From Candidatus Peregrinibacteria bacterium GW2011_GWF2_43_17 (lineage in GTDB: Bacteria > Patescibacteriota > Gracilibacteria > UBA1369 > UBA12470): a DNA stretch of 64,000 nucleotides. Position 1 is the first letter of the stretch. Each line of letters begins with the position of its first letter. The position numbers and the translations under genes are program-made. The notes beneath the pieces were generated by a model, which was not told the DNA's origin, did no database searches, and saw only the letters and a list, made by a program, of their open reading frames with translations. The stretch spans positions 1 to 64,000 of the forward strand of contig LCFW01000001.1 in the NCBI GenBank assembly GCA_000999315.1, read 5' to 3'. Shown here one piece after another: positions 1 through 64,000 of this stretch.

Positions 1-69
1 ATCATTCGTGCGTATATTGAGAACCAAGGTCAAGAAGATGCGGGACAAGCGAAGCTTGAACTACGCTAA
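1..69 (+). CDS. 3' end of an IS200/IS605-like transposase (partial)
   Basis: The window opens inside a reading frame whose last 22 residues include IRAYIENQ and end at TAA (67-69). An IRxYIxNQ tail followed by an acidic stretch is how I remember the C-terminus of IS200/IS605-family Y1 transposases (TnpA), which move single-stranded DNA by recognising hairpins near the element ends. The two hairpins directly downstream (72-91 and 122-153) fit that reading. The catalytic HUH and Tyr motifs lie outside the window, so the family call rests on a short tail plus context. Confidence 0.45.
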   Translation: MIRAYIENQGQEDAGQAKLELR

Positions 70-71
70 CC

Positions 72-91
72 CCGCCTGCGTAAGCTGGCGG
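72..91. repeat. Small hairpin after the transposase-like ORF
   Basis: CCGCC (72-76) pairs with GGCGG (87-91). An inner GC/GC pair closes a GTAA tetraloop, with a T-T mismatch between the two stems. It starts 3 bp after the stop codon. It could be a subterminal hairpin of the element or a weak terminator. Confidence 0.5.
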
Positions 92-121
92 AAGTTTAGT
101 TTCGCTGAGTCAACCCGAATC

Positions 122-153
122 TGACGTTTTCTCCCCGGGGGGGATAAACGTCA
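122..153. repeat. Palindromic hairpin with CTCCCCGGGG core
   Basis: TGACGTTT (122-129) is inverted as AAACGTCA (146-153), and between the arms CTCCCC faces GGGGG. The core TTTTCTCCCCGGGG is shared with the 28-bp palindrome at 27553-27580, while the outer arms differ but remain self-complementary. Confidence 0.7.
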
Positions 154-263
154 ATCTGTTAAATTATACAATATAGATCTCTATCGTTAGTTTTTGCGAG
201 CTAATTTTTTGTATCCGCTTAACAGATCTGTGAAAAAACCGGGGTCTTTTTAGGGCAAGTTGT

Positions 264-292
264 TTGACTCCGCCCTCCCGTTGTGTTATAAA
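264..292 (+). promoter_or_regulatory. Sigma70-type promoter, predicted leaderless start
   Basis: TTGACT (264-269), a 17-bp spacer and TATAAA (287-292). The expected transcription start, 6-8 bp after the -10, coincides with the ATG at 299, so the transcript would have no leader. Confidence 0.65.
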
Positions 293-298
293 ATACTT

Positions 299-1102
299 AT
301 GGAATTTAAAACTGATATCGAGGCGACTTGCGAGATGCCGAAAAGTAGGACGATCGGTAGTTTTTATAATTTATTGGGCAAGATGGTTCGGCAAAAATAT
401 CCGGAGGTTTTTCAGGTGATGAGTAAGCATACCCCCCCAAATATTAGGAGTATGACCGATTTTTTTCTAAGTATGACCGGTTTTTTTGTTAATTTCGCGA
501 AGGCTCATGGTGACGAAGATGGTAGCAAGCAAGATGTTATACTTTCGGGATGTATGGTTGAGTTCAGGAAATTTTTGCTCGAATTTAATTATTCAGGTGA
601 GGAGCAAAGGCGAATTGTTCGCGAATTAATTTTCGTTGCCGATAGGGTTGAAATGGAATATCGAACGTCTTTTGCCGAATTGAAAATTACAGATGTTTCC
701 GTGTCTTCGGATATGCCCGTTGGTGTTCCCGAGGATTTTTTGTTTCCGGTTGGTGAAGATATGTCGCTTGAAGACGCGCCCGTTGAAGAAAGAGTGACTG
801 ATGTCAACGCGGAAGCTTTTCTTGATAGGTTGGAGCGGGAGTTGGAAGACTCTTTTTTGTTCTTTGACTATTGGTATGCGAACGCCACCTATTTTCTTTA
901 TAACGCATGGAAACGTGAAACCGGAGAATGGGGCTTGACCAATATGCCTGCGGTTTCCGCTATCGGATTGTTGCATAGGTATTTCACTGTTGAAGTTCCC
1001 GATTGTCCGATAAGAAGGGAAGTAATTTCTTTTATTGAAAATTATTGTTTTTGGAATCACATAAGTTTGCCAGTGGGCAGTCATGACAGCTTGGCCGTCT
1101 AG
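299..1102 (+). CDS. Uncharacterised 267-residue protein
   Basis: I do not recognise the family. The protein is soluble in appearance, with no signal peptide or membrane span, helix-rich and acidic in the middle (around residues 140-190), and rich in aromatic residues near the C-terminus (FFDYWYANATYFLYNAW). A TTG further upstream at 260 keeps the frame open, but it lies before the -35/-10 promoter, so ATG 299 is preferred. The 3' end overlaps the 3' end of the convergent nth gene by 71 bp, an unusually long overlap that may couple their expression antagonistically. No homologous context is visible. Confidence 0.7.
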   Translation: MEFKTDIEATCEMPKSRTIGSFYNLLGKMVRQKYPEVFQVMSKHTPPNIRSMTDFFLSMTGFFVNFAKAHGDEDGSKQDVILSGCMVEFRKFLLEFNYSGEEQRRIVRELIFVADRVEMEYRTSFAELKITDVSVSSDMPVGVPEDFLFPVGEDMSLEDAPVEERVTDVNAEAFLDRLERELEDSFLFFDYWYANATYFLYNAWKRETGEWGLTNMPAVSAIGLLHRYFTVEVPDCPIRREVISFIENYCFWNHISLPVGSHDSLAV

Positions 1103-1685
1103 CTTTGCAGGTTTCTCTTCCGTGGAAAATCATCTGCAAATGCAAGTCGTGCCAGTATCGCGACGGTATTTTCGACTTGAGGCATTTTTCTGTTTGTTCG
1201 GGTGTTTTTGTCGTGCAGATTCCGAGGCGGTTTGCGACTCGGTGGATGTGGGTGTCGACGGGAAAGGCGGGTTTGTTCCAAATTTGCGCCAGGATTACTT
1301 GTGCCGTTTTGGGGCCGACTCCGGGGAGCGTTTCGAGCTCCGGTTGCGTTTGCGGTATTTTCCCGTTGAAGTTTTTTATTAAAATTTCGCATGTTGCAAT
1401 TATGTTGCGCGATTTTCCGTTAAACAGTCCGCAAGGTTTGATTATTCCGGCGAGTTTTTTTTGACCGAGGATGAGGATTTTTCCGGGTGTGTTCGCTTTT
1501 CCGAAGAGTTTGCGAGTTACAAGATTTACTTTTTTATCAGTGCATTGGGCCGAAAGAATTACGGCGATCAGGCACTCGAAAGGGGAGGTCCACTTTAGGG
1601 TCGGGGTGGGGTGCGGGTAGAGGCGGGAGAAGATTTTTACGATTTTTAAAATTGATTCTCGATCCATATCGTCATATGATTTCAT
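1032..1685 (-). CDS. nth: Endonuclease III (DNA glycosylase/AP lyase)
   Basis: Base-excision repair enzyme that removes oxidised pyrimidines and cleaves the abasic site. The 217 residues match the family's usual length. Visible signatures are the helix-hairpin-helix LPGVGPKTA at about 120-128 with catalytic Lys126, the catalytic Asp144 in VDTHIHRVANR, and a C-terminal [4Fe-4S] loop with Cys193, 200, 203 and 209 in the canonical C-x6-C-x2-C-x5-C spacing. It is transcribed divergently from the gene at 1714; nfo, another abasic-site enzyme, lies just beyond, giving a small repair cluster. The 3' end overlaps the convergent upstream gene. Confidence 0.97.
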   Translation of the reverse strand: MKSYDDMDRESILKIVKIFSRLYPHPTPTLKWTSPFECLIAVILSAQCTDKKVNLVTRKLFGKANTPGKILILGQKKLAGIIKPCGLFNGKSRNIIATCEILIKNFNGKIPQTQPELETLPGVGPKTAQVILAQIWNKPAFPVDTHIHRVANRLGICTTKTPEQTEKCLKSKIPSRYWHDLHLQMIFHGRETCKARRPSCHDCPLANLCDSKNNNFQ

Positions 1686-1700
1686 CTTAATTATATTAAT

Positions 1701-1706
1701 TATAAC
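1701..1706 (+). promoter_or_regulatory. Candidate -10 element directly before an ATG
   Basis: TATAAC lies 7 bp upstream of ATG 1714, again predicting a leaderless transcript. A -35 is weak (TGATTT at 1677-1682). Confidence 0.35.
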
Positions 1707-1713
1707 ATTTAAT

Positions 1714-2166
1714 ATGGATGGAGAACCCGGATTTTCGGAAATTCCACAAGAGATTTATTTAAAGTATTCCGATTTGTTTCGTCGATTGATTGATCGCGAG
1801 GATTGCCTTTTGCAAGTAATGTTCAATGATAAAAGAGATGTAAATATACTTTTTGTTAATGATGGGCGTGCCATTTTTATGGAAGATGCTGTTTATTTGG
1901 CGTTTTTCAGTTCGTTTGTTGATGGACACGAAAATGGTAATTGCATGGAGATAGATCCCGATATCGCTTTTTTCTGTTTTTGGATTAAAAATACCGGGAA
2001 ACTCGAAGGATTCTGCGGATTTTGGGAGGAGATGATTGGAGAGTGGGATCGATCCGTTCATGAATGGGCGCCAAATTACAGGTTTGACTTGCGGTTTGTT
2101 CCAGTTCCTAATCGTGAATTTCCCGGGGTGCGTATAAGTCTTGTGGATGCCGCCGGTATTATGTGA
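1714..2166 (+). CDS. Uncharacterised 150-residue acidic protein
   Basis: Not recognised. It is a soluble protein without signal peptide or membrane segment, rich in aromatic and acidic residues (for example HEWAPNYRFDLRFVPVP near the C-terminus), and resembles small immunity- or regulator-like folds only in general character. The start is the ATG directly behind a TATAAC -10 element. The stop is 16 bp before the ATG of nfo, so the two genes are probably co-transcribed. That would make this an uncharacterised partner in a repair operon, though the sequence does not show what it does. Confidence 0.7.
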   Translation: MDGEPGFSEIPQEIYLKYSDLFRRLIDREDCLLQVMFNDKRDVNILFVNDGRAIFMEDAVYLAFFSSFVDGHENGNCMEIDPDIAFFCFWIKNTGKLEGFCGFWEEMIGEWDRSVHEWAPNYRFDLRFVPVPNREFPGVRISLVDAAGIM

Positions 2167-2182
2167 TAAAAATGATTTTGGT

Positions 2183-3049
2183 ATGTATATTTATGGTGCT
2201 CATATGTCGATCAGCGCTCGGAGAGCGCAATATAATCAAGTTGTTTCGCCAAAGCGAAACTCTTCAGATGGATTTATCTCTGCGCTTAAGGAGGCGCATG
2301 AGGTTTTGCATGTGAATGCCATGCAGATTTTCATGAAAAGCCCCAGGGGTATGGCGAAGACGAAATTGACTGCGGAGGAGGCGCGCGAGTTTCGGGCGTA
2401 TTCCGCGAAGATCGGGTTTAAGTTTACGGTCGCGCACTGCTCATATCTTTTGAATTTTGCGAAGCCGGGGGCGGAATGGGCTTTGCAGTCTCTCGTGGAT
2501 GACTTGAAAGGAGTGGAGATGCTTGATGGAGCGGGTGTCGTTTTGCATGTCGGGAAACATTTGGATTTGAGTGAGGGCGAGGCCTTTGATTTTTTAATAA
2601 AAAATCTCAAAAAAGTTCTTGAAGAAACAGATGGGCTTAAGGCGAAAATTATTCTTGAAAATACTGCCGGGCAGGGGACGGAGATGGGGAGAAGTTTCGA
2701 GGAACTTTCGGCGATTTATTCCGCGCTCGGGAAAAACAAGAGGGTTGTTTTTTGTTTGGATACATGTCATGCGTGGGCGTGGGGATATGATTTTACCAAA
2801 CCCGAGAAAGTTTTTGACGAATTTGATAAAATTTTAGGATTAAAAAATCTCGAATTGATACATTTCAACGATGCGCTAAAAAGTCGCGGTTCGAGAGTTG
2901 ATCGTCATGCGAATCTGGGAGAAGGGGAGATCGGTGATGCGAATTTGAAGGCGATAATCAGGTTTGCCGGGCGAGAATCGGTGCCGATGATAGTTGAGAC
3001 GCCGGATATTGCCGGTGGGGTTCGGTATGTAGAGAACGCAGTTTCCTAA
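2183..3049 (+). CDS. nfo: Endonuclease IV (AP endonuclease)
   Basis: Trinuclear-zinc AP endonuclease that incises 5' to abasic sites. From ATG 2183 the protein is 288 residues, the usual size. All metal ligands can be placed: His85, His122, Glu159 (LENTAGQG), Asp193 and His196 (CLDTCHAWAWGYD), His227, Asp240 and His242 (GSRVDRHANLGEGEIG), and Glu272 (VETPD). The frame is open to 2141, overlapping the preceding gene, but family alignment begins at MYIYGAHMS, which fixes the start. It probably forms an operon with the 1714 gene and ends convergently against the gene at 3046 with a 4-bp overlap. Confidence 0.97.
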   Translation: MYIYGAHMSISARRAQYNQVVSPKRNSSDGFISALKEAHEVLHVNAMQIFMKSPRGMAKTKLTAEEAREFRAYSAKIGFKFTVAHCSYLLNFAKPGAEWALQSLVDDLKGVEMLDGAGVVLHVGKHLDLSEGEAFDFLIKNLKKVLEETDGLKAKIILENTAGQGTEMGRSFEELSAIYSALGKNKRVVFCLDTCHAWAWGYDFTKPEKVFDEFDKILGLKNLELIHFNDALKSRGSRVDRHANLGEGEIGDANLKAIIRFAGRESVPMIVETPDIAGGVRYVENAVS

Positions 3050-3369
3050 TCGCTGTTTCCCGGCTTTTCCATTTTCGTAACCGTTTCAGACATGTCTATG
3101 TTAGTCAGCGATGTTGCGTCGAGAAGTTCGGCATCCAGTTCTTTCGATTCCGTCGTTAAATCTTCGTATGTCGTTTGCAGTTTGTCTAAAAGGTATCCTT
3201 TGGCCGATTTTTGGCTTGAAATATACAAATAGGTCAAAGTCGTTGAGAGCAGTAAAAATCCTATGACTCCGACAAGCAAATAATAAGTTGATTTTACTTC
3301 TTCGGAGAGAAGTTGCGAGCGATTATCGGTGATTTTTTTCGCTTTGTTTTTGTAGTAAAGATTAGTCAT
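3046..3369 (-). CDS. Small bitopic membrane protein with coiled coil (FtsL/DivIC-like shape)
   Basis: A basic N-terminus of about 30 residues is followed by one membrane span (YYLLVGVIGFLLLSTTLTYL) and a C-terminal region of heptad-like leucine and glutamate spacing (LLDKLQTTYEDLTTESKELD). This is the architecture of the FtsL/DivIC divisome proteins, but sequence identity to them is not evident, so the role is inference. The ATG at 3369 gives an 8-bp overlap with the upstream SLH-RlpA gene; an ATG at 3387 would add six residues. The link to a septal-wall type RlpA domain gene supports a cell-wall or division role. Confidence 0.65.
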   Translation of the reverse strand: MTNLYYKNKAKKITDNRSQLLSEEVKSTYYLLVGVIGFLLLSTTLTYLYISSQKSAKGYLLDKLQTTYEDLTTESKELDAELLDATSLTNIDMSETVTKMEKPGNSD

Positions 3370-4291
3370 TTTCGATCCGATAAACAATTTCGTATTCCAC
3401 GTCTATGACTCCTGCGCCCAGATGGCTGATCATTTGGAAAGCGGATTTTGAAAGATCCAAAACGTAACCGTCAACGTATGGACCGCGGTCGTTGATTTCG
3501 ACTTCGACGGTTTGCCCGTTCGCGAGGTTGGTTACTCTTACGATCGTTCCGAACGGGAGAGTTTTGTGGGCGGCTGTGAGAAAACTTTGATCGAAAACTT
3601 CGCCGTTTGCGGTGTGGTCTCCGATAAACATGTCGGCGTAGTATGTCGCTTTGCCGTAATCAACTTCGCCGGAGTAATATCCGAGATTTTCATATCTGTA
3701 AATCAAGTACGAGAGTTCGGCTCTTGTGAGCGGGTGATCGGGGGATATATTGTTGCTTGAGTCTGCGTAAATCAGGCCGTTTTCGGAGCCGTAATTTATA
3801 TAAGGCGCATACCATGCCGATTTGTCGGCATCTGCGAAAAACTCCTGATCGGCGGATGGTTGAATCGGGATGAGTTCGTTTGTGTTGACGAGCATTTTCA
3901 TCGCTTCCGCGAGATTCACAGTTTCCTCCGGCTTAAACGTGCCGTTTCCGTAGCCGGAAATTATTTTGTTTTCAAGCCCTGTGATTATGTATTGGTAATA
4001 CCATTCGTCACCCGAGATGTCGGTGAATTCCGATTCCTGATTCGATTCGGTGATGATTTCTTTGCCTGCGCTTTCGAGAATTATTTTCAAGGTTTCCACG
4101 CGATTGATTTCTTGATCCGGTTTGAAAGTTTCATCGCTGTATCCGGAGATGATGCCGTTTTCATAGAGGCTTAAAATTGCGTCGTAGTATTTCGTTCCCT
4201 CTTCCATATCGATAAAAGGCAAGCTCTCTGCGTTAGCTTGTGTAATCGCGAATAATAAAATTACGAATGTTGTTATGAGTTTCTTGGCCAT
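3362..4291 (-). CDS. Secreted SLH-domain protein with RlpA-like C-terminal domain
   Basis: A signal peptide (cleavage near ANA-ES at about 21) precedes three S-layer-homology repeats (about 24-80, 88-140, 150-205), each with an ISGYxxxTFKPxxxI-like core, which normally bind pyruvylated cell-wall polymers. Residues 211-300 are a double-psi beta-barrel of the RlpA family, with the conserved TANGE, LTAAHKTLPFGT and INDRGPYVDG motifs (His242, Asp268). RlpA proteins in Pseudomonas are lytic transglycosylases acting on denuded peptidoglycan; whether this one is catalytic is not shown. SLH plus RlpA would target the barrel to the cell surface. Probably co-transcribed with the bitopic protein at 3046. 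Confidence 0.93.
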   Translation of the reverse strand: MAKKLITTFVILLFAITQANAESLPFIDMEEGTKYYDAILSLYENGIISGYSDETFKPDQEINRVETLKIILESAGKEIITESNQESEFTDISGDEWYYQYIITGLENKIISGYGNGTFKPEETVNLAEAMKMLVNTNELIPIQPSADQEFFADADKSAWYAPYINYGSENGLIYADSSNNISPDHPLTRAELSYLIYRYENLGYYSGEVDYGKATYYADMFIGDHTANGEVFDQSFLTAAHKTLPFGTIVRVTNLANGQTVEVEINDRGPYVDGYVLDLSKSAFQMISHLGAGVIDVEYEIVYRIEND

Positions 4292-4316
4292 AAATGTATT
4301 GCGTATGGAGCGCTTC

Positions 4317-4334
4317 GCCTGTCTGCCGACAGGC
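4317..4334. repeat. Intergenic hairpin GCCTGTC/GACAGGC
   Basis: Arms 4317-4323 and 4328-4334 flank a TGCC loop, in the 54-bp gap between jag and the SLH-RlpA gene. No T-tract follows on either strand, so it is more likely a REP-like palindrome than a terminator. Confidence 0.5.
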
Positions 4335-4345
4335 AGGCTTCCTTA

Positions 4346-4849
4346 TCAGTCTTGAATGTATTGCGCGGGGAGTGCAGAGCTTCCTTGCGCTGTTAACTTA
4401 ATTGTAACTTGCCTGAAGGCGCCTTGTCCCATGCTTTCGGTTGTTAAATCTTCAAATTCCGGTTGCATTAAGTGCATGTGGACAACTCTTCGGAAGTATG
4501 GGGACATCGGAGGGAGGGTTTGATTTTTCCCGGTTTCACGGACGTAAGCGGCTTTGCGGTTTGCCATTTCTATTACGCTGTCTTCTTGCCTTTTTCTGTA
4601 ATCGTCAACGTCAATAATAATCGAGAAGTCTTTGTTTTCGTCGAACTGTCTGTAAACCAAAAGTTTCGCGATGGTTTGCAAAGCTTGAAGATTTTCTCCG
4701 TGCTTTCCGATTAGAAGGCTCGAGTCGTCCGATTTCAGGTTTATCTTGTACGTTTTTCCGTCGCTCTCTTTTTCAACGGTGACATTGCCAAGATGTATGT
4801 TCATGACATTGAACATCTTAACGATTAAATCTTTTATGTCATTTTCCAT
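4346..4849 (-). CDS. jag: Jag/KhpB RNA-binding protein (KH + R3H)
   Basis: 167 residues with an N-terminal Jag-N-like/KH region carrying the GxxG loop (SSLLIGKHGENLQALQ) and a C-terminal R3H domain (PYFRRVVHMHL, with the RxxxH signature). In Firmicutes KhpB works with KhpA as a global RNA chaperone influencing cell elongation; the same role here is inferred from the family. It follows yidC by 13 bp in the conserved order rpmH-rnpA-yidC-jag, so it is part of that operon. Confidence 0.94.
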   Translation of the reverse strand: MENDIKDLIVKMFNVMNIHLGNVTVEKESDGKTYKINLKSDDSSLLIGKHGENLQALQTIAKLLVYRQFDENKDFSIIIDVDDYRKRQEDSVIEMANRKAAYVRETGKNQTLPPMSPYFRRVVHMHLMQPEFEDLTTESMGQGAFRQVTIKLTAQGSSALPAQYIQD

Positions 4850-4862
4850 ATGGTTTAGGTTG

Positions 4863-6086
4863 TTAAGATTTCTCGATGACTTTCACGGTGGGTTCTTTTT
4901 TATCTTTGCCTTCGCGGTTTACGATTATTTGCTGGATGATGCCGTATGAGGTGGAAACGCCCCAATAAAGCCCCACGCCGGCGGGTACGGAAGCCGTGAA
5001 GAATGCGATCATCAAAGGCATGAAATAGATCATCATTTTATTCGCTTGTTCTATATCGCCGGTTACGCTGTTTTCTTTTTTCGCCGGTTCTTTTTTATTC
5101 TTTTTTCGCGCCAAAGAAAGTTTCATTTGGGTGAATTGCAAGAGTCCGACCAATATCGGGAATACGTACAAGTCGTTTTTTGTCAGATCAAATGCGAGAA
5201 ATTTGGTGTTTATGTTTGAAAGCAGGAAGTCTTTTTGAAAATCGTATAAGAAAATGACTTTGTCGGGGTTGAGTCCGTCTTTTATCGTGTAAAACAGCGC
5301 TATCAATATCGGGAATTGTATCAAAATCGGCAAGCAGCTCCCGAAAGGATTTACTTTGTTTTCTTGCCAGACGCGCATTGTTTCCATTGCGATTTTTTCC
5401 TGATTGCCTGCGTATTTCTGCTTGATTTCTTCGAGTTTCGGTTGTAAATCTTGCATCCTCTTTTGAGACCTGATCGCGTGTTGAGAGGGGATTAGTAAGA
5501 TTGTCCTTATCAGGAGAGTTATTAAAATTATTCCGAGTGCCAAATAGTGTCCCGGGACGTTTTTTATTACGAATATAAGACCGTTATATATTGGTTTGAA
5601 GAATACTTCGCGCCAGAATTTCGTGGTTGCGCTCGGTTCTTCTATTGCGAATTCGTTGGAATAATAAGTTGTTCCTGTTGTCGGGTCGGTATATCGGATT
5701 TGATATGTTCCGATTTCGCTGAACAGGCTGTATGTCCAATATGAGTAACTTAAGCTTTTTTTCTCCTTTGGAGCTAAAGTTATGTCGGTGTATGCCGAGC
5801 AATCTATTTCGTGTGATGCCGTAATTTGGGTGAAAGCTTCTCCTTCTTTTCCAAATACGTCCAAATATTCCGACGGGCATTCGTTCTTGATTATGATTTC
5901 CGCAGAAGTGTTGTTTTGGATATAAATTCTAACTTCCTTCCCGTATGTGTAACTTCCTTTTTGTGTCGAGATGCCGATATCTCCTTGGGTCAGTACCGAG
6001 GTTGTGTCCACGGGTTCACTGCACCCTTTGCTCCACAGCGTTGCGAGGAGCAGAAATGTTACCAATAGTAATAGATTTTTTTTCAT
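4863..6086 (-). CDS. yidC: Membrane protein insertase YidC
   Basis: Inserts and folds membrane proteins, alone or with SecYEG. The N-terminus is a lipoprotein-like signal (TLWSKGC). A periplasmic beta-rich domain of about 150 residues follows, then the five-helix core from about residue 170, including the amphipathic QSQKRMQDLQPKLEEIKQKY-type cytoplasmic hairpin and the FPILIALFYTIKDG segment. The C-terminus is basic and charged (EGKDKKEPTVKVIEKS), as in other YidC tails that contact ribosomes. At 407 residues it is intermediate between Gram-positive and proteobacterial forms. It overlaps rnpA by 4 bp (ATGA). Confidence 0.95.
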   Translation of the reverse strand: MKKNLLLLVTFLLLATLWSKGCSEPVDTTSVLTQGDIGISTQKGSYTYGKEVRIYIQNNTSAEIIIKNECPSEYLDVFGKEGEAFTQITASHEIDCSAYTDITLAPKEKKSLSYSYWTYSLFSEIGTYQIRYTDPTTGTTYYSNEFAIEEPSATTKFWREVFFKPIYNGLIFVIKNVPGHYLALGIILITLLIRTILLIPSQHAIRSQKRMQDLQPKLEEIKQKYAGNQEKIAMETMRVWQENKVNPFGSCLPILIQFPILIALFYTIKDGLNPDKVIFLYDFQKDFLLSNINTKFLAFDLTKNDLYVFPILVGLLQFTQMKLSLARKKNKKEPAKKENSVTGDIEQANKMMIYFMPLMIAFFTASVPAGVGLYWGVSTSYGIIQQIIVNREGKDKKEPTVKVIEKS

Positions 6087-6409
6087 AAAGTTTTCAGCAG
6101 TTCTTTTTGAATCTCTTGGTAGGTCAGGCTTAGCGCGCTTGTTCGTGGCAGGATTACGGTTTTTCGCGGGCCTCTTTTCAAGATTTCTTCTATGTTGAGT
6201 CTTATTATTTCAAAAATTTGTCTTCTTAATCTGTTTCTTATCGTGGCTTTTTTGGAAATTTTGGCGCTTATCAATATTGAAAATCTGCTTTGACCGCTTT
6301 CGTCGGGAATTGATTTTGCGACGAAATATCGGGTTTTTATCATCTCTCCTTCTTCCAAAATCGACTTTATGCCGTCGCGCTTTGTCAGTTTGTACCTTTT
6401 TGGAAGCAT
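6083..6409 (-). CDS. rnpA: Ribonuclease P protein component
   Basis: 108-residue basic protein subunit of RNase P, which binds the tRNA 5' leader. It has the family signature RNRLRRQIFE (compare RNRxKR) after an ISAKISKKAT strand-helix region, and the N-terminal LPKRYKLTKRDGIKSILEEG pattern. Start ATG 6409 is 1 bp after the rpmH stop; its own stop overlaps the yidC start. The catalytic RNA partner rnpB is also in this window at 45069-45469. Confidence 0.96.
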   Translation of the reverse strand: MLPKRYKLTKRDGIKSILEEGEMIKTRYFVAKSIPDESGQSRFSILISAKISKKATIRNRLRRQIFEIIRLNIEEILKRGPRKTVILPRTSALSLTYQEIQKELLKTL

Positions 6410-6410
6410 T

Positions 6411-6539
6411 TTAATGAGTCAGTCTTTTGCGACCTCTCGCTCTTCTCGCTTTAATAACATTTCTACCTGTTCTTGTTTTATTTCTTTTCATAAAACCATG
6501 TCGTCGTTTCTTTCTTGTTTTATTGCCTTTGCTTATCAT
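6411..6539 (-). CDS. rpmH: 50S ribosomal protein L34
   Basis: A short gene of 42 residues, found by reading the minus strand upstream of rnpA. It starts MISKGNKT, passes through RRHGFMKRNKTRTGR, and ends with the family signature ARRARGRKRLTH. L34 usually starts MKRTxQP; here the N-terminus is divergent, but the HGFxxRxxTxxGRxVxxxRRxxGRKRL core is complete. The start is the only ATG in range. It heads the operon rpmH-rnpA-yidC-jag. The usual dnaA neighbour is absent; a divergent membrane protein gene begins at 6654. Confidence 0.96.
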   Translation of the reverse strand: MISKGNKTRKKRRHGFMKRNKTRTGRNVIKARRARGRKRLTH

Positions 6540-6567
6540 GTGAGATTTATTAAAAGTTTGCTTGTCT

Positions 6568-6596
6568 ATTTTAGACGAGTTGGAATCTCAAGTCTA
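6568..6596 (-). promoter_or_regulatory. rpmH: Candidate promoter of the rpmH operon
   Basis: On the minus strand, TAGACT (6591-6596), a 17-bp spacer and TAAAAT (6568-6573), about 29 bp upstream of the rpmH ATG. The -35 matches 4 of 6 consensus bases. Confidence 0.45.
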
Positions 6597-6653
6597 GTTG
6601 ATTCTTTCAAGCCGATATAGTATCTTTTTGTCCGATCAATTAACTCTCTTTTT

Positions 6654-8609
6654 ATGTTGGGTAAGCCAAAATATCATCATTCGTTCATAGGCAAGGAGAA
6701 GGTTGGTTTTTCAAAATCTTATCATTTGGAGTGGGATCCGGATTTGGGAGATGATGCCGCTCAGATAGTTTTAAATATAGATGTAAGGAGTAGTGCGGTA
6801 CCTGGTGAAGAGGTTGCCGATGAGATTTTTGATGCGCTTAAAAATAATTTTTTTCAAGATCTCGAAAAAGATCCGTATACCAGGTTTGAGCAAAGTTTGA
6901 AAATGATGAACGATATTGTGAAAGAGAAGGAGTCTCAATACGGGATGAAATTTTTGCCGAATATAAATGTGATCGTTGCGATTATTACCGGCGGGACTTT
7001 GTACCTGTCGCAACATGGTGATGCCGAAGCTTATTTGGTCAGAAAGAGACATGTCAGTATTTTGAGCGAAGGTCTTCATGATTCTTCGACGATGGGGAAA
7101 GAGATGTTTGCGAATGTTGCGAGCGGAGGAATTATTCCGGGGGATAGATTGATTTATAGTACGGCGAGACTTTATAGATATGTTACGAAGATGGATCTTG
7201 CGAAGGTTTTTTCCGATCATAATGTCGGTACTGCGATTTCCGAACTTGCGAATCTTCTTTCGATGGAGGTGTCGGATAAAATTTCCGTTTCCGTCGTGGA
7301 GATGGTTGCGGTCGAAGAAAGTGGGACCGTTGCGGAGATACCCGATGAAGTTTCCAAGCGGGTTGTTACCGAAGGACTGTATTCCAAGTTTTCCAGAACT
7401 TTCGCCGATAACAAGGTCTTGAATTTCATATCCGGTAAAATATCGGATTTGAGGGAAATTCTTAATAAGTTGATGCAGAAAAACAGCGTTTTAAGCGAAT
7501 GGAAAAGATTGGGCAGGGATAAGGTTTTGATCTCTTTGGTTCTTGTCGTTTTGGTTTTGATCGTTGGAATTTATTTGGTTAGAAATCAGGGTCAAAAACA
7601 GAAATACATAGAAGATCTTGAGGCTAAGCTCGAGCAGGTTTCAACCAAGATTAACGAGGCGCAAACAAAAGGTTCTTACGATAAAGATGCGGCGGCGGAG
7701 CTTCTTGACGAGGCCGAAACTGTTGCGATGGAGGTTTTAGCGTCCGGTTATTTGAGAGGCAGTGCGAGCGAATATTTGAATGCGGTGCAGGAACAGAGAG
7801 ATTATTTGGACAATGTTATCAGGGTTGCCGATGCGACTTTGCTTGCCGATTTATCCGAGAAAAGGTCTACGGTGAGCGCTTTGGGTATAGTTCCTTATAA
7901 CGACAGCTTGTATGTTTATGAGTATAACGGTTTGTATGAAATCGTTTTGGGTGAAGTGAAGGATCCTTTGACCATTGATGACGAAGAGGTTGTTATTTCC
8001 GGAGCTTATTTTGAGGATCAAGATACTATTTTGTTCTACACGCAAGATGGCGATATTATCGAATATAACGGGACGGATTTCAATTTCATGGATACGTCAG
8101 ATGGTGATTTCCAGCTTGGCGTTGACACGGATCCTTATTCGAGCAAACTTTATATTTTGGATTCCGCAGGCGAACAAATTTGGAAATATTATAGAGAAAG
8201 GGACTCTTATGGCGGGGCGGAAGCTTATGTTCTTTCCGAAGATGTTGATTTGAGCAAAGCCGTTTCAATGGCGATCGACGGTTCGATTTGGGTTCTTAAC
8301 AGCGATGGTACGATTTTGAAATTGGTTAGCGGTTCTCCTGAAGAGTACAACTTGGAAAGAGCTCCGCTCAGCGGATTCGAAGGTGCGGATAAGATTTATA
8401 CCGCGTTCGAAAGCAATCAGGTTTACGTTCTCGATCCTGCGAATAACAGCGTACTCGTTTTCAACAAAGATTCGAAAGACGGCGATTTGGTTTATTCAAC
8501 CAAATATGTGTTTGAGGGGTTGGATAATTTGAGAGACATTTATGTCGCGCAGAATGAAAACAGGATGTATTTGGTGACGGATACGCAGGTTTGGTACTAC
8601 TCGTACTGA
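6654..8609 (+). CDS. Membrane protein: degenerate PPM-phosphatase-like domain + beta-propeller
   Basis: 651 residues. Residues about 15-220 resemble a PPM/SpoIIE-type phosphatase fold: INVIVAIITGGTLYLSQHGD, then GDAEAYLVR where PP2C has GDSRAYL, and IIPGDRLIYSTARL where active enzymes have xPGDxLLLxSDGL. The catalytic SDG is STA, so a pseudophosphatase is likely. A membrane span (290-309) and a coiled coil (about 315-385) follow. From about 395 to the end come repeated short beta units (for example GSIWVLNSDGTILKLV) typical of a beta-propeller, presumably extracytoplasmic. It is divergent from rpmH. A signal-transducing receptor is a reasonable inference; the ligand is unknown. Confidence 0.75.
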   Translation: MLGKPKYHHSFIGKEKVGFSKSYHLEWDPDLGDDAAQIVLNIDVRSSAVPGEEVADEIFDALKNNFFQDLEKDPYTRFEQSLKMMNDIVKEKESQYGMKFLPNINVIVAIITGGTLYLSQHGDAEAYLVRKRHVSILSEGLHDSSTMGKEMFANVASGGIIPGDRLIYSTARLYRYVTKMDLAKVFSDHNVGTAISELANLLSMEVSDKISVSVVEMVAVEESGTVAEIPDEVSKRVVTEGLYSKFSRTFADNKVLNFISGKISDLREILNKLMQKNSVLSEWKRLGRDKVLISLVLVVLVLIVGIYLVRNQGQKQKYIEDLEAKLEQVSTKINEAQTKGSYDKDAAAELLDEAETVAMEVLASGYLRGSASEYLNAVQEQRDYLDNVIRVADATLLADLSEKRSTVSALGIVPYNDSLYVYEYNGLYEIVLGEVKDPLTIDDEEVVISGAYFEDQDTILFYTQDGDIIEYNGTDFNFMDTSDGDFQLGVDTDPYSSKLYILDSAGEQIWKYYRERDSYGGAEAYVLSEDVDLSKAVSMAIDGSIWVLNSDGTILKLVSGSPEEYNLERAPLSGFEGADKIYTAFESNQVYVLDPANNSVLVFNKDSKDGDLVYSTKYVFEGLDNLRDIYVAQNENRMYLVTDTQVWYYSY

Positions 8610-8706
8610 TTTATTTTGTTCTGCTCACTAGGTCCTCGAGCGGTTTCTTAATGTAGTTCCTTTTAGGTGTCCGCTCTGCGGAGTCGTTCGCAGAACAAAA
8701 TAAATC
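8608..8706. repeat. Long inverted-repeat element, copy 1
   Basis: GATTTATTTTGTTCTGC (8608-8624) is perfectly inverted at 8690-8706, a 17-bp stem that begins inside the stop codon of the preceding gene. Inside, CACTAGGTCCTCG (8626-8638) and TGCGGAGTCGTTC (8677-8689) recur in copy 2 with one change each. It may serve as a bidirectional terminator between convergent genes. Confidence 0.75.
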
Positions 8707-8713
8707 GGTAGCT

Positions 8714-8799
8714 CTTATTTGTTCACTAAGTCCTCGTTTCCCGTCCCGCTAAGCGGGACGGGAGCACTGCGAAGTCGTTCACAAAGCAAATTCAATAAG
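8714..8799. repeat. Long inverted-repeat element, copy 2, with CCCGTCCCGCT palindrome
   Basis: CTTATTTG (8714-8721) faces CAAATTCAATAAG (8787-8799). It contains CACTAAGTCCTCG (8724-8736) and TGCGAAGTCGTTC (8768-8780), matching copy 1, and a perfect 23-bp palindrome at 8740-8762. The central 19 bp of that palindrome are identical to a palindrome inside tilS (50750-50768) and nearly identical to one inside rnpB (45249-45266). Confidence 0.75.
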
Positions 8800-8843
8800 C
8801 CCCGTTTAGCGTTGCAGATATTTTCACATTATTGTTTTATTCT

Positions 8844-9368
8844 CTATATCGTGTGTGGTTTCGTATCCGTGTAGCATTTCGCGTGTATCACCTCTACTCC
8901 ATAGTCGGGGAGAATGTCGTATTCGGGGATGATGTCCGGATAACCTTTAATAAATATAACGCGCTTGATTCCGCTTTCGGCGATCATTGATTCGCAAATC
9001 CTGCATGGGTGAGAGGTGACGTAGATGGTTCCGTCTTCACACGAGAGTCCTTTTTTTGCGAGTTCGGTGAATGCGTATTGTTCGGCGCAAAGTCCATAAC
9101 AAAATTCTCTGCGTGTGCCGGAGGGGATTTTGTGTATGTCACGAATGCATCCTATTTTTGAGCAATCGTATATTGGATGAAAAGAGTTGGTTGTCTTGGC
9201 GATAATTTTGCCTTTTTTGTCTACGATTATCGAGCCAACTTTTGCGCGGAGACAGGTGGATTTTTGCTGGAGAGAGAGGAGTTGTTTTATGAATTTGTGA
9301 TCTTCCGTGGTGAGATCTTTGTCGGTGGTTTTAATGTAGCTTTTGTTTTTCCTTTTGTGGGGGCGCAT
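8844..9368 (-). CDS. CMP/dCMP-deaminase family protein with Cys in place of the His zinc ligand
   Basis: Zinc-dependent deaminase of the ComEB/dCMP type. The zinc site is CAEQYA (Cys94, catalytic Glu96) and PCRIC (Cys122, Cys125). Family members normally read HAEQNA, so the first ligand is Cys, as in cytidine deaminases. An insertion with CSKIGCIRDIHKIPSGT and extra Cys (69, 74, 90) matches the second metal site seen in the ComEB group. It is last in a run of tightly spaced genes after R15P isomerase (4-bp gap), so the likely job is nucleotide salvage, deaminating CMP or dCMP. Substrate is inferred. Confidence 0.85.
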   Translation of the reverse strand: MRPHKRKNKSYIKTTDKDLTTEDHKFIKQLLSLQQKSTCLRAKVGSIIVDKKGKIIAKTTNSFHPIYDCSKIGCIRDIHKIPSGTRREFCYGLCAEQYAFTELAKKGLSCEDGTIYVTSHPCRICESMIAESGIKRVIFIKGYPDIIPEYDILPDYGVEVIHAKCYTDTKPHTI

Positions 9369-9372
9369 AAGA

Positions 9373-10236
9373 TTATTTAAGAATCCAGGGGTAGGCGTTT
9401 CTTATTTCTTCGAGGATTGTTTCCGGTTTGAAAACTCCGAGTTCACAAATTATCCCGGTGATTTTGTCGGGGGAGCAGATTTCGAAAGCCGGATTGTGGA
9501 TTTTGATCCCTTTCGGTGCGCGATCCCAAACTTCTTTTGCACTTCGTTGTTCGATCTCTTCGTCTTTGCCACCGAGCGTGTCGGGATCGAATTTCCAGAG
9601 GTCGGTGCATGAGTAAGAAGGAACGGAAAATTTCTGGGCGATTTCGAGCATGAGCGCGGTGCCGATTTTGTTTACAATTCTGCCGTCGGAAGTGATTGCG
9701 TCACAGCCGAACAGAAATAAATCTGATCCGCGGATGGCTTCGATTGCTGCGGAGTCTACGAAATGTTCTATGGGGATTTTCGCTTTGGCGATGTTGGTGG
9801 CAGTGATCCTGCCTTGGAATTTCGGGCGAGTTTCGGTGTTGTGGACGCGGACTTTTTTACCTTGTTTGTGGGCTTCGATAATTATTTTTTCGACTGTCGA
9901 AGAGTGACAGTGAGTGTAGATTGTCATGCCGCTTTTAATTCTTTTTGCGCCGATTTCTATGATGGATTTTTTTGAATCTTCGAAGTGTTTTGCCGCCTTT
10001 TTTGTGATGTTCGGATCTGTTTTGTAATTTGAAAGGCAGTAGGTGAGTGCGTTTCTAAGTGCCGGTTCGGTGGTACGAGCCTTTATGAGTTTCTGGGCGG
10101 ATTTGAGAAGTTCGTTGTGGGATTTTTTCGCTTTTAATTCGAGTTCAAAAGCTTTTACGGCCGATACTGCGATAGAGGTTGCACCTTGGATTTTTAAATC
10201 CTTGATATCTTTTACTATCGAGTTGAAAGATTGCAT
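9373..10236 (-). CDS. Ribose-1,5-bisphosphate isomerase (eIF2B-like family)
   Basis: Converts ribose 1,5-bisphosphate to ribulose 1,5-bisphosphate in the AMP degradation pathway first described in archaea. The 287-residue protein has the eIF2B/MtnA fold and the two residues that identify the subfamily: Cys110 in THCHSST and Asp179 in FGCDAIT, corresponding to Cys133 and Asp202 of the Thermococcus enzyme. It lies 1 bp after the stop of AMP phosphorylase, which makes its substrate. The third pathway enzyme, a form II/III RuBisCO, is not in this window. Confidence 0.93.
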   Translation of the reverse strand: MQSFNSIVKDIKDLKIQGATSIAVSAVKAFELELKAKKSHNELLKSAQKLIKARTTEPALRNALTYCLSNYKTDPNITKKAAKHFEDSKKSIIEIGAKRIKSGMTIYTHCHSSTVEKIIIEAHKQGKKVRVHNTETRPKFQGRITATNIAKAKIPIEHFVDSAAIEAIRGSDLFLFGCDAITSDGRIVNKIGTALMLEIAQKFSVPSYSCTDLWKFDPDTLGGKDEEIEQRSAKEVWDRAPKGIKIHNPAFEICSPDKITGIICELGVFKPETILEEIRNAYPWILK

Positions 10237-10237
10237 A

Positions 10238-11716
10238 TTATTTTATTATGTACGCACGTTCTTTTTGTGAAATCTCTTTTGCCAAGCGCATGCGATCTTC
10301 GTTGTTCGAGTGGATTTCGAATAACGTCTCACCTTTTTTAACTTTGTCGTCGAGTTTTTTCTTGAGTAAAAGTCCTCCTGCCGGGTCGAGTGGTGCTCCG
10401 GCAACGCGTGCGAGTTTCGATAAAATTTTGTTGTCGATGTGAGTTATTTTGCCGTCCTTACCTGTTTTAACTTGATAAACCAATCTGGCGTTTGGAGGCA
10501 TGCGTTTTTTGCCTTGGGCTTCAATGATTCTTTCCATTTGTTGAAGAGCCATGCCGCTTTTGAGAATTTTTTTGGCTTTTCTGTAGCCGAATCCCATGAT
10601 CGCTTTTCCGCCCATTTCTAGGAGAAGTCCGGCCATGTATAAAGCTTTCTCTTTCAAATCTTGCGGTGCATCGGGTTCGTTTCGAAGAACTTTCATGACA
10701 TCTTGCGCTTCAAGCAAAGGGCCGATGCCATCGCCGATCGGTTGTGAGCCGTCGGAGAAAACAACTTTAACTTTCATACCTAACATTTTTCCGATTTTTA
10801 TAAATCTGTCTTTTAGATGTTTAGCGTGTTTGAGGCTCGTGATTTTTACTTGGGGGCCGATTGGGATATCGATCAAGCATCTTTTTGCGCCGACGGAATG
10901 TTTTTTTGCCATTATTGAGGCGAGGAGCATGCCTTCCGGGTCGAGAGAAAGAGGATGTCTGACTCTTATCATGTGGTCGTCCGCGGCCGCCAAATCGACT
11001 CCGCCTCCCCAAGTCATGAATCCGCCGATTTTCCCCGCGATTTTTTGTAATTTTGGAGCGTCGACAGTTACGTTTGCAAGAACTTCCATTGTGTCGGCCG
11101 TTCCCGCCGGGCTTGTTATTGCTCGAGACGAAGTTTTTGGCATCAAAAGTCCTGCCGCCGTTACGATTGGTACGACGATTAGAGTTGTTCGGTTGCCGGG
11201 GACTCCTCCGATGCAATGTTTGTCGACGACAAGTTTGTTTCCGAAGTCGAGTTTTGAGCCGTGTTTAACGATTGATTTTGTCAGTGCGGCGGTTTCGGTG
11301 TTGTTAAGTCCGTGGATATAACATCCGGATACGAAGTAGGTCATTTCGATGTCGCTCAAGTCGTCTGCGGTAATGTCTTTTACGATCTCGTCTATTTCGT
11401 TTGGCTCGAGAACGTGACCTTCGAGTTTTTGCTTGATGTATTTGGTTGAAATCGGCTTGTCGCATACGGAAACCGTGAGCCTCTGGCCTCTTTTTGCTCG
11501 GAGCTCTTTCCATGCTTCCATGTATAAGCCGATGTGATCGTCCAAAAATCCTTCTTCGGAAATTTGAAGCATTGCCGTGAGTTCGTATTTGCCGTTTTTA
11601 ACTCTTACGCGATCGCCGATGTGAAGGTCGAGCATGTGTGCCGTGCGATTGTTGAGAAGCACGATGTACTGCTTGCCACTCCTGATTTCTATACGATCGG
11701 GGATGAGTTTGAGCAT
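10238..11716 (-). CDS. AMP phosphorylase
   Basis: Phosphorolyses nucleoside 5'-monophosphates (AMP and, in archaea, CMP/UMP) to base and ribose 1,5-bisphosphate. Residues 1-84 (MLKLIPDRIEIRSGKQYIVL onward) form the beta-barrel extension that separates AMP phosphorylases from bacterial thymidine phosphorylases. The rest is the class II nucleoside phosphorylase body with VDKHCIGGVPGNRTTLIVVP and the SSRAITSPAGTADTME phosphate-binding stretch. The open frame extends upstream to 11827, but the extension overlaps pflA and lacks family similarity, so ATG 11716 is used (492 residues). Forms a cassette with R15P isomerase and the deaminase. Confidence 0.94.
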   Translation of the reverse strand: MLKLIPDRIEIRSGKQYIVLLNNRTAHMLDLHIGDRVRVKNGKYELTAMLQISEEGFLDDHIGLYMEAWKELRAKRGQRLTVSVCDKPISTKYIKQKLEGHVLEPNEIDEIVKDITADDLSDIEMTYFVSGCYIHGLNNTETAALTKSIVKHGSKLDFGNKLVVDKHCIGGVPGNRTTLIVVPIVTAAGLLMPKTSSRAITSPAGTADTMEVLANVTVDAPKLQKIAGKIGGFMTWGGGVDLAAADDHMIRVRHPLSLDPEGMLLASIMAKKHSVGAKRCLIDIPIGPQVKITSLKHAKHLKDRFIKIGKMLGMKVKVVFSDGSQPIGDGIGPLLEAQDVMKVLRNEPDAPQDLKEKALYMAGLLLEMGGKAIMGFGYRKAKKILKSGMALQQMERIIEAQGKKRMPPNARLVYQVKTGKDGKITHIDNKILSKLARVAGAPLDPAGGLLLKKKLDDKVKKGETLFEIHSNNEDRMRLAKEISQKERAYIIK

Positions 11717-11802
11717 GTGGTTTTTGTTATTTGTTTTTGTTTTTTTGTACGATAAATTTACCCACAGTTTAGCAGATGGATTTTTGAATTGGAAGCAGGA
11801 TT

Positions 11803-12540
11803 TTATTCGTTTATCATCACTTTCCATCCTTCTTTTTCCAGCATTTTTTTGATTTTCCGAATCGAATTTTCGGATGGTGGCTTCGTCCCTTTAAGTTTGT
11901 ATTTGAGGCCGAGGTGTTCCCATTTATAAATTCCGTGCGTGTGGTAGGGGAGAAGTTCGATCAGTTTGAAGCGTACGGTTTTCAAGAATTTTTTCAAAGC
12001 CCTCAAGTTGAAAAAAGTGTCGGTCCAGCCGGGCAAGACCATGTATCTGAATCTGATGTTTGCCTTTTTCTTGCTTAAGTAGCGGATATTTTCGAGTATC
12101 GGTTTGTTTGACTGGCCGGTTAGTTTCAGATGTTTTGTTTCGTTGAAATGTTTGAGGCTGATCATCCAAAGATCGGTGACCGGAATCAACCTGTCGAGTG
12201 TTTCTTTGGTTGTGAAACAAGACGTGTCGATTGTCGTATGAATGCCTTCTTGTTTACAAAGTGTGAAAAATTTCACAACGAAATTGGGTTGCATGATCGG
12301 ATCGCCGCCCGAGAGAGTGACGCCGCCTCCCGAGGATTGAAAGTATGTTTTATATGGGATGATTTTTTTGAAAAGTTGTTCAGGCGTCATATCTTTGTAA
12401 TCTTTCATGTCGAGCATGTCGACGTTGTGACAATAAAGGCAGCGAAGCGGGCAACCTTCCATGAAAATTACGAATCTGATGCCCGGGCCGTCGAGGGTGC
12501 CGAAGGTTTCGAAGGAGTGAATTTTACCCTTGATAGTCAT
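11803..12540 (-). CDS. pflA: Pyruvate formate-lyase activating enzyme (radical SAM)
   Basis: Radical-SAM activase that installs the glycyl radical on PflB. The [4Fe-4S] motif is C-x3-C-x2-C in GCPLRCLYCHN, followed by GGGVTLSGGDP for SAM binding. At 245 residues it is the standard short form without extra ferredoxin domains. It starts 7 bp after the pflB stop, in the usual pflB-pflA order, and precedes AMP phosphorylase by 86 bp on the same strand. Confidence 0.96.
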   Translation of the reverse strand: MTIKGKIHSFETFGTLDGPGIRFVIFMEGCPLRCLYCHNVDMLDMKDYKDMTPEQLFKKIIPYKTYFQSSGGGVTLSGGDPIMQPNFVVKFFTLCKQEGIHTTIDTSCFTTKETLDRLIPVTDLWMISLKHFNETKHLKLTGQSNKPILENIRYLSKKKANIRFRYMVLPGWTDTFFNLRALKKFLKTVRFKLIELLPYHTHGIYKWEHLGLKYKLKGTKPPSENSIRKIKKMLEKEGWKVMINE

Positions 12541-12547
12541 TTTCTTG

Positions 12548-14857
12548 TTAGAAATTTTTATGAAACGTTCTCGAAATAACTTCTTGCTGTTGTTCTTTTG
12601 TCAGCTTGATGAAATTTACGGCGTAACCGGAGACGCGAATTGTTAATTGAGGATATTTTTCCGGGTGTTTCATTGCGTCTTGCAGTGTTTCTTTGTTGAG
12701 TACGTTTACGTTCAAATGAAATCCGTTTTTGCTGAAATATCCATCGAGCATGCCTCGCAGGTTTTCTACTCTTTGGGTGTTGTTTTTGCCGAGAGTTGAT
12801 GGTGTGATTGAGAATGTGTTTGAAATGCCGTCGCGACAATCTTCGTAATGGAATTTTGCAACGGAATTGAGGGATGCAAGGGCGCCTGATTTGTCACGGT
12901 TGTGCATCGGGTTTGCGCCGGGGGCGAAAGGTTCGCCGGTTTTTCTGCCGTCTGGTGTTGAGCCGGTGTGATGACCGTATACGACGTTTGCGGTGATTGT
13001 CAGGAGGGAAAGAGTGTGTTCGGCGTTTCTGTAGGCCGGATATTTTCTTAAGCAGGTTATGAAGTGTTTTACAACCTCTTCGCCGATTTTATCAACTTCT
13101 TGGAGGTCGTTTCCGAATGCCGGATACTCGCCGACTATTTTGAAATCTTTGGCGATGCCTTTTGCATCTCGGATTGGATAAACTTTCGCGTTTTTGATTG
13201 CCGACAAACTGTCTATAACGATTGAAATTCCGGCGACTCCGAATGCCATGAATCTGTGGATTTTCAAATCATGCAGCGCCATTTCGGCGGATTCGTAATT
13301 GTATTTGTCGTGGCAGTAATGAATGATGTTCATGGTCTCCACGTATTTTCTGCAAAGCCAATCCATCAGTTTGAAAAACTCTTTTTTTACTTCGCGATAG
13401 TCGAGAGGTTTTTGATGTTTCAGTTTCGGGACTCCCTCGACCATTAACTCTCCGTCCATTTCGTCGCGACCTTGATTTACGGCTAATAGAAGCAGTTTTG
13501 GGAGGTTGCAACGTGCTCCGAAAAATTGCATTTGTTTGCCGATAGTCATTGCGGAGACGCAACAGGCGATTCCATAATCGTCGCCGTGTATCGGGCGCAT
13601 AAGTTTGTCATTTTCGAATTGGATCGAGCTTGATTCGACTGAAACTTCGCAAGCGTAATTTTTGAATTTCTCAGGCAGATTTTGAGACCAAAGAATTGTT
13701 AAGTTCGGTTCCGGAGACGGGCCGAGATTTTCGAGAGTGCGTAAGAAGCGAAAAGCGGTTTTTGTAACCAGAGTTCTGCCATCTTTGCCTATGCCGCCGA
13801 GCACGCATGTGACCCAAGTCGGATCTCCCGCGAAAAGGTCGTTGTATTCGGGTGCGCGTAGGTGCCTCACGAGTCTTAATTTTATTACAAAATCATCTAC
13901 GAATTGTTGTATTTCGGATTCGGTGTATTTGCCTCTGCGCAAATCTTTTTCTGCGTAAATGTCTATAAATGCATCTATTCTGCCCATGCTCATCGCGGCG
14001 CCGTCTTGTTCTTTCACGGAAGCCAAATATCCGAAGTATAACCATTGAATCGCTTCTTTGGTGTCTTCCGCCGGTCGGCTTATATCGAAGTTATAAGTTG
14101 CCGCCATCTCTTTTATTTCTTGCAGAGCGACGATCTGCTTGTGTGCCTCTTCGCGGAGCAACATGTTTTCTTCGTTCATGTAGGTGCATTGTTCGTTCAG
14201 CTCTTCCTGTTTTTCCGCGACGAGTCTGTCTATTCCGTAAAGCGCAACGCGTCTGTAGTCGCCGATTATTCTTCCTCTGCCGTAGTTGTCGGGGAGGCCG
14301 GTGATTATGCCTTTTGATCTGAATAATTTGTGCGTTTCGGGTGTGAAAAACTCTTTCCAGCCGTAGTAAATGTCGAAAACTGCGTCGTTGTGGTTTTTGA
14401 TTACGTTTGTGTAGAGGTCTTTTACTTTCGGATCGAGATGATAGCCGAAAGATTCGCATGTCGAGTCTATGAGTTGGACTCCGCCTTTCGGTTTGATCGC
14501 TCTTACGAGTGGGATGTCGGTTTGAAGTCCGACGATTGATTCGTTGCGGCGGTCTATGTAGCCGGGTCCGTGACTTGTGATTGTTGAGGGGATTTTTGTG
14601 TCTATGCCGTAGATTCCGTCTCTTTTAAATTCAGTTCTCAGCAGTTTTTTTACTTGTTTGAAAACTTTTAGCGTTTTCTTGGTTGGGGGTGCGAGGAAAT
14701 CTTTTCCACCCGTGTAAGGTTTGTAATTTTTCTGAATAAAATCTCTTAAATCCACATCCACTTGCCAATTTCCGGGATGAAATTTTTTATGGATATCGGG
14801 AATTTTAAATTTCTTATCCGGGTTTTTTGGGAGAAGATTTTTTATGCGTTGAGCCAT
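12548..14857 (-). CDS. pflB: Formate C-acetyltransferase (pyruvate formate-lyase)
   Basis: Converts pyruvate and CoA to acetyl-CoA and formate under anoxic conditions. The 769-residue protein has the adjacent catalytic cysteines Cys432-Cys433 ([12 protein letters not shown]) and the C-terminal glycyl-radical loop RVSGYAVNF with Gly744, matching Cys418/419 and Gly734 of the E. coli enzyme. With pta and ackA nearby it gives a complete pyruvate-to-acetate ATP-yielding route. A weak minus-strand promoter (TTGAAT-16-TAAGCT) may lie in the 110-bp gap before it. Confidence 0.97.
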
Positions 14858-14911
14858 TTTGTGTAGCTATTAGTTTTAAATAGCTTAACATTTCGGGGGT
14901 TGAATTCAAGT

Positions 14912-14939
14912 TTGATTCTTAAGGTGTGTATGTTATGAT
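14912..14939 (+). promoter_or_regulatory. Candidate promoter
   Basis: TTGATT (14912-14917), 16-bp spacer, TATGAT (14934-14939), about 28 bp before ATG 14968. No Shine-Dalgarno sequence is present in the leader. Confidence 0.5.
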
Positions 14940-14967
14940 TTCCCCCAAGTTTTAAATGAAATAAAAT

Positions 14968-16065
14968 ATGAGCGAATCCGGGAGAATAGAGAGAGATGTC
15001 GAGGGTATATGTGATAGATTGACCTATATGGTGTCCGAATATCTTCTCGAAGAGGATGAGCCTAGGGGTATTATCAGGGCCGGTGGGATTGAGCCGTCGT
15101 TTGAACCCATGGGTCAAAGCAGGCTGTTGGTTAGAAACGATCCGGCGGTTATGGTGGCGCTTGAGTCTAGGGGACAGGTTGAAGAGTGGCTGAGGCATGA
15201 GTGTGAGAATCTCTCTGTTGCCAATGAAGATAATTCTCATACGGTCAGAAGTCCTCGTTTGGATGATCCGATGAGCGTTCGGGATACGGACGGATTGGTT
15301 GGGCGTGTTTTAGAATTAAAACGTATGGGTGTTGAAGAGATCGATCTTAGGCGCGGAGATAGATATAGGTTGATGAGGAAAGAACCCAAGTCCCCGGTTA
15401 GAATGGCATGTGATTATATTCGGGATGCGGGTATTTTTAAAATTAAAGGACCGATTTCTCCCGCCGATAATGCCGAAGAATTTAATGCGGCGGATTATGG
15501 TTTCCAGATCGATGGCACCCTTTTTGACGATTTGCATGAGGATTTTTTCGAGATAGGGTTGCCTAGAAATTTGACTCTTTTGATGTTGATGCAAAATCCA
15601 GGTTCTACCATTGAAACTCTCGTTGAGCAGGGGAGAGCTTTAAAAGTTACCGTTCCTCTCGGGATAAAATCGCCCGATGATGCTTTTCAAGAAGCGAGTA
15701 GGATTTATCCCGTTATCAAAGGTTTGCTTGCGCGACGTGAAGGAAGGCAGACCGTATCCGTACTGATGAGAGGTGTTTCGAAAGATGGCCGAGCGCAACC
15801 TTTCTCTTCGTATTTTCAGATACTCGAAGCTTCCCCGGGTAAGAGCTCAAATGGGATTGTGAGAGTGGTGCGAGGCGGGTGGAATGGCGTCATGCCGACC
15901 ATGATGGTGCAATCTGCGTTTGGAGGGCCCGTACTCCTGCCCTTGGTTGATCGCGGTAATTTACCCGAAGATGGTATAAGGATGACCGCGTACAAATCGG
16001 TTTACGCCTATGAGCAGGACGGTGTTGGCGCGGAGATGTTTTTGTTTTGCGACGAATTAATTTAA
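14968..16065 (+). CDS. Uncharacterised 365-residue protein
   Basis: Family not recognised. There is no signal peptide or membrane segment. The N-terminal 130 residues are charged and helical; the C-terminal half (about 150-365) has alternating hydrophobic strands and helices suggestive of one compact alpha/beta domain (for example TVSVLMRGVSKDGRAQPFSS and NGIVRVVRGGWNGVMPTMMV). The ATG follows a plausible promoter. The next gene on the strand (16077) starts 11 bp after its stop and is also of unknown function, so the two probably work together. Both have codon use like their neighbours. Confidence 0.7.
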   Translation: MSESGRIERDVEGICDRLTYMVSEYLLEEDEPRGIIRAGGIEPSFEPMGQSRLLVRNDPAVMVALESRGQVEEWLRHECENLSVANEDNSHTVRSPRLDDPMSVRDTDGLVGRVLELKRMGVEEIDLRRGDRYRLMRKEPKSPVRMACDYIRDAGIFKIKGPISPADNAEEFNAADYGFQIDGTLFDDLHEDFFEIGLPRNLTLLMLMQNPGSTIETLVEQGRALKVTVPLGIKSPDDAFQEASRIYPVIKGLLARREGRQTVSVLMRGVSKDGRAQPFSSYFQILEASPGKSSNGIVRVVRGGWNGVMPTMMVQSAFGGPVLLPLVDRGNLPEDGIRMTAYKSVYAYEQDGVGAEMFLFCDELI

Positions 16066-16076
16066 TTTTAAGAAAT

Positions 16077-16691
16077 ATGAAAAGGCTTGATGGAAATCGC
16101 GAACCTCTTGTCGGGAAATTCCCCGCATTTTTGCAGTTTGTCGGTGCATGGTTGGTTCGGCAATCGTGGTTTGTCGCTCTTCGTAGAGCGGTTGAGCATG
16201 TGGTAAACGGAGACGTGCCGGTGCCTCGGCATTGGGATATGACCGGGAACTTTGCGAGAATTCGTGCGATGTCTGCCGAAGCAACGCGTGGTATTGATGA
16301 CGATAAAGAGAGCCAGGTTCCGCAAGAGCGGTCCGATGTCGCTATACAGTCGGTTCCGTTGCCGGAGCGACCCAGAGTTCAGTGTTGGGATATGACAGAA
16401 GAGTATGAGAGACTTGATGCATATTTGCGTGAGATGAATCGCTTGATAGACGAGAGCATTGCTCGGCATCGTGCCGAGGAGTTCGCAAGATGCAGAGTGC
16501 CTAGAGTTTCCGATGCCGTACCTCAGCATTGGGATATGACTGAAAAATTCGCGAGAATTCGTGCGATGGCGGCGAATGCGATGCCTCCCGATGATGATAC
16601 CGTTCCGAAAGTGCCGCTTGTTCCAATAATAGATGCCTTGCAAACGATGGCCCGTCGTGGCGGGGGAGGAAGATCGGAAGATAATAATTGA
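16077..16691 (+). CDS. Uncharacterised protein with three WDMT repeats
   Basis: 204 residues of unknown function. Three copies of a short unit are visible: PRHWDMTGNFARIRAM (nt 16218-16271), VQCWDMTEEYERLDAY (about 16368-16418) and PQHWDMTEKFARIRAM (about 16514-16567). Copies 1 and 3 are nearly identical. Each looks like a short linear motif followed by an amphipathic helix, separated by proline- and charge-rich linkers, a plausible multivalent binding protein. The ATG at 16077 is chosen because the frame upstream overlaps the preceding gene. No homologue is recognised. Confidence 0.7.
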   Translation: MKRLDGNREPLVGKFPAFLQFVGAWLVRQSWFVALRRAVEHVVNGDVPVPRHWDMTGNFARIRAMSAEATRGIDDDKESQVPQERSDVAIQSVPLPERPRVQCWDMTEEYERLDAYLREMNRLIDESIARHRAEEFARCRVPRVSDAVPQHWDMTEKFARIRAMAANAMPPDDDTVPKVPLVPIIDALQTMARRGGGGRSEDNN

Positions 16692-16709
16692 TATTGTGCC
16701 TCCCGCGTT

Positions 16710-17885
16710 TTATTTTCCGACGATTAGTTCCCAACTTTCTTTCGCGATTTGAAGTTCTTCGTTTGTCGGGATGACGAGTACGATAGGCTTGCCCGAGTTG
16801 ATTTTGGCGATTTTCGAGAGAGGATATTCGGTTTTTTTGTTCTTTTTCGCGTTGAGTTCGATTTTCAAATAATCGCAAATCCATTTGCGGACGTACCATG
16901 CGTTTTCACCGACTCCTCCCGTGAAAACAAGCGCGTCGAGTTGACCGAGGGCGACCAAGTATGATCCCAAATATTTCGCGATTTTGTAGCAATAAATATC
17001 CAGCGCCAGTTTGGCTTTTTTGTCATGCTTGTTGAACCACGCGTCGCGAAGTTCTCTTACGTCGGATTTTCCGTAGAGGCCTTTTAAGCCGGATTCATAA
17101 TTGAGAATTCCGTCTATCGTCGCAGGTTTTATCCCGCATTTTTCTATCAAGAATAAAATTATTGCCGGGTCGAGATCTCCGCACCTTGTTCCCATAACAA
17201 CTCCTTCCAATGGGGTGAATCCCATAGAGGTGTCTATAACTTTTCCGTCTTTGATTGCGGTGATCGATGCGCCGTTGCCCAGATGACAGGTGATCAAGTG
17301 GCGGGCTTTTTTCGCTCCCAGGTATTTTATGGTTTCGCCGGCGACATATTTGTGGCTCGTGCCGTGAAAGCCGTAGCGTCTTATGCCGTATTTTTCATAA
17401 AAACTTGTCGGGAGACCGTAGAGATAAGCTTTCTCTTCCATTGTTTGATGAAAAGCGGTGTCGAATATCGCGATATTGGCGGATTTTTTAAGTAGTTTTT
17501 GGGCGGCCTTGATGCCTTCGAGGTTTGCCGGATTGTGGAGTGGGGCCAGATGCGAGAGGCGTTTTAATTCGTTAAAAATTTTAGTTGTGATTTTTGTTGC
17601 CGTTTTATATTTTTCTCCGCCGTGTACGATTCTGTGACCGACAGCTTTTATTTCGGAGAGGTCTTTTATCACTTTGCTTTCAAGCATTTTTTTAATGCAA
17701 AAATTTAGCGCTTGTTCGTGTTTCTTGATGCCGGGCGTATCGCAACAGCCGTGAGAGCTTTTATATTCGCAAAAAGGAAGACCGATTCCATCCGCATGCC
17801 CTTTATATAGGACTTTCCATTTCTTGGGGTCTATCAGTTGAATTTTCAAAGAGGAAGATCCCGCGTTTAATGTAAGTATGTACAT
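16710..17885 (-). CDS. ackA: Acetate kinase
   Basis: Makes ATP and acetate from acetyl phosphate. The 391-residue protein opens with the ASKHA-fold phosphate loop LNAGSSSLK and has AVGHRIVHGG, FDTAFHQTM, GFHGTSHKYV and the adenosine-binding GGVGENAW, all family hallmarks. It begins 1 bp after the pta stop, so the two are translated from one message and complete the pathway that starts with PflB. Confidence 0.97.
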   Translation of the reverse strand: MYILTLNAGSSSLKIQLIDPKKWKVLYKGHADGIGLPFCEYKSSHGCCDTPGIKKHEQALNFCIKKMLESKVIKDLSEIKAVGHRIVHGGEKYKTATKITTKIFNELKRLSHLAPLHNPANLEGIKAAQKLLKKSANIAIFDTAFHQTMEEKAYLYGLPTSFYEKYGIRRYGFHGTSHKYVAGETIKYLGAKKARHLITCHLGNGASITAIKDGKVIDTSMGFTPLEGVVMGTRCGDLDPAIILFLIEKCGIKPATIDGILNYESGLKGLYGKSDVRELRDAWFNKHDKKAKLALDIYCYKIAKYLGSYLVALGQLDALVFTGGVGENAWYVRKWICDYLKIELNAKKNKKTEYPLSKIAKINSGKPIVLVIPTNEELQIAKESWELIVGK

Positions 17886-17886
17886 T

Positions 17887-18864
17887 TTATTTTTGGGTTT
17901 GAAGTGAAGTTATCGCCGTAATGTTTACAATGTCTTCGACTTTGCATCCTCGGGAAACGTCGTTCATCGGTTTTTTCAGACCTTGCAAAACCGGGCCGAT
18001 CGCCGTGTAGCCTCCGAGTCGTTCCATTAATTTGTATGCGATGTTGCCGGATTGGAGATCGGGGAATATGAGAACGTTCGCGTTGCCTTTCAGTTTTGAG
18101 CTTGGAAATTTTTTCGCGCAAATTTCGGGGATGATTGCGGCGTCAACTTGCATCTCGCCGTCTATTACGAGTTTCGGTTCTTCGTATTTCGCGAGTGCTA
18201 CCGCCTCTCTGACTTTGTCTACGAAAGGATGGTCCGCCGATCTGTTTGTCGAGAATGAAAGCATGGCGACTTTCGGTTTGATGCCAAAGTCTTCAGCCGT
18301 TTTCGCCGTGTCGAGTGCGATGTGTGCGAGGTCGTGCGAGTTAGGTTCGATGTTGATCGCGCAATCTGCGAATAAAAGGAGTCTTTTTTCCAGCATCATG
18401 AAGAAAAATCCGGAAACCTTATGGAATTTCTCTTTGGTTTTGATGATTTGGAGCGCGGGTCTTACTTTTTCCGCCGTTGTGTAAAATGTTCCCGAAACCA
18501 TTCCGTCCGCATCTTCCATGTGAACCATCATTGTTGCGAAATAGTTCGGCTTGATTACCGTTTTCCAGGCTTCTCTTTCTTCTCCGCCTCGAAGTTTTAT
18601 GAATTCTTTGACGTATTTTGTTGTGAGAGGGGAGTCTTCCGGATCGATAAGTTGAACTCGTTTAAGGTCGAGTTTTACTCCCAATTTTTTCGCTCGTTTC
18701 AGTATCTCGATTTCTTTGCCGATCAGAATCGGTTTTGCGAGTTTCTGTCTTAAAATTTTTTTGGTTGCAAGAATTATGCGATCATCCATCGCGGCTTCGG
18801 GAAATACAATTTTGCCGGGTTTTCTTTTTGCGCGAGCTTTAATGTCGGCTATGAATTTTCGCAT
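17887..18864 (-). CDS. pta: Phosphate acetyltransferase
   Basis: Transfers the acetyl group from CoA to phosphate. From ATG 18864 the protein has 325 residues, the usual length for the short PTA_PTB form. Recognisable segments are KIVFPEAAMDDRIILATKK near the start, DGMVSGTFYTTAEKVRPAL in the middle and NVLIFPDLQSGNIAYKLMER near the end. The frame is open to a TTG at 18891, but those nine residues come from the hairpin repeat at 18880-18910 and are rejected. It is coupled to ackA. Confidence 0.95.
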   Translation of the reverse strand: MRKFIADIKARAKRKPGKIVFPEAAMDDRIILATKKILRQKLAKPILIGKEIEILKRAKKLGVKLDLKRVQLIDPEDSPLTTKYVKEFIKLRGGEEREAWKTVIKPNYFATMMVHMEDADGMVSGTFYTTAEKVRPALQIIKTKEKFHKVSGFFFMMLEKRLLLFADCAINIEPNSHDLAHIALDTAKTAEDFGIKPKVAMLSFSTNRSADHPFVDKVREAVALAKYEEPKLVIDGEMQVDAAIIPEICAKKFPSSKLKGNANVLIFPDLQSGNIAYKLMERLGGYTAIGPVLQGLKKPMNDVSRGCKVEDIVNITAITSLQTQK

Positions 18865-18879
18865 TTTTTGTTTGTTTAG

Positions 18880-18910
18880 GGTCGTCCTCAAATTTCATTT
18901 TTCGACGACC
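18880..18910. repeat. Conserved-loop hairpin, copy A
   Basis: GGTCGTC (18880-18886) pairs with GACGACC (18904-18910) around a loop containing CAAATTTCATTT. The same loop with different, still complementary stems occurs at 27455-27481 and 28315-28349. Here it sits just upstream of pta and covers the stop of the PHP gene. Confidence 0.7.
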
Positions 18911-19641
18911 TGTTCTCCCGTTGATTTTAGCCCTTTAAATTTTTTAATCAAGCTTTCTTTCAGAAGCCAAGTTTTGTCTCGGATTACAATGAAAGGCATA
19001 AGTATCAGCATCTCCCAAGTCGGGATCGGCACGGTCAGATTTTTTATATTTCCTTGTTTTAAAGCTTTCAAAATCGCTTTCAATTCAAGTTTTTTCGCAT
19101 ATATTTCACAGTGTGTTTTGCCGAAGTTTTTCAAAGAATGAGTATCCGATGTTCCGATGAAAGGGAGGTTGTGTTTTTTCGCCAAAGCTTGTCCGCGTTT
19201 GTTGAAATTTATAAGCTTGGAGTACCACCACGAGCATTCTATCCCGTCGAAGCAGTCTATGTTTTTTTGTACGAGGTCGTTAAACATATTGAGTCCGGGA
19301 AAATAGGTGTGGGCCGAAAGTATGAAACAGTCGGAGTACTCTTTTTTGTATGTTCGCAGTGCGGCGAAAGTATGAATGTTCTCGGCGGACTTCGTTGCGT
19401 TAAGAATTACGACGTGTCTTGTCGGTGTTACCGACTGTTCCGTTCCGTGAATCAGCAAGATGCCTTTTCCTCGGGCGTAATTTGTCAGTTCTTCCGATCC
19501 GACGTAATGGTTGTGGCATGTTATCGCCAAAACTTTCACGCCTTTTTTGGCGGCATGATTTATCAACTCTTTATCCGAATATGTTATTGGGTCGTGAGGA
19601 TCCGAGCTTGTGTGATTGTGGAGAGAGGTGAGAAATTTCAT
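18895..19641 (-). CDS. PHP-domain phosphoesterase
   Basis: 248-residue metal-dependent phosphoesterase of the PHP family (histidinol phosphatase/polymerase-associated fold). Metal-binding motifs are visible in order: SLHNHTSSDPHD at 6-17, ITCHNH at about 40, HGTE at about 64, LSAHTYF at about 110 and GTSDTHS at about 160. The C-terminal 50 residues are hydrophobic then basic (WEMLILMPFIVIRDKTWLLK) and may associate with the membrane. Substrate unknown. The start overlaps the stop of the small lipoprotein gene by 4 bp, linking it to the 19638-20275 genes. Confidence 0.88.
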   Translation of the reverse strand: MKFLTSLHNHTSSDPHDPITYSDKELINHAAKKGVKVLAITCHNHYVGSEELTNYARGKGILLIHGTEQSVTPTRHVVILNATKSAENIHTFAALRTYKKEYSDCFILSAHTYFPGLNMFNDLVQKNIDCFDGIECSWWYSKLINFNKRGQALAKKHNLPFIGTSDTHSLKNFGKTHCEIYAKKLELKAILKALKQGNIKNLTVPIPTWEMLILMPFIVIRDKTWLLKESLIKKFKGLKSTGEQVVEK

Positions 19642-19943
19642 TGGATGGCGGATTCTTCGGTCGTTTCGGTGATTTTCGGTGATTCGTTTATTTGCTGGAT
19701 GCTGTCTATTGCCGTGCCGATTGCGTCGGCGGCGTCTCCCAGATCTTCCGCGGCTTGGTTGATTTCGTTGTATTTTTCTTCTATTGCGTTCGTTTTTGTC
19801 TCCACTTCGCTTTTTACGTTTTCGTAACCTTCGGTGGCCTCTTTCGTGATTGTGCCGAAGAAGTTCGCCAGGTTGTTCTCCGCGTTACAGCCGGTAATGA
19901 ACAGGATGCTCGATGCGAGCAGAATTGCAATTTTGTTTTTCAT
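19638..19943 (-). CDS. Small predicted lipoprotein
   Basis: 101 residues with a signal peptide and lipobox (LFITGC, Cys about 19), followed by a helical, Ala/Glu/Lys-rich region (EVETKTNAIEEKYNEINQAA) that probably forms a coiled coil. No enzymatic motif. It overlaps both neighbours by 4 bp (zinc-ribbon protein upstream, PHP protein downstream), so the three are co-translated. Function unknown. Confidence 0.8.
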   Translation of the reverse strand: MKNKIAILLASSILFITGCNAENNLANFFGTITKEATEGYENVKSEVETKTNAIEEKYNEINQAAEDLGDAADAIGTAIDSIQQINESPKITETTEESAIQ

Positions 19944-20275
19944 CTTTGTTGTGAAAAAAGTTTTTTAAAATCACCGTCGAAATTTTCAAGAAAATTGTGG
20001 ATTCCGGTAACCTCTTCTTGAGTTATCGGACCGACTTTATCGCCGAGATTGCGAATTTTCAATCCTTGATGTTTGCGAAGTTCGCGATACCTGTTGATCG
20101 CTGCGTTTACAAGTGATTGCGTATTGCATTTCGGGCACTTGATATGAAGATAAATTTCATCTTTAAAAGACCCCAAAATCGTCATATCCGCTTCGCCGTG
20201 TTTGCTTTTACACGAGGGGCATGTAACTTCCCTTATCAACTGTTCCACAAGTGATCGGAATTCGCCGTATAACAT
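19940..20275 (-). CDS. Small zinc-ribbon protein
   Basis: 111 residues with two CxxC knuckles, CPSC at about 19-22 and CPKC at about 48-51, giving a probable zinc ribbon. A helical C-terminal half (about 60-111) follows. Similar small proteins are often annotated as hypothetical; no partner or nucleic acid target is evident. First gene of the 20275-18895 overlapping trio. Confidence 0.75.
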   Translation of the reverse strand: MLYGEFRSLVEQLIREVTCPSCKSKHGEADMTILGSFKDEIYLHIKCPKCNTQSLVNAAINRYRELRKHQGLKIRNLGDKVGPITQEEVTGIHNFLENFDGDFKKLFSQQR

Positions 20276-20334
20276 AAATGGGCATTATAGACGCCCACAG
20301 TATAGTGGATTCGAGCCGTAAAGTTCAAGCGTTA

Positions 20335-20988
20335 TTATGCGGCTTTGCTTGCGAAATGTTCGTTGTTGTTTGTTGTGATTTTTTGCGCAATTTCTTGTCT
20401 TAATCGGTCAATTTCTTTCCCGGAAATTCGTTCTTTTGAGATTGCGGTTCTCGAGCTTTCGTTAAGAGTTTTTCGCAATTTGCTTATCGCCATGAGTTTT
20501 GGTAACAATTTTGCTATTTTCAAGATTGCTTCCGGTGCAAATATTGCAACTATCGCGGTGGCTATGAGCGCCATGATTTTTGTGTCTTTTAACGATTCTT
20601 CTCCTATTTGTTCCGCGCTTGTGTCTTTCGGTGCTTCTAAAAGTCCCGCTTCAACCAAGAATCTTATACCTTCCGGGGCGGCCGATAACGGACCGAGCGG
20701 GAGGTATTTCGCCCACCTGCTGATCATAAGGGCTTTTATGTTGTCCGGCGTTTTATTCCATCCGTCTTCTACCTTATGCCAAGCTTCCGTTCTGTATATT
20801 CCCAACATGAAATTCGCGTATGCTCCGTCTGCCGCAGAGGGATGATCTTTCGCGATTTTTTCAAGAGCATCCGCACCTCTTAATATGGTGTCGAGTTCGT
20901 CAGTTTTTTTGCCCTTTTCACGGGATTCTGGTTCCTCGTAGTTATTGTTAATGGGTTGTTCTATTGGTTGCGCTGATTCTTCCGCCAT
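20335..20988 (-). CDS. Uncharacterised membrane-associated protein
   Basis: 217 residues, not recognised. The N-terminal 35 residues are acidic and disordered. The middle is helical, and a hydrophobic segment at about 139-160 (IMALIATAIVAIFAPEAILK) could be one membrane span. The C-terminus is basic and helical (ISKERISGKEIDRLRQEIAQ). It stands alone between the zinc-ribbon trio and gltX, with 40 bp to gltX. Confidence 0.65.
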   Translation of the reverse strand: MAEESAQPIEQPINNNYEEPESREKGKKTDELDTILRGADALEKIAKDHPSAADGAYANFMLGIYRTEAWHKVEDGWNKTPDNIKALMISRWAKYLPLGPLSAAPEGIRFLVEAGLLEAPKDTSAEQIGEESLKDTKIMALIATAIVAIFAPEAILKIAKLLPKLMAISKLRKTLNESSRTAISKERISGKEIDRLRQEIAQKITTNNNEHFASKAA

Positions 20989-21028
20989 GGTGTTTTTGTA
21001 TTATTTTTAATACAATATTTTACCATTT

Positions 21029-22498
21029 CTACTGTAATTTGTCCAGGCAGAGGTCTATTCTTTTCATAGTTCGTTCTTTGCCGAGGCTTTCTATTACTTC
21101 GAATGTTCCCGGGGAGTATTGCTCTCCTGTCAGTGCGACTCTTAGAGGCCAGAGGACTTGGCCGTTTTTTAAGCCCAGTCGTTTTATGGTCCCTGTTAGG
21201 GTTTCTTGAACTTGTTGCAAAGTGAACTCTGTTAATGTCGCCAAATCTTTTTTGCTTTCTTCCAATGCTTTGGTTGCCGTTTCTTTATCAACCTTCATTT
21301 TTTCATTGAGGAGCAAGGCGAGGTCGAAGGGCGGTTCTTCTATCAAGAAGAATTTCAGCATGTCGGGAGCCTCTGCCAGTGTTTTCAGGCGTGTTTGGAT
21401 GGTTTTTACGGCTTTAAGAAAATATATCGTTTTTTCGTCGGGGTCGTCGAAGTTTTTTTCTTCGATATCCGCGAAAGCGGTCTCTTCGAACCATTTGGTT
21501 TGCAATCTTGGCAGGATCAGTTTCGCAAGGTCTTCGGGAGTTTTTGATCTTAAATAGTGACCATTGAGCCAATCCAGTTTTTCCAGATTAAAGACCGCTC
21601 CCGCTTTTTGAACTCGTTCTATTGAGAATTTTTTAATTAAATCTTCAAGAGAGAAAAACTCTTCCGTTGTTCCCGGGTTCCAGCCGAGAAGCGCGATGAA
21701 ATTGATGATAGCTTCTTTCAAATATCCTTTTATCATGTAATCTTCTGCGGCAACATCCCCTTGGCGTTTTGACAGTTTGGTTTTGTCCGGATTCAGGAGT
21801 AGCGGAAGGTGAGCGAATGTTGGCGGGTTCCAGCCGAAAGCGTTGTATAAGGCGATGTGTTTCGGCGTAGAAGGGAGCCACTCTTCGCCTCTGATTACGT
21901 GAGTTATGCCCATCAGATGATCGTCAACCACGTTTGCCAGATGGTAAGTCGGGAATCCGTCCGATTTTATAAGTACTTGATCGTCAACCGTTTTCGGATC
22001 AAACTCCATGTCGCCTCGGACCAGATCTTTGAACTTAATGGTGCCGCCACTTGGCATTTTTTGCCTGATTACGAAAGGTTCTTCCGCCGAGATTTTCTTC
22101 TCGATTTCTTCGGGTGTCAGTTTGAGGCATGCTCTGTCGTACATGGGGGCTCTTTTTTTCGCGATTTGGTCTTCGCGCATTTTCGTCAGTCGTTCTTCCG
22201 TGCAGAAGCATTTGTAGGCGTGCCCTTTTTCAAGGAGCGCTTCGGCGTGTTTTTTGTATATTTCGGTTCGTTTTGATTGAAAATACGGGCCTTCGTCGTA
22301 TTCGATCCCAAACCATTTTAAAGTTCTTAACAAATTTTCAACCGCGCCTTCGACATATCTTTTTTGATCGGTGTCTTCAATACGCAAGACAAATTCGCCT
22401 TTGTTTTGGCGTGCGAACAGGTATGAATACAAGGCGGTTCTTAATCCTCCCACATGAAGTAATCCGGTTGGGGATGGGGCAAAGCGAGTTTTTATCAT
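21029..22498 (-). CDS. gltX: Glutamyl-tRNA synthetase
   Basis: Class I synthetase charging tRNA-Glu (possibly also tRNA-Gln, if the amidotransferase route is used). The 489 residues contain the HIGH-type motif RFAPSPTGLLHVGGLRTA at 5-22, the KMSKS-type motif KLSKRQGD at about 244, and the four-Cys-free insertion typical of bacterial GluRS. The C-terminal anticodon-binding domain is complete, ending in GLKNGQVLWPLRVALTG and a short tail. Divergent from ftsK. Confidence 0.97.
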   Translation of the reverse strand: MIKTRFAPSPTGLLHVGGLRTALYSYLFARQNKGEFVLRIEDTDQKRYVEGAVENLLRTLKWFGIEYDEGPYFQSKRTEIYKKHAEALLEKGHAYKCFCTEERLTKMREDQIAKKRAPMYDRACLKLTPEEIEKKISAEEPFVIRQKMPSGGTIKFKDLVRGDMEFDPKTVDDQVLIKSDGFPTYHLANVVDDHLMGITHVIRGEEWLPSTPKHIALYNAFGWNPPTFAHLPLLLNPDKTKLSKRQGDVAAEDYMIKGYLKEAIINFIALLGWNPGTTEEFFSLEDLIKKFSIERVQKAGAVFNLEKLDWLNGHYLRSKTPEDLAKLILPRLQTKWFEETAFADIEEKNFDDPDEKTIYFLKAVKTIQTRLKTLAEAPDMLKFFLIEEPPFDLALLLNEKMKVDKETATKALEESKKDLATLTEFTLQQVQETLTGTIKRLGLKNGQVLWPLRVALTGEQYSPGTFEVIESLGKERTMKRIDLCLDKLQ

Positions 22499-22548
22499 AC
22501 AACTTAGAGTTTAGAGAAAAGTTCAAAGTTCAGATTATCAGTGCGGGA

Positions 22549-22578
22549 TTGCGTTTTCAAGTTTCAGAGTGGTAAAAT
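22549..22578 (+). promoter_or_regulatory. ftsK: Candidate promoter of ftsK
   Basis: TTGCGT (22549-22554), 18-bp spacer, TAAAAT (22573-22578). The predicted start lies 3-5 nt before ATG 22589, so the message would be nearly leaderless. Confidence 0.5.
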
Positions 22579-22588
22579 CCTTTCCGAT

Positions 22589-24763
22589 ATGGCAAGGAGA
22601 AGAAAACTTAAAACCAGTTATAGGAGAAAACTTCGAGGGCAGAATTTGAGCCTCGACGTTGAAGCTCATGTTATGAAAGATATCTGGGCGGTTTTTTATC
22701 TTACAATAGGGATTTTGACGATTTTGAGCATAAGGGGAAATTTGGGTTTTGTCGGGCAGTTGTGGATTGCGTTTTTGGATCCGGTTTTCGGGTGGGGGAT
22801 TTTTGCCGTTCCCGTGCTGTTGATTATGATGTCGGTTTTTGAATTTTTTTCAAAAAAAATCAGTTTCGGGATTGCGAGATGGCTCGGAATGATGCTTATG
22901 ATGGTTTCGGTTTTGGGGACGATACATTTATCCGTTCCGTCGGAAGATGTTTACGAAGTTGCCAAGGCGGGTGAATATGGAGGTTATATCGGTTTTGTCG
23001 GTAGTTTTATTTCAATGTCGGTGTTTGGAATCGCAGGTAGTTATGTGGTTTTCATGGCGATGATGATAGTGTCGGTTTTATTGATTTTTGATGTCTCTTT
23101 AATGGAAATTGTCGGACTTTTTAAGAAGGAAGAAAAGAAAGTGAAGAAAGAGGAAGTTGAAGAGGAGGATGAAGATTATTTTGATGATTTTGATGTGAAT
23201 AAAATAAACATAGTTAAGCCGGAACAGATTGCGGTTGAGGAAAAAGAGTCGGTGAGGGAAGAAACAGTTTCTTTGAGAGAGGTGAAGGCGGAGGATTTGA
23301 AGGAAGATGTGAAGCTTGAGGCGAAAGAGGAAGAGGAGTTTGAATATGCGTTTCCCGATTTGGGCTGGTTGGATGCGACTATTGATAATATCGCGTTGGA
23401 TCAAGCAGTTTTGAAAGATAATGCGGAAAAAATCAAGAATAAACTCGAGCAGTTTGGTATCAGAGTTGCGATGCACGACGTGCATGTCGGGCCGACGGTT
23501 GTTCAGTACTCTTTGAAACCGAGCGACGGAGTGAAATTGTCGAAAATTACAGCTTTGAAAAACGATATGGCGATGGCGCTTGCCGCTCCTTCGGTTCGTA
23601 TCGAAGCGCCGATTCCGGGGAAAGCTCTTGTCGGTATAGAAGTCCCGAATATAGAGAGGGCTACCGTTAGATTGCGCGAGGTTATGGATACGCCCGAATA
23701 TAAGGCTGTTCTTGGGAAGTTGAAATTGCCTTTGGGCAGAAGCGTAAGCGGTAAACCGATCATTGCGGATTTGGCCAAAATGCCGCATTTGCTTGTTGCC
23801 GGTGCGACTGGATCGGGTAAGTCGGTTTGCATGAATACTTTTCTGATGTCTTTTTTGTATAACAATTCTCCGAGAGATTTGAGGCTTATAATGGTGGATC
23901 CGAAAAGGGTTGAGTTGACCAATTATAATGGTATCCCGCATCTTTTAACTCCTGTTATAGTCGAACCGGATAAGGCGGCCACCGCTCTTCGTTGGGCTGT
24001 TGCGGAAATGACGCGAAGGTATAAGGTTTGCGCCGAAGCGAGACATAGAAGTATAGATGATTACAATGCCGATCCGAAGGTTCACGAGAAGATGCCGAAA
24101 ATCGTGATAGTCATAGACGAGTTGGCGGATATGATGATGGCGGCGAAACAAGAGGTTGAGGCTTCGATTTGTAGAATTGCGCAAATGGCTCGCGCCGTCG
24201 GTATACATCTTTTGATAGCCACTCAAAGGCCTTCCGTTGATGTAATTACCGGTTTGATTAAGGCGAATATTCCGGCGAGAATCGCGTTTACCGTCGCTTC
24301 TTCGATAGATTCCAGAACCATACTTGATGGGATCGGAGCGGAAGATCTTCTTGGTCACGGAGACATGTTGTATTTGTCGGGTACGACAGGGAAGCCGCAA
24401 AGAGTGCAAGGTGTTTATGTCGGTTCGAAAGAGATTGAGAGAGTCACGAATAAAATTAAAATCGGCTATGATCCGTCTTATGACGATACGATCACTTCGG
24501 CTCAAACTGCCGGTCAGAGTATGGTTGGAATACCTGATAGCAGGTTGCTTGCCGAGTCCGGCGGTGCCGATGATCCGATGTATATAGAGGCTCTTGATTG
24601 TATAAAGAGATCGCGAAAAGCTTCTGCTTCGGCGTTGCAAAGGTATTTGAGGGTTGGTTACGCGAGGGCGTCTCGCTTGATAGATTTATTGGAAGAAAAT
24701 GGTGCGATCGGACCGGCGAACGGGGCGAAGCCGAGGGATATATTTTTGGATAAGATTGAGTAG
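22589..24763 (+). CDS. ftsK: DNA translocase FtsK/SpoIIIE
   Basis: Septal ATP-driven DNA pump for chromosome segregation. From ATG 22589 there are 724 residues. They comprise a basic N-terminus, four membrane spans (about 30-170), an acidic Glu/Lys-rich linker (about 190-260), the alpha/beta motor with Walker A GATGSGKS and Walker B IVVIDELADMMM, and a C-terminal winged-helix gamma domain (SASALQRYLRVGYARASRLI) that reads KOPS-like sequences. The 16 in-frame residues upstream overlap the promoter and lack similarity, so they are excluded. Convergent with secA. Confidence 0.97.
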   Translation: MARRRKLKTSYRRKLRGQNLSLDVEAHVMKDIWAVFYLTIGILTILSIRGNLGFVGQLWIAFLDPVFGWGIFAVPVLLIMMSVFEFFSKKISFGIARWLGMMLMMVSVLGTIHLSVPSEDVYEVAKAGEYGGYIGFVGSFISMSVFGIAGSYVVFMAMMIVSVLLIFDVSLMEIVGLFKKEEKKVKKEEVEEEDEDYFDDFDVNKINIVKPEQIAVEEKESVREETVSLREVKAEDLKEDVKLEAKEEEEFEYAFPDLGWLDATIDNIALDQAVLKDNAEKIKNKLEQFGIRVAMHDVHVGPTVVQYSLKPSDGVKLSKITALKNDMAMALAAPSVRIEAPIPGKALVGIEVPNIERATVRLREVMDTPEYKAVLGKLKLPLGRSVSGKPIIADLAKMPHLLVAGATGSGKSVCMNTFLMSFLYNNSPRDLRLIMVDPKRVELTNYNGIPHLLTPVIVEPDKAATALRWAVAEMTRRYKVCAEARHRSIDDYNADPKVHEKMPKIVIVIDELADMMMAAKQEVEASICRIAQMARAVGIHLLIATQRPSVDVITGLIKANIPARIAFTVASSIDSRTILDGIGAEDLLGHGDMLYLSGTTGKPQRVQGVYVGSKEIERVTNKIKIGYDPSYDDTITSAQTAGQSMVGIPDSRLLAESGGADDPMYIEALDCIKRSRKASASALQRYLRVGYARASRLIDLLEENGAIGPANGAKPRDIFLDKIE

Positions 24764-24797
24764 GAACGGGTGAAATTCCCCTAGTACGAAATTCTCG

Positions 24798-27413
24798 CTA
24801 TTTCCCGCAACACTTCTTATATTTCTTTTCGCTTCCGCATGGGCACGGGTCATTTCTTCCCGCTTTTGGTTGTGATGTGTCGTAGGTGTTTCGGCTCACC
24901 GATTTTCCTCCCATAACACTTTCGATTTGGTCTTCGTTGGTTTTCATCGCTTTGGGTTCGTCGGCTTTCACGACTTGTTGCTCTTGCGGGCGGACTCTGA
25001 TCTTGAAGAGGGTGTTGACGGTGGTTTTCTGGATGTTTTTTTGAAGTTCGCCGAAAAATTTATAGCCTTCGGATTTGTATTCGACAAGAGGATCTCGTTG
25101 GCCGTAGCTTCGGAGAGCGACGTTGTCACGCAAATGCGCCATTTCGTCTATGTGTTGCATCCAGAGGGTGTCTATGACGCGGAAATAGATCGATTTTTCG
25201 GCTTGGCGGAGGATTTTCGAGCCGTCTTTTTCATTCCAATCGGGGACCTCTTTTTCGCGTTCTTTGTATTCGGAAATCAGGTAGTTTTTAAGAATATCGA
25301 TTAACATTTCTTCGTCTTCGATATTTTCTATTTGCGAAAGTAATAGCGGTTTGTGTTGGTCCTTGTGAATTGCATTGATGGTTTCGATCATTTCTTTGTA
25401 ATCGAATTTGATACCTTTTTTGCGAACTTCTGCGCTTTGTGCCTGGGTCATGACGATGTTTTCCACCTCTTTTTCAAATAAAATCAAAAGTTCGTTGTAG
25501 GTATCTTCGGATTCGAGGAGTTTTCTGCGCTTTCGATACATTATCTCTCTGTGTTTGTTCATGATGTCGTCGTATTCGACCAAGTGTTTTCTGATGTCGA
25601 AATGTTTGCCTTCGACGGCTTTTTGAGCGCCTTCTATCGATTTTGAAATTCTGCCGTTTTGGATAACCATATCGTCCGGGACTCGTAAGAATTCCATCAT
25701 TTTCTTGATGCCTTCGGCTCCGAATAAGCGCATTAAATCGTCTTCCATTGAAACGTAAAATTGCGTCTTGCCCGGGTCTCCTTGACGGCCTGCGCGGCCT
25801 CTTAACTGATTATCGATTCGACGTGATTCGTGCCTTTCCGTGCCCATGATATAAAGTCCGCCGAGTTCAACGACTCCTTCGCCGAGCTTGATGTCGGTTC
25901 CGCGACCCGCCATGTTGGTTGCGATCGTGACGGCTCCTTTTTGGCCCGCTTTTGACACTATTTCGGCTTCTTGTTCGTGGTATTTGGCGTTGAGAACTTT
26001 GTGTGGAACTGCATGGAGCTTTAGCAGTCTTGAAAGCATTTCAGATTTTTCAATCGAAACCGTACCTATCAAAACAGGCTGATTTTTCTGATAAAGCTCT
26101 TTTGTTTTTTCGACGATCGCTTGATATTTGCCTTTGAGATTTTTGTAAATCGCGTCGGATTCATCTATTCTGACAATGGGTTTGTTTGTGGGGATTGAAA
26201 TTGTGTCCAAGTTGTAAATTGCCGCGAACTCTTCTGCTTCCGTCATCGCCGTGCCTGTCATGCCGGCGAGTTTTTTATACATTCTGAAATAATTCTGGAA
26301 AGTTATTGTCGCGAGCGTCTTACTCTCACGTTTAACCTCGACTTCTTCTTTCGCTTCGATGGCTTGGTGGAGGCCGGAAGAGTATCTGCGTCCCGGCATC
26401 AATCTGCCCGTGAACGCGTCAACGATTATCACTTCGCCATCTTTCACCATGTAGTCTATATCTTTTTTGTAGACCGTGTGGGCTTTGAGTGCTTGTTCGA
26501 TGTGATTTACCTCTTGAAATCCTCCTTCGGTATAAATATTTTCCATTCCGAGAAGTCCTTCCATTTTTTTGATGCCGTCTTCGGTGAGGATGGCGGTTTT
26601 GATTTTTTCATCTATGTTGTAATCAGTGTTTTCTTTGAGTTGCGGGATTAAGCTGGCGTATTTTTTGTATTTACTTGTAGACTCTTCTGCCGGAGCTGAG
26701 ATTATGAGCGGAGTTCTTGCTTCATCTATAAGAATTGAGTCGACTTCGTCCACGATCGCGTAGTGAAGTTCCCTTTGAACACATCTGTCCAAGGTTCTTG
26801 CCATATTGTCTCGAAGGTAGTCGAAGCCGAATTCGTTATTGGTGCCGTAGGTGACATCGCAAGCGTAAGCTTTTTTCTTGTCTTCGTGGGGTTGTTCGTG
26901 TTCGATGACTCCGACTGTTAATCCCAGGAATCTGTAAAGTTCGCCCATCCATTCGGCATCTCTGTTTGCCAAGTAACTGTTTACAGTGACGACGTGGACA
27001 CCTTTGCCGGTTAGGGCGTTAAGATAGATTGGCATTGTGCATACGAGAGTTTTACCTTCACCGGTTTTCATCTCGGCGATTTTGCCTTGATGAAGGATGA
27101 TGCCTCCTGTTATTTGCACGTCAAAGGGGACCATGTCCCATGTGACTTCGTGGCTTCTGACTTGATATTTTCTGCCGATCATTTTACGGCATGCGAATTT
27201 TACGAGGGCAAAAGCTTCCGGCAGAAGTTCATCCGGCGGTTCGCCGTTTTGAATGCGTTTTTTGAATTCATCCGTTTTGTTCGGGATATCTTCCGCTTTA
27301 AGCTCTTTTTGATATTTCTCCTCGAGTTGGTTTATGTGCTCAAGGAGTGGTTTTAACTTCCCGATTTGTTTTAAGTTGTAGTCCCCGAAAAATTTTTGAA
27401 TGAGGGAGATCAT
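24798..27413 (-). CDS. secA: Preprotein translocase ATPase SecA
   Basis: Motor driving proteins through SecYEG. The 871-residue protein from ATG 27413 contains DEAD-motor elements (MKTGEGKT Walker A, VDEVDSILIDEARTP Walker B region, GRAGRQGDPG), the preprotein cross-linking and scaffold regions, and the C-terminal zinc finger CPCGSEKKYKKCC, which binds SecB or ribosome and phospholipid in other bacteria. The frame is open to a TTG at 27464; the extra 17 residues derive from the hairpin at 27455-27481 and do not match the family start (MISLIQKFFGDYN here). Needed for the many secreted proteins in this window. Confidence 0.97.
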   Translation of the reverse strand: MISLIQKFFGDYNLKQIGKLKPLLEHINQLEEKYQKELKAEDIPNKTDEFKKRIQNGEPPDELLPEAFALVKFACRKMIGRKYQVRSHEVTWDMVPFDVQITGGIILHQGKIAEMKTGEGKTLVCTMPIYLNALTGKGVHVVTVNSYLANRDAEWMGELYRFLGLTVGVIEHEQPHEDKKKAYACDVTYGTNNEFGFDYLRDNMARTLDRCVQRELHYAIVDEVDSILIDEARTPLIISAPAEESTSKYKKYASLIPQLKENTDYNIDEKIKTAILTEDGIKKMEGLLGMENIYTEGGFQEVNHIEQALKAHTVYKKDIDYMVKDGEVIIVDAFTGRLMPGRRYSSGLHQAIEAKEEVEVKRESKTLATITFQNYFRMYKKLAGMTGTAMTEAEEFAAIYNLDTISIPTNKPIVRIDESDAIYKNLKGKYQAIVEKTKELYQKNQPVLIGTVSIEKSEMLSRLLKLHAVPHKVLNAKYHEQEAEIVSKAGQKGAVTIATNMAGRGTDIKLGEGVVELGGLYIMGTERHESRRIDNQLRGRAGRQGDPGKTQFYVSMEDDLMRLFGAEGIKKMMEFLRVPDDMVIQNGRISKSIEGAQKAVEGKHFDIRKHLVEYDDIMNKHREIMYRKRRKLLESEDTYNELLILFEKEVENIVMTQAQSAEVRKKGIKFDYKEMIETINAIHKDQHKPLLLSQIENIEDEEMLIDILKNYLISEYKEREKEVPDWNEKDGSKILRQAEKSIYFRVIDTLWMQHIDEMAHLRDNVALRSYGQRDPLVEYKSEGYKFFGELQKNIQKTTVNTLFKIRVRPQEQQVVKADEPKAMKTNEDQIESVMGGKSVSRNTYDTSQPKAGRNDPCPCGSEKKYKKCCGK

Positions 27414-27454
27414 ATGGGGTAGTCCGATAGATGAATAGGCTGGGCGCATAATTG

Positions 27455-27481
27455 CCGTCCTCAAATTTCATTTTCGGACGG
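27455..27481. repeat. Conserved-loop hairpin, copy B
   Basis: CCGTCC (27455-27460) pairs with GGACGG (27476-27481) around the loop TCAAATTTCATTTTC. It lies 42-68 bp upstream of the secA ATG, in the same orientation relative to its gene as copy A upstream of pta. Confidence 0.7.
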
Positions 27482-27552
27482 TTTGCTGATTGCCGAAGCA
27501 ATATATCATTTCGTATGTGTGGTAGGAAGGTGAAAAAGTCCCCGATTTTCCG

Positions 27553-27580
27553 GGCATTTTCTCCCCGGGGAGAAAATGCC
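27553..27580. repeat. Perfect 28-bp palindrome with CTCCCCGGGGAG core
   Basis: Every base of 27553-27566 is inverted in 27567-27580. The core TTTTCTCCCCGGGG is the same as in the hairpin at 122-153, with different outer arms (GGCA/TGCC here). It lies 13 bp upstream of the promoter at 27593, so it could be an operator, a terminator remnant for secA-side transcription, or a mobile palindrome. Confidence 0.8.
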
Positions 27581-27592
27581 AACGGGAAAGGC

Positions 27593-27622
27593 TTGACAAA
27601 AGTCCCAAAGTTGGTTTAAGAT
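27593..27622 (+). promoter_or_regulatory. Sigma70-type promoter
   Basis: Perfect TTGACA (27593-27598), 18-bp spacer, TAAGAT (27617-27622); ATG at 27646. The leader of about 17 nt is A/T only (ttaattaatttaatt) with no Shine-Dalgarno sequence. Confidence 0.75.
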
Positions 27623-27645
27623 GGCGCCCTTTAATTAATTTAATT

Positions 27646-28125
27646 ATGATGATGACAAGCAGGCATATTGCTGGTAGCGGAAGAGACATATTACCTCCCA
27701 TCGTACCGAAAGTCGCAGTTGCCGTGTTGGCTATTGGAGGGACAGTGATCGGAGCTATTGATTGTAATCGCGCTCATCGAAAGGAAGTACTGCAGAGAAC
27801 CGGGCAAAATGAGGCTGTGGCGACGTATGGCGATGCGTGGACGCAAATTCAACCTATATGGGAGAAAGTCCAAGTGGGTTGTAATACCGGTATAGGTGAT
27901 GTTTGTGCCGAGGTTTGGGGTTTTAAAAAAGCTATTATGGAGGCCGGTTTCGGTGAACCCAGGGTTTGTTGCAATAAGGTGCATGATAATGAACCGCATC
28001 CTTATTACGAAGCTACGATAGATATTTCTCCGGCTACCGATAGATGCAAGACTCTTCCGGATAGAGCTCGTTGCGACTGGTCCGTGTATCATGCCGGTCC
28101 GGATGGTTTTCAGTCCATATACTAG
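27646..28125 (+). CDS. Uncharacterised Cys-rich protein with one membrane span
   Basis: 159 residues, not recognised. A hydrophobic stretch at about 21-38 (VPKVAVAVLAIGGTVIGAI) suggests a membrane anchor or uncleaved signal. The remaining 120 residues contain seven cysteines, including a CC pair, consistent with an exported disulfide-bonded domain. It has a strong promoter but a gene of its own only. Its stop codon TAG lies in the CTAG that borders the 295-bp palindromic element, so the present C-terminus (FQSIY) could be original or set by the insertion. Confidence 0.65.
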   Translation: MMMTSRHIAGSGRDILPPIVPKVAVAVLAIGGTVIGAIDCNRAHRKEVLQRTGQNEAVATYGDAWTQIQPIWEKVQVGCNTGIGDVCAEVWGFKKAIMEAGFGEPRVCCNKVHDNEPHPYYEATIDISPATDRCKTLPDRARCDWSVYHAGPDGFQSIY

Positions 28126-28424
28126 GGCCTGTGCACACTATAGCCAAGCAACTCCAAAGTTGCATAGACTCATACCAATTCTAACGGAAGTAATGAGATT
28201 TTCCTGTGTCAATCTATATATGCGGATTCATGGTTGCTTGGCTGTATTGGTTTCGATTGGAATATCGCAGATATTATAGCAGTTCAAGGAACGACGACGA
28301 AGTGATACTGGAAACAGACCGTCTTCCAATTTCATTGTCGGACGGTCTGAGCGCTCCTCGCGCCTCAAATCTGAATAATTTTCTCTTTAACCAATTCGGA
28401 ACCAATAGTGTGCACAGGCCCTAG
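28122..28424. mobile_element. 295-bp MITE-like palindromic element with CTAG target duplication
   Basis: Terminal inverted repeats GGCCTGTGCACACTAT (28126-28141) and its exact inverse (28405-28420) are flanked on both sides by CTAG (28122-28125, 28421-28424), as expected of a 4-bp target duplication. IS5-family elements are known to use CTAG-like targets, so an IS5-type parent is possible. No transposase is encoded. Two further inverted pairs fold the inside: 28139-28152 with 28233-28246 (one mismatch), and 28246-28260 with 28391-28406 (one mismatch, one gap), giving a three-way junction. Hairpin copy C (28315-28349) lies in the right arm. Confidence 0.8.
28315..28349. repeat. Conserved-loop hairpin, copy C (inside the mobile element)
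   Basis: CAGACCGTC (28315-28323) pairs with GACGGTCTG (28341-28349) around a loop with CCAATTTCATT, matching the loops of copies A and B while the stem differs. Confidence 0.7.
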
Positions 28425-29881
28425 CTCGCTTTCCTTCTTTTCCCTATCGCCAATATGGTTTTTGCGATTATCTTGATGTCTTGAAGCGGAGACCAATTTT
28501 CGATGTAATAAGAGTCCAGGCGGACCTCTTCTTGGAAGGTTAAGTCGGATCGACCGGAGATTTGGGCGAGACCGGTTATGCCGGGCTTGATGGTGAGGAG
28601 GAATTTTTCGTGTTCTTTGTATTTTGCCACCTCTTCGGGGAGGTGGGGGCGCGGACCGACAATGCTCATCTCGCCTTTCAGGACGTTCCAGAATTGAGGG
28701 AGTTCGTCGAGGTCTGTTTTTCGGAGGAATCGGCCAGCGCGCGTGATTCGTGGATCGTTTTTGATTTTTACCAACGGGCCGTCTTGGCGGATGTTGTTGT
28801 CGGCCAGCTTTGTGTATCTCAGGTTGTGGGTGCCCGGGTGCATGGTTCTGAATTTGTAAAAGTTGAAAAGTTTGCCATATTGACCGACCCTTTTTACTTG
28901 ACTTCCATCATCGAGATATTTGAATAAAATCGTGCCTTTGGAGTCGAGTTTTATGATTACGGAGATGATTGCGAAAGCCGGGCTTAAAACGATCAATCCG
29001 ACGGATGCTCCTACCATGTCGAAAATTCTTTTCCATACTTTGCCCCATCCTTCGAGCGGGGTGGGTTTCATGGTTATCAGCGGGATGCCCGAGATTGAGT
29101 TTATATCTATATTTTTGGCGTGGATTTGAACCAGATCGGGGATGAAATGGTATTGGATTTGGTTTGATCTGCAGAAGTCTAAAATTTCGGGGGCCTCTTT
29201 TGCCCCCAATCTGTATTGGGTTTGCACGATCTCTTCGACTTTGTGTTTTTTGACGATCTTTTTCAAGTCTTCGAGAGTGTTGATTGCTCCTATGATTTCA
29301 CAGCTTTTTATGTCGGGATCTTTTTCTCTTTTCAGGCAACCGATGATTTTGTAGTGGGGGTCTTTTTCAAACTCTTCCAAAATTTTCTCTGTCATTTTAT
29401 TTGCGCTCAAAAACAGAACTCTTCTTTGACCGATTCCGATTCTGGCGAGAAGGTTTTGTATCAATCTTATCGTGGTTCTGCCACAACAGATCGTTATTGT
29501 TGATAAAATCCACCCATATCCGAGTACCAAGCGTGAGAAGAAAAATTCCCTGGAGAGAAAAAAGTAAGCGATGATTATCATCAGCCATGCCGATGTCAGA
29601 AATATCACTTTCAGGATTTCCTTCGAAAATCTTGTCGTGATTTTCAAGGAGTAGAGATTATTTAGCGCGAATATTGCGATCAAAAGTAGTGCCGTTTTCG
29701 CTATGAAAATCAGATATTCGTTCAGGAGCGGAAAGTTCATAATATCCACCGGCAGGGTCATTCCCGGAATCAGCGTTGAATAAGTTCTTAGCTTGAAAGC
29801 TATCATGAACGCGAAAATGACCATGAAAAAGTCCATGGGGATTTTCAGGAGACCAAAGATGATTTCGGAAGGTTTGCGCAT
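28421..29881 (-). CDS. Polyprenyl glycosylphosphotransferase (exopolysaccharide sugar transferase)
   Basis: Transfers a hexose-1-phosphate to undecaprenyl phosphate to start surface glycan synthesis. The 486-residue protein has four N-terminal membrane helices (about 10-140), a CoA-binding-like Rossmann domain (about 140-260), a fifth membrane segment (MVGASVGLIVLSPAFAIISV) and the catalytic bacterial sugar transferase domain with FYKFRTM, FLRKTDLDELPQFWNVLKGEMSIVGPRP and LTIKPGITGLAQISGRSDLTF (shown in parts). ATG 29881 is preferred over 29917, whose 12 extra residues come from a GTACAC-repeat stretch. The stop codon lies in the CTAG beside the mobile element. Confidence 0.94.
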   Translation of the reverse strand: MRKPSEIIFGLLKIPMDFFMVIFAFMIAFKLRTYSTLIPGMTLPVDIMNFPLLNEYLIFIAKTALLLIAIFALNNLYSLKITTRFSKEILKVIFLTSAWLMIIIAYFFLSREFFFSRLVLGYGWILSTITICCGRTTIRLIQNLLARIGIGQRRVLFLSANKMTEKILEEFEKDPHYKIIGCLKREKDPDIKSCEIIGAINTLEDLKKIVKKHKVEEIVQTQYRLGAKEAPEILDFCRSNQIQYHFIPDLVQIHAKNIDINSISGIPLITMKPTPLEGWGKVWKRIFDMVGASVGLIVLSPAFAIISVIIKLDSKGTILFKYLDDGSQVKRVGQYGKLFNFYKFRTMHPGTHNLRYTKLADNNIRQDGPLVKIKNDPRITRAGRFLRKTDLDELPQFWNVLKGEMSIVGPRPHLPEEVAKYKEHEKFLLTIKPGITGLAQISGRSDLTFQEEVRLDSYYIENWSPLQDIKIIAKTILAIGKRRKAS

Positions 29882-30100
29882 GGGGAGAAAGTACACGGTA
29901 TATAGTACACAGTACACAGCAGGATAGTCTACTTGAAGTCATGGGTAGTAAGTCGCATAGAGGACTCTTTTCGAAATATATGTTTAGAATACATTAACGC
30001 CTCCTTGTAAAGTCTTTGTTTTATTGTGTGATTTCCGGAATTTCACGGTTTTTAACCTGAATTGCTTGTTTTCGACTGTGTTTGTCTCGATTATTAACGC

Positions 30101-30129
30101 TTAACACGAATCTTGTTTTCAGGTATAAT
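30101..30129 (+). promoter_or_regulatory. Strong sigma70-type promoter of the surface cluster
   Basis: TTAACA (30101-30106), 17-bp spacer, TATAAT (30124-30129), 28 bp before ATG 30157. The rest of the 275-bp gap (29882-30156) shows only A/T-rich sequence. Confidence 0.75.
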
Positions 30130-30156
30130 ATTTCGATTTAAAAAAGATTTTCATAT

Positions 30157-33093
30157 ATGTCGATCATTGGCGGTTTAAATAACAATAAGGGAACGAAAGT
30201 ATCATATGGGGTGATACTTGTTATTGGTATTTTCGTCATTTTCTCTTTTGTTGTGCTTGGCGGTAATCGCATATTGCAACTTCCCATTCGGGACTTTTCC
30301 GGTGTCGATCATATTCACGTTGTTGCCAGTCCTTTGATTTCCGTTTCGGATGGCGAGCATGTTTTTGTAAGGACTTCGGAAGAGTTTAAAGATAATTATT
30401 CAGAGATCAGCCTGACCTCTCTAAAATTGAATGTGTATGCCCTGGAAGTTTATATTTACGGTGCCGGCGATTCTTTGATCGGTACAACATTCGGGTCGAT
30501 CATTATTCCCGTTGAAATTTCACCGGTTATGCGAATTGTTGCGATAGCCTTGTTTATGATTGTGTTTCTGATTTTTTTGTATAAAAAACCCAAAATCGAG
30601 CTGCTTGTTCTCAGGACGGCAATGGTGGGTAGTTTCATTATGCTTTGTATGATGCTTATCGTAGTAAAAATCGGCATAACGCCGACTTATTCGAGCGATA
30701 CCTCTTTCGATGTTGGCGATGTGAATTCTTTACAATTCGATGAGTTGGTTGTCGATATGGAGGAGGATATACAGGAGCCGATATCCGAGCCGGTGGAAAG
30801 TACGGATATTGTTGAGGAAGTGACGGAAGAAGCGAGTGAAGAGGTCGAGTTGGATAAAGAAGTTAAACAAGACGAACCAGTGGAAAGCACAGAGATTGTT
30901 TCGGATGTTGTTGAGGAAGTGACGGAAGAAGCGAGTGAAGAGGTCGAACAAGATTTAACTGCCGAGAGTGATGAGGACTGGTTATCGGAAATATCTTTTG
31001 AGCAAGATGAACTTGGTGTGTGCCTTGATACGGTTCTGGAGATGTGGCAAAAAACAGATGCTGTTGATGAGGAGTTATCCTTGGTTGGCAAGTTGCAAAA
31101 TCATGTAGATAATTTAACGGCATTTTTGTTGAAAGGGATGTTGATGGTGGACGTCTTGGACGTTAATGGTAAAACATCCAAGCTTGAGAAAAAAATCGAG
31201 AAGGTTTTGGCAACCGAAAGCGATGATATAACGGAAAATGTTGAAGAATCCGATAAAAAAGTTTCGAAACAAAGTGAGGAGGAAAAGTCCGAAGAAAATT
31301 CGACCGGAACAGGTTTCTCGGAGAAGGATGTTGAAGTTTCCGAACAAATTATAGAAGCGGAAGAAGCGAATGAGCTGACGGGAAGTGGCTATGTCGTTGA
31401 AGACGCAGAGGAAGATGAATTGACAGGGAGCGGCTACGCGGCTGAAATTGTTGAAGAGGTTGAGGAGGAAAAGTCCGAAGAAAATTCGACCGGAACAGGT
31501 TTCTCGGAGAAGGATGTTGAAGTTTCCGAACAAATTATAGAAGCGGAAGAAACGAATGAGCTGACGGGAAGCGGCTATGTCGTTGAAGACGCAGAGGAAG
31601 ATGTTTTCGATGTTGACGATTTTCTGGCGGGATATGATGGTCCGGAGGAGTTTCTGAGGGGCTTGTTCGGGCTTGAGAATCTCGATGATTGCGCGGCGGT
31701 GTTCAATGCCGTCAACGAGCGGTCCGATTACGGCGAGTTTGTCGGTTGGCTGAACTCTTTTTTGGAGATGGTATCGTCGGATGAAGATATTAAAGAAGAT
31801 GATATGGAGGATGTCGAAGTTTCAATTTTGGATGTAAATATTTTGCCGAATCCTGTATTTCTCGATTCGCAATTGAGTGTTGATTATATTCAACTGGATA
31901 ATGACGTGGATGGTGTTAATTTCGAGTATCAATGGCAGAAAAAAAACGTTGACGAAGATTCTTATGCGGCGAATTTTTCCAACAAGAAAATGTTTGAAAG
32001 TTTGGAACTGAACGGGTCCGATTATTTTTACGATCCCGAGAAAATTGATATTGGTTTCTCTTTTGATTTTTATGGGCAAACTTATAATGAATTGTATTTA
32101 TCGAAACAAGGCTTTGCGAGTTTTTCGGAAATACCGGATGGTTATGTGGCGGATTCCGAAATCGATATGCCGATAATCGCTCCATTCTTGGTTTATGAAG
32201 ATATTTTTAATTCGAGAGAAACTTATATAGAGGTTCAAACTATCGGTTCGGAGGGTGAGCGCGAAGTCGTGGTGCAGTGGCATTTTGTTACCGGCGATCT
32301 TTGCGAGGAGTTTTTGATGCAATTGCATTTGTATGAAAAAGACGACTCGATATCGTTCCATTACGAGAAGAGTTTTGATTTCGTTAAGTCTTACGGTGTT
32401 TTCGTGGGTCTTAAATATGGTGACCGATTCGAATTTGTTATCGATGGCGATAAAGTTATTAACAGTTTCCGTTCAATTGTTATAACTCGCGAGTCCGGAT
32501 TTGAGTTTGAGGATATCGTCGGGCAACAAAGTTCCGTTTTGACGGAGGTTCTTGCATGCGATTGGGATTACAGGGCCGTCTTGACGCCTTACGGTGACCA
32601 TATTCATGGTGATACTTTTCATACCGCTTCCGTTACTCCGTTGTGTGAAGATTCCGGTGTTGACGAGCCGATTTCGGAAGATGATGTTGCCTGGTACGAT
32701 TTGAGCGCTGTCCAGTTCAGGACTTATCCCGATGGTGAGAGGGTTGCCGTTCGGGGCTATGATCAGGTTTTGGGGATCTCGCTTGTCGATGAGATCGGAC
32801 TTGAAGTGTTTTCCGGCACCAAAAGCTTTTATTTGACGGTCGGTTCGTTTATTGGCAGAAATAATGCGGAGAATACGATTGGCGTTGAAAATGTTTCTCT
32901 TTATATCGGTGAGGACGAGATTGTTGGAACCATAGATGGTGACAATAAATATTTCCAATTCGATCCTCAGCTTGCCATGACGGCTTATAACGAGAATGAA
33001 ATTGTCAGTTTGAGGATTTTGTTTGATTCCAACAGGGGTCAAGATATTTACGATATAAATATTAGTTATGGAATCGTTGAGAATGTTCAGTAA
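30157..33093 (+). CDS. Large membrane-anchored surface protein with acidic repeats and nidogen-like domain
   Basis: 978 residues. Membrane spans lie at about 17-37, 123-141 and 150-170. Residues 185-480 are extremely acidic and repetitive: EEVTEEASEEVE twice, and a 62-residue unit with STGTGFSEKDVEVSEQIIEA and ELTGSGY motifs duplicated. The C-terminal 430 residues are beta-rich; about 610-760 resemble a nidogen/NIDO-like extracellular domain (IGFSFDFYGQTYNELYLSKQ, then APFLVYEDIF). It is the first gene after a strong promoter and leads the dockerin- and cohesin-like genes, so a scaffold or adhesin role is inferred. The repeat block is prone to length change. Confidence 0.7.
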   Translation: MSIIGGLNNNKGTKVSYGVILVIGIFVIFSFVVLGGNRILQLPIRDFSGVDHIHVVASPLISVSDGEHVFVRTSEEFKDNYSEISLTSLKLNVYALEVYIYGAGDSLIGTTFGSIIIPVEISPVMRIVAIALFMIVFLIFLYKKPKIELLVLRTAMVGSFIMLCMMLIVVKIGITPTYSSDTSFDVGDVNSLQFDELVVDMEEDIQEPISEPVESTDIVEEVTEEASEEVELDKEVKQDEPVESTEIVSDVVEEVTEEASEEVEQDLTAESDEDWLSEISFEQDELGVCLDTVLEMWQKTDAVDEELSLVGKLQNHVDNLTAFLLKGMLMVDVLDVNGKTSKLEKKIEKVLATESDDITENVEESDKKVSKQSEEEKSEENSTGTGFSEKDVEVSEQIIEAEEANELTGSGYVVEDAEEDELTGSGYAAEIVEEVEEEKSEENSTGTGFSEKDVEVSEQIIEAEETNELTGSGYVVEDAEEDVFDVDDFLAGYDGPEEFLRGLFGLENLDDCAAVFNAVNERSDYGEFVGWLNSFLEMVSSDEDIKEDDMEDVEVSILDVNILPNPVFLDSQLSVDYIQLDNDVDGVNFEYQWQKKNVDEDSYAANFSNKKMFESLELNGSDYFYDPEKIDIGFSFDFYGQTYNELYLSKQGFASFSEIPDGYVADSEIDMPIIAPFLVYEDIFNSRETYIEVQTIGSEGEREVVVQWHFVTGDLCEEFLMQLHLYEKDDSISFHYEKSFDFVKSYGVFVGLKYGDRFEFVIDGDKVINSFRSIVITRESGFEFEDIVGQQSSVLTEVLACDWDYRAVLTPYGDHIHGDTFHTASVTPLCEDSGVDEPISEDDVAWYDLSAVQFRTYPDGERVAVRGYDQVLGISLVDEIGLEVFSGTKSFYLTVGSFIGRNNAENTIGVENVSLYIGEDEIVGTIDGDNKYFQFDPQLAMTAYNENEIVSLRILFDSNRGQDIYDINISYGIVENVQ
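31276..31602 (+). repeat. 141-bp in-frame direct duplication (186-bp period)
   Basis: 31276-31416 is repeated almost exactly at 31462-31602, with only a few substitutions. A second, shorter direct repeat (38 bp identical, 99-bp period) lies at 30811-30848 and 30910-30947. Both keep the reading frame. Confidence 0.85.
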
Positions 33094-34390
33094 AAAATTC
33101 GGCATAGTACTGATTGTGATTTTTTTGGGAATATTTCTTGTTGTTGGAGTTGGTCACGATAATTTCTTATTAAAACTGCTTAAAGACGATGTTGCTTTTA
33201 CCGTTGTCGGTGTCACTCTATCTCCCGATACCACGCCTCCGGATACTCCTTTGGTATCGGTTTATTCCACATTGTGTGACAGTGTTGCGGGGGAAGTAAT
33301 TTTAATGATAACAAGCGAATACGATGCCGATATTTATATCAATGATCAGTATGTGGATACGGTTGAAGATTCGAATGGTGTTATGTACGCTACTCTTCCC
33401 CTGTCCGACGGGCTTAACTATTTTACGATTTACGCGATTGATCCCTATGACAACAGGTCCCTTTCCACCGAAATCTTAGTGCAATGCGGTTCCGGTGGCG
33501 GTACGAGTGGCGGTACGAGTGGCGGTACGAGTGGCGGTGGTGCAGGTGGAACCAGGTTTGATGGCGGATCCGACGGTGGTGGTGGCACTGATGATGGTGA
33601 ACCTGGTGATGGCGGATCCGACGGTGGTGGTGGCACTGATGATGGTGAACCTGGTGATGGCGGTACCGACGGTGGTGGTAGTGGCACTGATGATGGTGAA
33701 CCTGGTGGTGGCGGTACCGACGGTGGTGGTCCTCAAGAATATCCCGATATATCAGAGCCTTATTTTGGAGATCAAGATTGGGTTTGGGATGAATCAAGCT
33801 CGATCTGGTATGATTCGGATTTTATTGAAACGGTTTATGATGGTGACGGGAAGGTGTCTTTCGATTGGAGTAAATTTCAATGGCAGGATTACGGATGGTC
33901 GTATTCCGGGTGGGAGGAACAAAGCGATGATGTTGCAGATCCCGTTTTTAGTGTGAACGAATATGTTGCCACTTCAAATTGGGAATTTTACGAGGGAAGT
34001 TTCAGTATTTACGGGCATGATCAAGAAAGTGTCGTTGTACAAGGGGACTTCTTGTTCGGTGATTATGCGTGGCAACAGCAGTATATAGGATTGTCTCCGG
34101 GTATGTACGATGTCGCGATTAATCCAAAAGCCGCTCTTACCGTAATTATAAGAAGTGTGGAAATACGGCAAGATGTTGTCGTTTATAATTTCGGAGATAA
34201 TTTCGAAGTAGTGCTTGGCGATTTGTATGATGATAATGTTATCAATGCTCTTGATATGGCCGTTATGATTGACGAATATCAATCCGAGGGTGATTATATT
34301 TCGGATTTAACCGGAGACAGCGTCATCAATTCTCTGGATTTGGCAATTTTAATTTCCAATTACTATATGCAAGGTGATGATTCTATGTAA
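33068..34390 (+). CDS. Secreted/anchored protein with Gly-rich repeats and C-terminal dockerin-like domain
   Basis: 440 residues. A signal anchor (about 11-28) precedes an Ig/fibronectin-like domain (about 55-140). Next is a Gly/Asp/Glu repeat linker (about 142-222, unit GGSDGGGGTDDGEPGD), then an aromatic-rich beta domain (about 225-375). The last 60 residues contain two tandem EF-hand-like repeats, GDLYDDNVINALDMAVMIDE and SDLTGDSVINSLDLAILISN, with the spacing of type I dockerins; calcium positions 3 are Tyr and Thr. The first start overlaps the preceding gene by 26 bp; ATG 33083 is an alternative. The next gene encodes a cohesin-like protein. Confidence 0.75.
   Translation: MESLRMFSKKFGIVLIVIFLGIFLVVGVGHDNFLLKLLKDDVAFTVVGVTLSPDTTPPDTPLVSVYSTLCDSVAGEVILMITSEYDADIYINDQYVDTVEDSNGVMYATLPLSDGLNYFTIYAIDPYDNRSLSTEILVQCGSGGGTSGGTSGGTSGGGAGGTRFDGGSDGGGGTDDGEPGDGGSDGGGGTDDGEPGDGGTDGGGSGTDDGEPGGGGTDGGGPQEYPDISEPYFGDQDWVWDESSSIWYDSDFIETVYDGDGKVSFDWSKFQWQDYGWSYSGWEEQSDDVADPVFSVNEYVATSNWEFYEGSFSIYGHDQESVVVQGDFLFGDYAWQQQYIGLSPGMYDVAINPKAALTVIIRSVEIRQDVVVYNFGDNFEVVLGDLYDDNVINALDMAVMIDEYQSEGDYISDLTGDSVINSLDLAILISNYYMQGDDSM
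33498..33730 (+). repeat. Tandem Gly-rich coding repeats
   Basis: Three 12-bp units (GGTACGAGTGGC) are followed by a 48-bp unit at 33560-33607, 33608-33655 and 33656-33706 (with 3 extra bases) and a partial fourth. All are in frame and encode a flexible linker. Such tracts expand and contract by slippage. Confidence 0.85.
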
Positions 34391-34404
34391 ATAATTAAAT
34401 AAAT

Positions 34405-35451
34405 ATGAAAACAAAAATAATGTCTTTTATCAAGTATATGTCGTGGAGGTTGCCGATTGCCATGTTTATTATTGTAAGTTTTGTGCCAAATGCCGCGGCG
34501 GCAAGGTTTTATCTTGAGAGTGTTACCGACATGGTTCAAGGCTGTCCCGCTACGGTTGCCGTCATGATCGATACGGAGAATTCCGATGTTTTGGCGGCCG
34601 ATATGGCGATTACTTACGATGCCGATGAGCTTATGCCGAGCGAAATCAGAGTGGGGGATGCTTTACCCATGCAAGTTTTCAATCAAATTACCGGTGATCA
34701 AATTCAATTTAGCGCTTCGAGAGAGCCTGTAACCGGTAGTTTCAACGGCGTTGGGATTTTTGGATATATTGATTTCGTTGCCGGATATGCCGACGGCGGA
34801 AATTTTCTTTTTTCATCCGATTTGGAATTCGATAATGTTATTGCAAGCTCAAACATCGTGAATGTTATTACGGGAATCGAGAGTATGCTGTTCCAGTTTA
34901 GAGATAGGTACAACGTTGACGTGGATGGTGTCGGTTTTTGTACGGTTGATGCCATTCCTCCGACAGTTTCCCCGATCAGTCCCGCGGATTTGTCGGTCGG
35001 CAATGCTCTCGATACGGATGTGGTTTTTTCTTTGGAGGATGATCGTGTCGGTGTTGATATGGATACATTAAACTTTACCATAGACGGGATTTCTTATGAT
35101 CGGTTATCGGATCAAGTTAATATAACGGAGGATGACGGGGTTTTCCTTGTGGAAGCGAATCCCGATGCGAATTTCGATTTGGGCAAAGATATTGTCGTGA
35201 GTGTATATGTTTGCGACAACAATGACGAGCCCGACCCGAATTGCGTCACCGACAGTTACAGCTTTATTGCCGATAAAGATTTGTTGTCGGAGCCGGTTGC
35301 CAAAATTGTTGAATTCGAAAAATTGCACGGAAGTTCCAATGATTGTTGCGACACCTGCGCGCAAATATTGTTTCCGTGGTGGATATTATTGATATTGCTG
35401 GTATTGTTGATTTCGAGTTGGCTTTATATTTTAAAACTTAAATCCAAATGA
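34405..35451 (+). CDS. Membrane-anchored cohesin-like protein
   Basis: 348 residues. A signal peptide ending near PNAAAA is followed by a cohesin-like beta-sandwich at about 35-170 (TVAVMIDTENSDVLAADMAI, YDADELMPSEIRVGDALP, then GVGIFGYIDFVAG), matching the cohesin order of strands. A second Ig-like domain spans about 187-298. The tail has CCDTC, a membrane span (WWILLILLVLLISSWLYILK) and a basic end, which anchors the protein with its domains outside. Adjacent to a dockerin-like protein, it may be the receptor of that partner. It overlaps the next gene by 4 bp. Confidence 0.72.
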   Translation: MKTKIMSFIKYMSWRLPIAMFIIVSFVPNAAAARFYLESVTDMVQGCPATVAVMIDTENSDVLAADMAITYDADELMPSEIRVGDALPMQVFNQITGDQIQFSASREPVTGSFNGVGIFGYIDFVAGYADGGNFLFSSDLEFDNVIASSNIVNVITGIESMLFQFRDRYNVDVDGVGFCTVDAIPPTVSPISPADLSVGNALDTDVVFSLEDDRVGVDMDTLNFTIDGISYDRLSDQVNITEDDGVFLVEANPDANFDLGKDIVVSVYVCDNNDEPDPNCVTDSYSFIADKDLLSEPVAKIVEFEKLHGSSNDCCDTCAQILFPWWILLILLVLLISSWLYILKLKSK

Positions 35452-35990
35452 AAAAGAAGATTTGTTTCATTTGGATTGCGGCTCAAGCTTGTTTATTTGT
35501 AACGGTTTTTATCGTTCATGCGCAAACCTGCGTCGGTGGTGGAGTGCTTTCCATTAATTCCGTACCCGTTTTGGAAAGTTTCGGGTCAGCGAATGTTGAC
35601 GTATACGATCAGGAATTGATCCATGTCTTTTCCGATTTTGTGCAGTTTGAAGATTCCAGAGCCGTCGCGCAAAGTTTTACTCTTTATGTCTCAGTTACGG
35701 ATTTCGATGCCATATCTGTTGAAAATATTTCTATTATAAGCGATGAAGACGATATTATCGATTATAACGCGGAATGCGATAATGTAGAGGGCATTACGCT
35801 TCAGCACACTTCGTTTTCTTCATTTGTTGATACGGATAACGATGGGGTCTCTGACAATAAGGCGTTGGTTGTTGGTGATGACAGAACAAGAGTTGGCAAT
35901 TATTCAATAAAACCCAAAATCAAACTTGTTGTTCCTGGTTCGTTATTGGCCGGTAATTACTCCTCGACTTTAACTTTTTCTATAATTTGA
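35448..35990 (+). CDS. Secreted WxL-like protein (FxL variant)
   Basis: 180 residues with a signal peptide ending VHAQ. The fold of WxL surface domains is recognisable by its two landmark segments: FEDSRAVAQSFTLYVSV, where WxL proteins have sDxRxxxxGWxLxxs, and PGSLLAGNYSSTLTFSI, where they have PxxxxxGxYxsxLTWxL. Both tryptophans are Phe (Phe77, Phe177). Between them is DTDNDGVSDN, a thrombospondin type 3-like calcium loop. WxL domains attach non-covalently to Gram-positive cell walls and to DUF916 partners; three DUF916-like genes lie just downstream. Ends 11 bp into the convergent gene. Confidence 0.7.
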   Translation: MKKKICFIWIAAQACLFVTVFIVHAQTCVGGGVLSINSVPVLESFGSANVDVYDQELIHVFSDFVQFEDSRAVAQSFTLYVSVTDFDAISVENISIISDEDDIIDYNAECDNVEGITLQHTSFSSFVDTDNDGVSDNKALVVGDDRTRVGNYSIKPKIKLVVPGSLLAGNYSSTLTFSII

Positions 35991-36678
35991 TTTTTTTCTT
36001 GTTGTTTCTTTGATTCATGATCGTTACGAACAATCCCGCAATGATTATTATAAGCCCCGTTATTATATATTTGTAGTATGAGATTCCCGTTGTATTTGTT
36101 TTTGTCGCTTCTTTCATTTCCAATTCTTCCAGGAACTGTACGAACTCTTCTTTGTCCACCACTTCGACTTTTACCCGAAGACCGTTTCGTATGACGCTAT
36201 TGATCGAGGTTCCTCCTTCGCTGTTTTCCGATGCGGAGATCGCATCACTAACGATAGCGGAAACTCCGCCCCAATATGTTCCGGTTGCGGTACCTTCCGG
36301 CAAGGTGAATGTCAATGTGATTGTCCCATATTCTCCCGGTTCAACGGTTACGGTTTTTGTTGAAAGGACGCCCCATTTTCCTATATGGCTTTGTTCTTTA
36401 GTATCGTCGGATAATGCGAAAAACCCATCCACTTCGGTTGTATTGCTGGCATCGTTTACGGAAACCGCGTATGAGTGGGTTTCCTCCGATAAATTAACGA
36501 CAAGGAAATCGTCCGATACGGATTCTCCCGGGGCGACTTTCAATTCGATATAAGGCGATTCGTTGGTTACAAAATCATCTCTTTGCAGGGAGAATGTTCC
36601 CGCCAATGCGATTGGTATTAGCATGCTTAACGATGTGCCGATTACCAACATTCCGACGAGGATTCGTTTTTTTGACAT
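35980..36678 (-). CDS. DUF916/WxLIP-like membrane protein 1
   Basis: 232 residues: signal peptide (about 1-27), an Ig-like domain with the DUF916 pattern (PYIELKVAPGESVSDDFLVV, GKWGVLSTKTVTVEPGEYGT, LPEGTATGTYWGGVSA), a second strand-rich stretch, one membrane span at about 201-221 and a basic cytoplasmic tail. In Gram-positives DUF916 proteins bind peptidoglycan and WxL proteins. Third of three paralogues in a row on this strand (12-bp gap upstream). Confidence 0.75.
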   Translation of the reverse strand: MSKKRILVGMLVIGTSLSMLIPIALAGTFSLQRDDFVTNESPYIELKVAPGESVSDDFLVVNLSEETHSYAVSVNDASNTTEVDGFFALSDDTKEQSHIGKWGVLSTKTVTVEPGEYGTITLTFTLPEGTATGTYWGGVSAIVSDAISASENSEGGTSINSVIRNGLRVKVEVVDKEEFVQFLEELEMKEATKTNTTGISYYKYIITGLIIIIAGLFVTIMNQRNNKKKIKL

Positions 36679-36690
36679 GTGAAAAACGGG

Positions 36691-37359
36691 TTAAAGTTTT
36701 TTAAAAAGCGATGGTTGTTGCGCGATTACGATAAAGATTAATGCGCCGATTGTTATTATTCCCGAATACAGCAAGTATTCCGGTACCTTGTTTCTTCCGA
36801 TCCATTTATCGTAGTGCTCTATTGTTCGAGGAGTATCGGTTACCGTAAGCAGGATTCTTGCTCCCGTTTCCAGCACGGTTACCAATTGCGTACCTTCTTC
36901 GTGAGGTACGACGTATGATCCAAACAATGCTCCGTAATATTCCTTATGGCTTGTGTTTTCCGGTATATCGATTTCGAAATTAACGGTTGTTTCTTCCTTG
37001 GGACCGAGTGTTATGATCGACTCGGATAACATTCCCCCCCACGAGCCTATATGTTCTTGAGTGTCATCATTGGTTTTCAAGGTGAAGTCTTTCAAGGTTG
37101 CTTCTTCCGTGGCGTCCGCAAATCTTAACGTGATTTCAACCGGCGTATTCTCGTAGTTTTTGATTATGAGGCTGTCCGAGATTTTCTCGCCGGGTTTTGC
37201 TTCATAGATGAACCAATAGGGATTCTCGGTATTCGGGTTGGTCGGTTTCAAGCCGATGCCTCCGGGGTTTCCTCGATCCGCGAAGACGTAAGCCAAAAGG
37301 CTTCCTATCAGAATCAATTCGATTATAACCAACAATATCAGTATTTTTTTTAATTTCAT
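36691..37359 (-). CDS. DUF916/WxLIP-like membrane protein 2
   Basis: 222 residues built like its neighbours: N-terminal signal anchor (about 6-26), an Ig-like domain with WFIYEAKPGEKISDSLIIKN, HIGSWGGMLSESIITLGPKE and IPENTSHKEYYGALFGSY, and a C-terminal membrane span (about 196-214). The conserved G-W-G and PGE motifs are shared with the 36678 protein, which shows paralogy. Second of the three; 12 bp after its upstream neighbour. Confidence 0.75.
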   Translation of the reverse strand: MKLKKILILLVIIELILIGSLLAYVFADRGNPGGIGLKPTNPNTENPYWFIYEAKPGEKISDSLIIKNYENTPVEITLRFADATEEATLKDFTLKTNDDTQEHIGSWGGMLSESIITLGPKEETTVNFEIDIPENTSHKEYYGALFGSYVVPHEEGTQLVTVLETGARILLTVTDTPRTIEHYDKWIGRNKVPEYLLYSGIITIGALIFIVIAQQPSLFKKL

Positions 37360-37371
37360 TTCAGTTGGTTT

Positions 37372-38532
37372 TTATTTTTTCGACGGTGGTATCAGTACTG
37401 TTGTTCCTTTGGGTATTTCGTAAGGCGCTTTGATTTTATTTATTTTCGCGAGCAGTTTCCAGTCCACATTGTTTGTTTTTGCAAGTTCCAGTACGCTCTC
37501 ATCTCGCGACACGATTACTCTTTTACAGTTTTTCACGAGTGTCTCTTTTTTCCTTTCTCTTCCGTAAAGTATTGCGAATACTATTAGGAACAGTATGAAG
37601 CTGACCAGTAGTTCTTTTACGGGTATGATAATGAAGGTTATTGTTTTCTCCAGTGTTTCTTTTTCCGAACCTTCTTGGTCATCTCCCGACAATTGCGATA
37701 ACAGTAGGGATTTTTCATATTCGATTTGCGTTGTCGCTTTGAAATAACCTATTATCGGCGGCGCTTCTTCCCAAAGCAATATGGTCGGTTCTATGGAGCT
37801 GTTACCCGGAGTTGCGTTTAAACTTGTTTCTATCGTTTCCGATGAGAAGATGCTTTCCAAGGTTACCGTTGCATTACTTGCCACTGTTACATTCCCATCG
37901 TTTTCCAGCGTGTAAGTCAAATAATGTTGACCGTTATCGTTTACGGAATGTTCATAACCGGTCCAGCTAAAGTCCATTATGACATCCCCTTTTACCGTTA
38001 TATACATTCGCACACCTATGTTGATAACACTTTTCACGCTGGCGCCGCCGGACGAGACATCCTCTTCGGTATTTTTCTCGTCGGTTCCCGGACCGATCAA
38101 GAATCCGCCCGCGTAATCTCCCGGGCTTGCGTTTTCGGGTACCGTTAAGGTGAAAGAGCCTTTTACTTTTTCACCCGCATCCACCGTCATTGCGGTGGAG
38201 TCGTTAATTGTTATCCATTCTTGAATTCCACCTTCGCTTATGCCACAACCCAGTAGCGCAAAAGCTCCCTCCGATGTTGTTGTCGCCGTGGAAGGACAGA
38301 TGATGATGTTTTGCGCGTAATCGGCTCCGTTATAAATTTCGAAAGTATCTTCGATTGTTTCTCCCGGATTTAATTCGTATGTAAACCATGAACTGATTTC
38401 ACGTTCTTTGTCGCTTGTCGGCATGATGCCCATACGTTCCTGAGCCATTGCCGGCTGACCGGTAATGCAAAATAATATTGTGGCAATCGCTCCCGCGTAT
38501 GCCAATTTGAAAATTCCTGTCGTCTTTTTCAT
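37372..38532 (-). CDS. DUF916/WxLIP-like membrane protein 3 with terminal LysM-like domain
   Basis: 386 residues: signal peptide ending AMAQ; DUF916-like domain (about 45-185; SWFTYELNPGETIEDTFEIY, LTVPENASPGDYAGGFLIGP); a second beta domain (about 186-280) like the second domain of WxL-interacting proteins; a membrane span at about 306-327; and a C-terminal LysM-like module (RVIVSRDESVLELAKTNNVD, then IPKGTTVLIPP). With an N-terminal cleaved signal and one span, the LysM module would face the cytoplasm, which is unexpected for a peptidoglycan-binding motif. First of the three paralogues. Confidence 0.75.
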   Translation of the reverse strand: MKKTTGIFKLAYAGAIATILFCITGQPAMAQERMGIMPTSDKEREISSWFTYELNPGETIEDTFEIYNGADYAQNIIICPSTATTTSEGAFALLGCGISEGGIQEWITINDSTAMTVDAGEKVKGSFTLTVPENASPGDYAGGFLIGPGTDEKNTEEDVSSGGASVKSVINIGVRMYITVKGDVIMDFSWTGYEHSVNDNGQHYLTYTLENDGNVTVASNATVTLESIFSSETIETSLNATPGNSSIEPTILLWEEAPPIIGYFKATTQIEYEKSLLLSQLSGDDQEGSEKETLEKTITFIIIPVKELLVSFILFLIVFAILYGRERKKETLVKNCKRVIVSRDESVLELAKTNNVDWKLLAKINKIKAPYEIPKGTTVLIPPSKK

Positions 38533-38559
38533 TAGTTTTTGTTTTAAAAAATAAGTTTG

Positions 38560-38850
38560 TTATTCTTCGATTGTTATGCCGATCGTCGTTGTGTCTACGG
38601 AAAATCCTTGGCTCACGAACACATCTCCTTGCGATATGAAATGTTCGACAGGGGCCGGATCCGTTTCTTCCGCGGATTCATTCGGTATTGCCTCGAAAGG
38701 TGGCAGTATGTTGCTTGCAGTTTGCAAGTTTGTTTGCAAATTGCTTGATGTGGCATCTCCCGATTTTCCCTGCGTGTTGATCTCCACGGTTATTATGGCT
38801 ACGAAAGCCAAAGCGGAAACGAGAGCCGCGATAAGGGCTGTTCTGATCAT
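38560..38850 (-). CDS. Small exported protein
   Basis: 96 residues. An N-terminal hydrophobic segment (about 5-23) acts as signal or anchor, followed by a Ser/Thr/Asn-rich and Glu/Pro-rich region with no recognised motif. It starts the run 38850-35980 on the minus strand, 27 bp before the three DUF916-like genes, so it is probably part of that surface system. Function unknown. Confidence 0.65.
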   Translation of the reverse strand: MIRTALIAALVSALAFVAIITVEINTQGKSGDATSSNLQTNLQTASNILPPFEAIPNESAEETDPAPVEHFISQGDVFVSQGFSVDTTTIGITIEE

Positions 38851-38942
38851 GTTTTATATGGTTAATTGATTAACGGTTGTATGATAACGGGTTCCGTTTT
38901 TGTTTTCAAGTTGAAATCACATTTTTCAGAAGTTCCTTAAAC

Positions 38943-38973
38943 AAAAAAACCTCTCCGTCAAGTGAAGAGGTTT
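38943..38973 (-). terminator. Rho-independent terminator of the WxL-like gene
   Basis: On the minus strand AAACCTCT (38966-38973) pairs with AGAGGTTT (38947-38954), followed by a run of seven T (38943-38949). It lies 45 bp after the stop of the WxL-like gene, separating it from the 38850 gene. Confidence 0.8.
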
Positions 38974-39017
38974 TATTATGTTTCTTGCGAGCAAGTTTGT
39001 CTCAACTTTTCTTGAAC

Positions 39018-39602
39018 TTAAGATATGGAGTAAGTAATGGTTGACGTATATGTTCCCGCCGCTTGTGAGCCCGGGATTGTCACGTCTATGGTTGGTGTGA
39101 ACGTGCATGTGTCAACACGTACTACCGAAGTGTCTGCGGAGACTAAAGATTTGGCATCCGAGATTTCGCCTGTACCGGAGAACATTGCTACGGTGTTGTT
39201 TACTGTTACACCTGCAGTGCAGCCAGAGGATCCGACGGCTGTAAGAGTGGCATCGTTGTCACCGGACATTTCGAATTGTTGGTATGGGAAGTAATTCACC
39301 CCTGATGTGAAGTACTGAGCTGTGGCCACTAGAGAGTATCCGGCATTTGTAGATCTGAGATCTGAGAATTGTACCGGAGTGCTGAATGTTACGTCCCCAA
39401 GATCTTGAGAGCTGGTTGAAACGCTTGTGCCTGTGAAGTTAACGCTTGCAGGTACAGAATCGATCGTCAGTCCGGATATGCCTGAGATGACAACACTACT
39501 TGTCGTTTGCCCCGTTGTTGATGCGAAAGCGAAAGCGAAAAGCGTAACGTTTGCCATCAATGCGGCAACGATAACGAGGCCGCATAGTTTTTTGTTTTTC
39601 AT
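39018..39602 (-). CDS. Secreted WxL-like surface protein (YxL variant)
   Basis: 194 residues with a long signal peptide (cleavage near AFAS at about 28). The mature part is Ser/Thr-rich and beta-rich. WxL landmarks: FSDLRSTNAGYSLVATAQYF at 79-98 and IPGSQAAGTYTSTITYSIS at 176-194; the two WxL tryptophans are Tyr89 and Tyr191. Cys128 and Cys166 could form a disulfide. A perfect consensus promoter, a leader of about 105 nt and a dedicated terminator mark it as a highly expressed single gene, probably the main surface subunit recognised by the neighbouring DUF916-like proteins. Confidence 0.78.
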   Translation of the reverse strand: MKNKKLCGLVIVAALMANVTLFAFAFASTTGQTTSSVVISGISGLTIDSVPASVNFTGTSVSTSSQDLGDVTFSTPVQFSDLRSTNAGYSLVATAQYFTSGVNYFPYQQFEMSGDNDATLTAVGSSGCTAGVTVNNTVAMFSGTGEISDAKSLVSADTSVVRVDTCTFTPTIDVTIPGSQAAGTYTSTITYSIS

Positions 39603-39713
39603 TGTTTTGATGTTTTAATAAATGTGTTCCGGGGTTTTCACCCCTTTGTGAATGATTGTTGAGACAAATTGTCAAGGAACGTTTCGACCAGCTTTATTTA
39701 TGCTGATCATGTT

Positions 39714-39742
39714 ATTATAATACGGAAAATTATCATTGTCAA
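39714..39742 (-). promoter_or_regulatory. Perfect consensus promoter of the WxL-like gene
   Basis: Minus strand TTGACA (39737-39742), 17-bp spacer, TATAAT (39714-39719): consensus in both boxes and spacing. Predicted start near 39707. The leader contains a GGGGTGAAAACCCC hairpin. Confidence 0.9.
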
Positions 39743-39811
39743 TGCGGTATAATGGTAAATTTCCAACCGGTCTGTCAAAATAATTTTCTCGATTTTTTAA
39801 TCCAATCAATT

Positions 39812-41458
39812 ATGTCAGCCATGAATCCTGAATCGTTTCAAATGTCGGGATCGAAGCTGATGCGCTTGGCGGGAACTTGTTTGGTTATGAGCGGTTGCGG
39901 TGTTCCCGATCAAGGACCCGGACGTGCACCGCTTTCATTGGTTGAGGGGAATCGCGGAATAGAAATATACGATGTGGGTATGGCGTCTCATGTAACGGTT
40001 CCCGTTAAACAAGTTTACGTGCGCGATCTCGCGGGACTTACCGATGAGAACTTGGGTTCTTTGCCGTTTGAGCTTCAAGAATTATTGAAAGGTCCGAGAC
40101 AACAGGTTAGTCTTTTATTGCATGATGGAGATTTTAGAGAAAAAGATGAAAACGGAGATACGGTTGTTCATTACAGAGTCGGTATGCGTCTTGACGATAG
40201 CGGTTCGTCTCCGGTTCCTCCGGCACCGTTTGTCCAGTTTGTGCTGGAAGAAGGTATTGTTGCTAACGAAGTGACGCCCGATAGCAATCCGAACTTGGCG
40301 ATATGCGATGGTTGCGATCTTGTTTATCCCGCCGTCGCGCATCGTTTGAACGAGGAAACCGGAGAAACGGAAGCGTATCACATGGTTAGCGTAATGGGTG
40401 GTGATTTTTCGGAGTGTTCTTACGAGCCTTATATAAATGGGGAGCGTGTATGGGATCCCGTGTATGAAAATTGTGCGATTGTCAGTTGGCAACTTGATCG
40501 GAGCGAAGGCGCGGGCAGTGTGCCGCATAATACGCCGAACGGGGCGATGGCGTACAGTACTTATATGGAGCACGATGAAACGTTTACGACTTGCGGACGA
40601 GAAGATAATGTCGGATACCACGGTTCGTTTGCGATGGAACGTGGTAATACGGAAGAAGAGTTGTGTATTCCGGATTCCGAAACTCATACTTGGGAATCGT
40701 CTTTGAGTTTGGGTAATAATTCTCTCGATGTTTTGTTTTCGCCTCCCGAAGGTGATATGACCACGGCCGAGGGAGACGGAGTTGAAGCGCTGACAACCGG
40801 ATATCACAATGTGTTTTCCAATAACGAGATGTTGGAATGTGCGCGCAGTAGATTCCTTTTTGCCGGCGATGCCATGGAACAATTATCCGTTTATGATCCG
40901 GGTACGCCTTCTTCGGGCAATGACATGCATTGCCTTCGTCCGATACAGAATCATGATGGCGATATAATGGGGATAAGATTTGAAGCGGACAGTACGTTGG
41001 GCTGGCCGCTTGATAATGAATGGTACGCTCAATTTGCTAATTTGAGTACCGGTCAAGTGTTATTGAATGTCACTTCAAATCGCACGTTGCCGGAAACGGG
41101 AACCGATTTTTGCGGTAATGTGGCTTATATATCCGCTGTTAACGAGAGCGGAGTCAAAGTTTTATATGAAGTTTATCCGGAGGATAATCCGCCCGCGGAG
41201 TGTGATTTGAGGGGCGAAATTGTTGATACGGGCGATACAGGTGATACCGGCGAGATCGTTGATACTGCGGATACGGATGATACAGGTGATATTGTTGATA
41301 CGTCGGATACCGATAATGTTGTTGATACTGCGGATACTGGGAAAACCAACGACGATGAAGGTTGCGATTGCGGTTCGTCACATTTAAACGGAGCGGGATT
41401 GTCACCCTTGTTGCTTGGGTTTGCCGCACTTATAAGGAGAAAGCTCTACCGAATTTGA
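39812..41458 (+). CDS. Lipoprotein with DTGD linker and MYXO-CTERM-like tail
   Basis: 548 residues from ATG 39812 (ATG 39821 also possible; the frame is open to 39752 through a TATAAT box). A lipobox LVMSGC lies at about 23-28. The body (about 35-460) is Cys-containing, beta-rich and unrecognised. A Thr/Asp linker (VDTGDTGDTGE, DTADTDDTGD and similar, about 468-520) leads to a C-terminus with DEGCDCGSS, a hydrophobic stretch (SPLLLGFAALI) and RRK. This is the tripartite layout of MYXO-CTERM sorting signals of myxobacteria. Having both a lipobox and such a tail is odd. It ends 13 bp into the convergent gene. Confidence 0.7.
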   Translation: MSAMNPESFQMSGSKLMRLAGTCLVMSGCGVPDQGPGRAPLSLVEGNRGIEIYDVGMASHVTVPVKQVYVRDLAGLTDENLGSLPFELQELLKGPRQQVSLLLHDGDFREKDENGDTVVHYRVGMRLDDSGSSPVPPAPFVQFVLEEGIVANEVTPDSNPNLAICDGCDLVYPAVAHRLNEETGETEAYHMVSVMGGDFSECSYEPYINGERVWDPVYENCAIVSWQLDRSEGAGSVPHNTPNGAMAYSTYMEHDETFTTCGREDNVGYHGSFAMERGNTEEELCIPDSETHTWESSLSLGNNSLDVLFSPPEGDMTTAEGDGVEALTTGYHNVFSNNEMLECARSRFLFAGDAMEQLSVYDPGTPSSGNDMHCLRPIQNHDGDIMGIRFEADSTLGWPLDNEWYAQFANLSTGQVLLNVTSNRTLPETGTDFCGNVAYISAVNESGVKVLYEVYPEDNPPAECDLRGEIVDTGDTGDTGEIVDTADTDDTGDIVDTSDTDNVVDTADTGKTNDDEGCDCGSSHLNGAGLSPLLLGFAALIRRKLYRI

Positions 41459-43998
41459 AATACGTGCGTTTCAGCGTTTCCGCCGATATATACCAGGTTC
41501 GTATTCGCGAATTCCAGGATTTCTTCGCTGGCGTAAAAGAGTTCTGTCGGCAGGTCCGGGTCGTTAACCGGCGTGCTCAAAACCATATAGTCGAATCCCG
41601 ATTCTTGAAAAGCCGCCATTATTTTTTCCGAATCTCCGTCCCAAGCGGTATATAAGCAATTAAAGAAATCAATATATCTGTCCGAGTAAACTCTGGTATT
41701 GTTTTGATCGATAAAAAACAATAAGGAAGCGTTGTTCGTTATATAGATGGTGTCTTCCGGGTTTGAATTTAATATATTTGCCAGATATTCGTGTTCGGGG
41801 AATCGGTTATTCGCGAACTCCGAGTCGTTTATCAGTCCTGCCAAATACGGAGCTGTCAATTTTGTTCGCGACAAGAACCAATTGGAACGGTTCCAGAATG
41901 ACATGAGCAGGAAAATTATTATGAGTGTCCACGTTAAGGTTCGGATTATTTTTTCTTTTGCTAGCAAATATTTAATCGCGATCGCCAGCCACATTAACAG
42001 GAATACGAATCCCGTTATTCCGTACCACAAAACCTGATTTGATATATAAAACCATATTATCCAATAAAAAATCCCTCCGGTTATAAATATTATCGGTATT
42101 TCCTCGCGGCGTTTAATGAAAGGTATTATTAATATCAACGGACAGATTGCCAAAAACAAGAATCCCGGATCGGTTGCCGGAGCCAGCGTGGAAGTGAGCA
42201 TGGTTATGTCCCATGGACCGCGCATGATCCCGAATAAATTATCCGTATCGAGTTCGTATTTCACATAATCTCCGGTTGCGTTTCCCGGTGATGAGCAGAT
42301 GGATGTGTCTATGTCGAATTCGTCGTATGAAATTTCGATTTTTTCTTCCGGCGGGTTTGACGACAAAACGTTGAATAAAGACGAAAAATCTTCATGTCCG
42401 GCAATGTTTATAGCGAACCATGGTAATATCGGCAAGGCTATGCCAAATATCATTACAGCGATACTTCCCAGCTTCCTTGTCAGTCCTCTTTTATTTTTTA
42501 GAATTATTATCACGATGCTGATCAAGAAAATGCCACCGGCGATCCAGTTAATCGGAGACGAGTAGCCCAATAACGCGAGTCCGAATAAAATGCCGCTGAT
42601 TGCGCATACTTCCCCCCATCTTTTCAGCAGTTGCGAGCTTGCTAGCAGTATCAACGTGATTACCAAAAGCGCCGCCGTCAGTTTTATGCTTAATGCGAAG
42701 CCGGTCAGTAATCCACTTAAGAGGAGCCATTTGATGTTTTTGTTTTCTCTCCATTGATCGAATGCGAATATGCTTAAAATTGAAAAGAAAAACAGCGGCA
42801 TCTCGACTTTGAGATCTATGTGACTGTGATAAAAAACGATCGGTAATGCGATAGTGATTGCGGATATTATCCATGCGATTTTTTCGTCCGAGTATTTTTT
42901 TACAAGGCTGAAAATTGCCAACGCTCCCATTGTCCCGTATAGAGATGTCAGTATTTGGGAAAGCGCGGTGTTTTTCGTGATTATCGTTCCGATGCTTTGT
43001 ATCAGCGAGAAAGCATAAATACCCCAGTCGGATCGCACGAGACTTCCGGATTCCGCCAATAAGCGAGGCATGTTCATGTACTGGATCAAATCGTCGAAAG
43101 CCGATGGCCATGGCGAAATCACTTGAATGAAGTTCCAAGCGCTGAAGAATATTATTAAAAGAATCGCTATAAGTTGAATGTATGGGATGTCTTTGATCGG
43201 TTTTGTTCTGTACGTGATAATTTCGCGAATTGTTTTTTTTGTTTCGTTATGCTTTATTCCGATTAGGATTGTCGGAATTACTCCCAGTATCAGCGTCAAG
43301 CCGAATATATTCAGTTTTCCCGCGACAGCCGCTGTTAACAATAGTAGGCTGCTTATCATGGTTCCCGCGCCCAACGACAGGAGTATCGGGTTTGGTATTT
43401 TTTGTTCTTTAAATATCGTTTTCAAGAATAACCATCCGTATATGAAAAAGATGGTTAAGCTCCAACCTGCGAGTAGCAAGTATTTGGTCAGGCTTAGAAT
43501 TATATTAAAAAGACCGTTAATCGGGTTGATGCTTTCGAAATACGGTGCTAAAGATTCCCAGTTTTCCGCGTATAGCTCTCGAGGGTTAGCGACGACCATG
43601 CCATCCGACAGTTCGATTTGGTCATAGGTGATTGACTCGCCTTGATATGTTTGCAGTATTTCGTTTGTTTCTATAATTGCAGGACCCCTGTAAATTTGAA
43701 AATCATCCCATACGAATCGGCTCCATGCCAATATTACAACCAGTATGAACGATGAAACTGCGATTGTCATAACGGAAAGTCCCTTATCGGATTTCGAGAA
43801 TTTTCTTATTGCGATTATCGGTATGACAAATAAAACCAATACGAAAAGCAGATATTTCAATCCGTCGGCGATCGTTAAATCCGGGTTGATCGGGCTTATG
43901 AAGTCTTGATGTTCGTAAAAATAGAATCCGGTTATAATGAATGACCACATCAGATACAATATTATTCCCGCGGTTGATTTTATCTTTTGATATAACAT
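41446..43998 (-). CDS. Large polytopic GT-C-type glycosyltransferase-like protein
   Basis: 850 residues with about 16-18 hydrophobic spans. After a short N-terminal hairpin comes an extracytoplasmic loop (about 105-165). The segment WPSAFDDLIQYMNMPRLLAE at about 300 resembles the acidic first-loop motif of GT-C enzymes (ArnT/PMT type), in which Asp residues bind the lipid-phosphosugar donor. The C-terminal domain (about 730-850) is soluble and extracytoplasmic. Such enzymes glycosylate proteins or lipids outside the membrane, and surface proteins of the adjoining cluster are natural candidates. Specificity cannot be read from sequence. Confidence 0.75.
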   Translation of the reverse strand: MLYQKIKSTAGIILYLMWSFIITGFYFYEHQDFISPINPDLTIADGLKYLLFVLVLFVIPIIAIRKFSKSDKGLSVMTIAVSSFILVVILAWSRFVWDDFQIYRGPAIIETNEILQTYQGESITYDQIELSDGMVVANPRELYAENWESLAPYFESINPINGLFNIILSLTKYLLLAGWSLTIFFIYGWLFLKTIFKEQKIPNPILLSLGAGTMISSLLLLTAAVAGKLNIFGLTLILGVIPTILIGIKHNETKKTIREIITYRTKPIKDIPYIQLIAILLIIFFSAWNFIQVISPWPSAFDDLIQYMNMPRLLAESGSLVRSDWGIYAFSLIQSIGTIITKNTALSQILTSLYGTMGALAIFSLVKKYSDEKIAWIISAITIALPIVFYHSHIDLKVEMPLFFFSILSIFAFDQWRENKNIKWLLLSGLLTGFALSIKLTAALLVITLILLASSQLLKRWGEVCAISGILFGLALLGYSSPINWIAGGIFLISIVIIILKNKRGLTRKLGSIAVMIFGIALPILPWFAINIAGHEDFSSLFNVLSSNPPEEKIEISYDEFDIDTSICSSPGNATGDYVKYELDTDNLFGIMRGPWDITMLTSTLAPATDPGFLFLAICPLILIIPFIKRREEIPIIFITGGIFYWIIWFYISNQVLWYGITGFVFLLMWLAIAIKYLLAKEKIIRTLTWTLIIIFLLMSFWNRSNWFLSRTKLTAPYLAGLINDSEFANNRFPEHEYLANILNSNPEDTIYITNNASLLFFIDQNNTRVYSDRYIDFFNCLYTAWDGDSEKIMAAFQESGFDYMVLSTPVNDPDLPTELFYASEEILEFANTNLVYIGGNAETHVFQIR

Positions 43999-44045
43999 TT
44001 TGTTCGATTATAAAACGGATAATAATCGGCGACTATAACGAACTA

Positions 44046-44074
44046 TTGACGAATCATGCGAATTGCCTTAAAAT
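44046..44074 (+). promoter_or_regulatory. Sigma70-type promoter
   Basis: TTGACG (44046-44051), 17-bp spacer, TAAAAT (44069-44074); ATG at 44106. The leader is A/T-rich without a Shine-Dalgarno sequence. Confidence 0.75.
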
Positions 44075-44105
44075 ACCCTCCTCGTAATATTTAACATACA
44101 ATTGT

Positions 44106-45035
44106 ATGACAATGGATTCACCAGGCCAACAGGGAGGGATATGTGAAGGATTGGACGAAACACAAATAGAAACATTGCGGGGACTTCTGAAAGCCGTAAT
44201 TTTTCAAGGAATCGATCCGCAAAGAATAAGAGAGTTGCTTTTGGATACGAATAACGCTTTAAGGATTACGGTAAGCCCTGGTGTGGAGTTGGTGGACCCG
44301 GTAAGCGATTTTCTTAATGGAGGGTTGGTTGTAGTTGTCAGTGATAACTTTTCGATTCGAACCGAACTGGGGATTATACCGGTTGGAGCAAATATGCATA
44401 TTGGTGAAAGGGTCGCCTTGGGGATATCCCAGGAAAGGGCAACGCAAGTAACGGTTGCCGCCAATGGAGAGATCATCGCCATTCCAAACACATTGGCGGA
44501 ATTGGGATTCACATTGGCGGAACTGAATCAAATTGGTTTAAATGTCCTGAGAAATCCTCAATTAAGAACGATAAATGCCGTAGCAGTTGAAACCGATGGG
44601 CTCAGACCCGGCGTATCGGAAGGGGTTGATCCGGGCAGTAATTTGATGGAATATTTTCAAAATCTGTTGCCGGGTGAAGAATTTGAGCCGTTGGAACTAA
44701 CTCGCGGAGTACTTCCAGAAAAACCCGGACATCTGTTGGTGATTACGGGTCCTATTGGGAATCCTATTCGTGTTAATGATAAACTAACCAGGCAGTTGGT
44801 TGCGTCTATAAGACCCCCCATCGTGGTTCATGAAACGATAGCGGTCGGTGGTGAGTCCACGGCAATTTTGATAGGGTCTTATGGCAATAGTGGGTTTTAT
44901 ATACCACTTACCGAAAATGTTCCCACATCGCGCACGGTGGAACAACAAGCAAGATTGATACGTATCGCTTTGGTGACGGGAGACGTAAAGCTTACAGATC
45001 AATCTGCGGCGATAGGAGATGCCCAGATGGGGTAG
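44106..45035 (+). CDS. Uncharacterised 309-residue protein, possible cNMP-binding-like roll
   Basis: No signal peptide or membrane span. Residues about 60-125 contain FLNGGLVVVVSDNFSIRTEL, then GANMHIGERVAL and RATQVTVAANGEIIAIP, reminiscent of the beta-roll of cyclic-nucleotide-binding domains (G-E then R-x-x-x-V-x-A spacing), though the phosphate-cassette Arg is uncertain. The C-terminal part (about 200-309) is strand-rich. No DNA-binding helix-turn-helix is seen. It sits alone between two promoters, just upstream of rnpB. Function unknown; the fold suggestion is weak. Confidence 0.65.
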   Translation: MTMDSPGQQGGICEGLDETQIETLRGLLKAVIFQGIDPQRIRELLLDTNNALRITVSPGVELVDPVSDFLNGGLVVVVSDNFSIRTELGIIPVGANMHIGERVALGISQERATQVTVAANGEIIAIPNTLAELGFTLAELNQIGLNVLRNPQLRTINAVAVETDGLRPGVSEGVDPGSNLMEYFQNLLPGEEFEPLELTRGVLPEKPGHLLVITGPIGNPIRVNDKLTRQLVASIRPPIVVHETIAVGGESTAILIGSYGNSGFYIPLTENVPTSRTVEQQARLIRIALVTGDVKLTDQSAAIGDAQMG

Positions 45036-45052
45036 TGGGGATTGTGTAATTC

Positions 45053-45061
45053 TGTTATAAT
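45053..45061 (+). promoter_or_regulatory. rnpB: Extended -10 promoter of rnpB
   Basis: TGTTATAAT, an extended -10 (TGnTATAAT), 7 bp before the first base of the RNase P RNA at 45069. No clear -35. Confidence 0.75.
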
Positions 45062-45068
45062 TATCTCG

Positions 45069-45469
45069 CAGTGTTCTTTGTAAATGCGCAGTTACCGGTT
45101 CCTTAATTGGGGCTGGAGGAAAGTCCGGACAATATAAGGAAAGGGAAGTCTCTAACGGAGATCGGTGCGGAACCTAACAAGACCGCATTAGGGAAAGTGC
45201 CACAGAGACAATACTATTTCTCACTTCGGTGAGAGAAAAAGGTGAAAAGTCCCGCTAAGCGGGGACATTATGCGTTTCTTTGGGGTCAAACCCCATGAAA
45301 CGGTCAGAAGTTGGTAAACCCTTCCCGTTGCAAGGTGAGACTGGTAATCAAGGACAACTTTTATCCTTAAAAGCTTGATTACTCACCGCTCGAGTTCGTC
45401 AGCAATGGCGAACCCAGACAGATGACTGCTTAAATACAAAATCCGGCTTATAGTTTATGGGGGACACTG
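45069..45469 (+). ncRNA. rnpB: RNase P RNA, bacterial type A-like
   Basis: Catalytic RNA of RNase P. Conserved blocks occur in order: GGGGCTGGAGGAAAGTCCGG (about 45111), GGGAAAGTGCCACAGAGACA (about 45191), GGTAAACCC and GTTGCAAGGTGAGA (about 45313-45343), and AGACAGATGACTGCT with ATCCGGCTTATAG near the end. The ends define helix P1: CAGTGTTCTTTGTAAA (45069-45084) pairs along its full 16 bases, counting G-U pairs, with TTTATGGGGGACACTG (45454-45469). A variable arm holds a palindrome also found in tilS and at 8742. The protein partner is rnpA (6083). Confidence 0.97.
45249..45266 (+). repeat. GTCCCGCTAAGCGGGGAC palindrome inside rnpB
   Basis: GTCCCGCT (45249-45256) and AGCGGGGAC (45258-45266) form a hairpin with one bulged G. 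The sequence differs by that one G from 8743-8759 and from the minus strand of 50751-50767. Confidence 0.75.
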
Positions 45470-45517
45470 TTTTGCTTCCGACCTGCTACTTTTCCCGCTT
45501 CAGGGACGTCGTTCTCA

Positions 45518-46123
45518 CTACTTTCCTAACTTCCCGAATTCTCTTTGAAAAAACAACGCCGTTTGCAAGCAGTCGCGAGCCTTTTCGTTTTCAGGTTCGA
45601 CTTGGATGGCGTGATTGAGAAGTTTTATTGTGCGTTCGAATTTTTTCTCATTCAAATAACAGACCGAGAGGTCGCAAATAATGAGAACGTCGTCCGGCGA
45701 TATTGCGAGAGCTCTTTCCATTAGGACGAGACCTTTTGTTCTGTTTTCGCCGTGGAAAATCGACCAGCCCAGACATCTTAATATTTCCGGGTGGTTGGGT
45801 TGAATTTTGTAAGCTTCTTCAAGATGGCTTATTGATCTCCTGAAATCGCCTGTCGAAGAGTAGGTGAATCCTATCAAATAGTGTGCGTTGGCGCTTCTCG
45901 GATTTAGTTTAAGAGCGCGAGTGAGTGATTTTAATGCTTTGTCGAATTCTCGCAGACTTAAGTAATTGTCGCCGAGTTCTTCATAAGCTTCGGCACATTC
46001 AAGGTCGTTAAGCAAGATTTTTTGGCAAATTGAAATAGCTTCTTGATGTTTGCCTTGAAGTTTCAACTTGTCGGCTTCGATAAGCGGATCTTGGTATGAT
46101 GTAGTTTGATTGTCGTCGTACAT
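45518..46123 (-). CDS. Tetratricopeptide-repeat protein
   Basis: 201 residues composed of about five TPR units from residue 14 to 195, for example AEAYEELGDNYLSLREFDKA and ANAHYLIGFTYSSTGDFRRS, with the W/L-G-Y-A-F-A/P spacing of the repeat. No signal peptide, so a cytoplasmic protein-protein interaction scaffold. It has its own extended -10 promoter and ends 48 bp from the 3' end of rnpB on the opposite strand. Confidence 0.9.
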   Translation of the reverse strand: MYDDNQTTSYQDPLIEADKLKLQGKHQEAISICQKILLNDLECAEAYEELGDNYLSLREFDKALKSLTRALKLNPRSANAHYLIGFTYSSTGDFRRSISHLEEAYKIQPNHPEILRCLGWSIFHGENRTKGLVLMERALAISPDDVLIICDLSVCYLNEKKFERTIKLLNHAIQVEPENEKARDCLQTALFFQREFGKLGK

Positions 46124-46155
46124 TTGGAAGGATTTTCTTTTCTTTAAATCCCTCC

Positions 46156-46164
46156 ATTATATCA
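46156..46164 (-). promoter_or_regulatory. Extended -10 promoter of the TPR gene
   Basis: Minus strand TGATATAAT (46156-46164), 32 bp before the ATG at 46123. Confidence 0.6.
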
Positions 46165-46176
46165 GAAAATCAGGAG

Positions 46177-47268
46177 TCATTCAATCGAATTGCAGAAGAT
46201 TTGTTCATCAATGGTCGTTTCGTTATATATGTCAGTGCTGACAAGTTCGCCTTGTTCCTTGATTATATCTTTCATCTCTTCAGTCATACTTGCGAAGTCG
46301 TCATTGTCTTCCGTGGCGCTGCCATATAATTCTGAAACCATGCTTGAGAAATAATACGAGATTCCTGTGTCGATTCCCTCGGTATGCTCCATGGAATAGA
46401 TGCTATTTAAAGGCATGTCGTAGTCATAAAGATGTCTCAAAATCATTTCGATATTACTTTCTGACAAATTGTAAATTGCCGTTTCTCCCGAATTATCATT
46501 GTTGTTCCAGCTAAGTTCTGTTTTTCCGGTTTCACAAATCAAGAATTCCGAATGAAAATTTTCGTCGTCGTAATAATATTTTAAGACGATATTTTCTTCG
46601 TTTTCCGATCCAATAATATTGTGGTACCAATTGTCATCTCTCCATTCCGACCATGAGTCCCACCAGAAGCCGTTATATATTATTTTTGCAGCCTCTCCGC
46701 GTGTTAGAAAACTATCGGGTTCGAATTTCCATATTTCGTTATTGTGTCCGCTTATTAACCCCAGATTGTAAGCGGTCATAATATAAGGTGTTTGCGATTC
46801 ATCCGTTACGTCGTGGAAAATATTATAAAAAATATTTCCTTCGTCATATTCAAAATATGTTTTGTTGAACCACCATTCTAAAGCCTCGGCTCTGGTAATC
46901 GGGTCGTTTGGTCGAAATTCTTCTAGCTCCATATTTATAATGCCGAAGCTATTTGCTTTTTCAAAATATGGATAATACCATTCTTCAGGTGCGTCGGGCT
47001 CTGTATAAAAAATAGATTTTACTAAAAGTATTTTTAAGAATTCTGCTCGCGTGATTGGTTGATCCGGGCGGAAATCACCGTTATAGCCGGTAATTGTCGG
47101 CTCTGCATTGTAGCTGTCATAAAACAGCTCATAAAGCTCGGTGATGTATTCTTGAGCCCAATGATTTTCAATATCATGAAAAGGGAGTGTTTCTTCCGTG
47201 GCATAAGATATTGAAGTTGTAGCGAGTAGGATGATTAACGAGGTAATTACGCAGGTGATTTTCCTCAT
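46177..47268 (-). CDS. Secreted protein with three SLH domains and unknown C-terminal domain
   Basis: 363 residues. A signal peptide ending SYAT is followed by three SLH repeats (about 28-85, 88-145, 150-205), each with ITGYNGDFRPDQPITRAEFL-like cores. These repeats anchor proteins to the secondary cell-wall polymer. Residues 215-363 are acidic and unrecognised. It overlaps galU by 4 bp and is last in the RNHCP-tilS-ftsH-hsp20-galU run. Together with the SLH-RlpA protein at 3362 it implies a cell-wall polymer that SLH domains can bind. Confidence 0.9.
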   Translation of the reverse strand: MRKITCVITSLIILLATTSISYATEETLPFHDIENHWAQEYITELYELFYDSYNAEPTITGYNGDFRPDQPITRAEFLKILLVKSIFYTEPDAPEEWYYPYFEKANSFGIINMELEEFRPNDPITRAEALEWWFNKTYFEYDEGNIFYNIFHDVTDESQTPYIMTAYNLGLISGHNNEIWKFEPDSFLTRGEAAKIIYNGFWWDSWSEWRDDNWYHNIIGSENEENIVLKYYYDDENFHSEFLICETGKTELSWNNNDNSGETAIYNLSESNIEMILRHLYDYDMPLNSIYSMEHTEGIDTGISYYFSSMVSELYGSATEDNDDFASMTEEMKDIIKEQGELVSTDIYNETTIDEQIFCNSIE

Positions 47269-48128
47269 ATCTTTTTTGATTTTAAAAATTTTGTTAAATC
47301 ATTTTTAAGGTCCGGTCTTTTTAATGCAAAATCTATGGTCGCTTTTATTAAGCCGAGTTTGTCGCCCGTGTCATACCTCGTTCCTTCGAGTTCGCAGGCG
47401 TATATTTTTTGTTCTTTCAAGAGTGAGCGAAAGCCGTCTATAAGCCTGATCTCTCCGTCTTTATGAGAAGACTTGGCTTTTTCAAGATGTTTGAAAATTT
47501 CAGGTGTACAGATGTATTTGCCGATAATGCCTAAGTTTGACGGAGCGTTTTCCGGTTTCGGTTTTTCAACCAAAGATTTTACTTCATGAGTTCTGCCTTT
47601 GCTTGAAAGCGGTTCGATAACGCCGTAACTTTCGGTATCTCCTTTCGGGATTTTTTCAACTGCGATTATGGATGATTTCGTTTGTTCGTATAAATCGATA
47701 AGTTGTTTTAATGCCGGCACTTTCCCGTCGACGATGTCGTCTCCGAAAAGGACTGCGAAAGGTTCATCGCCGACAACTTCTTTTGCGCATAAAATTGCGT
47801 GGCCGTCGCCGAGAGGTTCGGGTTGGCGAATGTAAATGAATTTCGCGAGTTTTTCGATTTTTTTAACCTCTTTGAGGAGGGCTGTTTTGCCTTTTTCGAC
47901 GAGATTGTATTCGAGCTCGAAAGAGTGATCGAAGTGATCCTCGATGGCTCTTTTGCCTCGACCAGTGATGATTATTATTTCGGTGATGCCGGAATTTACC
48001 GCTTCCTCGACTATATATTGTATGACCGGCTTATCCACGATGGGAAGCATCTCTTTCGGGAGTGTTTTTGTTGCCGGAAGAAATCTTGTTCCGAAACCTG
48101 CCGCGGGCAGTACAGCTTTTCGTATCAT
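47265..48128 (-). CDS. galU: UTP-glucose-1-phosphate uridylyltransferase
   Basis: Makes UDP-glucose for glycans and glycolipids. 287 residues with the nucleotidyltransferase signature AAGFGTRFLPATKTLPKEML near the N-terminus, KPVIQYIVEEA, FAVLFGDDIV for metal and nucleotide, and LVEKPKPENAPSNLGIIGKY. Complete and of normal length. Follows hsp20 by 4 bp; feeds precursors to the surface glycan enzymes at 28421 and elsewhere. Confidence 0.96.
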   Translation of the reverse strand: MIRKAVLPAAGFGTRFLPATKTLPKEMLPIVDKPVIQYIVEEAVNSGITEIIIITGRGKRAIEDHFDHSFELEYNLVEKGKTALLKEVKKIEKLAKFIYIRQPEPLGDGHAILCAKEVVGDEPFAVLFGDDIVDGKVPALKQLIDLYEQTKSSIIAVEKIPKGDTESYGVIEPLSSKGRTHEVKSLVEKPKPENAPSNLGIIGKYICTPEIFKHLEKAKSSHKDGEIRLIDGFRSLLKEQKIYACELEGTRYDTGDKLGLIKATIDFALKRPDLKNDLTKFLKSKKI

Positions 48129-48132
48129 GGTG

Positions 48133-48489
48133 TTAGCTTTTTTTAATTTTTACAATGCGCGTTTTTATGCGCTCGACTCGCGGAATTTTTATTACGAGTA
48201 TGTTGTTTTTGAATTCGGCATCAACCTTGGTTGTGTCGACATCTTCCGGTAGAACGATTGAGCGCGAGAACATTCCCCAAAAACATTCTTGAATAAAGCA
48301 GTCCTCTTTATTGAGCGTTGTGCCGTTTGATCTTTCGCCTTTAATGGTGAGAACATTGTCCGTGACGGTTATCGAGACGTCTTCGGGTTTTACTCCGGCG
48401 ACGGGTGCTACCACTGCGATTTCGTCTTTGCCTTGAAAGACGTCAACCGACAGCTGACCTTCAGGGTTTTTTTGTATATTGGTTTTCAT
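48133..48489 (-). CDS. Small heat-shock protein (Hsp20/alpha-crystallin)
   Basis: 118-residue holdase chaperone. The alpha-crystallin domain covers about 20-118: VAPVAGVKPEDVSITVTDNV, LTIKGER, FSRSIVLPEDVDTTKVDAEF and the final NNILVIKIPR, which is a variant of the GxLxIxxPK motif. The N-terminal arm is short. It overlaps the ftsH stop by 4 bp, so protease and chaperone are co-expressed, consistent with a stress-response operon. Confidence 0.94.
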   Translation of the reverse strand: MKTNIQKNPEGQLSVDVFQGKDEIAVVAPVAGVKPEDVSITVTDNVLTIKGERSNGTTLNKEDCFIQECFWGMFSRSIVLPEDVDTTKVDAEFKNNILVIKIPRVERIKTRIVKIKKS

Positions 48490-50318
48490 GGGAGTTTTAA
48501 GTTAAGAGTGCTAGTCGTGTCAAATAGTTTGATGAACTCTTTTCTGTCGAGGGTCTCCTCTTTTATTAAAGTTTTTGCGATTTCGTGCAGTTGTTTTTCG
48601 TGTTTTTTCAAAATTTCCGTTGCTTGTTTGAGCGCTTTTTCCACGATTGATCTTACCATCGCATCTATTTTTGAAGCTATTTCTTCGGAGTAGGTGCGCA
48701 TATGTTTAAAATCTTTTCCCAAGAAAATTTCGTCGTTGTTATCTCCGAAAATTGTTGGACCGAGGTCGCTCATGCCGTATTTCGTGACCATTTTGTGAGC
48801 GATTTTCGTGGCTCGTTCAAGGTCGTTTGAAGGGCCGGTCGAAACTTCACCGAACATCATTTTTTCCGTGGCGTATCCACCAAGCAGAGAAGCGAGTTCG
48901 TTTTCGAATTTCGTTTTTGAATATAGGTGCTTGTCTTCTTCAGGCAGGAACCATGTGACGCCGAGAGCCATGCCTCGTGATATTATCGAGATCTTATGGA
49001 TAGGGTCGCATTCCGGGAGGAGGTGACCGACTATCGCGTGCCCGGTTTCGTGATATGCCGTGATCTCTTTTTCTTTTGCTGAAAGTACGCGCGATTTTCT
49101 TTCCGGGCCCATTACGACTTTTTCTATTGAAATTTCAAGGTCGTGTTGAGTTACGGATTTTTTATTGTTTTTTGCGGCCAGAATCGCGGCTTCGTTTGCC
49201 AGATTTTCCAAATCCGCTCCGGAGAAGCCAGGTGTTTGGCGCGCTATCCTTTCGAGTTCGGTGTTTTTTGCGAGAGGTTTGTTGCGAGTGTGAATTTTCA
49301 GTATTTCGGTGCGATCTTCGATGTCGGGTGTATCTATGACAACTCTTCGGTCGAAGCGGCCCGGTCTTAGCAGTGCCGGGTCGAGAACATCGGGTCTGTT
49401 TGTTGCCGCCATTACGATTACGTTTGTGTCTTGTTCAAAGCCGTCCATTTCCGTGAGGATTTGATTGAGAGTTTGTTCTCTTTCGTCGTGTCCTCCGCCC
49501 ATGCCCGCGCCTCTGTGTCTGCCGACAGCGTCAATTTCATCTATGAAAACTATACATGGTGCATTTCTTTTTGCTTTCTTGAATAGGTCGCGGACGCGAC
49601 TTGCGCCGACACCCACGAACATTTCCACGAATTCGGAACCGGATATATTAAAGAATGGAACGTTCGCTTCTCCGGCTACCGCTCTTGCCATTAATGTTTT
49701 GCCCGTGCCCGGTTGGCCGATCAAGATGACACCTTTCGGGATTTTCGCTCCCATCGAGGTGTATTTGCTCGGGTTTTTTAAGAAATCAACAATCTCGATC
49801 AACTCTTCTTTTGCTTCTCTTGCGCCAGCGACGTCTTTGAAAGTGGTTTTTTTCTTCTCCGGATCCGCGATGCGCGCTTGAGATTTGCCGAACGATAGAG
49901 CTTGGTTATTCGAGCTTGCGGCGGATTTCATCATGAATAGTAGGAACCCGATAATTAGTATGAAAGGTATCAGCGATACCGCGAGTTCCATCCATATGTT
50001 ATTCGAAGTGGTGTCAATAACTTCCATGGCGATTCCGTCGGTTTTTGCGGGATCAACGGTCGCGAGAACTTCGGATAATGTTTGTCCGGACTCTTTTATC
50101 GTGTAGAAGTTCGCTCCTCCTGTTGTCGTGTAGTCGATTTTGTTGCTTGAAACTTGGATTGTCTCGACGATTTCGGAATTTATATCGCTTAAAAACGTAT
50201 CGAGTGTGACTTTTTCGGGTGATTGCGGGCTCGGATTGAAAAATACATACAGTGCCGTCAGGACCAGAGTGATTACGACAATATATCCGAGTGTTGAAGA
50301 TTTTTTTTGTTGTGCCAT
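48486..50318 (-). CDS. ftsH: ATP-dependent zinc metalloprotease FtsH
   Basis: Membrane-anchored AAA+ protease for quality control. 610 residues: two N-terminal membrane spans (about 10-26 and 111-129) flanking a small extracytoplasmic domain; the AAA module with Walker [10 protein letters not shown], Walker [12 protein letters not shown] and the SRH region; and the M41 protease domain with zinc motif HETGH and a distal Asp in the [17 protein letters not shown] region. The C-terminus is standard. Lies 14 bp after tilS, the same neighbour order as in many bacteria. Confidence 0.97.
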
Positions 50319-50332
50319 TTCGGTTTTGGAGG

Positions 50333-51661
50333 TTATTTAAGCTTTTTAATTTTACTCGCTTTGGCAGGACTGCTCCAGGAAATTTTCAAAATTTGTCCAG
50401 TTGTTTTGGTGATTTTGTATTTGTCCGCGATTGCAAGCCATCCGACACATATAATTTCTTTCCCGAGTTTTATTACCGGAATCTCTTTTCTTATCTCTTG
50501 CGGGATTTTTTTGTTGGTGAATAGGTCTTGGAGTTTTTGAGTTTTGCCGTTTAGGCCGAGCGGTTTGATTTTATCGCCGGGCTTGAATGTGGTTGCGCGG
50601 AGTTTTTTTATGTCGCCGATTTTGTCGAAGTCGAGAAAGATCGGGCGAGTTGTCAAAATTGAAAAAGTCGGTTTGGGAACCTCTGGAAAATGTGATTTCG
50701 TCGCGAAATTTCCATTCTTTCGAGCGAAAACGGTGAAGATCGACGAAGTCGTCCCGCTTAGCGGGACGTCGAGGAGGTATGAGCTGTTTGTAGCCGAAAG
50801 ATGGGAATTGCAGTAGAAGGCATGTTTTCCAGAGGTTCCCTTGAGTTCTCCCGGAAGTGGCATTGCTTTCCCGTAGGCGATTTTCATGTTGAGTTTTTTT
50901 GTGCCGGTCTTGTTTTGCGCGATTAATTTTTTCAGTTCCGCGATATTTTTTTTGGAAAGGTTGCGGTTTGTTTTTAAAAGTACTGCCGATTGCAAATACG
51001 GGTGTAGTTTTGCGAATTTTTTTGTGTCGAACGAATCGGTCCAATGCTCGATTTCCGAGTCTATGAAAGCTTGTACCGATTTTAAATTTTCAATCGTTGA
51101 GAGGAAAGTTTTTTCCAAATTCGGATTTATTTTTTTGAGTTCGGGGATGATTTTTAGTCGGATTCGGTTGCGTGAATATTTCGGGTCCGAGTTTGACGAG
51201 TCTTTGCGGTAAGGGAGGTTGTGTTTTTTCAAATAAGATAAAATTTCCTGCTTGGTTGTGTTGAGAAGCGGGCGTTCGATTTTGTCGGACTTGATGCCGG
51301 TTAGCCCTCTTAAGCCTGTGCCGCGAGTTAAGTTGAGGATGAGAGTTTCAATCGAGTCGTTTAAGTGGTGGGCGGTTAAGATTTTTTCCGCGTTGTGTTT
51401 TTTTCTTACCCTTTCAAGGAAGTTATATCTGACGATGCGGGCGGTTTCTTCGTTTTTTTTGGGTAATGTGATTTTTTCGGTTTCGATAACGAGGTTGTAT
51501 TTTTTTGCGATTTGTTTGCAAAAAAGTTCGTCCGCGTCGCTTTCTTGTCCGCGCAAGTTGTGGTTCAAGTGGGCGAGGATCGGTTTTTCACCTTTTGCGA
51601 GAAGTTTCTGCAAAAGGTAGATCGAGTCGGGTCCGCCGGAGAATGCAAGGATTTTTTTCAT
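50333..51661 (-). CDS. tilS: tRNA(Ile)-lysidine synthase
   Basis: Converts C34 of the tRNA-Ile CAU anticodon to lysidine. 442 residues: the PP-loop FSGGPDSIYLLQ at 6-17, the N-terminal ATPase domain to about 200, a middle helical domain, and the TilS C-terminal domain (about 350-430, TTFKPGDKIKPLGLNGKTQK). In the linker (about residues 298-306, DVPLSGTTS) the DNA is the 19-bp palindrome at 50750-50768, apparently an in-frame insertion between domains. Overlaps the RNHCP gene by 4 bp and precedes ftsH. Confidence 0.95.
   Translation of the reverse strand: MKKILAFSGGPDSIYLLQKLLAKGEKPILAHLNHNLRGQESDADELFCKQIAKKYNLVIETEKITLPKKNEETARIVRYNFLERVRKKHNAEKILTAHHLNDSIETLILNLTRGTGLRGLTGIKSDKIERPLLNTTKQEILSYLKKHNLPYRKDSSNSDPKYSRNRIRLKIIPELKKINPNLEKTFLSTIENLKSVQAFIDSEIEHWTDSFDTKKFAKLHPYLQSAVLLKTNRNLSKKNIAELKKLIAQNKTGTKKLNMKIAYGKAMPLPGELKGTSGKHAFYCNSHLSATNSSYLLDVPLSGTTSSIFTVFARKNGNFATKSHFPEVPKPTFSILTTRPIFLDFDKIGDIKKLRATTFKPGDKIKPLGLNGKTQKLQDLFTNKKIPQEIRKEIPVIKLGKEIICVGWLAIADKYKITKTTGQILKISWSSPAKASKIKKLK
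50750..50768. repeat. 19-bp palindrome inside tilS, identical to 8742-8760
   Basis: CGTCCCGCT and AGCGGGACG flank a single T; read on the minus strand it equals 8742-8760 base for base. It encodes VPLSGT in a linker of TilS. Confidence 0.85.
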
Positions 51662-51966
51662 AATGTTCGAAGATTTATCTTTGCAACTTCTTCTTGATTA
51701 TCGTCATCCGCTGCCATATTAAGCTGTTTTTTGCCGCAGAGTAAGCATTTGTGGATTATTTGGTACCCTTTGTTGCCTTTGTATTCGAGGCCGATCGGTT
51801 CCATGAGACCGTGGCACGGAGAGAGTCTGTCTCCCGGGAGGGTTTCGTCCACATGCATAGAGTGGAGGCACTTTGTGCAATGGTTTCGGCAAGAGCTTTT
51901 TGACGGGGGGACGAGGGTTCCGCAGTTCTTGCAAACGAATTTCTCGTTGATTTTTGGGGTTTTCAT
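51658..51966 (-). CDS. RNHCP-domain zinc protein
   Basis: 102 residues from ATG 51966. The RNHCP domain is recognisable: FVCKNCGTLVPP, SCRNHCTKCLHSMHVD, PGDR, CHGLMEPIGL, and a later CLLCGKKQ, giving two or three zinc sites. The exact function of this family is unknown; it is found scattered in bacteria. The open frame extends to 52071, but the extra residues overlap the divergent pilN promoter and lack similarity. First gene of the run through tilS, ftsH, hsp20, galU and the SLH protein. Confidence 0.88.
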   Translation of the reverse strand: MKTPKINEKFVCKNCGTLVPPSKSSCRNHCTKCLHSMHVDETLPGDRLSPCHGLMEPIGLEYKGNKGYQIIHKCLLCGKKQLNMAADDDNQEEVAKINLRTL

Positions 51967-52026
51967 GTTTTTTCTCTTGCGAATAGGGAGAGTTGCTACT
52001 AGAATTTTATCAAATAAATTATAAAT

Positions 52027-52032
52027 TATAAA
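52027..52032 (+). promoter_or_regulatory. Candidate -10 of the pilus operon
   Basis: TATAAA, 9 bp before ATG 52042, in an A/T-rich divergent region that also holds minus-strand TATAAT-like boxes for the RNHCP gene. A -35 at the right distance is not clear. Confidence 0.4.
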
Positions 52033-52041
52033 ATCAGGCTT

Positions 52042-52554
52042 ATGAATCCAAAAGATCTTATGTACACGCAAAGGAGATTCTCGCTTTTACATTTCATCTC
52101 TTTCGCGGTTTTCGCGGGTGTGTTTGTTTTCGGTGTTTATACCTATATGGCAAAGATGACGCTCGATGCCAAGGTGCTTGATGCCGATTCTCAAATTGCG
52201 AATTTGACAACGCAAGTTGATGAGCTTGAGGCGCAAAATTTGAGTGAAGTTTCGTTGGCGCAACAGCTTCTTGCGAATGTCGAAGCTACGGAAATAAAAT
52301 GGTCCGCTGTTATTACCGACCTTATAGCGACCACTCCTCTTTCCGTTTACTACTCTTCTTATTCCGGCAGTGAAGATGGCAAAGTTACGGTTGCCGGATT
52401 GGCCGATTCTTATGCGGCGGTTTCGGACCTTATAGATGCGTTGTCGGGTAAAGATGCGTTTGTCGGGGTTTTTGTGCCTTCGGTTGCGGCTACCGGTTCC
52501 GAAGATAATCCGGATATGGCGAGTTTCAATTTGACGTTCGATTACGAGGAATAA
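52042..52554 (+). CDS. pilN: PilN-like type IV pilus assembly protein
   Basis: 170 residues: short cytoplasmic N-terminus, one membrane span (about 14-35, LLHFISFAVFAGVFVFGVYT), a coiled coil (LDADSQIANLTTQVDELEAQ) and a small ferredoxin-like periplasmic domain (VTVAGLADSYAAVSDLIDAL). That is the PilN/GspL-C shape. It is followed by a PilO-like gene, the usual order. No pilM is visible upstream. The ATG sits 9 bp behind a -10-like box. Confidence 0.82.
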   Translation: MNPKDLMYTQRRFSLLHFISFAVFAGVFVFGVYTYMAKMTLDAKVLDADSQIANLTTQVDELEAQNLSEVSLAQQLLANVEATEIKWSAVITDLIATTPLSVYYSSYSGSEDGKVTVAGLADSYAAVSDLIDALSGKDAFVGVFVPSVAATGSEDNPDMASFNLTFDYEE

Positions 52555-52583
52555 TTTCTAAAATCATTAATTTAAATTTTTTT

Positions 52584-53114
52584 ATGAAACGAACTTCAAC
52601 AGCATTAAATCTTATGTCCGTAGTACTGCTTCTTGCGGTTGTTCTCGGACTTCTTTTCTTTGTTAATCCCATGAGAGCCGAAATCGGATTGATGGAGGTG
52701 AATCTTGCCGAGAAGGAACTGCAAGTTTCGGAACTTTCGGCTAAGGTTGCCGAACTTGAAGCCATTAAAGAAGAGGTTGGTTCTTCCGGCATTTCGGAGG
52801 ACAAACTTCTTACGCAAGTTCCCGAAGGGATTTCCCAAGACGAATTGATTGTTGATTTGAGCGAACTTTCGACCACCGCGGGTATCGAACTTCACGGGAT
52901 GAGTTTCAGTACGGTTGAGAGCGAAGATGGGGCGGGGGCTGTCAGCATATCCGCCAGTTTCGATGGGGATTATGAAGACTTGATCGGGTTTTTGCAGGCT
53001 GTCGAGGATAGTTCGAGGAAGATCAAGGTGAAGTCTATCAATGTTCAACTTTCTTCAGAAGACGATGTTGCGAAGGCGAGTTTCAGCTTATTGATGGAGG
53101 CGTATTACCAATAA
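52584..53114 (+). CDS. pilO: PilO-like type IV pilus assembly protein
   Basis: 176 residues with one N-terminal membrane span (about 9-27), a coiled coil (VNLAEKELQVSELSAKVAEL) and a C-terminal ferredoxin-like domain with VSISASFDGDYEDLIGFLQA, matching the PilO/GspM pattern where the two subunits dimerise with PilN. Lies 29 bp after pilN and 16 bp before pilC, in A/T-rich gaps without Shine-Dalgarno sequences. Confidence 0.85.
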   Translation: MKRTSTALNLMSVVLLLAVVLGLLFFVNPMRAEIGLMEVNLAEKELQVSELSAKVAELEAIKEEVGSSGISEDKLLTQVPEGISQDELIVDLSELSTTAGIELHGMSFSTVESEDGAGAVSISASFDGDYEDLIGFLQAVEDSSRKIKVKSINVQLSSEDDVAKASFSLLMEAYYQ

Positions 53115-53130
53115 CTTAAAACTTAAAATT

Positions 53131-54321
53131 ATGGACCTTAAGGATAAAAGCATTGATGAACTTCTTGCTCAGTTGAATGCGAAGGAAAGCAAGATTAAGG
53201 ATGAGAAGATTGTTTACGGCGTTTATGATGCCGAGAAACAACCTCTCTGGGTCAGGGTGAATGATTTTCTTGTGGATAGAAGCAAGGTTAATCTTAGAGA
53301 GAAATCTTATTTTTTTCATTTGCTCGGGGTGATGCTTGATTCCGGTGTTCCGATTTTGAAATCTTTGCAGGTTTTGGTCAATAAAGTCGAAAATCCGCAT
53401 TTCAGGAGAGTTGTGAATACATTGGCTTATGATGTTGAGCATGGGAGAAAATTTTCGGATGCGATGTCCAAGTTCCCGGATGTTTTCGATGACGCGGATG
53501 TCGGGGTTGTGAAGAGCGGGGAGGCGGTTGGGAATTTGAATCAAGTTTTGTTTAAATTGTCTAAGCAACAGGAGAGTTTGTATGCGCTTTATTTGACGGT
53601 GAAAGGGGCGCTCGTTTATCCGATTACGGTTTTGGCGGCGCTTGTTGTGGCGTTGTGGATCGTGATGACTTTCGTTATTCCGAAATTGAGTGAGTTTTTT
53701 ACCGAGAGTGGCGTAAGTTTGCCGTGGATAACTTTGGCGGTTTTGGCGGTGAGCGATTTTGTGGCGAATTATTGGTGGGTGCTTATTATCGTTTTCTTGT
53801 TGCTGTTCTCGATGTGGAGTTTTTATGTGAATACGAAATTCGGCAGATTGAGATGGGATAGGTTTAAATTGAATATGCCGATTTGCGGGGAGCTTATCAG
53901 GAAGGCGACTTTGTCGAAATTATTAAGGATGCTTTCGGTTTTGACGCATTCCGGATTGGCGATAAATAAGACTTTGGGGATTTTGTCGGATGCGAGTGGA
54001 AATCAACTTTATAAAATCAAATTGAATGATGTGAGAAAAGCGGTTGAGAGGGGCGAGAAGATTTCAGAGTCTTTGGCGGATACGCCGTTTTTGTTTCCCG
54101 AGACCGTTACGCAGATGCTTCAAATAGGTGAGCAGTCGGCTTCTTTGAGCAAGACGGCGGAAAAAGTTGCGGATCATTATGAAATGGAAGTCGAACATGC
54201 GGTTAAAAATATGACGACGGCTATGGAGCCCGTGATTATAGTTTTGGTAGGTGTTGCGGTTGCGGTTGTCGCACTTTCCATTTTGGGTCCGATATTCTCG
54301 TTGAGCGACATTGTTCAATAA
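53131..54321 (+). CDS. pilC: PilC/GspF platform protein
   Basis: Inner-membrane platform that couples the pilus ATPases to pilin assembly. 396 residues with the two repeated GspF domains (about 63-185 and 265-390), each starting with a helix bundle (LLGVMLDSGVPILKSLQVLV; LLRMLSVLTHSGLAINKTLG), and three membrane spans (about 165-190, 215-235, 365-388). The segment TAMEPVIIVLVGVAVAVVAL near the end is a family hallmark. Followed 2 bp later by the first pseudopilin. Confidence 0.95.
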   Translation: MDLKDKSIDELLAQLNAKESKIKDEKIVYGVYDAEKQPLWVRVNDFLVDRSKVNLREKSYFFHLLGVMLDSGVPILKSLQVLVNKVENPHFRRVVNTLAYDVEHGRKFSDAMSKFPDVFDDADVGVVKSGEAVGNLNQVLFKLSKQQESLYALYLTVKGALVYPITVLAALVVALWIVMTFVIPKLSEFFTESGVSLPWITLAVLAVSDFVANYWWVLIIVFLLLFSMWSFYVNTKFGRLRWDRFKLNMPICGELIRKATLSKLLRMLSVLTHSGLAINKTLGILSDASGNQLYKIKLNDVRKAVERGEKISESLADTPFLFPETVTQMLQIGEQSASLSKTAEKVADHYEMEVEHAVKNMTTAMEPVIIVLVGVAVAVVALSILGPIFSLSDIVQ

Positions 54322-54323
54322 TT

Positions 54324-54869
54324 ATGCAAGTTTTAAAACAAAAGAAGGGTTTCACTTTAATAGAGCTCCTCGTGGTTATTTCGATTATCGGGATTTTGGC
54401 AACGATCGTGATTGCCGATTATAACGGCGAGATAAAGAGGAATCGGGTGCGAGTTGCCGGGGAAACTTTGTATGGAGAGTTGCAATATATGAGAACGATG
54501 GTTTCGAGCGGAAGTTCGGATGGGGTGACGGGTGATTTGTATTGTTGGGGGATCGCCTTGAGCGAATCGGAATTCGAGAAAATTTATATTAAGTATGTTG
54601 ATGGGATCGGATGCGATTATTCCGCGTTGACTGTTGATAAGGAGATTTATTTGGGGTCCGGGATTTCTGCGGGTTTTGATGATGGGTTTTCGGGCGGATA
54701 TGTTTTCTTCGTGCCGCCGTTTGCCGATATGTATGTTTTTGATGAAAATTTTTCCGATTTGACGGCGAGCTTGAGCGGGCTCAATGTGGTTTTGAGCGGA
54801 GGGGGAACCGATTTGCAGAGAATCGTGAGTTTCGATTTTTTAACCGATAATTTTGCGTTAAATGAATAA
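54324..54869 (+). CDS. Type IV pseudopilin, GspH/FimT-like
   Basis: 181 residues. The class III prepilin signal is complete: a short basic leader, then KKG-FTLIELLVVISIIGIL with Glu at +5 for assembly and a hydrophobic helix. The globular part is beta-rich (about 60-180). First of four pilin-like genes; its stop overlaps the next start by 8 bp (ATGAATAA). Confidence 0.9.
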   Translation: MQVLKQKKGFTLIELLVVISIIGILATIVIADYNGEIKRNRVRVAGETLYGELQYMRTMVSSGSSDGVTGDLYCWGIALSESEFEKIYIKYVDGIGCDYSALTVDKEIYLGSGISAGFDDGFSGGYVFFVPPFADMYVFDENFSDLTASLSGLNVVLSGGGTDLQRIVSFDFLTDNFALNE

Positions 54870-55458
54870 AAAGGGTTTTACATTGGTGGAAGTTTTGATA
54901 GCCGTTGCGGTGCTTGCGACGACGCTGACCGCTATGGCGACTTTGGTGATAGTGACGATGAGGGCGAATCAGGCGAATATGAATACTTTGCAAGCTTATT
55001 ATCTTGCCGAGCAGGGGATTGAGGCGATGCGAAATACGCGAGATTCGAATTGGCTGCAAAATTACTCTTGGAATAAAGGTTTCGCTTGTACGGCCGATTT
55101 CGAAGAAGTCTATTTCACGATAGACGAGGATGTTGCGGGGCAAGTTCCGTTTCTTAGTTTTGATGGTACGAGAATGTTTACGACTCTGGGTGAGAATAAT
55201 GACCCTTGGGAGATAAATTTAATCTCTTCTTCGAATTTGGAGGCGGGGACGAGGATTTATAAGGTTGCGGAGACGGAAGGTTATTTTCGGTATACTCATG
55301 ATGATAGTGGCGAAGCAACATTTTTTTACAGTTATATAAAAGTTTATTATGAGACTTGCGGTGGAGAAGCGGAAGTCAGTTCGGTGGTTTTTTGGAATGA
55401 GAGGGGCAGTGATCGCGAAGTGGTTTTGACAACATATTTAACAAATTGGAAGGAGTGA
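54862..55458 (+). CDS. Type IV pseudopilin, GspI/PilV-like
   Basis: 198 residues with prepilin signal MNKKG-FTLVEVLIAVAVLA (Glu+5), a helix continuing through YYLAEQGIEAMRNTRDSNWL, and a beta-rich C-terminus with one possible disulfide. The region AEQGIEAxRNxRDxN is common in PilV-like minor pilins. Its stop overlaps the start of the next gene as GTGA. Confidence 0.9.
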   Translation: MNKKGFTLVEVLIAVAVLATTLTAMATLVIVTMRANQANMNTLQAYYLAEQGIEAMRNTRDSNWLQNYSWNKGFACTADFEEVYFTIDEDVAGQVPFLSFDGTRMFTTLGENNDPWEINLISSSNLEAGTRIYKVAETEGYFRYTHDDSGEATFFYSYIKVYYETCGGEAEVSSVVFWNERGSDREVVLTTYLTNWKE

Positions 55459-56051
55459 AAAAAACGAATTTAAAAGCGGGGTTTACGTTAATCGAGATGA
55501 TTGTTTCCATCTGTATCTTTACGATTTTCATTTCGATGCTCGCAGGTACTTATTTGTATATCGCGAGAGCGCAAAGAGAGACCGCGGAGGCGAGGAAGGT
55601 TTATTCGGGGTTGAGAGATGTTGTCGAAGAGATTTCTGAAGAGGTTAAATTGAGCGGTATTTATTACGATTGTTATTCTGGGGTTTTGGTCGGAGTGAAC
55701 GAGTGTTCGACTTATTTCGATTTGGCTCGGGGCAGTGTCGCGACTTCCTTGGCTTTGATGGATGATGAGAATTTAAAAATTTTTGTTTTGGAGGATGGAA
55801 AAGTCGGGGTGAAGGAGTATGAGTATAGCGATGGCTTGTGGGTGCCAAAAACGAGCTCTTATCTTTCCGGAGAAGATTTCAATGTGGACAGTTTTTATTT
55901 CGGGATTTTCCCTGCCGAGGATCCGTCCGACAATTATGAGGATTTATCGGTTCAGTATCAGCCGCATGTTACGTTGTATGTTTCGGTCTCTTCGGAGGGC
56001 GGGACGGAGCTGGATTTGCAAACATCAATATCCGTAAGAAAGTATGAATAA
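55455..56051 (+). CDS. Type IV pseudopilin, GspJ/PilW-like
   Basis: 198 residues from GTG 55455, which overlaps the preceding TGA in the coupling arrangement GTGA; a TTG at 55446 is the alternative. Prepilin signal KAG-FTLIEMIVSICIFTIF with Glu+5 and a long N-terminal helix. Beta-rich C-terminus. Its stop overlaps the next gene by 8 bp. Confidence 0.88.
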   Translation: MKKTNLKAGFTLIEMIVSICIFTIFISMLAGTYLYIARAQRETAEARKVYSGLRDVVEEISEEVKLSGIYYDCYSGVLVGVNECSTYFDLARGSVATSLALMDDENLKIFVLEDGKVGVKEYEYSDGLWVPKTSSYLSGEDFNVDSFYFGIFPAEDPSDNYEDLSVQYQPHVTLYVSVSSEGGTELDLQTSISVRKYE

Positions 56052-56937
56052 TTTTAAACATAAAGAAGGGAGTGCGCTTTTGGTCGCGATATTGATTATG
56101 GCGGTTTTGTTGGTTTTCGGGCTCGGGATAAACATATTGATTGTTATGGAAATGAAGGCGGAGAGAGGGCTGGTTTCGGGCGGGCAAGCTTATTATTCGG
56201 CGGAGGGGGCGGTTGAAATGGCGATGTATGATGTTGTTACAAATATGAAGGGGTATGAGGTTGTTGATGAGGCGGGGTCTTTGAGCAACGAGGCGGATTA
56301 TGTTTATTCGATAGAGGCGATGGGTGAGACGTGGCCTTGTTATGAGTACGGCGATAAGATTTATACGGATGATGCGGGCGCTATGTGGAGAGTGCTTGAA
56401 ACGGAGGAGTCGGTGATGATTCCGCTTTTTGATGATGCGGGGAAAATTACGAATTTTACGTTATATTATTATACGATGGATGAGGGAGGAATTTTCCCAA
56501 CCGGAGAGGTTTTGAGGTGGAAAGTTATCGGGATAAACGAAGACAGCGGGCTTACGGAAGCGATTTCGGCTTATGATATATTGATGGGGTTCCCGAGTTC
56601 TTTCGAGTCCGCGATGAAGACGGGTGGATATTATATGGATATTGGAACGACTTGGGGCGGCAGGGAGTATGAGTATCTCGAAGCGAATCTGAAAAGTTTT
56701 CTCGAGTTGCACAGTTACAATTATTTGACCGTTACGAATGTTGTAAATGAAGAGAGCGATATGGAGTATGATTTGTATGTGCGGATGAGCGATGCGAATG
56801 TGGAGTTCGTTTGCGAATATGTGAAAGTTGTAGCTGACGGAACGTTCGGCGATTATGTGCAGAAAATAGATTCGTTTATGAAAGAGGGAGAGCCTTTGCC
56901 GGTGTTTGATTTCGTGTTGTGGGAAAAAGACTTATAA
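56044..56937 (+). CDS. PilX/GspK-like minor pilin
   Basis: 297 residues. The N-terminus has the PilX/GspK type signal HKEG-SALLVAILIMAVLLVF, lacking the usual FTLIE, followed by a helix with QAYYSAEGAVEMAMYDVV, a segment shared by PilX proteins. The large C-terminal domain is acidic and aromatic. Last of the four; 71 bp before metG. Confidence 0.85.
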   Translation: MNNFKHKEGSALLVAILIMAVLLVFGLGINILIVMEMKAERGLVSGGQAYYSAEGAVEMAMYDVVTNMKGYEVVDEAGSLSNEADYVYSIEAMGETWPCYEYGDKIYTDDAGAMWRVLETEESVMIPLFDDAGKITNFTLYYYTMDEGGIFPTGEVLRWKVIGINEDSGLTEAISAYDILMGFPSSFESAMKTGGYYMDIGTTWGGREYEYLEANLKSFLELHSYNYLTVTNVVNEESDMEYDLYVRMSDANVEFVCEYVKVVADGTFGDYVQKIDSFMKEGEPLPVFDFVLWEKDL

Positions 56938-57008
56938 ATCCTTTTAGTATATCTGGCGAGTTGGTTAGCGACCTGGTAAACTGATAGAGAGATTTTTTAA
57001 CTTTTTTT

Positions 57009-58535
57009 ATGGCTCAGAAAGATAAGTTTTATATCACAACAGCGATAGCTTATGTGAATGCCGCGCCGCATATCGGGTTTGCGATGGAGGTTTTGCAAGC
57101 CGATTGTTTGGCGAGATATCACCGAGTGATAGGGGATGATGTGTGGTTTTTGACGGGAGTGGACGAGCACGGATCGAAGATTAAGCAGACCGCGAAAGAT
57201 CAAGGTGTTGCGCCTCAAGATATTTTGGATAAGTACACGCCGCTTTTTCAGGATTTGGGTAAAAGTTTGAATTTTTCAAATAATGATTTTATAAGAACAA
57301 GCGAGGAGAGGCATAAAACGGGTGCGAAGAAGTTGTGGCGCAAATTGATCGAGGCGGGTGATATTTACAGATCGAAATATCAAGGTTTCTATTGCGTGGG
57401 TTGCGAGGCGTTTGTTACCGAGAAGGATTTGGTTGATGGTAAATGTCCCGAGCATAATAAGAAGCCCGAGTTGATTACGGAGGAAAATCATTTTTTCAAG
57501 TTGTCGAAATATTCGAAAAAAATTGCCGATTTGATCAGGTCGGACGAGCTTAAGATTTTGCCGGAGGCAAGAAAGAATGAGATTTTGTCGCTTTGCGAAG
57601 AGGGGCTTACCGATGTCAGTTTTTCGAGACCGAAAAGCCACTTGGACTGGGGGATATCGGTGCCGGATGACGACGACCAGGTTATGTATGTTTGGTGCGA
57701 CGCTTTGTCGAATTATATTACGGCGTTGGGATATGCGGGCGAGGAAGAGAAATTCGGGAGATATTGGCCGGCGGATGTGCATCTGATAGGGAAGGGGATT
57801 TTGAGGTTTCATGCGGGGGTTTGGATCGGGATGCTTTTGTCGGCGAAGTTGCCTTTGCCGAGAGCGATTTATGTTCACGGGTATATAACTTCCGACGGAC
57901 AGAAAATGTCGAAAAGTATCGGCAATGTTATTGATCCTTTTGCGGTTACCGAGAAGTACGGAGTTGATTCGATCAGGTATTTCTTGCTTCGGGAGATTCC
58001 GACTTCGGAGGATGGGGATTTCAGCGATATGAGATTCAAGGTGGTTTATGAAAGTGAACTTGCGGATAATTTCGGGAATTTGTTTGCGAGGGTTTTGGCG
58101 ATGACGGAAAAGTATTTCGGAGGAGTTGTGCCGGAGATTTCGTCGGATGCCAGAATGGTGAATTTGTTGAAAGACGCTTGGTTTGAGTATGACAAGTATT
58201 TTAATAATTTTGATCTTAAAAAAGCTTGCGAGGAGATTGTGAAGGTTGCCGTGGTGGCGAATCAGTATGTCGAGGACAATAAACCTTGGCAGTTGGCTAA
58301 AACGGATAAGGATGCGCTTGGACGGGTTATGTATAATTTGCTCGAGGTTCTGCGCCAGATTGCTTGCATGCTTTATCCTTTTATTCCAGGGACGGCGGAT
58401 GCGATGTTGAAAAGCTTAGGGATGGGGAAGATTTATGATGAAGGGACTTCGGTCGAGTTCAGGAAGTGGGGGTTTTTGAAAAAAGGCGGGAAGGTTGAAA
58501 AGGTCGGGGTGCTGTTTCCGAAGGAAAATCGCTAG
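57009..58535 (+). CDS. metG: Methionyl-tRNA synthetase
   Basis: 508 residues, class I synthetase. HIGH-type motif AAPHIGFAMEVLQAD near residue 20, zinc-knuckle region FYCVGCEAFVTEKDLVDGKC, WCDALSNYITALGY, and KMSKS motif GQKMSKSIGNVID at about 297. It lacks the C-terminal EMAP/tRNA-binding extension, so it is the short monomeric form. The last 77 bp overlap the 3' end of the convergent membrane-protein gene at 58459. Confidence 0.97.
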   Translation: MAQKDKFYITTAIAYVNAAPHIGFAMEVLQADCLARYHRVIGDDVWFLTGVDEHGSKIKQTAKDQGVAPQDILDKYTPLFQDLGKSLNFSNNDFIRTSEERHKTGAKKLWRKLIEAGDIYRSKYQGFYCVGCEAFVTEKDLVDGKCPEHNKKPELITEENHFFKLSKYSKKIADLIRSDELKILPEARKNEILSLCEEGLTDVSFSRPKSHLDWGISVPDDDDQVMYVWCDALSNYITALGYAGEEEKFGRYWPADVHLIGKGILRFHAGVWIGMLLSAKLPLPRAIYVHGYITSDGQKMSKSIGNVIDPFAVTEKYGVDSIRYFLLREIPTSEDGDFSDMRFKVVYESELADNFGNLFARVLAMTEKYFGGVVPEISSDARMVNLLKDAWFEYDKYFNNFDLKKACEEIVKVAVVANQYVEDNKPWQLAKTDKDALGRVMYNLLEVLRQIACMLYPFIPGTADAMLKSLGMGKIYDEGTSVEFRKWGFLKKGGKVEKVGVLFPKENR

Positions 58536-59007
58536 CGATTAGGATATTTTTCCATCCCTCCGTTTGAGCCTCCGGTTCGGTTGTTTCTTCCGCGTTTTCT
58601 TGTTCCGATACGTCGGTCGTGAGGACGACTCTTATTACAAATCTTACAATCGAGTATGAAAGCATAATGATGAGTAGACCGGCTATTGACCACATAATGC
58701 CCTTTTTGGCTTTATCTATTTTGTCTTGCTGGCCGAATGAACTGGCGTATGAGAGAGCGTTTGCGACAAGGAAATATACCGCGATGACGCCGACTATTCC
58801 GAGAAGTCCGCTTACCAAGTCCGCGAGTACGTATGTTACCGCCGTTGCGCCATAATCACCACCTTCAGTGCTTTCGTTTTGATCCGCCCGAGATTCGGCG
58901 ATGTTTGACGGTTGATACTCTTCCGGTACTTCGTATGCGGCGAAAGCCGTTTTGCAAAGCGGCAGAAGTAGGACGAGTGTCGTGATTGCGATTAAGATTT
59001 TTTTCAT
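58459..59007 (-). CDS. Small two-helix membrane protein, TrbC/VirB2-like module
   Basis: 182 residues: signal peptide (ends AFAA), a linker, a first membrane helix (LVSGLLGIVGVIAVYFLVAN), the polar turn SSFGQQDKIDKAKKGI and a second helix (WSIAGLLIIMLSYSIVRFVI), then an acidic tail. The turn-helix unit recurs in the three genes upstream. This hairpin shape is like TrbC/VirB2 pilins of type IV secretion. Last gene of the pilT-led run; its 3' end overlaps metG by 77 bp. Confidence 0.75.
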   Translation of the reverse strand: MKKILIAITTLVLLLPLCKTAFAAYEVPEEYQPSNIAESRADQNESTEGGDYGATAVTYVLADLVSGLLGIVGVIAVYFLVANALSYASSFGQQDKIDKAKKGIMWSIAGLLIIMLSYSIVRFVIRVVLTTDVSEQENAEETTEPEAQTEGWKNILIASDFPSETAPRPFQPSRLFSKTPTS

Positions 59008-59009
59008 TT

Positions 59010-59801
59010 TTAAAAATTTATATTCGATATGCCGCTGACCAGCGCGTATGAAAGGGCGACCACGATAATGCCTACGATTGAGTAAAGAATGATATTTGTA
59101 GCCTTTTTAACGTCTTCTTCGTTGCCTCTTGCCGTAACATACAGAATGCCCGAGTAAACCAATGCCACGAATACTATCGTGCTGGTTATATACAGAATGA
59201 TATTTATCGCTTTCGGGAGAACGTCCTTTATTAAATCGCCTCCCGGCAGAGATGCTCTTTGTGAGTTGGGAGACTTTTCTATCAATTCTTCTTCGGATGG
59301 CAAAAGTTCGTTGAGTTTGTCGTCCAATGTGGCTTCTTCCGCTTGCGCCGTGTCGGCTTTGAATATATTCGCATCCAAATTCAACGAGCCGATAATTGAT
59401 ACTATCGCGTATGAGAATATGGCAAGTAAGAGGCCTACCAGAGCGAATATGATGGTTTTTTTGGCCGAGCCCACTTGTTCATCGTTGCCGTAAGCTGTCA
59501 AGAGTCTTATGCCTCCGATAAGCATTCCGACAAACGATACGACTCCGACTATGCCTATAAATCCGGCTATGAAGCCGGGGATGGCTTGGTTTTTGAAGTA
59601 ATCCTGGACGTCTTGTTGCGAAGCTCCTTCCGTCGCTCCGGGTAAAAGGTCAGGTTTCGGGATGGTTGGGGCTACGGTGTTTGTGTCTTCTTCTTCGGTC
59701 GGGGTGTCGTTGGCTGTGGCGTTCGCGATTTTTGCCAAAGACGGAGTGACAAGGTTGAGCGCGATGACTGCGAATGTGAGAAGTATTAAGATTTTTTTCA
59801 T
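59010..59801 (-). CDS. Small membrane protein with two TrbC/VirB2-like modules
   Basis: 263 residues: signal peptide, then two copies of the helix-turn-helix module, first with LTAYGNDEQVGSAKKTIIFA and LVGLLLAIFSYAIVSII, second with VTARGNEEDVKKATNIILYS and IVGIIVVALSYALVSGI. About 50 acidic residues separate the copies. This looks like an internal duplication or fusion of a single-module ancestor. Spaced 1-2 bp from its neighbours, so co-transcribed. Confidence 0.78.
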   Translation of the reverse strand: MKKILILLTFAVIALNLVTPSLAKIANATANDTPTEEEDTNTVAPTIPKPDLLPGATEGASQQDVQDYFKNQAIPGFIAGFIGIVGVVSFVGMLIGGIRLLTAYGNDEQVGSAKKTIIFALVGLLLAIFSYAIVSIIGSLNLDANIFKADTAQAEEATLDDKLNELLPSEEELIEKSPNSQRASLPGGDLIKDVLPKAINIILYITSTIVFVALVYSGILYVTARGNEEDVKKATNIILYSIVGIIVVALSYALVSGISNINF

Positions 59802-59802
59802 A

Positions 59803-60480
59803 TTAATTTGTGAAAAATGTTGGGTTGATCGTGTAAAGTATCAATGCCGATAAAAACAGGAGCGCCAAACCCGCGAGAGCCTGAGTGATTCTGTTTTTCG
59901 CGGAACTGATATCTTCTCCTCTCGATGCGGTGATTTGGATGCCGCTAATGACTATGAGAAGGACGCAAATGATGCCGACGATGCTTGCCGCCCATCTGTA
60001 AAGTTGCATCGCGTAAAATTTGAGCAAGTTGATGCCGGAAGTTGAGATGATGAGCTGGATCGGGGTGCATAAGTCGGCGATGTTTTCGCAGGCTACCGGG
60101 TCATCTTCGTATACGCTTATGATTTCGCTTGTGCACCTGCCGTCTTCCGTGAGGGAGTCTTTACAGCAGTAACCTTTGTAGGCGCTTACTATAATCGAAC
60201 CCGATATGGCTGTTTCCGAATTTTCGGATGATAAAGATTCGGAAAGTTCCACTACGCGGGCCGTTTTTGGGTCGAAATCATTTCCAAGCATAGAGCCTGC
60301 TTTTTCTTCGATGAATGTCGTGAATGAGTATGATGCGGTTGTCGGGTCGTCGTCTTCACATTTGTGTGTGAGTTTTTCTTCGGTTAACGCATCCTCCGCT
60401 GTATCCGCGAGCGCTATTGCGTTCGGCAGAAACAGAAGCAGTAAAAGCGAGATCGAAATTAAGATTTTAGCTTTGAACAT
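59803..60480 (-). CDS. Exported Cys-containing membrane protein with TrbC/VirB2-like module
   Basis: 225 residues: signal peptide ending ALADT, a Cys-containing extracytoplasmic domain (about 25-150, including YCCKDS and several more Cys), then a first membrane helix (IVGIICVLLIVISGIQITAS), the polar turn RGEDISSAKNRITQ and a second helix (ALAGLALLFLSALILYTI). Overlaps the upstream gene by 14 bp. Confidence 0.75.
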   Translation of the reverse strand: MFKAKILISISLLLLLFLPNAIALADTAEDALTEEKLTHKCEDDDPTTASYSFTTFIEEKAGSMLGNDFDPKTARVVELSESLSSENSETAISGSIIVSAYKGYCCKDSLTEDGRCTSEIISVYEDDPVACENIADLCTPIQLIISTSGINLLKFYAMQLYRWAASIVGIICVLLIVISGIQITASRGEDISSAKNRITQALAGLALLFLSALILYTINPTFFTN

Positions 60481-60940
60481 ATAGAAGAGATTGAACGAAT
60501 GTTACGAGTATGTACGAAGTCAGAGAGAGTATCAGACCGATAATCGCTTGAGTGATGATGGCTTTACCTTTTTGGACTTTGCTGTCGTCGCCTTGCGAGG
60601 AGAGCATGAGCAAGCCTCCGATTATGATCAGAATCATGCAGAATGTGCCGATAACTTTTATAAGAAAATCTATTACGTCGAGGATGAAGCCGAGGATTGG
60701 TGCTTGATCCTCGTCGTCAAGATAGCCTTGTTCTTGTCCTTCTGTTGTCAGAAGTTCTCCAACGTCAAAGGATCCCAAACTGTCGTATGTCGGTGTATCG
60801 GGCGTAGGGTCGGTGTCGGATCCGCTTGCACCCGAGTCGATTCCCGTATCTGTGGTGCTTTCCTCCGCCATCGCGATGTTCGTTTGAGCGATCAGAAGGG
60901 TTGTAATTGCCAAGATTGTGAGTACGAATTTTTTAATCAT
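60467..60940 (-). CDS. Small membrane protein with TrbC/VirB2-like module, after pilT
   Basis: 157 residues: signal peptide (ends NIAMA), an acidic Ser/Thr/Asp linker, helix one (VIGTFCMILIIIGGLLMLSS), turn QGDDSKVQKGKAII and helix two (AIIGLILSLTSYILVTFVQS). Starts 6 bp after the pilT stop. Membership in one operon with a pilus-retraction ATPase suggests a secretion- or pilus-related role; this is inference. Confidence 0.75.
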   Translation of the reverse strand: MIKKFVLTILAITTLLIAQTNIAMAEESTTDTGIDSGASGSDTDPTPDTPTYDSLGSFDVGELLTTEGQEQGYLDDEDQAPILGFILDVIDFLIKVIGTFCMILIIIGGLLMLSSQGDDSKVQKGKAIITQAIIGLILSLTSYILVTFVQSLLYVQS

Positions 60941-60946
60941 ATGTTT

Positions 60947-61990
60947 TTAATCTTCAAATTCCATCGGTAAATATTTCATGGCTTCTTCTTTTGTGATTTT
61001 GCCTGTGGTGGCCAATTCCAAAAGTGAGCGTTTCATGGTTTGCATGCCTTCGTTCCTGCTGGTTTCGATAACGGTGTCTATTTGATGCGTGGCTCCTTTT
61101 CTGATCAGGTTCGCAGTGGCATGATTTTGGAGCATGAATTCAACCGCGGGGACTTGGGATTTCGAGTCGGCCGTTTTGACAAGTCTTTGCCAAATTATCG
61201 CTTTTAATATTTCCGCGAGCTGGGCTTTGATTTGATTTTGCTGATCCGAAGGGAAGACGTCTACGATTCTGCTTATAGTTTTGGCGGTTCCGCTTGTGTG
61301 TACCGTGGAAAGGACCAGATGTCCCGTTTCCGCGGCCGTTATCGCGAGTGAAATTGTTTCCAAGTCGCGCATTTCACCGACGAGAATGACATCGGGACTT
61401 TCTCTCAAAGATGATCTTAAAGCTTGCGCGAAATTTTTGCAGTGTGGGCCGACTTCGCGTTGATTGATTATCGAACGTGCCGGTTTGTGAATATATTCGA
61501 CCGGATCTTCGATTGTGATTATGTGTTTCGGGTATTTCTGGTTTATTTCGTTTATGATTGAAGCCAAAGTCGTTGATTTGCCGCATCCCGTCGGACCTGT
61601 TACGAGCACGAGTCCGCTGTTCATGTCTACGATTTGACGGATTGCTTGCGGGAGCCCCAACTCCTCAAACTTCGGGATATCGGCGGCGATCAATCTGAAA
61701 ACCCCGCCTATTCCGTTTCTTTGTTTGAAAACATTTACTCTGAAGTTTGCAATTTCCGGGACGGAAACCGAAAAATCAAGATCTTCCCCGGAGTCGAATA
61801 ATTGTTTTTGTTTATCCGAAAGAAGTTCGAAAATATACTCTTCCGTGGCTTCGCGAGTCAGTACGGGGTGGTCCTTGATTGCGACGATATCTCCGTTGAT
61901 TCTGAGGCATGGTTTCGCACCCGCTTCGAGTAACAGATCCGACGCCTTATATTGATTTACCGTTTTTAGAAGTTTGTCGAGCTTTAACAT
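60947..61990 (-). CDS. pilT: Pilus retraction ATPase PilT
   Basis: 347-residue hexameric ATPase that powers pilus retraction. Walker A GPTGCGKSTT at about 130, the Asp box ITIEDPVEYIH, Walker B DVILVGEMRDLET and the His box TGHLVLSTVHTSGT are all present, as is the C-terminal AIIWQRLV retraction-type region. Complete and of normal length. Start ATG 61990 follows an extended -10 promoter by about 20 bp. First gene of the run to 58459. The pilus assembly genes lie on the other strand at 52042-56937. Confidence 0.96.
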   Translation of the reverse strand: MLKLDKLLKTVNQYKASDLLLEAGAKPCLRINGDIVAIKDHPVLTREATEEYIFELLSDKQKQLFDSGEDLDFSVSVPEIANFRVNVFKQRNGIGGVFRLIAADIPKFEELGLPQAIRQIVDMNSGLVLVTGPTGCGKSTTLASIINEINQKYPKHIITIEDPVEYIHKPARSIINQREVGPHCKNFAQALRSSLRESPDVILVGEMRDLETISLAITAAETGHLVLSTVHTSGTAKTISRIVDVFPSDQQNQIKAQLAEILKAIIWQRLVKTADSKSQVPAVEFMLQNHATANLIRKGATHQIDTVIETSRNEGMQTMKRSLLELATTGKITKEEAMKYLPMEFED

Positions 61991-62010
61991 TGAGGTGTTT
62001 TAATCGTATT

Positions 62011-62019
62011 ATTATACCA
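62011..62019 (-). promoter_or_regulatory. pilT: Extended -10 promoter of the pilT operon
   Basis: Minus strand TGGTATAAT, an extended -10 (TGnTATAAT), 20 bp before the pilT ATG; -35 poor. Confidence 0.65.
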
Positions 62020-62102
62020 TAGAAAGCGGAATTACAGAAGACAGAATTACAGAAAAAAGATAAAAATCCCTTTCGGCTACAAACAGCTACGTAATTCAGA
62101 GT

Positions 62103-63062
62103 TTAATCCCTTATTTCCGCGAAAATCTTCTTTATATCGTCATAAGATTCAACTTGGACCAGTTTACTTCTGTATTTTGATGCGTCTTTGAATCCTTTGA
62201 TGTATGCGGCGAGATGTTTTCGCATTTCAAGAAGTCCTCTTCGGCCGCGCATTTTTATGTCTATTTTTGCGTGTTTGAGAATAAGCGGGATTTTTTCTTC
62301 GAGAGAGGTTGGTGGAGTATATTTCTTTCCTGTTAATGCGGATGCGATTTCGGCCATAATCCACGGATTGCCGAAAGTTGCTCTGCCGACCATGATGCCA
62401 TCGAGTTTTTTGAGCCTTTTTAGGGCGATTTCGGCTGACGTGATGTCGCCGTTGCCGATGACCGGGATTTTCAGGTGTTTTTTTGCGAGGTAAATCGGTT
62501 CCCAGTCGGCTTTGCCCGAGAAGCCTTGCGCGGTTGTTCTGCCGTGGATTGTTAGCGCTTGTATGCCCGTTTGTTCCAGCATTTTTATGAAATCCAGAAA
62601 TTGTTTTTCGTTGTAAGTTTTAAATCCGATGCGCATTTTTACGGATACGGGGAGCCTGGTTGCTTTTACGGTTGTGCGGGCGATCTCTTCAGCGAGTTTC
62701 GGTGTAGTCAAGAGAGCCGAACCGTGCATTGAGTTCACAACTTTTCTTGCCGGGCAACCCATGTTTATGTCTATTCCGTCGGCGCCTTGGCTTGCTACGA
62801 TTTTTGCGGCTTCGCTGAAAAAATCCGGGTTTTTGCCGAAAAGTTGGACTATAAACGGGCGTTCTTTCTTTTTGTTAAATTCTAAAAATTCCAGAGTTTT
62901 CTCACCTCCGAATTTTATGCCATCAGCGCTTATTAATTCTGTTACGCAAATGGTTTCCGGTGCGATTTCTTTTACGATTTGTCGAAAAGGGGAGTCGGTG
63001 TATCCTGCCATCGGGGCGAGGAGGAGCATGGGTTTTTTATATTTCGACCAAGAAAACGGCAT
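62103..63062 (-). CDS. dus: tRNA-dihydrouridine synthase (DusB-like)
   Basis: FMN enzyme reducing uridines in tRNA. From ATG 63062 it has 319 residues. TIM-barrel motifs: MLLLAPMAGYTDSPFRQI at the FMN strand, INMGCPARKV with the catalytic Cys, VKMRIGF, LTIHGRTTAQGFSGKADW and VIGNGDI with the phosphate-binding VGRATFGNPW. The ten residues from the earlier ATG at 63092 do not match the family and are left out. Located between pilT and a pseudopilin-like gene. Confidence 0.95.
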   Translation of the reverse strand: MPFSWSKYKKPMLLLAPMAGYTDSPFRQIVKEIAPETICVTELISADGIKFGGEKTLEFLEFNKKKERPFIVQLFGKNPDFFSEAAKIVASQGADGIDINMGCPARKVVNSMHGSALLTTPKLAEEIARTTVKATRLPVSVKMRIGFKTYNEKQFLDFIKMLEQTGIQALTIHGRTTAQGFSGKADWEPIYLAKKHLKIPVIGNGDITSAEIALKRLKKLDGIMVGRATFGNPWIMAEIASALTGKKYTPPTSLEEKIPLILKHAKIDIKMRGRRGLLEMRKHLAAYIKGFKDASKYRSKLVQVESYDDIKKIFAEIRD

Positions 63063-63106
63063 AGACGAATAGACTAATAGACTTATAGCCACATAGTACC
63101 ATGGTT

Positions 63107-63865
63107 TTATTTCTTGACCTTAACTTTCGGTTTGGACTCTTCCGCGTTTGTGATGAAAATTACGTTTTCGGATGCCTCGTCTCTGTAGTCCGGATGATCG
63201 TTGACGCTTGCGCCGGTTGTAAGGATTGTATTTTCGGTTTCTTCTTCAAAAAGTCCCGCCAAGATGTATTCGGTTTCATATCCCGCGTAAGAATAAGCAA
63301 ATACGTTCCCGGCAGAGTCGGTTTGTCCGTCCATCGGATCGTATGGCATTTCATCTCCAAGCAATGCAACCAGTTCGTTCGTATCCGGATATGAGCTGTT
63401 TTCCTCGAAATATTTTTCAACCGACTCTTCGATGATTTGTAAATCCGCAAGCCTTTGGTTGTTTCTGATTTCGGTTTCCGATACCTCTTCCTTGGGTTGT
63501 TCTTCGGTGACAGGTTCTTTTTCCGGTGCTGTTTTTTCGATTTTATTTCCGAAAATCTTGAAATATATGAAAACTCCGCCTCCGATTATCGCGGCGATCA
63601 ATATTATGGCTATCAAATTAAGCAAAATTCCGTGAGAAGGTTTTTTTGCTATTGGTGTTTCTGTCGAAATTATCGTTTCTTCAAGTTTCGGCGTTTCGAG
63701 TTCCGCCAATATGGTTTTCGCTGATTGGTTTGTCGGATCTATTTCGAGAACTTCTTTGCATCCCGTGATGGCATCATCTTTTTTGCCTTGAGCTTGCCAT
63801 TCTTTGATTTGAGTAATGGCGTCTTGGATGGTTGCGTTTTGAGGTTGTTGATTTATTGGGTCCAT
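63107..63865 (-). CDS. TPR-like/membrane protein with GspG-like C-terminal domain
   Basis: 252 residues. The cytoplasmic N-terminus (about 10-65) has a TPR-like pair (AITGCKEVLEIDPTNQSAKT). One membrane span lies at about 78-100, followed by a Glu/Pro linker (about 105-130). Residues about 133-210 (ADLQIIEESVEKYFEENSSY, then PDTNELVALLGDEMPYDPMD) match the C-terminal lobe of GspG-type major pseudopilins but lack the prepilin signal. Fusion of a TPR anchor to a pilin-like domain is unusual. Starts 6 bp after the stop of the partial gene at the window end. Confidence 0.7.
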   Translation of the reverse strand: MDPINQQPQNATIQDAITQIKEWQAQGKKDDAITGCKEVLEIDPTNQSAKTILAELETPKLEETIISTETPIAKKPSHGILLNLIAIILIAAIIGGGVFIYFKIFGNKIEKTAPEKEPVTEEQPKEEVSETEIRNNQRLADLQIIEESVEKYFEENSSYPDTNELVALLGDEMPYDPMDGQTDSAGNVFAYSYAGYETEYILAGLFEEETENTILTTGASVNDHPDYRDEASENVIFITNAEESKPKVKVKK

Positions 63866-63871
63866 AATTTT

Positions 63872-64000
63872 TTAAAATAAATTGTCGGATTTTTCGGAGC
63901 CGAGTTTGGGGATTACGTTCTCGATAGCTCCCCATTCGCTCTCGCCGTGATCGGGTACCACAAGGGTGATTTCGTCGCCGGATTCGGCTTTGAAATATGT
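63872..64000 (-). CDS. C-terminal part of an unknown gene (cut by window end)
   Basis: Minus-strand frame open from the window end to TAA at 63872-63874: 42 residues including FKAESGDEITLVVPDHGESE and ending SEKSDNLF. No domain is recognisable from this fragment. It lies 6 bp upstream of the pseudopilin-like gene and is presumably co-transcribed. Confidence 0.7.
   Translation of the reverse strand, partial: TYFKAESGDEITLVVPDHGESEWGAIENVIPKLGSEKSDNLF

Follow-up and report, generated by a model that had tools for sequence, protein, structure and literature searches.

A conserved X-dockerin/anchored-cohesin gene pair in the Patescibacteria, probably for holding proteins at the cell surface

Two neighboring genes in a 1.2-Mb, 16-contig genome of the Peregrinibacteria type encode the two halves of the molecular plug (dockerin) and membrane-bound socket (cohesin) known from cellulose-digesting complexes, and the same gene pair recurs across the Patescibacteria without the enzymes, so that it probably represents a general way for these cells to hang proteins on their surface. 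The pair was examined in a window comprising the first 64,000 nucleotides of contig LCFW01000001.1 of Candidatus Peregrinibacteria bacterium GW2011_GWF2_43_17 (GCA_000999315.1), where a sequence-only reading had proposed that the protein at 33068 ends in two EF-hand-like repeats with type I dockerin spacing and that the next gene encodes a membrane-anchored, cohesin-like protein. Our analysis confirmed this observation, with both ORFs at the stated coordinates and with corrections to the likely start of the dockerin gene, to the residue at position 3 of its first loop and to the kind of dockerin involved. The features of the locus are collected in table 1.

Table 1. Coordinates of the features in and around the dockerin–cohesin locus (window positions)
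Position	Strand	Feature	Supporting observation
30101..30129	+	Promoter-like site (TTAACA-17-TATAAT) upstream of a four-gene run	11 of 12 matches; the total count of such sites in the region is no more than chance, so only the position is suggestive
30157..33093	+	Acidic membrane protein (978 aa, net charge -156, three N-terminal hydrophobic stretches)	Probably co-transcribed; belongs with WxL/WxLIP loci rather than with the pair
33068..34390	+	Dockerin protein (440 aa): signal/anchor helix, Ig-like part, Gly-rich linker, X-module, dockerin	More likely start ATG 33083
33488..33757	+	Glycine/aspartate-rich repetitive linker	About half glycine
33914..34207	+	X-module	Beta-rich domain conserved directly before the dockerin
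34208..34381	+	Dockerin with two calcium-loop repeats	Profile matches to PF00404 and PDB dockerins
34220..34255	+	Calcium-binding loop 1, DLYDDNVINALD	D1, D5, N9, D12 spacing; position 3 atypical (Tyr)
34304..34339	+	Calcium-binding loop 2, DLTGDSVINSLD	D1, D5, N9, D12 spacing
34405..35451	+	Membrane-anchored cohesin protein (348 aa)	Signal peptide-like, cleavable-looking N-terminus
34501..34911	+	Divergent cohesin domain (aa 33-169)	Family profile matches
34945..35265	+	Ig-like domain after the cohesin	Aligned relatives hit Pfam Big_5/Big_13/Big_7
35356..35412	+	C-terminal transmembrane helix (aa 318-336) with positive tail	Places the cohesin outside the cell
35448..35990	+	Small secreted WxL-like protein	Start overlaps the stop of the cohesin gene; WxL E 0.0098, below cut-off
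35980..36678	-	WxL-interacting protein (WxLIP) homologue	Above PF06030 cut-off
36691..37359	-	WxLIP homologue	Above PF06030 cut-off
37372..38532	-	WxLIP homologue	Above PF06030 cut-off; weak LysM match
39018..39602	-	Small WxL-like protein	WxL E 0.0012, below cut-off

Domain identity of the two proteins

As a first step, we compared the C-terminus of 33068 with the Pfam Dockerin_1 profile (PF00404, curated cut-off 22.9 bits), which gave 20.3 bits on the whole protein, 24.8 bits in the search of the genome, and 26.2 bits on the X-dockerin part alone. Both 12-residue loops conserve the spacing expected of a dockerin, although loop 1 carries Tyr at position 3 instead of the usual Asn/Asp; in this branch the position is occupied by Tyr, Val, or Ile and lacks the usual ligand, whereas other branches carry insertions there. 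An alignment of eight relatives hit PDB dockerins, the best being 5k39 at E 9.4e-7. When the profile was extended to 22 members including the preceding domain, the best hits among solved structures were the X-module–dockerin dyads of cellulosomal scaffoldins, aligned across both modules (4u3s_B, E 7.8e-11; 4wi0_B, 8.8e-11; 5k39_B, 5.2e-9; 2b59_B, 6.9e-9), the alignment to 4u3s/4wi0 spanning about positions 34-154 of 159. The X part alone, from 8 sequences, gave no significant match to solved X-modules. The module is therefore an X-dockerin, the kind that in cellulosomes makes the link to the cell surface, and it resembles the dyads of scaffoldins more than a bare, enzyme-type (type I) dockerin.

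The cohesin is strongly diverged, and the window protein alone gave only a suggestive match to PF00963 (14.6 bits, E 0.038, over 39 residues), below the Pfam cut-off. Three lines of evidence make the assignment convincing. First, profiles of 7, 9, and 19 relatives placed cohesins first among 177,635 PDB sequences: all 10 hits of the 7-member profile and all 12 hits to E 10 of the 19-member profile were cohesins (for the latter, best 1g1k, E 8.2e-5), whereas with 9 members unrelated hits began only at E 0.58. Second, 7 of the 19 members hit PF00963 themselves, with a best E of 2.9e-7. Third, profile–profile comparison with Pfam-grade cohesins of the same order scored 23-29, against at most 18.6 in 100 column shuffles, and also exceeded the reversed profile, in the correct register; the probability assigned by hhalign is modest (8-40%), and this line is thus supporting only. 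Profile support for both domains, the absence of which had been set beforehand as grounds for rejecting the observation, was found. NCBIfam contained no model for the pair.

Conservation of the gene pair

The distribution of the pair was next examined in public genomes. A first scan with a broad alignment found no conserved stretch, whereas a narrower one found five loci, the nearest named relatives being MAGs labelled Candidatus Peregrinibacteria, Patescibacteria group, or just bacterium. Within the order, nine of 89 genomes have the cohesin and ten have full-length X-dockerins; two genomes in which the place where the cohesin is expected is masked were left out. Loci from elsewhere in the phylum were then collected because they held an X-dockerin and not because of any cohesin. 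In 12 of the first 13 of these, a cohesin model trained only on 9 close relatives recognized the next gene on the same strand, although one of the 12 (locus L138) lies on the same contig as a member of the training set (locus L062), and the thirteenth (locus L148) was recognized by the iterated model. Over all 28 X-dockerin genes at E 1e-15 or better with a readable downstream side, 26 are followed immediately, on the same strand, by a cohesin gene, one has it after one inserted gene, and one is cut by a contig end where a 40-residue cohesin start is visible. These loci span many Patescibacteria families. The order is always dockerin gene first, with the dockerin at the C-terminus of its protein and the cohesin at the N-terminus of the next. 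As the iterated model used over these 28 genes was trained partly on the loci it scores, the close-relative model provides the mostly out-of-sample version of the test; among 416 ORFs it hit 32, all of them beside, one gene from, or fused to a dockerin.

In a sample of 379 genomes, 81 carried both profiles, 31 only the cohesin, and 28 only the dockerin (odds ratio 22, without correction for relatedness). Weaker dockerin hits were less often paired (23 of 56), and for many such hits elsewhere in the phylum no cohesin was found next door. The domain distances of the two partners were correlated with each other (Mantel r 0.61, reached in 0 of 5000 permutations), although both correlated distances and a conserved neighborhood also follow from common descent.

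Genomic setting and a second cohesin–dockerin system

The pair sits in a same-strand run of four genes (30157, 33068, 34405, and 35448), with overlaps or a 14-base gap between them, followed by a converging cluster of three WxLIP homologues and a WxL-like protein. The sequence-only reading had suggested the acidic protein upstream as a further component of the assembly. This was rejected as a conserved feature, since relatives of the acidic protein exist in 7 other genomes of the order, 5 of them within about 10 kb of WxLIP genes and none beside this pair. The link between the pair and WxL genes is itself partial, being clear in the window and in several genomes of one family (f11) but not seen in many other loci.

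The same genome carries exactly one dockerin and one cohesin of the window type, together with a second, divergent pair on another contig, in which an LTD-cohesin-fn3-dockerin protein (480 aa) is followed by an anchored cohesin (249 aa). This second type is common in the order, where cohesins above the cut-off occur in 56 of 89 genomes and most dockerin hits lie beside them. At positions 10-11, its dockerin loops carry G-R/G-S (or G-K) where those of the window carry A-L/S-L, which suggests, without proving it, that the two systems do not cross-bind. Profile comparison of the window-type cohesin with the anchored cohesin of the second pair was not significant. In locus L062, three genes run dockerin, cohesin-plus-dockerin, anchored cohesin, so that short chains are possible in some species.

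Interpretation and relation to known systems

We consider it likely that 33068 and 34405 form a dedicated, co-inherited X-dockerin/cohesin pair. In this view, both proteins would be exported, the cohesin protein would stay in the cytoplasmic membrane by its C-terminal helix with the cohesin facing out, and the X-dockerin would plug into it in a calcium-dependent way, holding its protein (an Ig-like part on a flexible Gly/Asp-rich linker) at the cell surface next to a WxL/WxLIP peptidoglycan-associated layer. The module would work like the type II step of a cellulosome (X-dockerin to anchored cohesin) but display non-enzymatic surface proteins, although the client part of 33068 has no recognized function. 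Domain identity by profile, the anatomy of the anchor, the gene order, and the conservation of the pair rest directly on our analyses, whereas mutual binding, calcium dependence, and a role in a surface layer or adhesion are inferred. WxLIP proteins in Gram-positive bacteria are thought to hold WxL domains on peptidoglycan and to contact host cells (PMC10599100), with which a role in envelope assembly or adhesion would fit. The interpretation offered by the sequence-only reading, a matched pair forming an in-house cell-surface assembly with a function other than cellulose degradation, was partly supported: the pair is real and conserved, the cohesin is membrane-anchored, and no cellulosomal enzyme is attached, but the closest cellulosomal counterpart is the surface-anchoring interaction rather than enzyme docking, the acidic protein is not a conserved part, and the pair is spread through the phylum rather than confined to this genome.

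Among the alternatives, it remains possible, although unlikely, that the two domains are real but are not each other's main partners, with the cohesin of 34405 binding the dockerin of another protein or the two systems of the genome cross-binding. The presence of the second pair allows for this, but each pair is adjacent, only one dockerin of the window type exists in the genome, and the loops differ at positions 10-11, which set specificity in cellulosomal dockerins. A second alternative, that the beta-sandwich of 34405 is a generic bacterial Ig-like or adhesin domain and the EF-hand repeats only a calcium-stabilized tail in a coincidental neighborhood, draws on the weak single-sequence matches and on the commonness of Ig-like domains in these proteins, but it is largely refuted by family profiles that find only cohesins and X-dockerins or dockerins and by the recurrence of the adjacency. 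A remnant of a cellulosome or polysaccharide-degrading complex, the setting in which these domains are best known, is very unlikely, as the whole genome holds three cohesins, each in its own reading frame with no multi-cohesin scaffoldin, and two dockerin proteins, neither with an enzyme domain in Pfam, and as the pair recurs in small Patescibacteria genomes throughout the phylum.

The closest known system is the type II interaction of clostridial cellulosomes, in which the X-dockerin of CipA/ScaA binds surface-anchored cohesins (structures 2b59, 3kcp, 4u3s, 4wi0, and 5k39). It shares the X-module directly before a calcium-loop dockerin and a partner cohesin on a surface-anchored protein; the present pair differs in lacking a multi-cohesin scaffoldin and enzymes, in its anchor, which in the window is a C-terminal membrane helix and not sortase or clear SLH, in the fixed order of the two neighboring genes, and in its strongly diverged cohesin. 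Non-cellulosomal cohesins and dockerins have long been known from Archaeoglobus fulgidus and other archaea (Peer 2009 and Voronov-Goldman 2011, cited in PMC9012536 and PMC9705933); the archaeal modules were shown to bind specifically (PMC9012536), and the A. fulgidus pair works as a display tool (PMC9705933). These come from a different organism group, and in the literature searched, where absence is weak evidence because subscription papers were mostly missing, we found no description of a phylum-wide, fixed dockerin-then-cohesin gene pair with an X-module, nor of the pair in Peregrinibacteria or Patescibacteria. The dockerin/cohesin proteins of ANME archaea have been proposed to attach functional proteins to the outer cell layer and possibly to mediate contact with bacteria (PMC9012536), but there they occur with multi-cohesin scaffoldin-like proteins and ABC-transporter binding proteins, whereas here there is one cohesin per protein. 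As for the WxL/WxLIP clusters of Gram-positive bacteria (PMC10599100), the window pair sits beside WxL-like and three WxLIP genes, although the WxL matches are below the Pfam cut-off and we found no cohesin or dockerin described in known WxL clusters.

A broader reading, which we regard as tentative, is that a self-contained X-dockerin/membrane-cohesin couple is a general surface-display device of Patescibacteria, with locus-specific, mutually orthogonal pairs in one cell and, in some species, chains as in L062, used to mount the adhesins or envelope proteins by which these epibionts live. How Patescibacteria, with genomes near 1 Mb, fix proteins to their surface and attach to hosts is largely unknown, and a recurring plug-and-socket gene pair gives a concrete, testable answer as well as a source of new, possibly orthogonal cohesin–dockerin pairs. 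In the cultivated Saccharibacterium Southlakia epibionticum, a dockerin-domain protein (SEML1_0315) is essential (PMC10633639), so that, should that protein belong to this family, the module may bear directly on the epibiotic lifestyle.

WxL-like, WxLIP and repeat-containing genes in the window

WxL-like and three WxLIP genes occur here in a Patescibacterium. In the order, 26 of 89 genomes have WxLIP, with up to nine copies each in family f14. One WxLIP homologue of the window ends in a LysM match that was weak and below cut-off. In the repeat protein, the C-terminal tail weakly resembles MYXO-CTERM sorting signals (NCBIfam E 0.004 and 0.25).

Coordinates of additional features in the window and in other loci (L)
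Location	Feature
window 35448-39602	WxL-like and three WxLIP genes
window 39752-41458	protein with DTGDTGE-type repeats
L008:7799-10071 (own genome contig C2:175798-178070)	LTD-cohesin-fn3-dockerin protein (480 aa), then membrane-anchored cohesin (249 aa)
L026:7571-10597 (family f11)	anchored cohesin protein
L057:5010-8282; L058:10106-13384	masked stretches
L062:2526-8694	dockerin protein, cohesin-TSP3-dockerin protein, anchored cohesin protein

Further cohesin and dockerin loci

In L057 and L058, the masked stretches lie where the cohesin gene would be expected downstream of X-dockerin genes. In family f11, the anchored cohesin protein is about 1000 aa, with TSP3 repeats and a weak SLH match (E 0.0024). 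We also observed a second cohesin–dockerin pair in the window's own genome (L008), and similar pairs are common in the order. The three-gene run of L062 may comprise an adaptor chain.

Follow-up and report, generated by a model that had tools for sequence, protein, structure and literature searches.

A locus in Candidatus Peregrinibacteria bacterium GW2011_GWF2_43_17 probably encodes a divergent WxL/WxLIP cell-surface complex, in which 3 membrane-anchored WxL-interacting proteins (B, C, and D) would hold 2 small secreted WxL-type proteins (A and F) at the surface; we put the probability of this reading at roughly 0.7. Surface attachment through WxL domains is known mainly from Gram-positive bacteria of the gut. 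The locus lies within the first 64,000 nucleotides of contig LCFW01000001.1, hereafter called the window, and the organism that carries it, a member of the Peregrinibacteria/Peribacteria order of Patescibacteria, is very small and probably dependent on a host.

According to the list of open reading frames of the window, the genes form 2 groups, one on the forward and one on the reverse strand, which converge tail to tail. The forward-strand group has the order I, H, G, A, with overlaps or gaps of no more than 26 bases. The reverse-strand group reads F, E, D, C, B, where E is a doubtful small open reading frame, and B, C, and D are spaced by 12 bases.

A (35448..35990, forward strand) and F (39018..39602, reverse strand) are small WxL-type secreted proteins of 180 and 194 aa, respectively. 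Each has an N-terminal signal-type helix, no further transmembrane helix, and a carboxyl-terminal WxL domain, with the chain ending 3 residues past the aromatic residue of the second motif. They resemble the small WxL proteins of PF13731, such as those of Enterococcus, in their signal peptide, size, domain position, and DUF916 neighbor, and the 2 motifs are similarly spaced (102 and 100 residues, against approximately 106 published). An Asp at position W1-8 and an Arg at W1-6 ahead of the first motif (D81 and R83 in F) are likewise shared and invariant in the alignments, and the hydrophobic residue at W1-10 and those around the motifs are retained. Unlike in those proteins, however, the tryptophans of the 2 motifs, Trp-1 and Trp-2, are both replaced. 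A 59-row alignment that included Firmicute WxL proteins was used to read these columns. It gave F77-T-L79 and F177-S-I179 for A (Phe77 at 35676-35678, Phe177 at 35976-35978), and Y89-S-L91 and Y191-S-I193 for F (Tyr89 at 39336-39338, Tyr191 at 39030-39032), bearing out the original prediction that Phe or Tyr occupies both positions in 2 secreted proteins. A literal Trp-x-Leu motif is absent from A and F at both positions.

When searched singly with the Pfam profile PF13731, A scored 16.3 bits (E 0.0098, profile positions 45-209 of 214) and F scored 19.4 bits (E 0.0012, positions 46-210 of 214), against a cut-off of 25. The proposed match to this family thus held over the full length, but not at the level of the Pfam cut-off. 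A third paralogue on another contig (G000:C7:25085-25666), with Tyr at Trp-1 and Phe at Trp-2, scored 25.5 bits and is above it.

The 3 proteins encoded between A and F had been assigned to the DUF916 type, and their profile scores agree with this: B, C, and D scored 33.7, 29.2, and 34.2 bits against PF06030 (WxLIP_PGBD, DUF916), all above the cut-off of 27.3. B (35980..36678) and C (36691..37359), both on the reverse strand, are short WxLIPs of 232 and 222 aa, each consisting of a signal helix, a DUF916/PGBD domain, and a single transmembrane helix (residues 204-222 and 195-213, respectively). D (37372..38532, reverse strand) is of the full WxLIP type, with a signal helix, a DUF916/PGBD domain, a second Ig-like domain, one transmembrane helix (residues 300-318), and a LysM-like tail. 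D resembles known WxLIPs (DUF916-DUF3324-transmembrane; PF06030; PDB 9i1y and 9i25) in its 2 Ig-like domains, its transmembrane helix, and its fold. It differs in its LysM-like tail and in its second domain, which Pfam does not report as DUF3324, although the WxLIP profile and fold matches do span it. Further differences are the presence of 3 WxLIP paralogues instead of one, and the architecture of B and C, which leave no room for the second, host-binding Ig domain of WxLIP. The missing second domain of B and C, the single-sequence scores of A and F below the Pfam WxL cut-off, and the lack of a literal WxL motif all count against reading these proteins as a complex, as do the moderate-confidence model of F, for which no PDB match was significant, and the lack of a clear large WxL protein in the window.

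The tail of D (residues 336-382; 37387..37527, reverse strand) lies beyond the transmembrane helix and forms a strand-helix-helix-strand arrangement in the predicted structure. It scored 16.2 bits against PF01476, below the cut-off of 20.9, while the tail of an orthologue (in G013) scored 21.5 bits and exceeds it. This LysM-like domain is expected on the cytoplasmic side. A basic or LysM-bearing tail after the WxLIP transmembrane helix is conserved, which suggests that the helix lies in the membrane of the bacterium itself, unlike the published proposal that the WxLIP helix enters the host membrane (PMC10599100).

Both groups of proteins proved to be homologous to the Gram-positive WxL/WxLIP system, a conclusion we consider firm. 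A profile of 9 A/F sequences, all of which lack both tryptophans, matched Firmicute WxL proteins of Enterococcus faecalis and Niallia with a probability of 97.4 (E 1.5e-11) over 177 columns, with Tyr and Phe aligned on Trp. The same profile also matched, at E 3.8e-20, a second profile built from WxL proteins of other Patescibacteria, of Actinobacteria, and of Firmicutes. As controls, reversed sequences (E 0.5) and a comparison of DUF916 with WxL (E 0.064) gave no match. A D-family profile matched two-domain Firmicute WxLIPs across 256 columns that take in both Ig domains (E 4e-12); the scan of the genome collection for relatives of D was run with a 4-sequence D alignment. No WxL structure was recovered from the PDB by sequence search. 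When the model of D (pLDDT 83.1) was used for a fold search, the 3 highest-ranking matches were all solved WxLIP structures of Enterococcus faecium (9i25 and 9i1y; E 2.6e-12 to 4.1e-12). The top match was 9i25_C, described as "WxLIP bound to long WxL", and the next entry after these 3 followed at approximately 3e-9, indicating that the resemblance to DUF916 goes beyond a generic Ig fold.

These results bear directly on the idea that the locus encodes unrelated secreted β-sandwich proteins beside generic Ig-fold membrane proteins, with a convergent likeness to WxL and DUF916. Although B also exceeds the fn3_5 cut-off (32.2 bits) and A and F fall short of that for WxL, the full-length profile matches were obtained where the controls failed, WxLIP is the clear first fold match of D, and the linkage of the genes is conserved across families and classes, with WxL and DUF916 genes adjoining in Actinobacteria as well. 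We therefore regard convergence as extremely improbable. The system was originally proposed to be divergent or independently derived; as judged from the profiles, which are homologous along their length, it is a divergent WxL system, and independent derivation is rejected.

The replacement of the tryptophans is real and, in the conserved cassette of this order, fixed, and the alignment places it at the end of a gradient rather than at a switch. Tyr or Phe was found at both columns in 9/9 sequences of the cassette, the third paralogue among them. Of the 17 WxL rows taken from classes of the phylum other than that of the source genome, 16 have Trp-1 and none has Trp-2, and the Actinobacteria show the same pattern (Trp-1 in 4/4, Trp-2 in 0/4). 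Firmicute rows have Trp-2 in 4/4 and Trp-1 in 3/4. Across all 51 Patescibacteria rows, Trp-2 occurs in just 2, both from one genome of a related family (G054), and both of these lack Trp-1.

Such fixation, as opposed to random loss, could be taken to mean that the exchange of Trp for Tyr or Phe alters the anchoring target, so that the wall-attachment system would have acquired a different specificity. We consider this improbable. Trp-1 is retained, and Trp-2 alone is lost, in other Patescibacteria and in Actinobacteria, as in graded drift, and the replacement in the core set is always aromatic. In addition, the WxL tryptophan side chains have been modelled in a buried hydrophobic platform with no part in ligand binding (PMC9772566), so that the earlier description of these positions as "altered anchor residues" is unsupported. 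The exchange preserves an aromatic residue and in itself says little about wall attachment; its presence in all 9 core sequences fits a packing role. Most likely, Tyr and Phe take over the role of Trp in the aromatic core, leaving the basic mechanism unchanged.

The arrangement of A, B-C-D, and F was found in 4 genomes of the Peregrinibacteria/Peribacteria order: the source genome and G013, G024, and G020 (recorded as L050, L051, and L052, respectively; Peregrinibacteria and Peribacteria). In a phylogenetic tree, B, C, and D fall into separate, supported orthologue clades. B groups with the orthologues from G013, G024, and G020 (support 100/99), C with those from G013 and G024 (98/97), and D with those from G013, G024, and G020 (99/97), which indicates that the arrangement of 3 paralogues is old in this order. 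A recent transfer from Firmicutes was considered and rejected, as B, C, and D each fall in the tree among orthologues that come from the order's other families.

The partnership of WxL-like and DUF916 genes in a genome of the candidate phyla radiation (CPR), as first noticed in the sequence, was also recovered among relatives. Among 59 related genomes, the nine-sequence profile detected WxL in 12, and DUF916 was found in 17. In a sample of 380 genomes of the phylum, WxL was present in 10 and DUF916 in 113, and all 10 WxL genomes also contained DUF916 (hypergeometric probability approximately 4e-6, a value that ignores relatedness), with the genes mostly within 4 kb of each other. One family (f2) contains large clusters with nearly equal numbers of WxL and DUF916 genes and with large WxL proteins; DUF916:WxL gene counts in large related clusters were 6:7, 7:8, 6:6, 6:4, and 8:7. 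Large WxL proteins were found in the related genomes G003, G018, G029, G043, and G054, and in 5 related genomes a WxL domain (assigned at E 3.9e-12) is fused behind a DUF916/WxLIP-type membrane protein.

By comparison with the csc/WxL clusters of Lactobacillales and Bacillales, the locus shares the adjacency of WxL and DUF916 genes. It differs in having several short WxLIPs and an adjoining dockerin/cohesin-like pair, and its relatives differ in their many, nearly equally numerous WxL and WxLIP genes and in the WxLIP-WxL fusions. Moreover, a large WxL protein is always present in the published Firmicute clusters, while no clear one was found within the window.

Since B, C, and D are homologous to the WxLIP of the solved Enterococcus faecium WxLIP-long WxL complex, and strand insertion has been modelled for that system, they are expected to keep A and F on the surface. 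A and F would be the secreted β-sandwich WxL subunits, and B, C, and D the membrane-anchored proteins that bind them, probably by donating a strand from a flexible hairpin of the DUF916 domain, as extrapolated from E. faecium. In the published model, the WxLIP strand completes the WxL sandwich, in parallel (PMC10599100). A plausible counterpart in D, by its likeness to the hairpin described in that study, is the low-confidence loop at the end of the PGBD (residues 149-171; 38020..38088, reverse strand), where pLDDT falls below 50 at residues 152-160 between long strands at 138-148 and 172-180. We infer from these parallels that A, B, C, D, and F bind one another and that the complex may bind peptidoglycan; A and F would thereby be kept at the membrane or wall surface, with wall contact extrapolated from E. 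faecium. A cell wall is plausible, given that the genome contains genes for a sortase and for penicillin-binding transpeptidases, one of the latter adjoining the third WxL gene.

The same donated strand would also be compatible with a different role, in which the WxL proteins are pilin-like subunits that assemble into polymers through donor-strand exchange, with the DUF916 proteins serving as membrane-tethered, PapD-like assembly chaperones, approximately one per subunit. The loci would then be a monoderm counterpart of chaperone-pilin systems, with WxL subunits loaded by donor-strand complementation. The predicted fold of F (pLDDT 75.9, moderate confidence) has its best PDB matches to proteins that include the chaperone-usher pilus subunits FimA, FimG, and CfaB, and its disordered mature N-terminus (residues 18-42) could act as a donor strand. 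Below WxLIP and RbmA, D also matches subunit-bound chaperones of the CFA/I and Csu systems, and the near 1:1 ratio of DUF916 to WxL genes in the large related clusters departs from the 1:2 usual in Bacilli (PMC10599100). However, the matches of F were not significant (best E 0.019, TM 0.25-0.48), many kinds of two-Ig proteins match D at similar levels, an usher is not expected in a monoderm, and no WxL fiber is reported in the literature examined. The likeness to chaperone-usher systems (CfaA-CfaB, FimA, Csu) is one of fold, weak in the case of F; sequence homology to them was not shown, and the chaperone would, unlike theirs, be membrane-anchored. We regard a pilin-like role as rather unlikely. 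Were it true, the loci would build surface fibers or adhesin complexes for attachment to host cells, and the WxL cluster of Firmicutes would represent a reduced form of such a system.

In the surface-complex reading, A and F, once held, may carry or stabilize larger surface proteins. One example is I (30157..33093, forward strand), a large envelope protein of 978 aa encoded upstream of A, whose homologues adjoin A in 3 other genomes and which is a possible surface cargo. I had no Pfam match. A WxL domain at its carboxyl terminus was considered, as the last strand looked alike by eye, but was not supported, the profile comparison giving a probability of 0.6.

H (33068..34390, forward strand) is a secreted protein with a carboxyl-terminal type I dockerin (34217-34357) that scored 24.8 bits against Dockerin_1, above the cut-off, and matched PDB dockerin chains at E 0.0024. 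G (34405..35451, forward strand) is cohesin-like, with a carboxyl-terminal transmembrane anchor (helix 318-336); its match to Cohesin (E 0.038) is below the cut-off, and a PDB sequence search gave no confirmation of the assignment. E (38560..38850, reverse strand) encodes 96 aa with an N-terminal hydrophobic stretch. No relatives of it were found, and it may not be a real gene. A search of the genome with the MYXO-CTERM model gave no match.

A literature search, with subscription papers mostly outside its reach, found no papers linking WxL domains with Patescibacteria or CPR. Surface-protein retention and host attachment are poorly known in Patescibacteria. Several classes of this phylum share a surface system familiar from Gram-positive bacteria, which occurs in them in duplicated and fused forms and here stands beside a dockerin/cohesin-like pair; its components are specific candidates for experimental study. 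For the WxL family itself, the tryptophans that gave it its name do not define it, a point of relevance to the mechanism that has been put forward for WxL proteins in human-associated bacteria.

Natural fusions, in which a DUF916 membrane protein carries a WxL domain at its C-terminus, were found in the related family with large WxL/DUF916 clusters (f2; L018 9600-11777, L020 6397-8697, L023 9566-11659, L025 15261-17420, and L028 201-2429). L018 and L020 each additionally encode a very long secreted protein (13084-16419 and 2083-5247, respectively) that contains repeat regions and has its WxL domain at the C-terminus. These two resemble the large WxL proteins of Firmicutes. In the genome of the window itself there is a third WxL paralogue (L036 8083-8667; G000:C7:25085-25666), which shares 67% identity with the secreted protein F. 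This gene is solitary, distant from any DUF916 gene, and flanked by pheT-like and penicillin-binding-protein genes.

The DUF916 protein D carries a LysM-like domain (37387-37527) C-terminal to its transmembrane helix, as do its aligned relatives, which would place this domain on the cytoplasmic side if the Ig-like domains are outside. LysM is best known as a peptidoglycan-binding domain, and such a position is unusual for it. Between D and F lies a 96-aa ORF with a hydrophobic N-terminus (E, 38560-38850), for which no relatives were found in neighbouring genomes.

The C-terminus of protein J (39752-41458) combines an acidic segment rich in Asp and Thr with a Cys-x-Cys, a hydrophobic segment, and Arg/Lys residues. 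This tail is similar to the MYXO-CTERM sorting tail, with a sub-threshold match; the MYXO-CTERM model had no match in the genome. The large protein I (30157-33093) has three predicted membrane helices close to its N-terminus as well as long acidic repeats, and did not match Pfam. Its C-terminal region is kept beside the secreted protein A in three other genomes.

Directly upstream of A, a type I dockerin protein (H, 33068-34390) adjoins a cohesin-like, membrane-anchored protein (G, 34405-35451). In L032 and L034 (genomes G045 and G009), both have relatives located close to DUF916 genes, and a second, weaker dockerin match was found at G000:C2:177055-177198. Possibly, H and G form a non-covalent surface scaffold in Patescibacteria.
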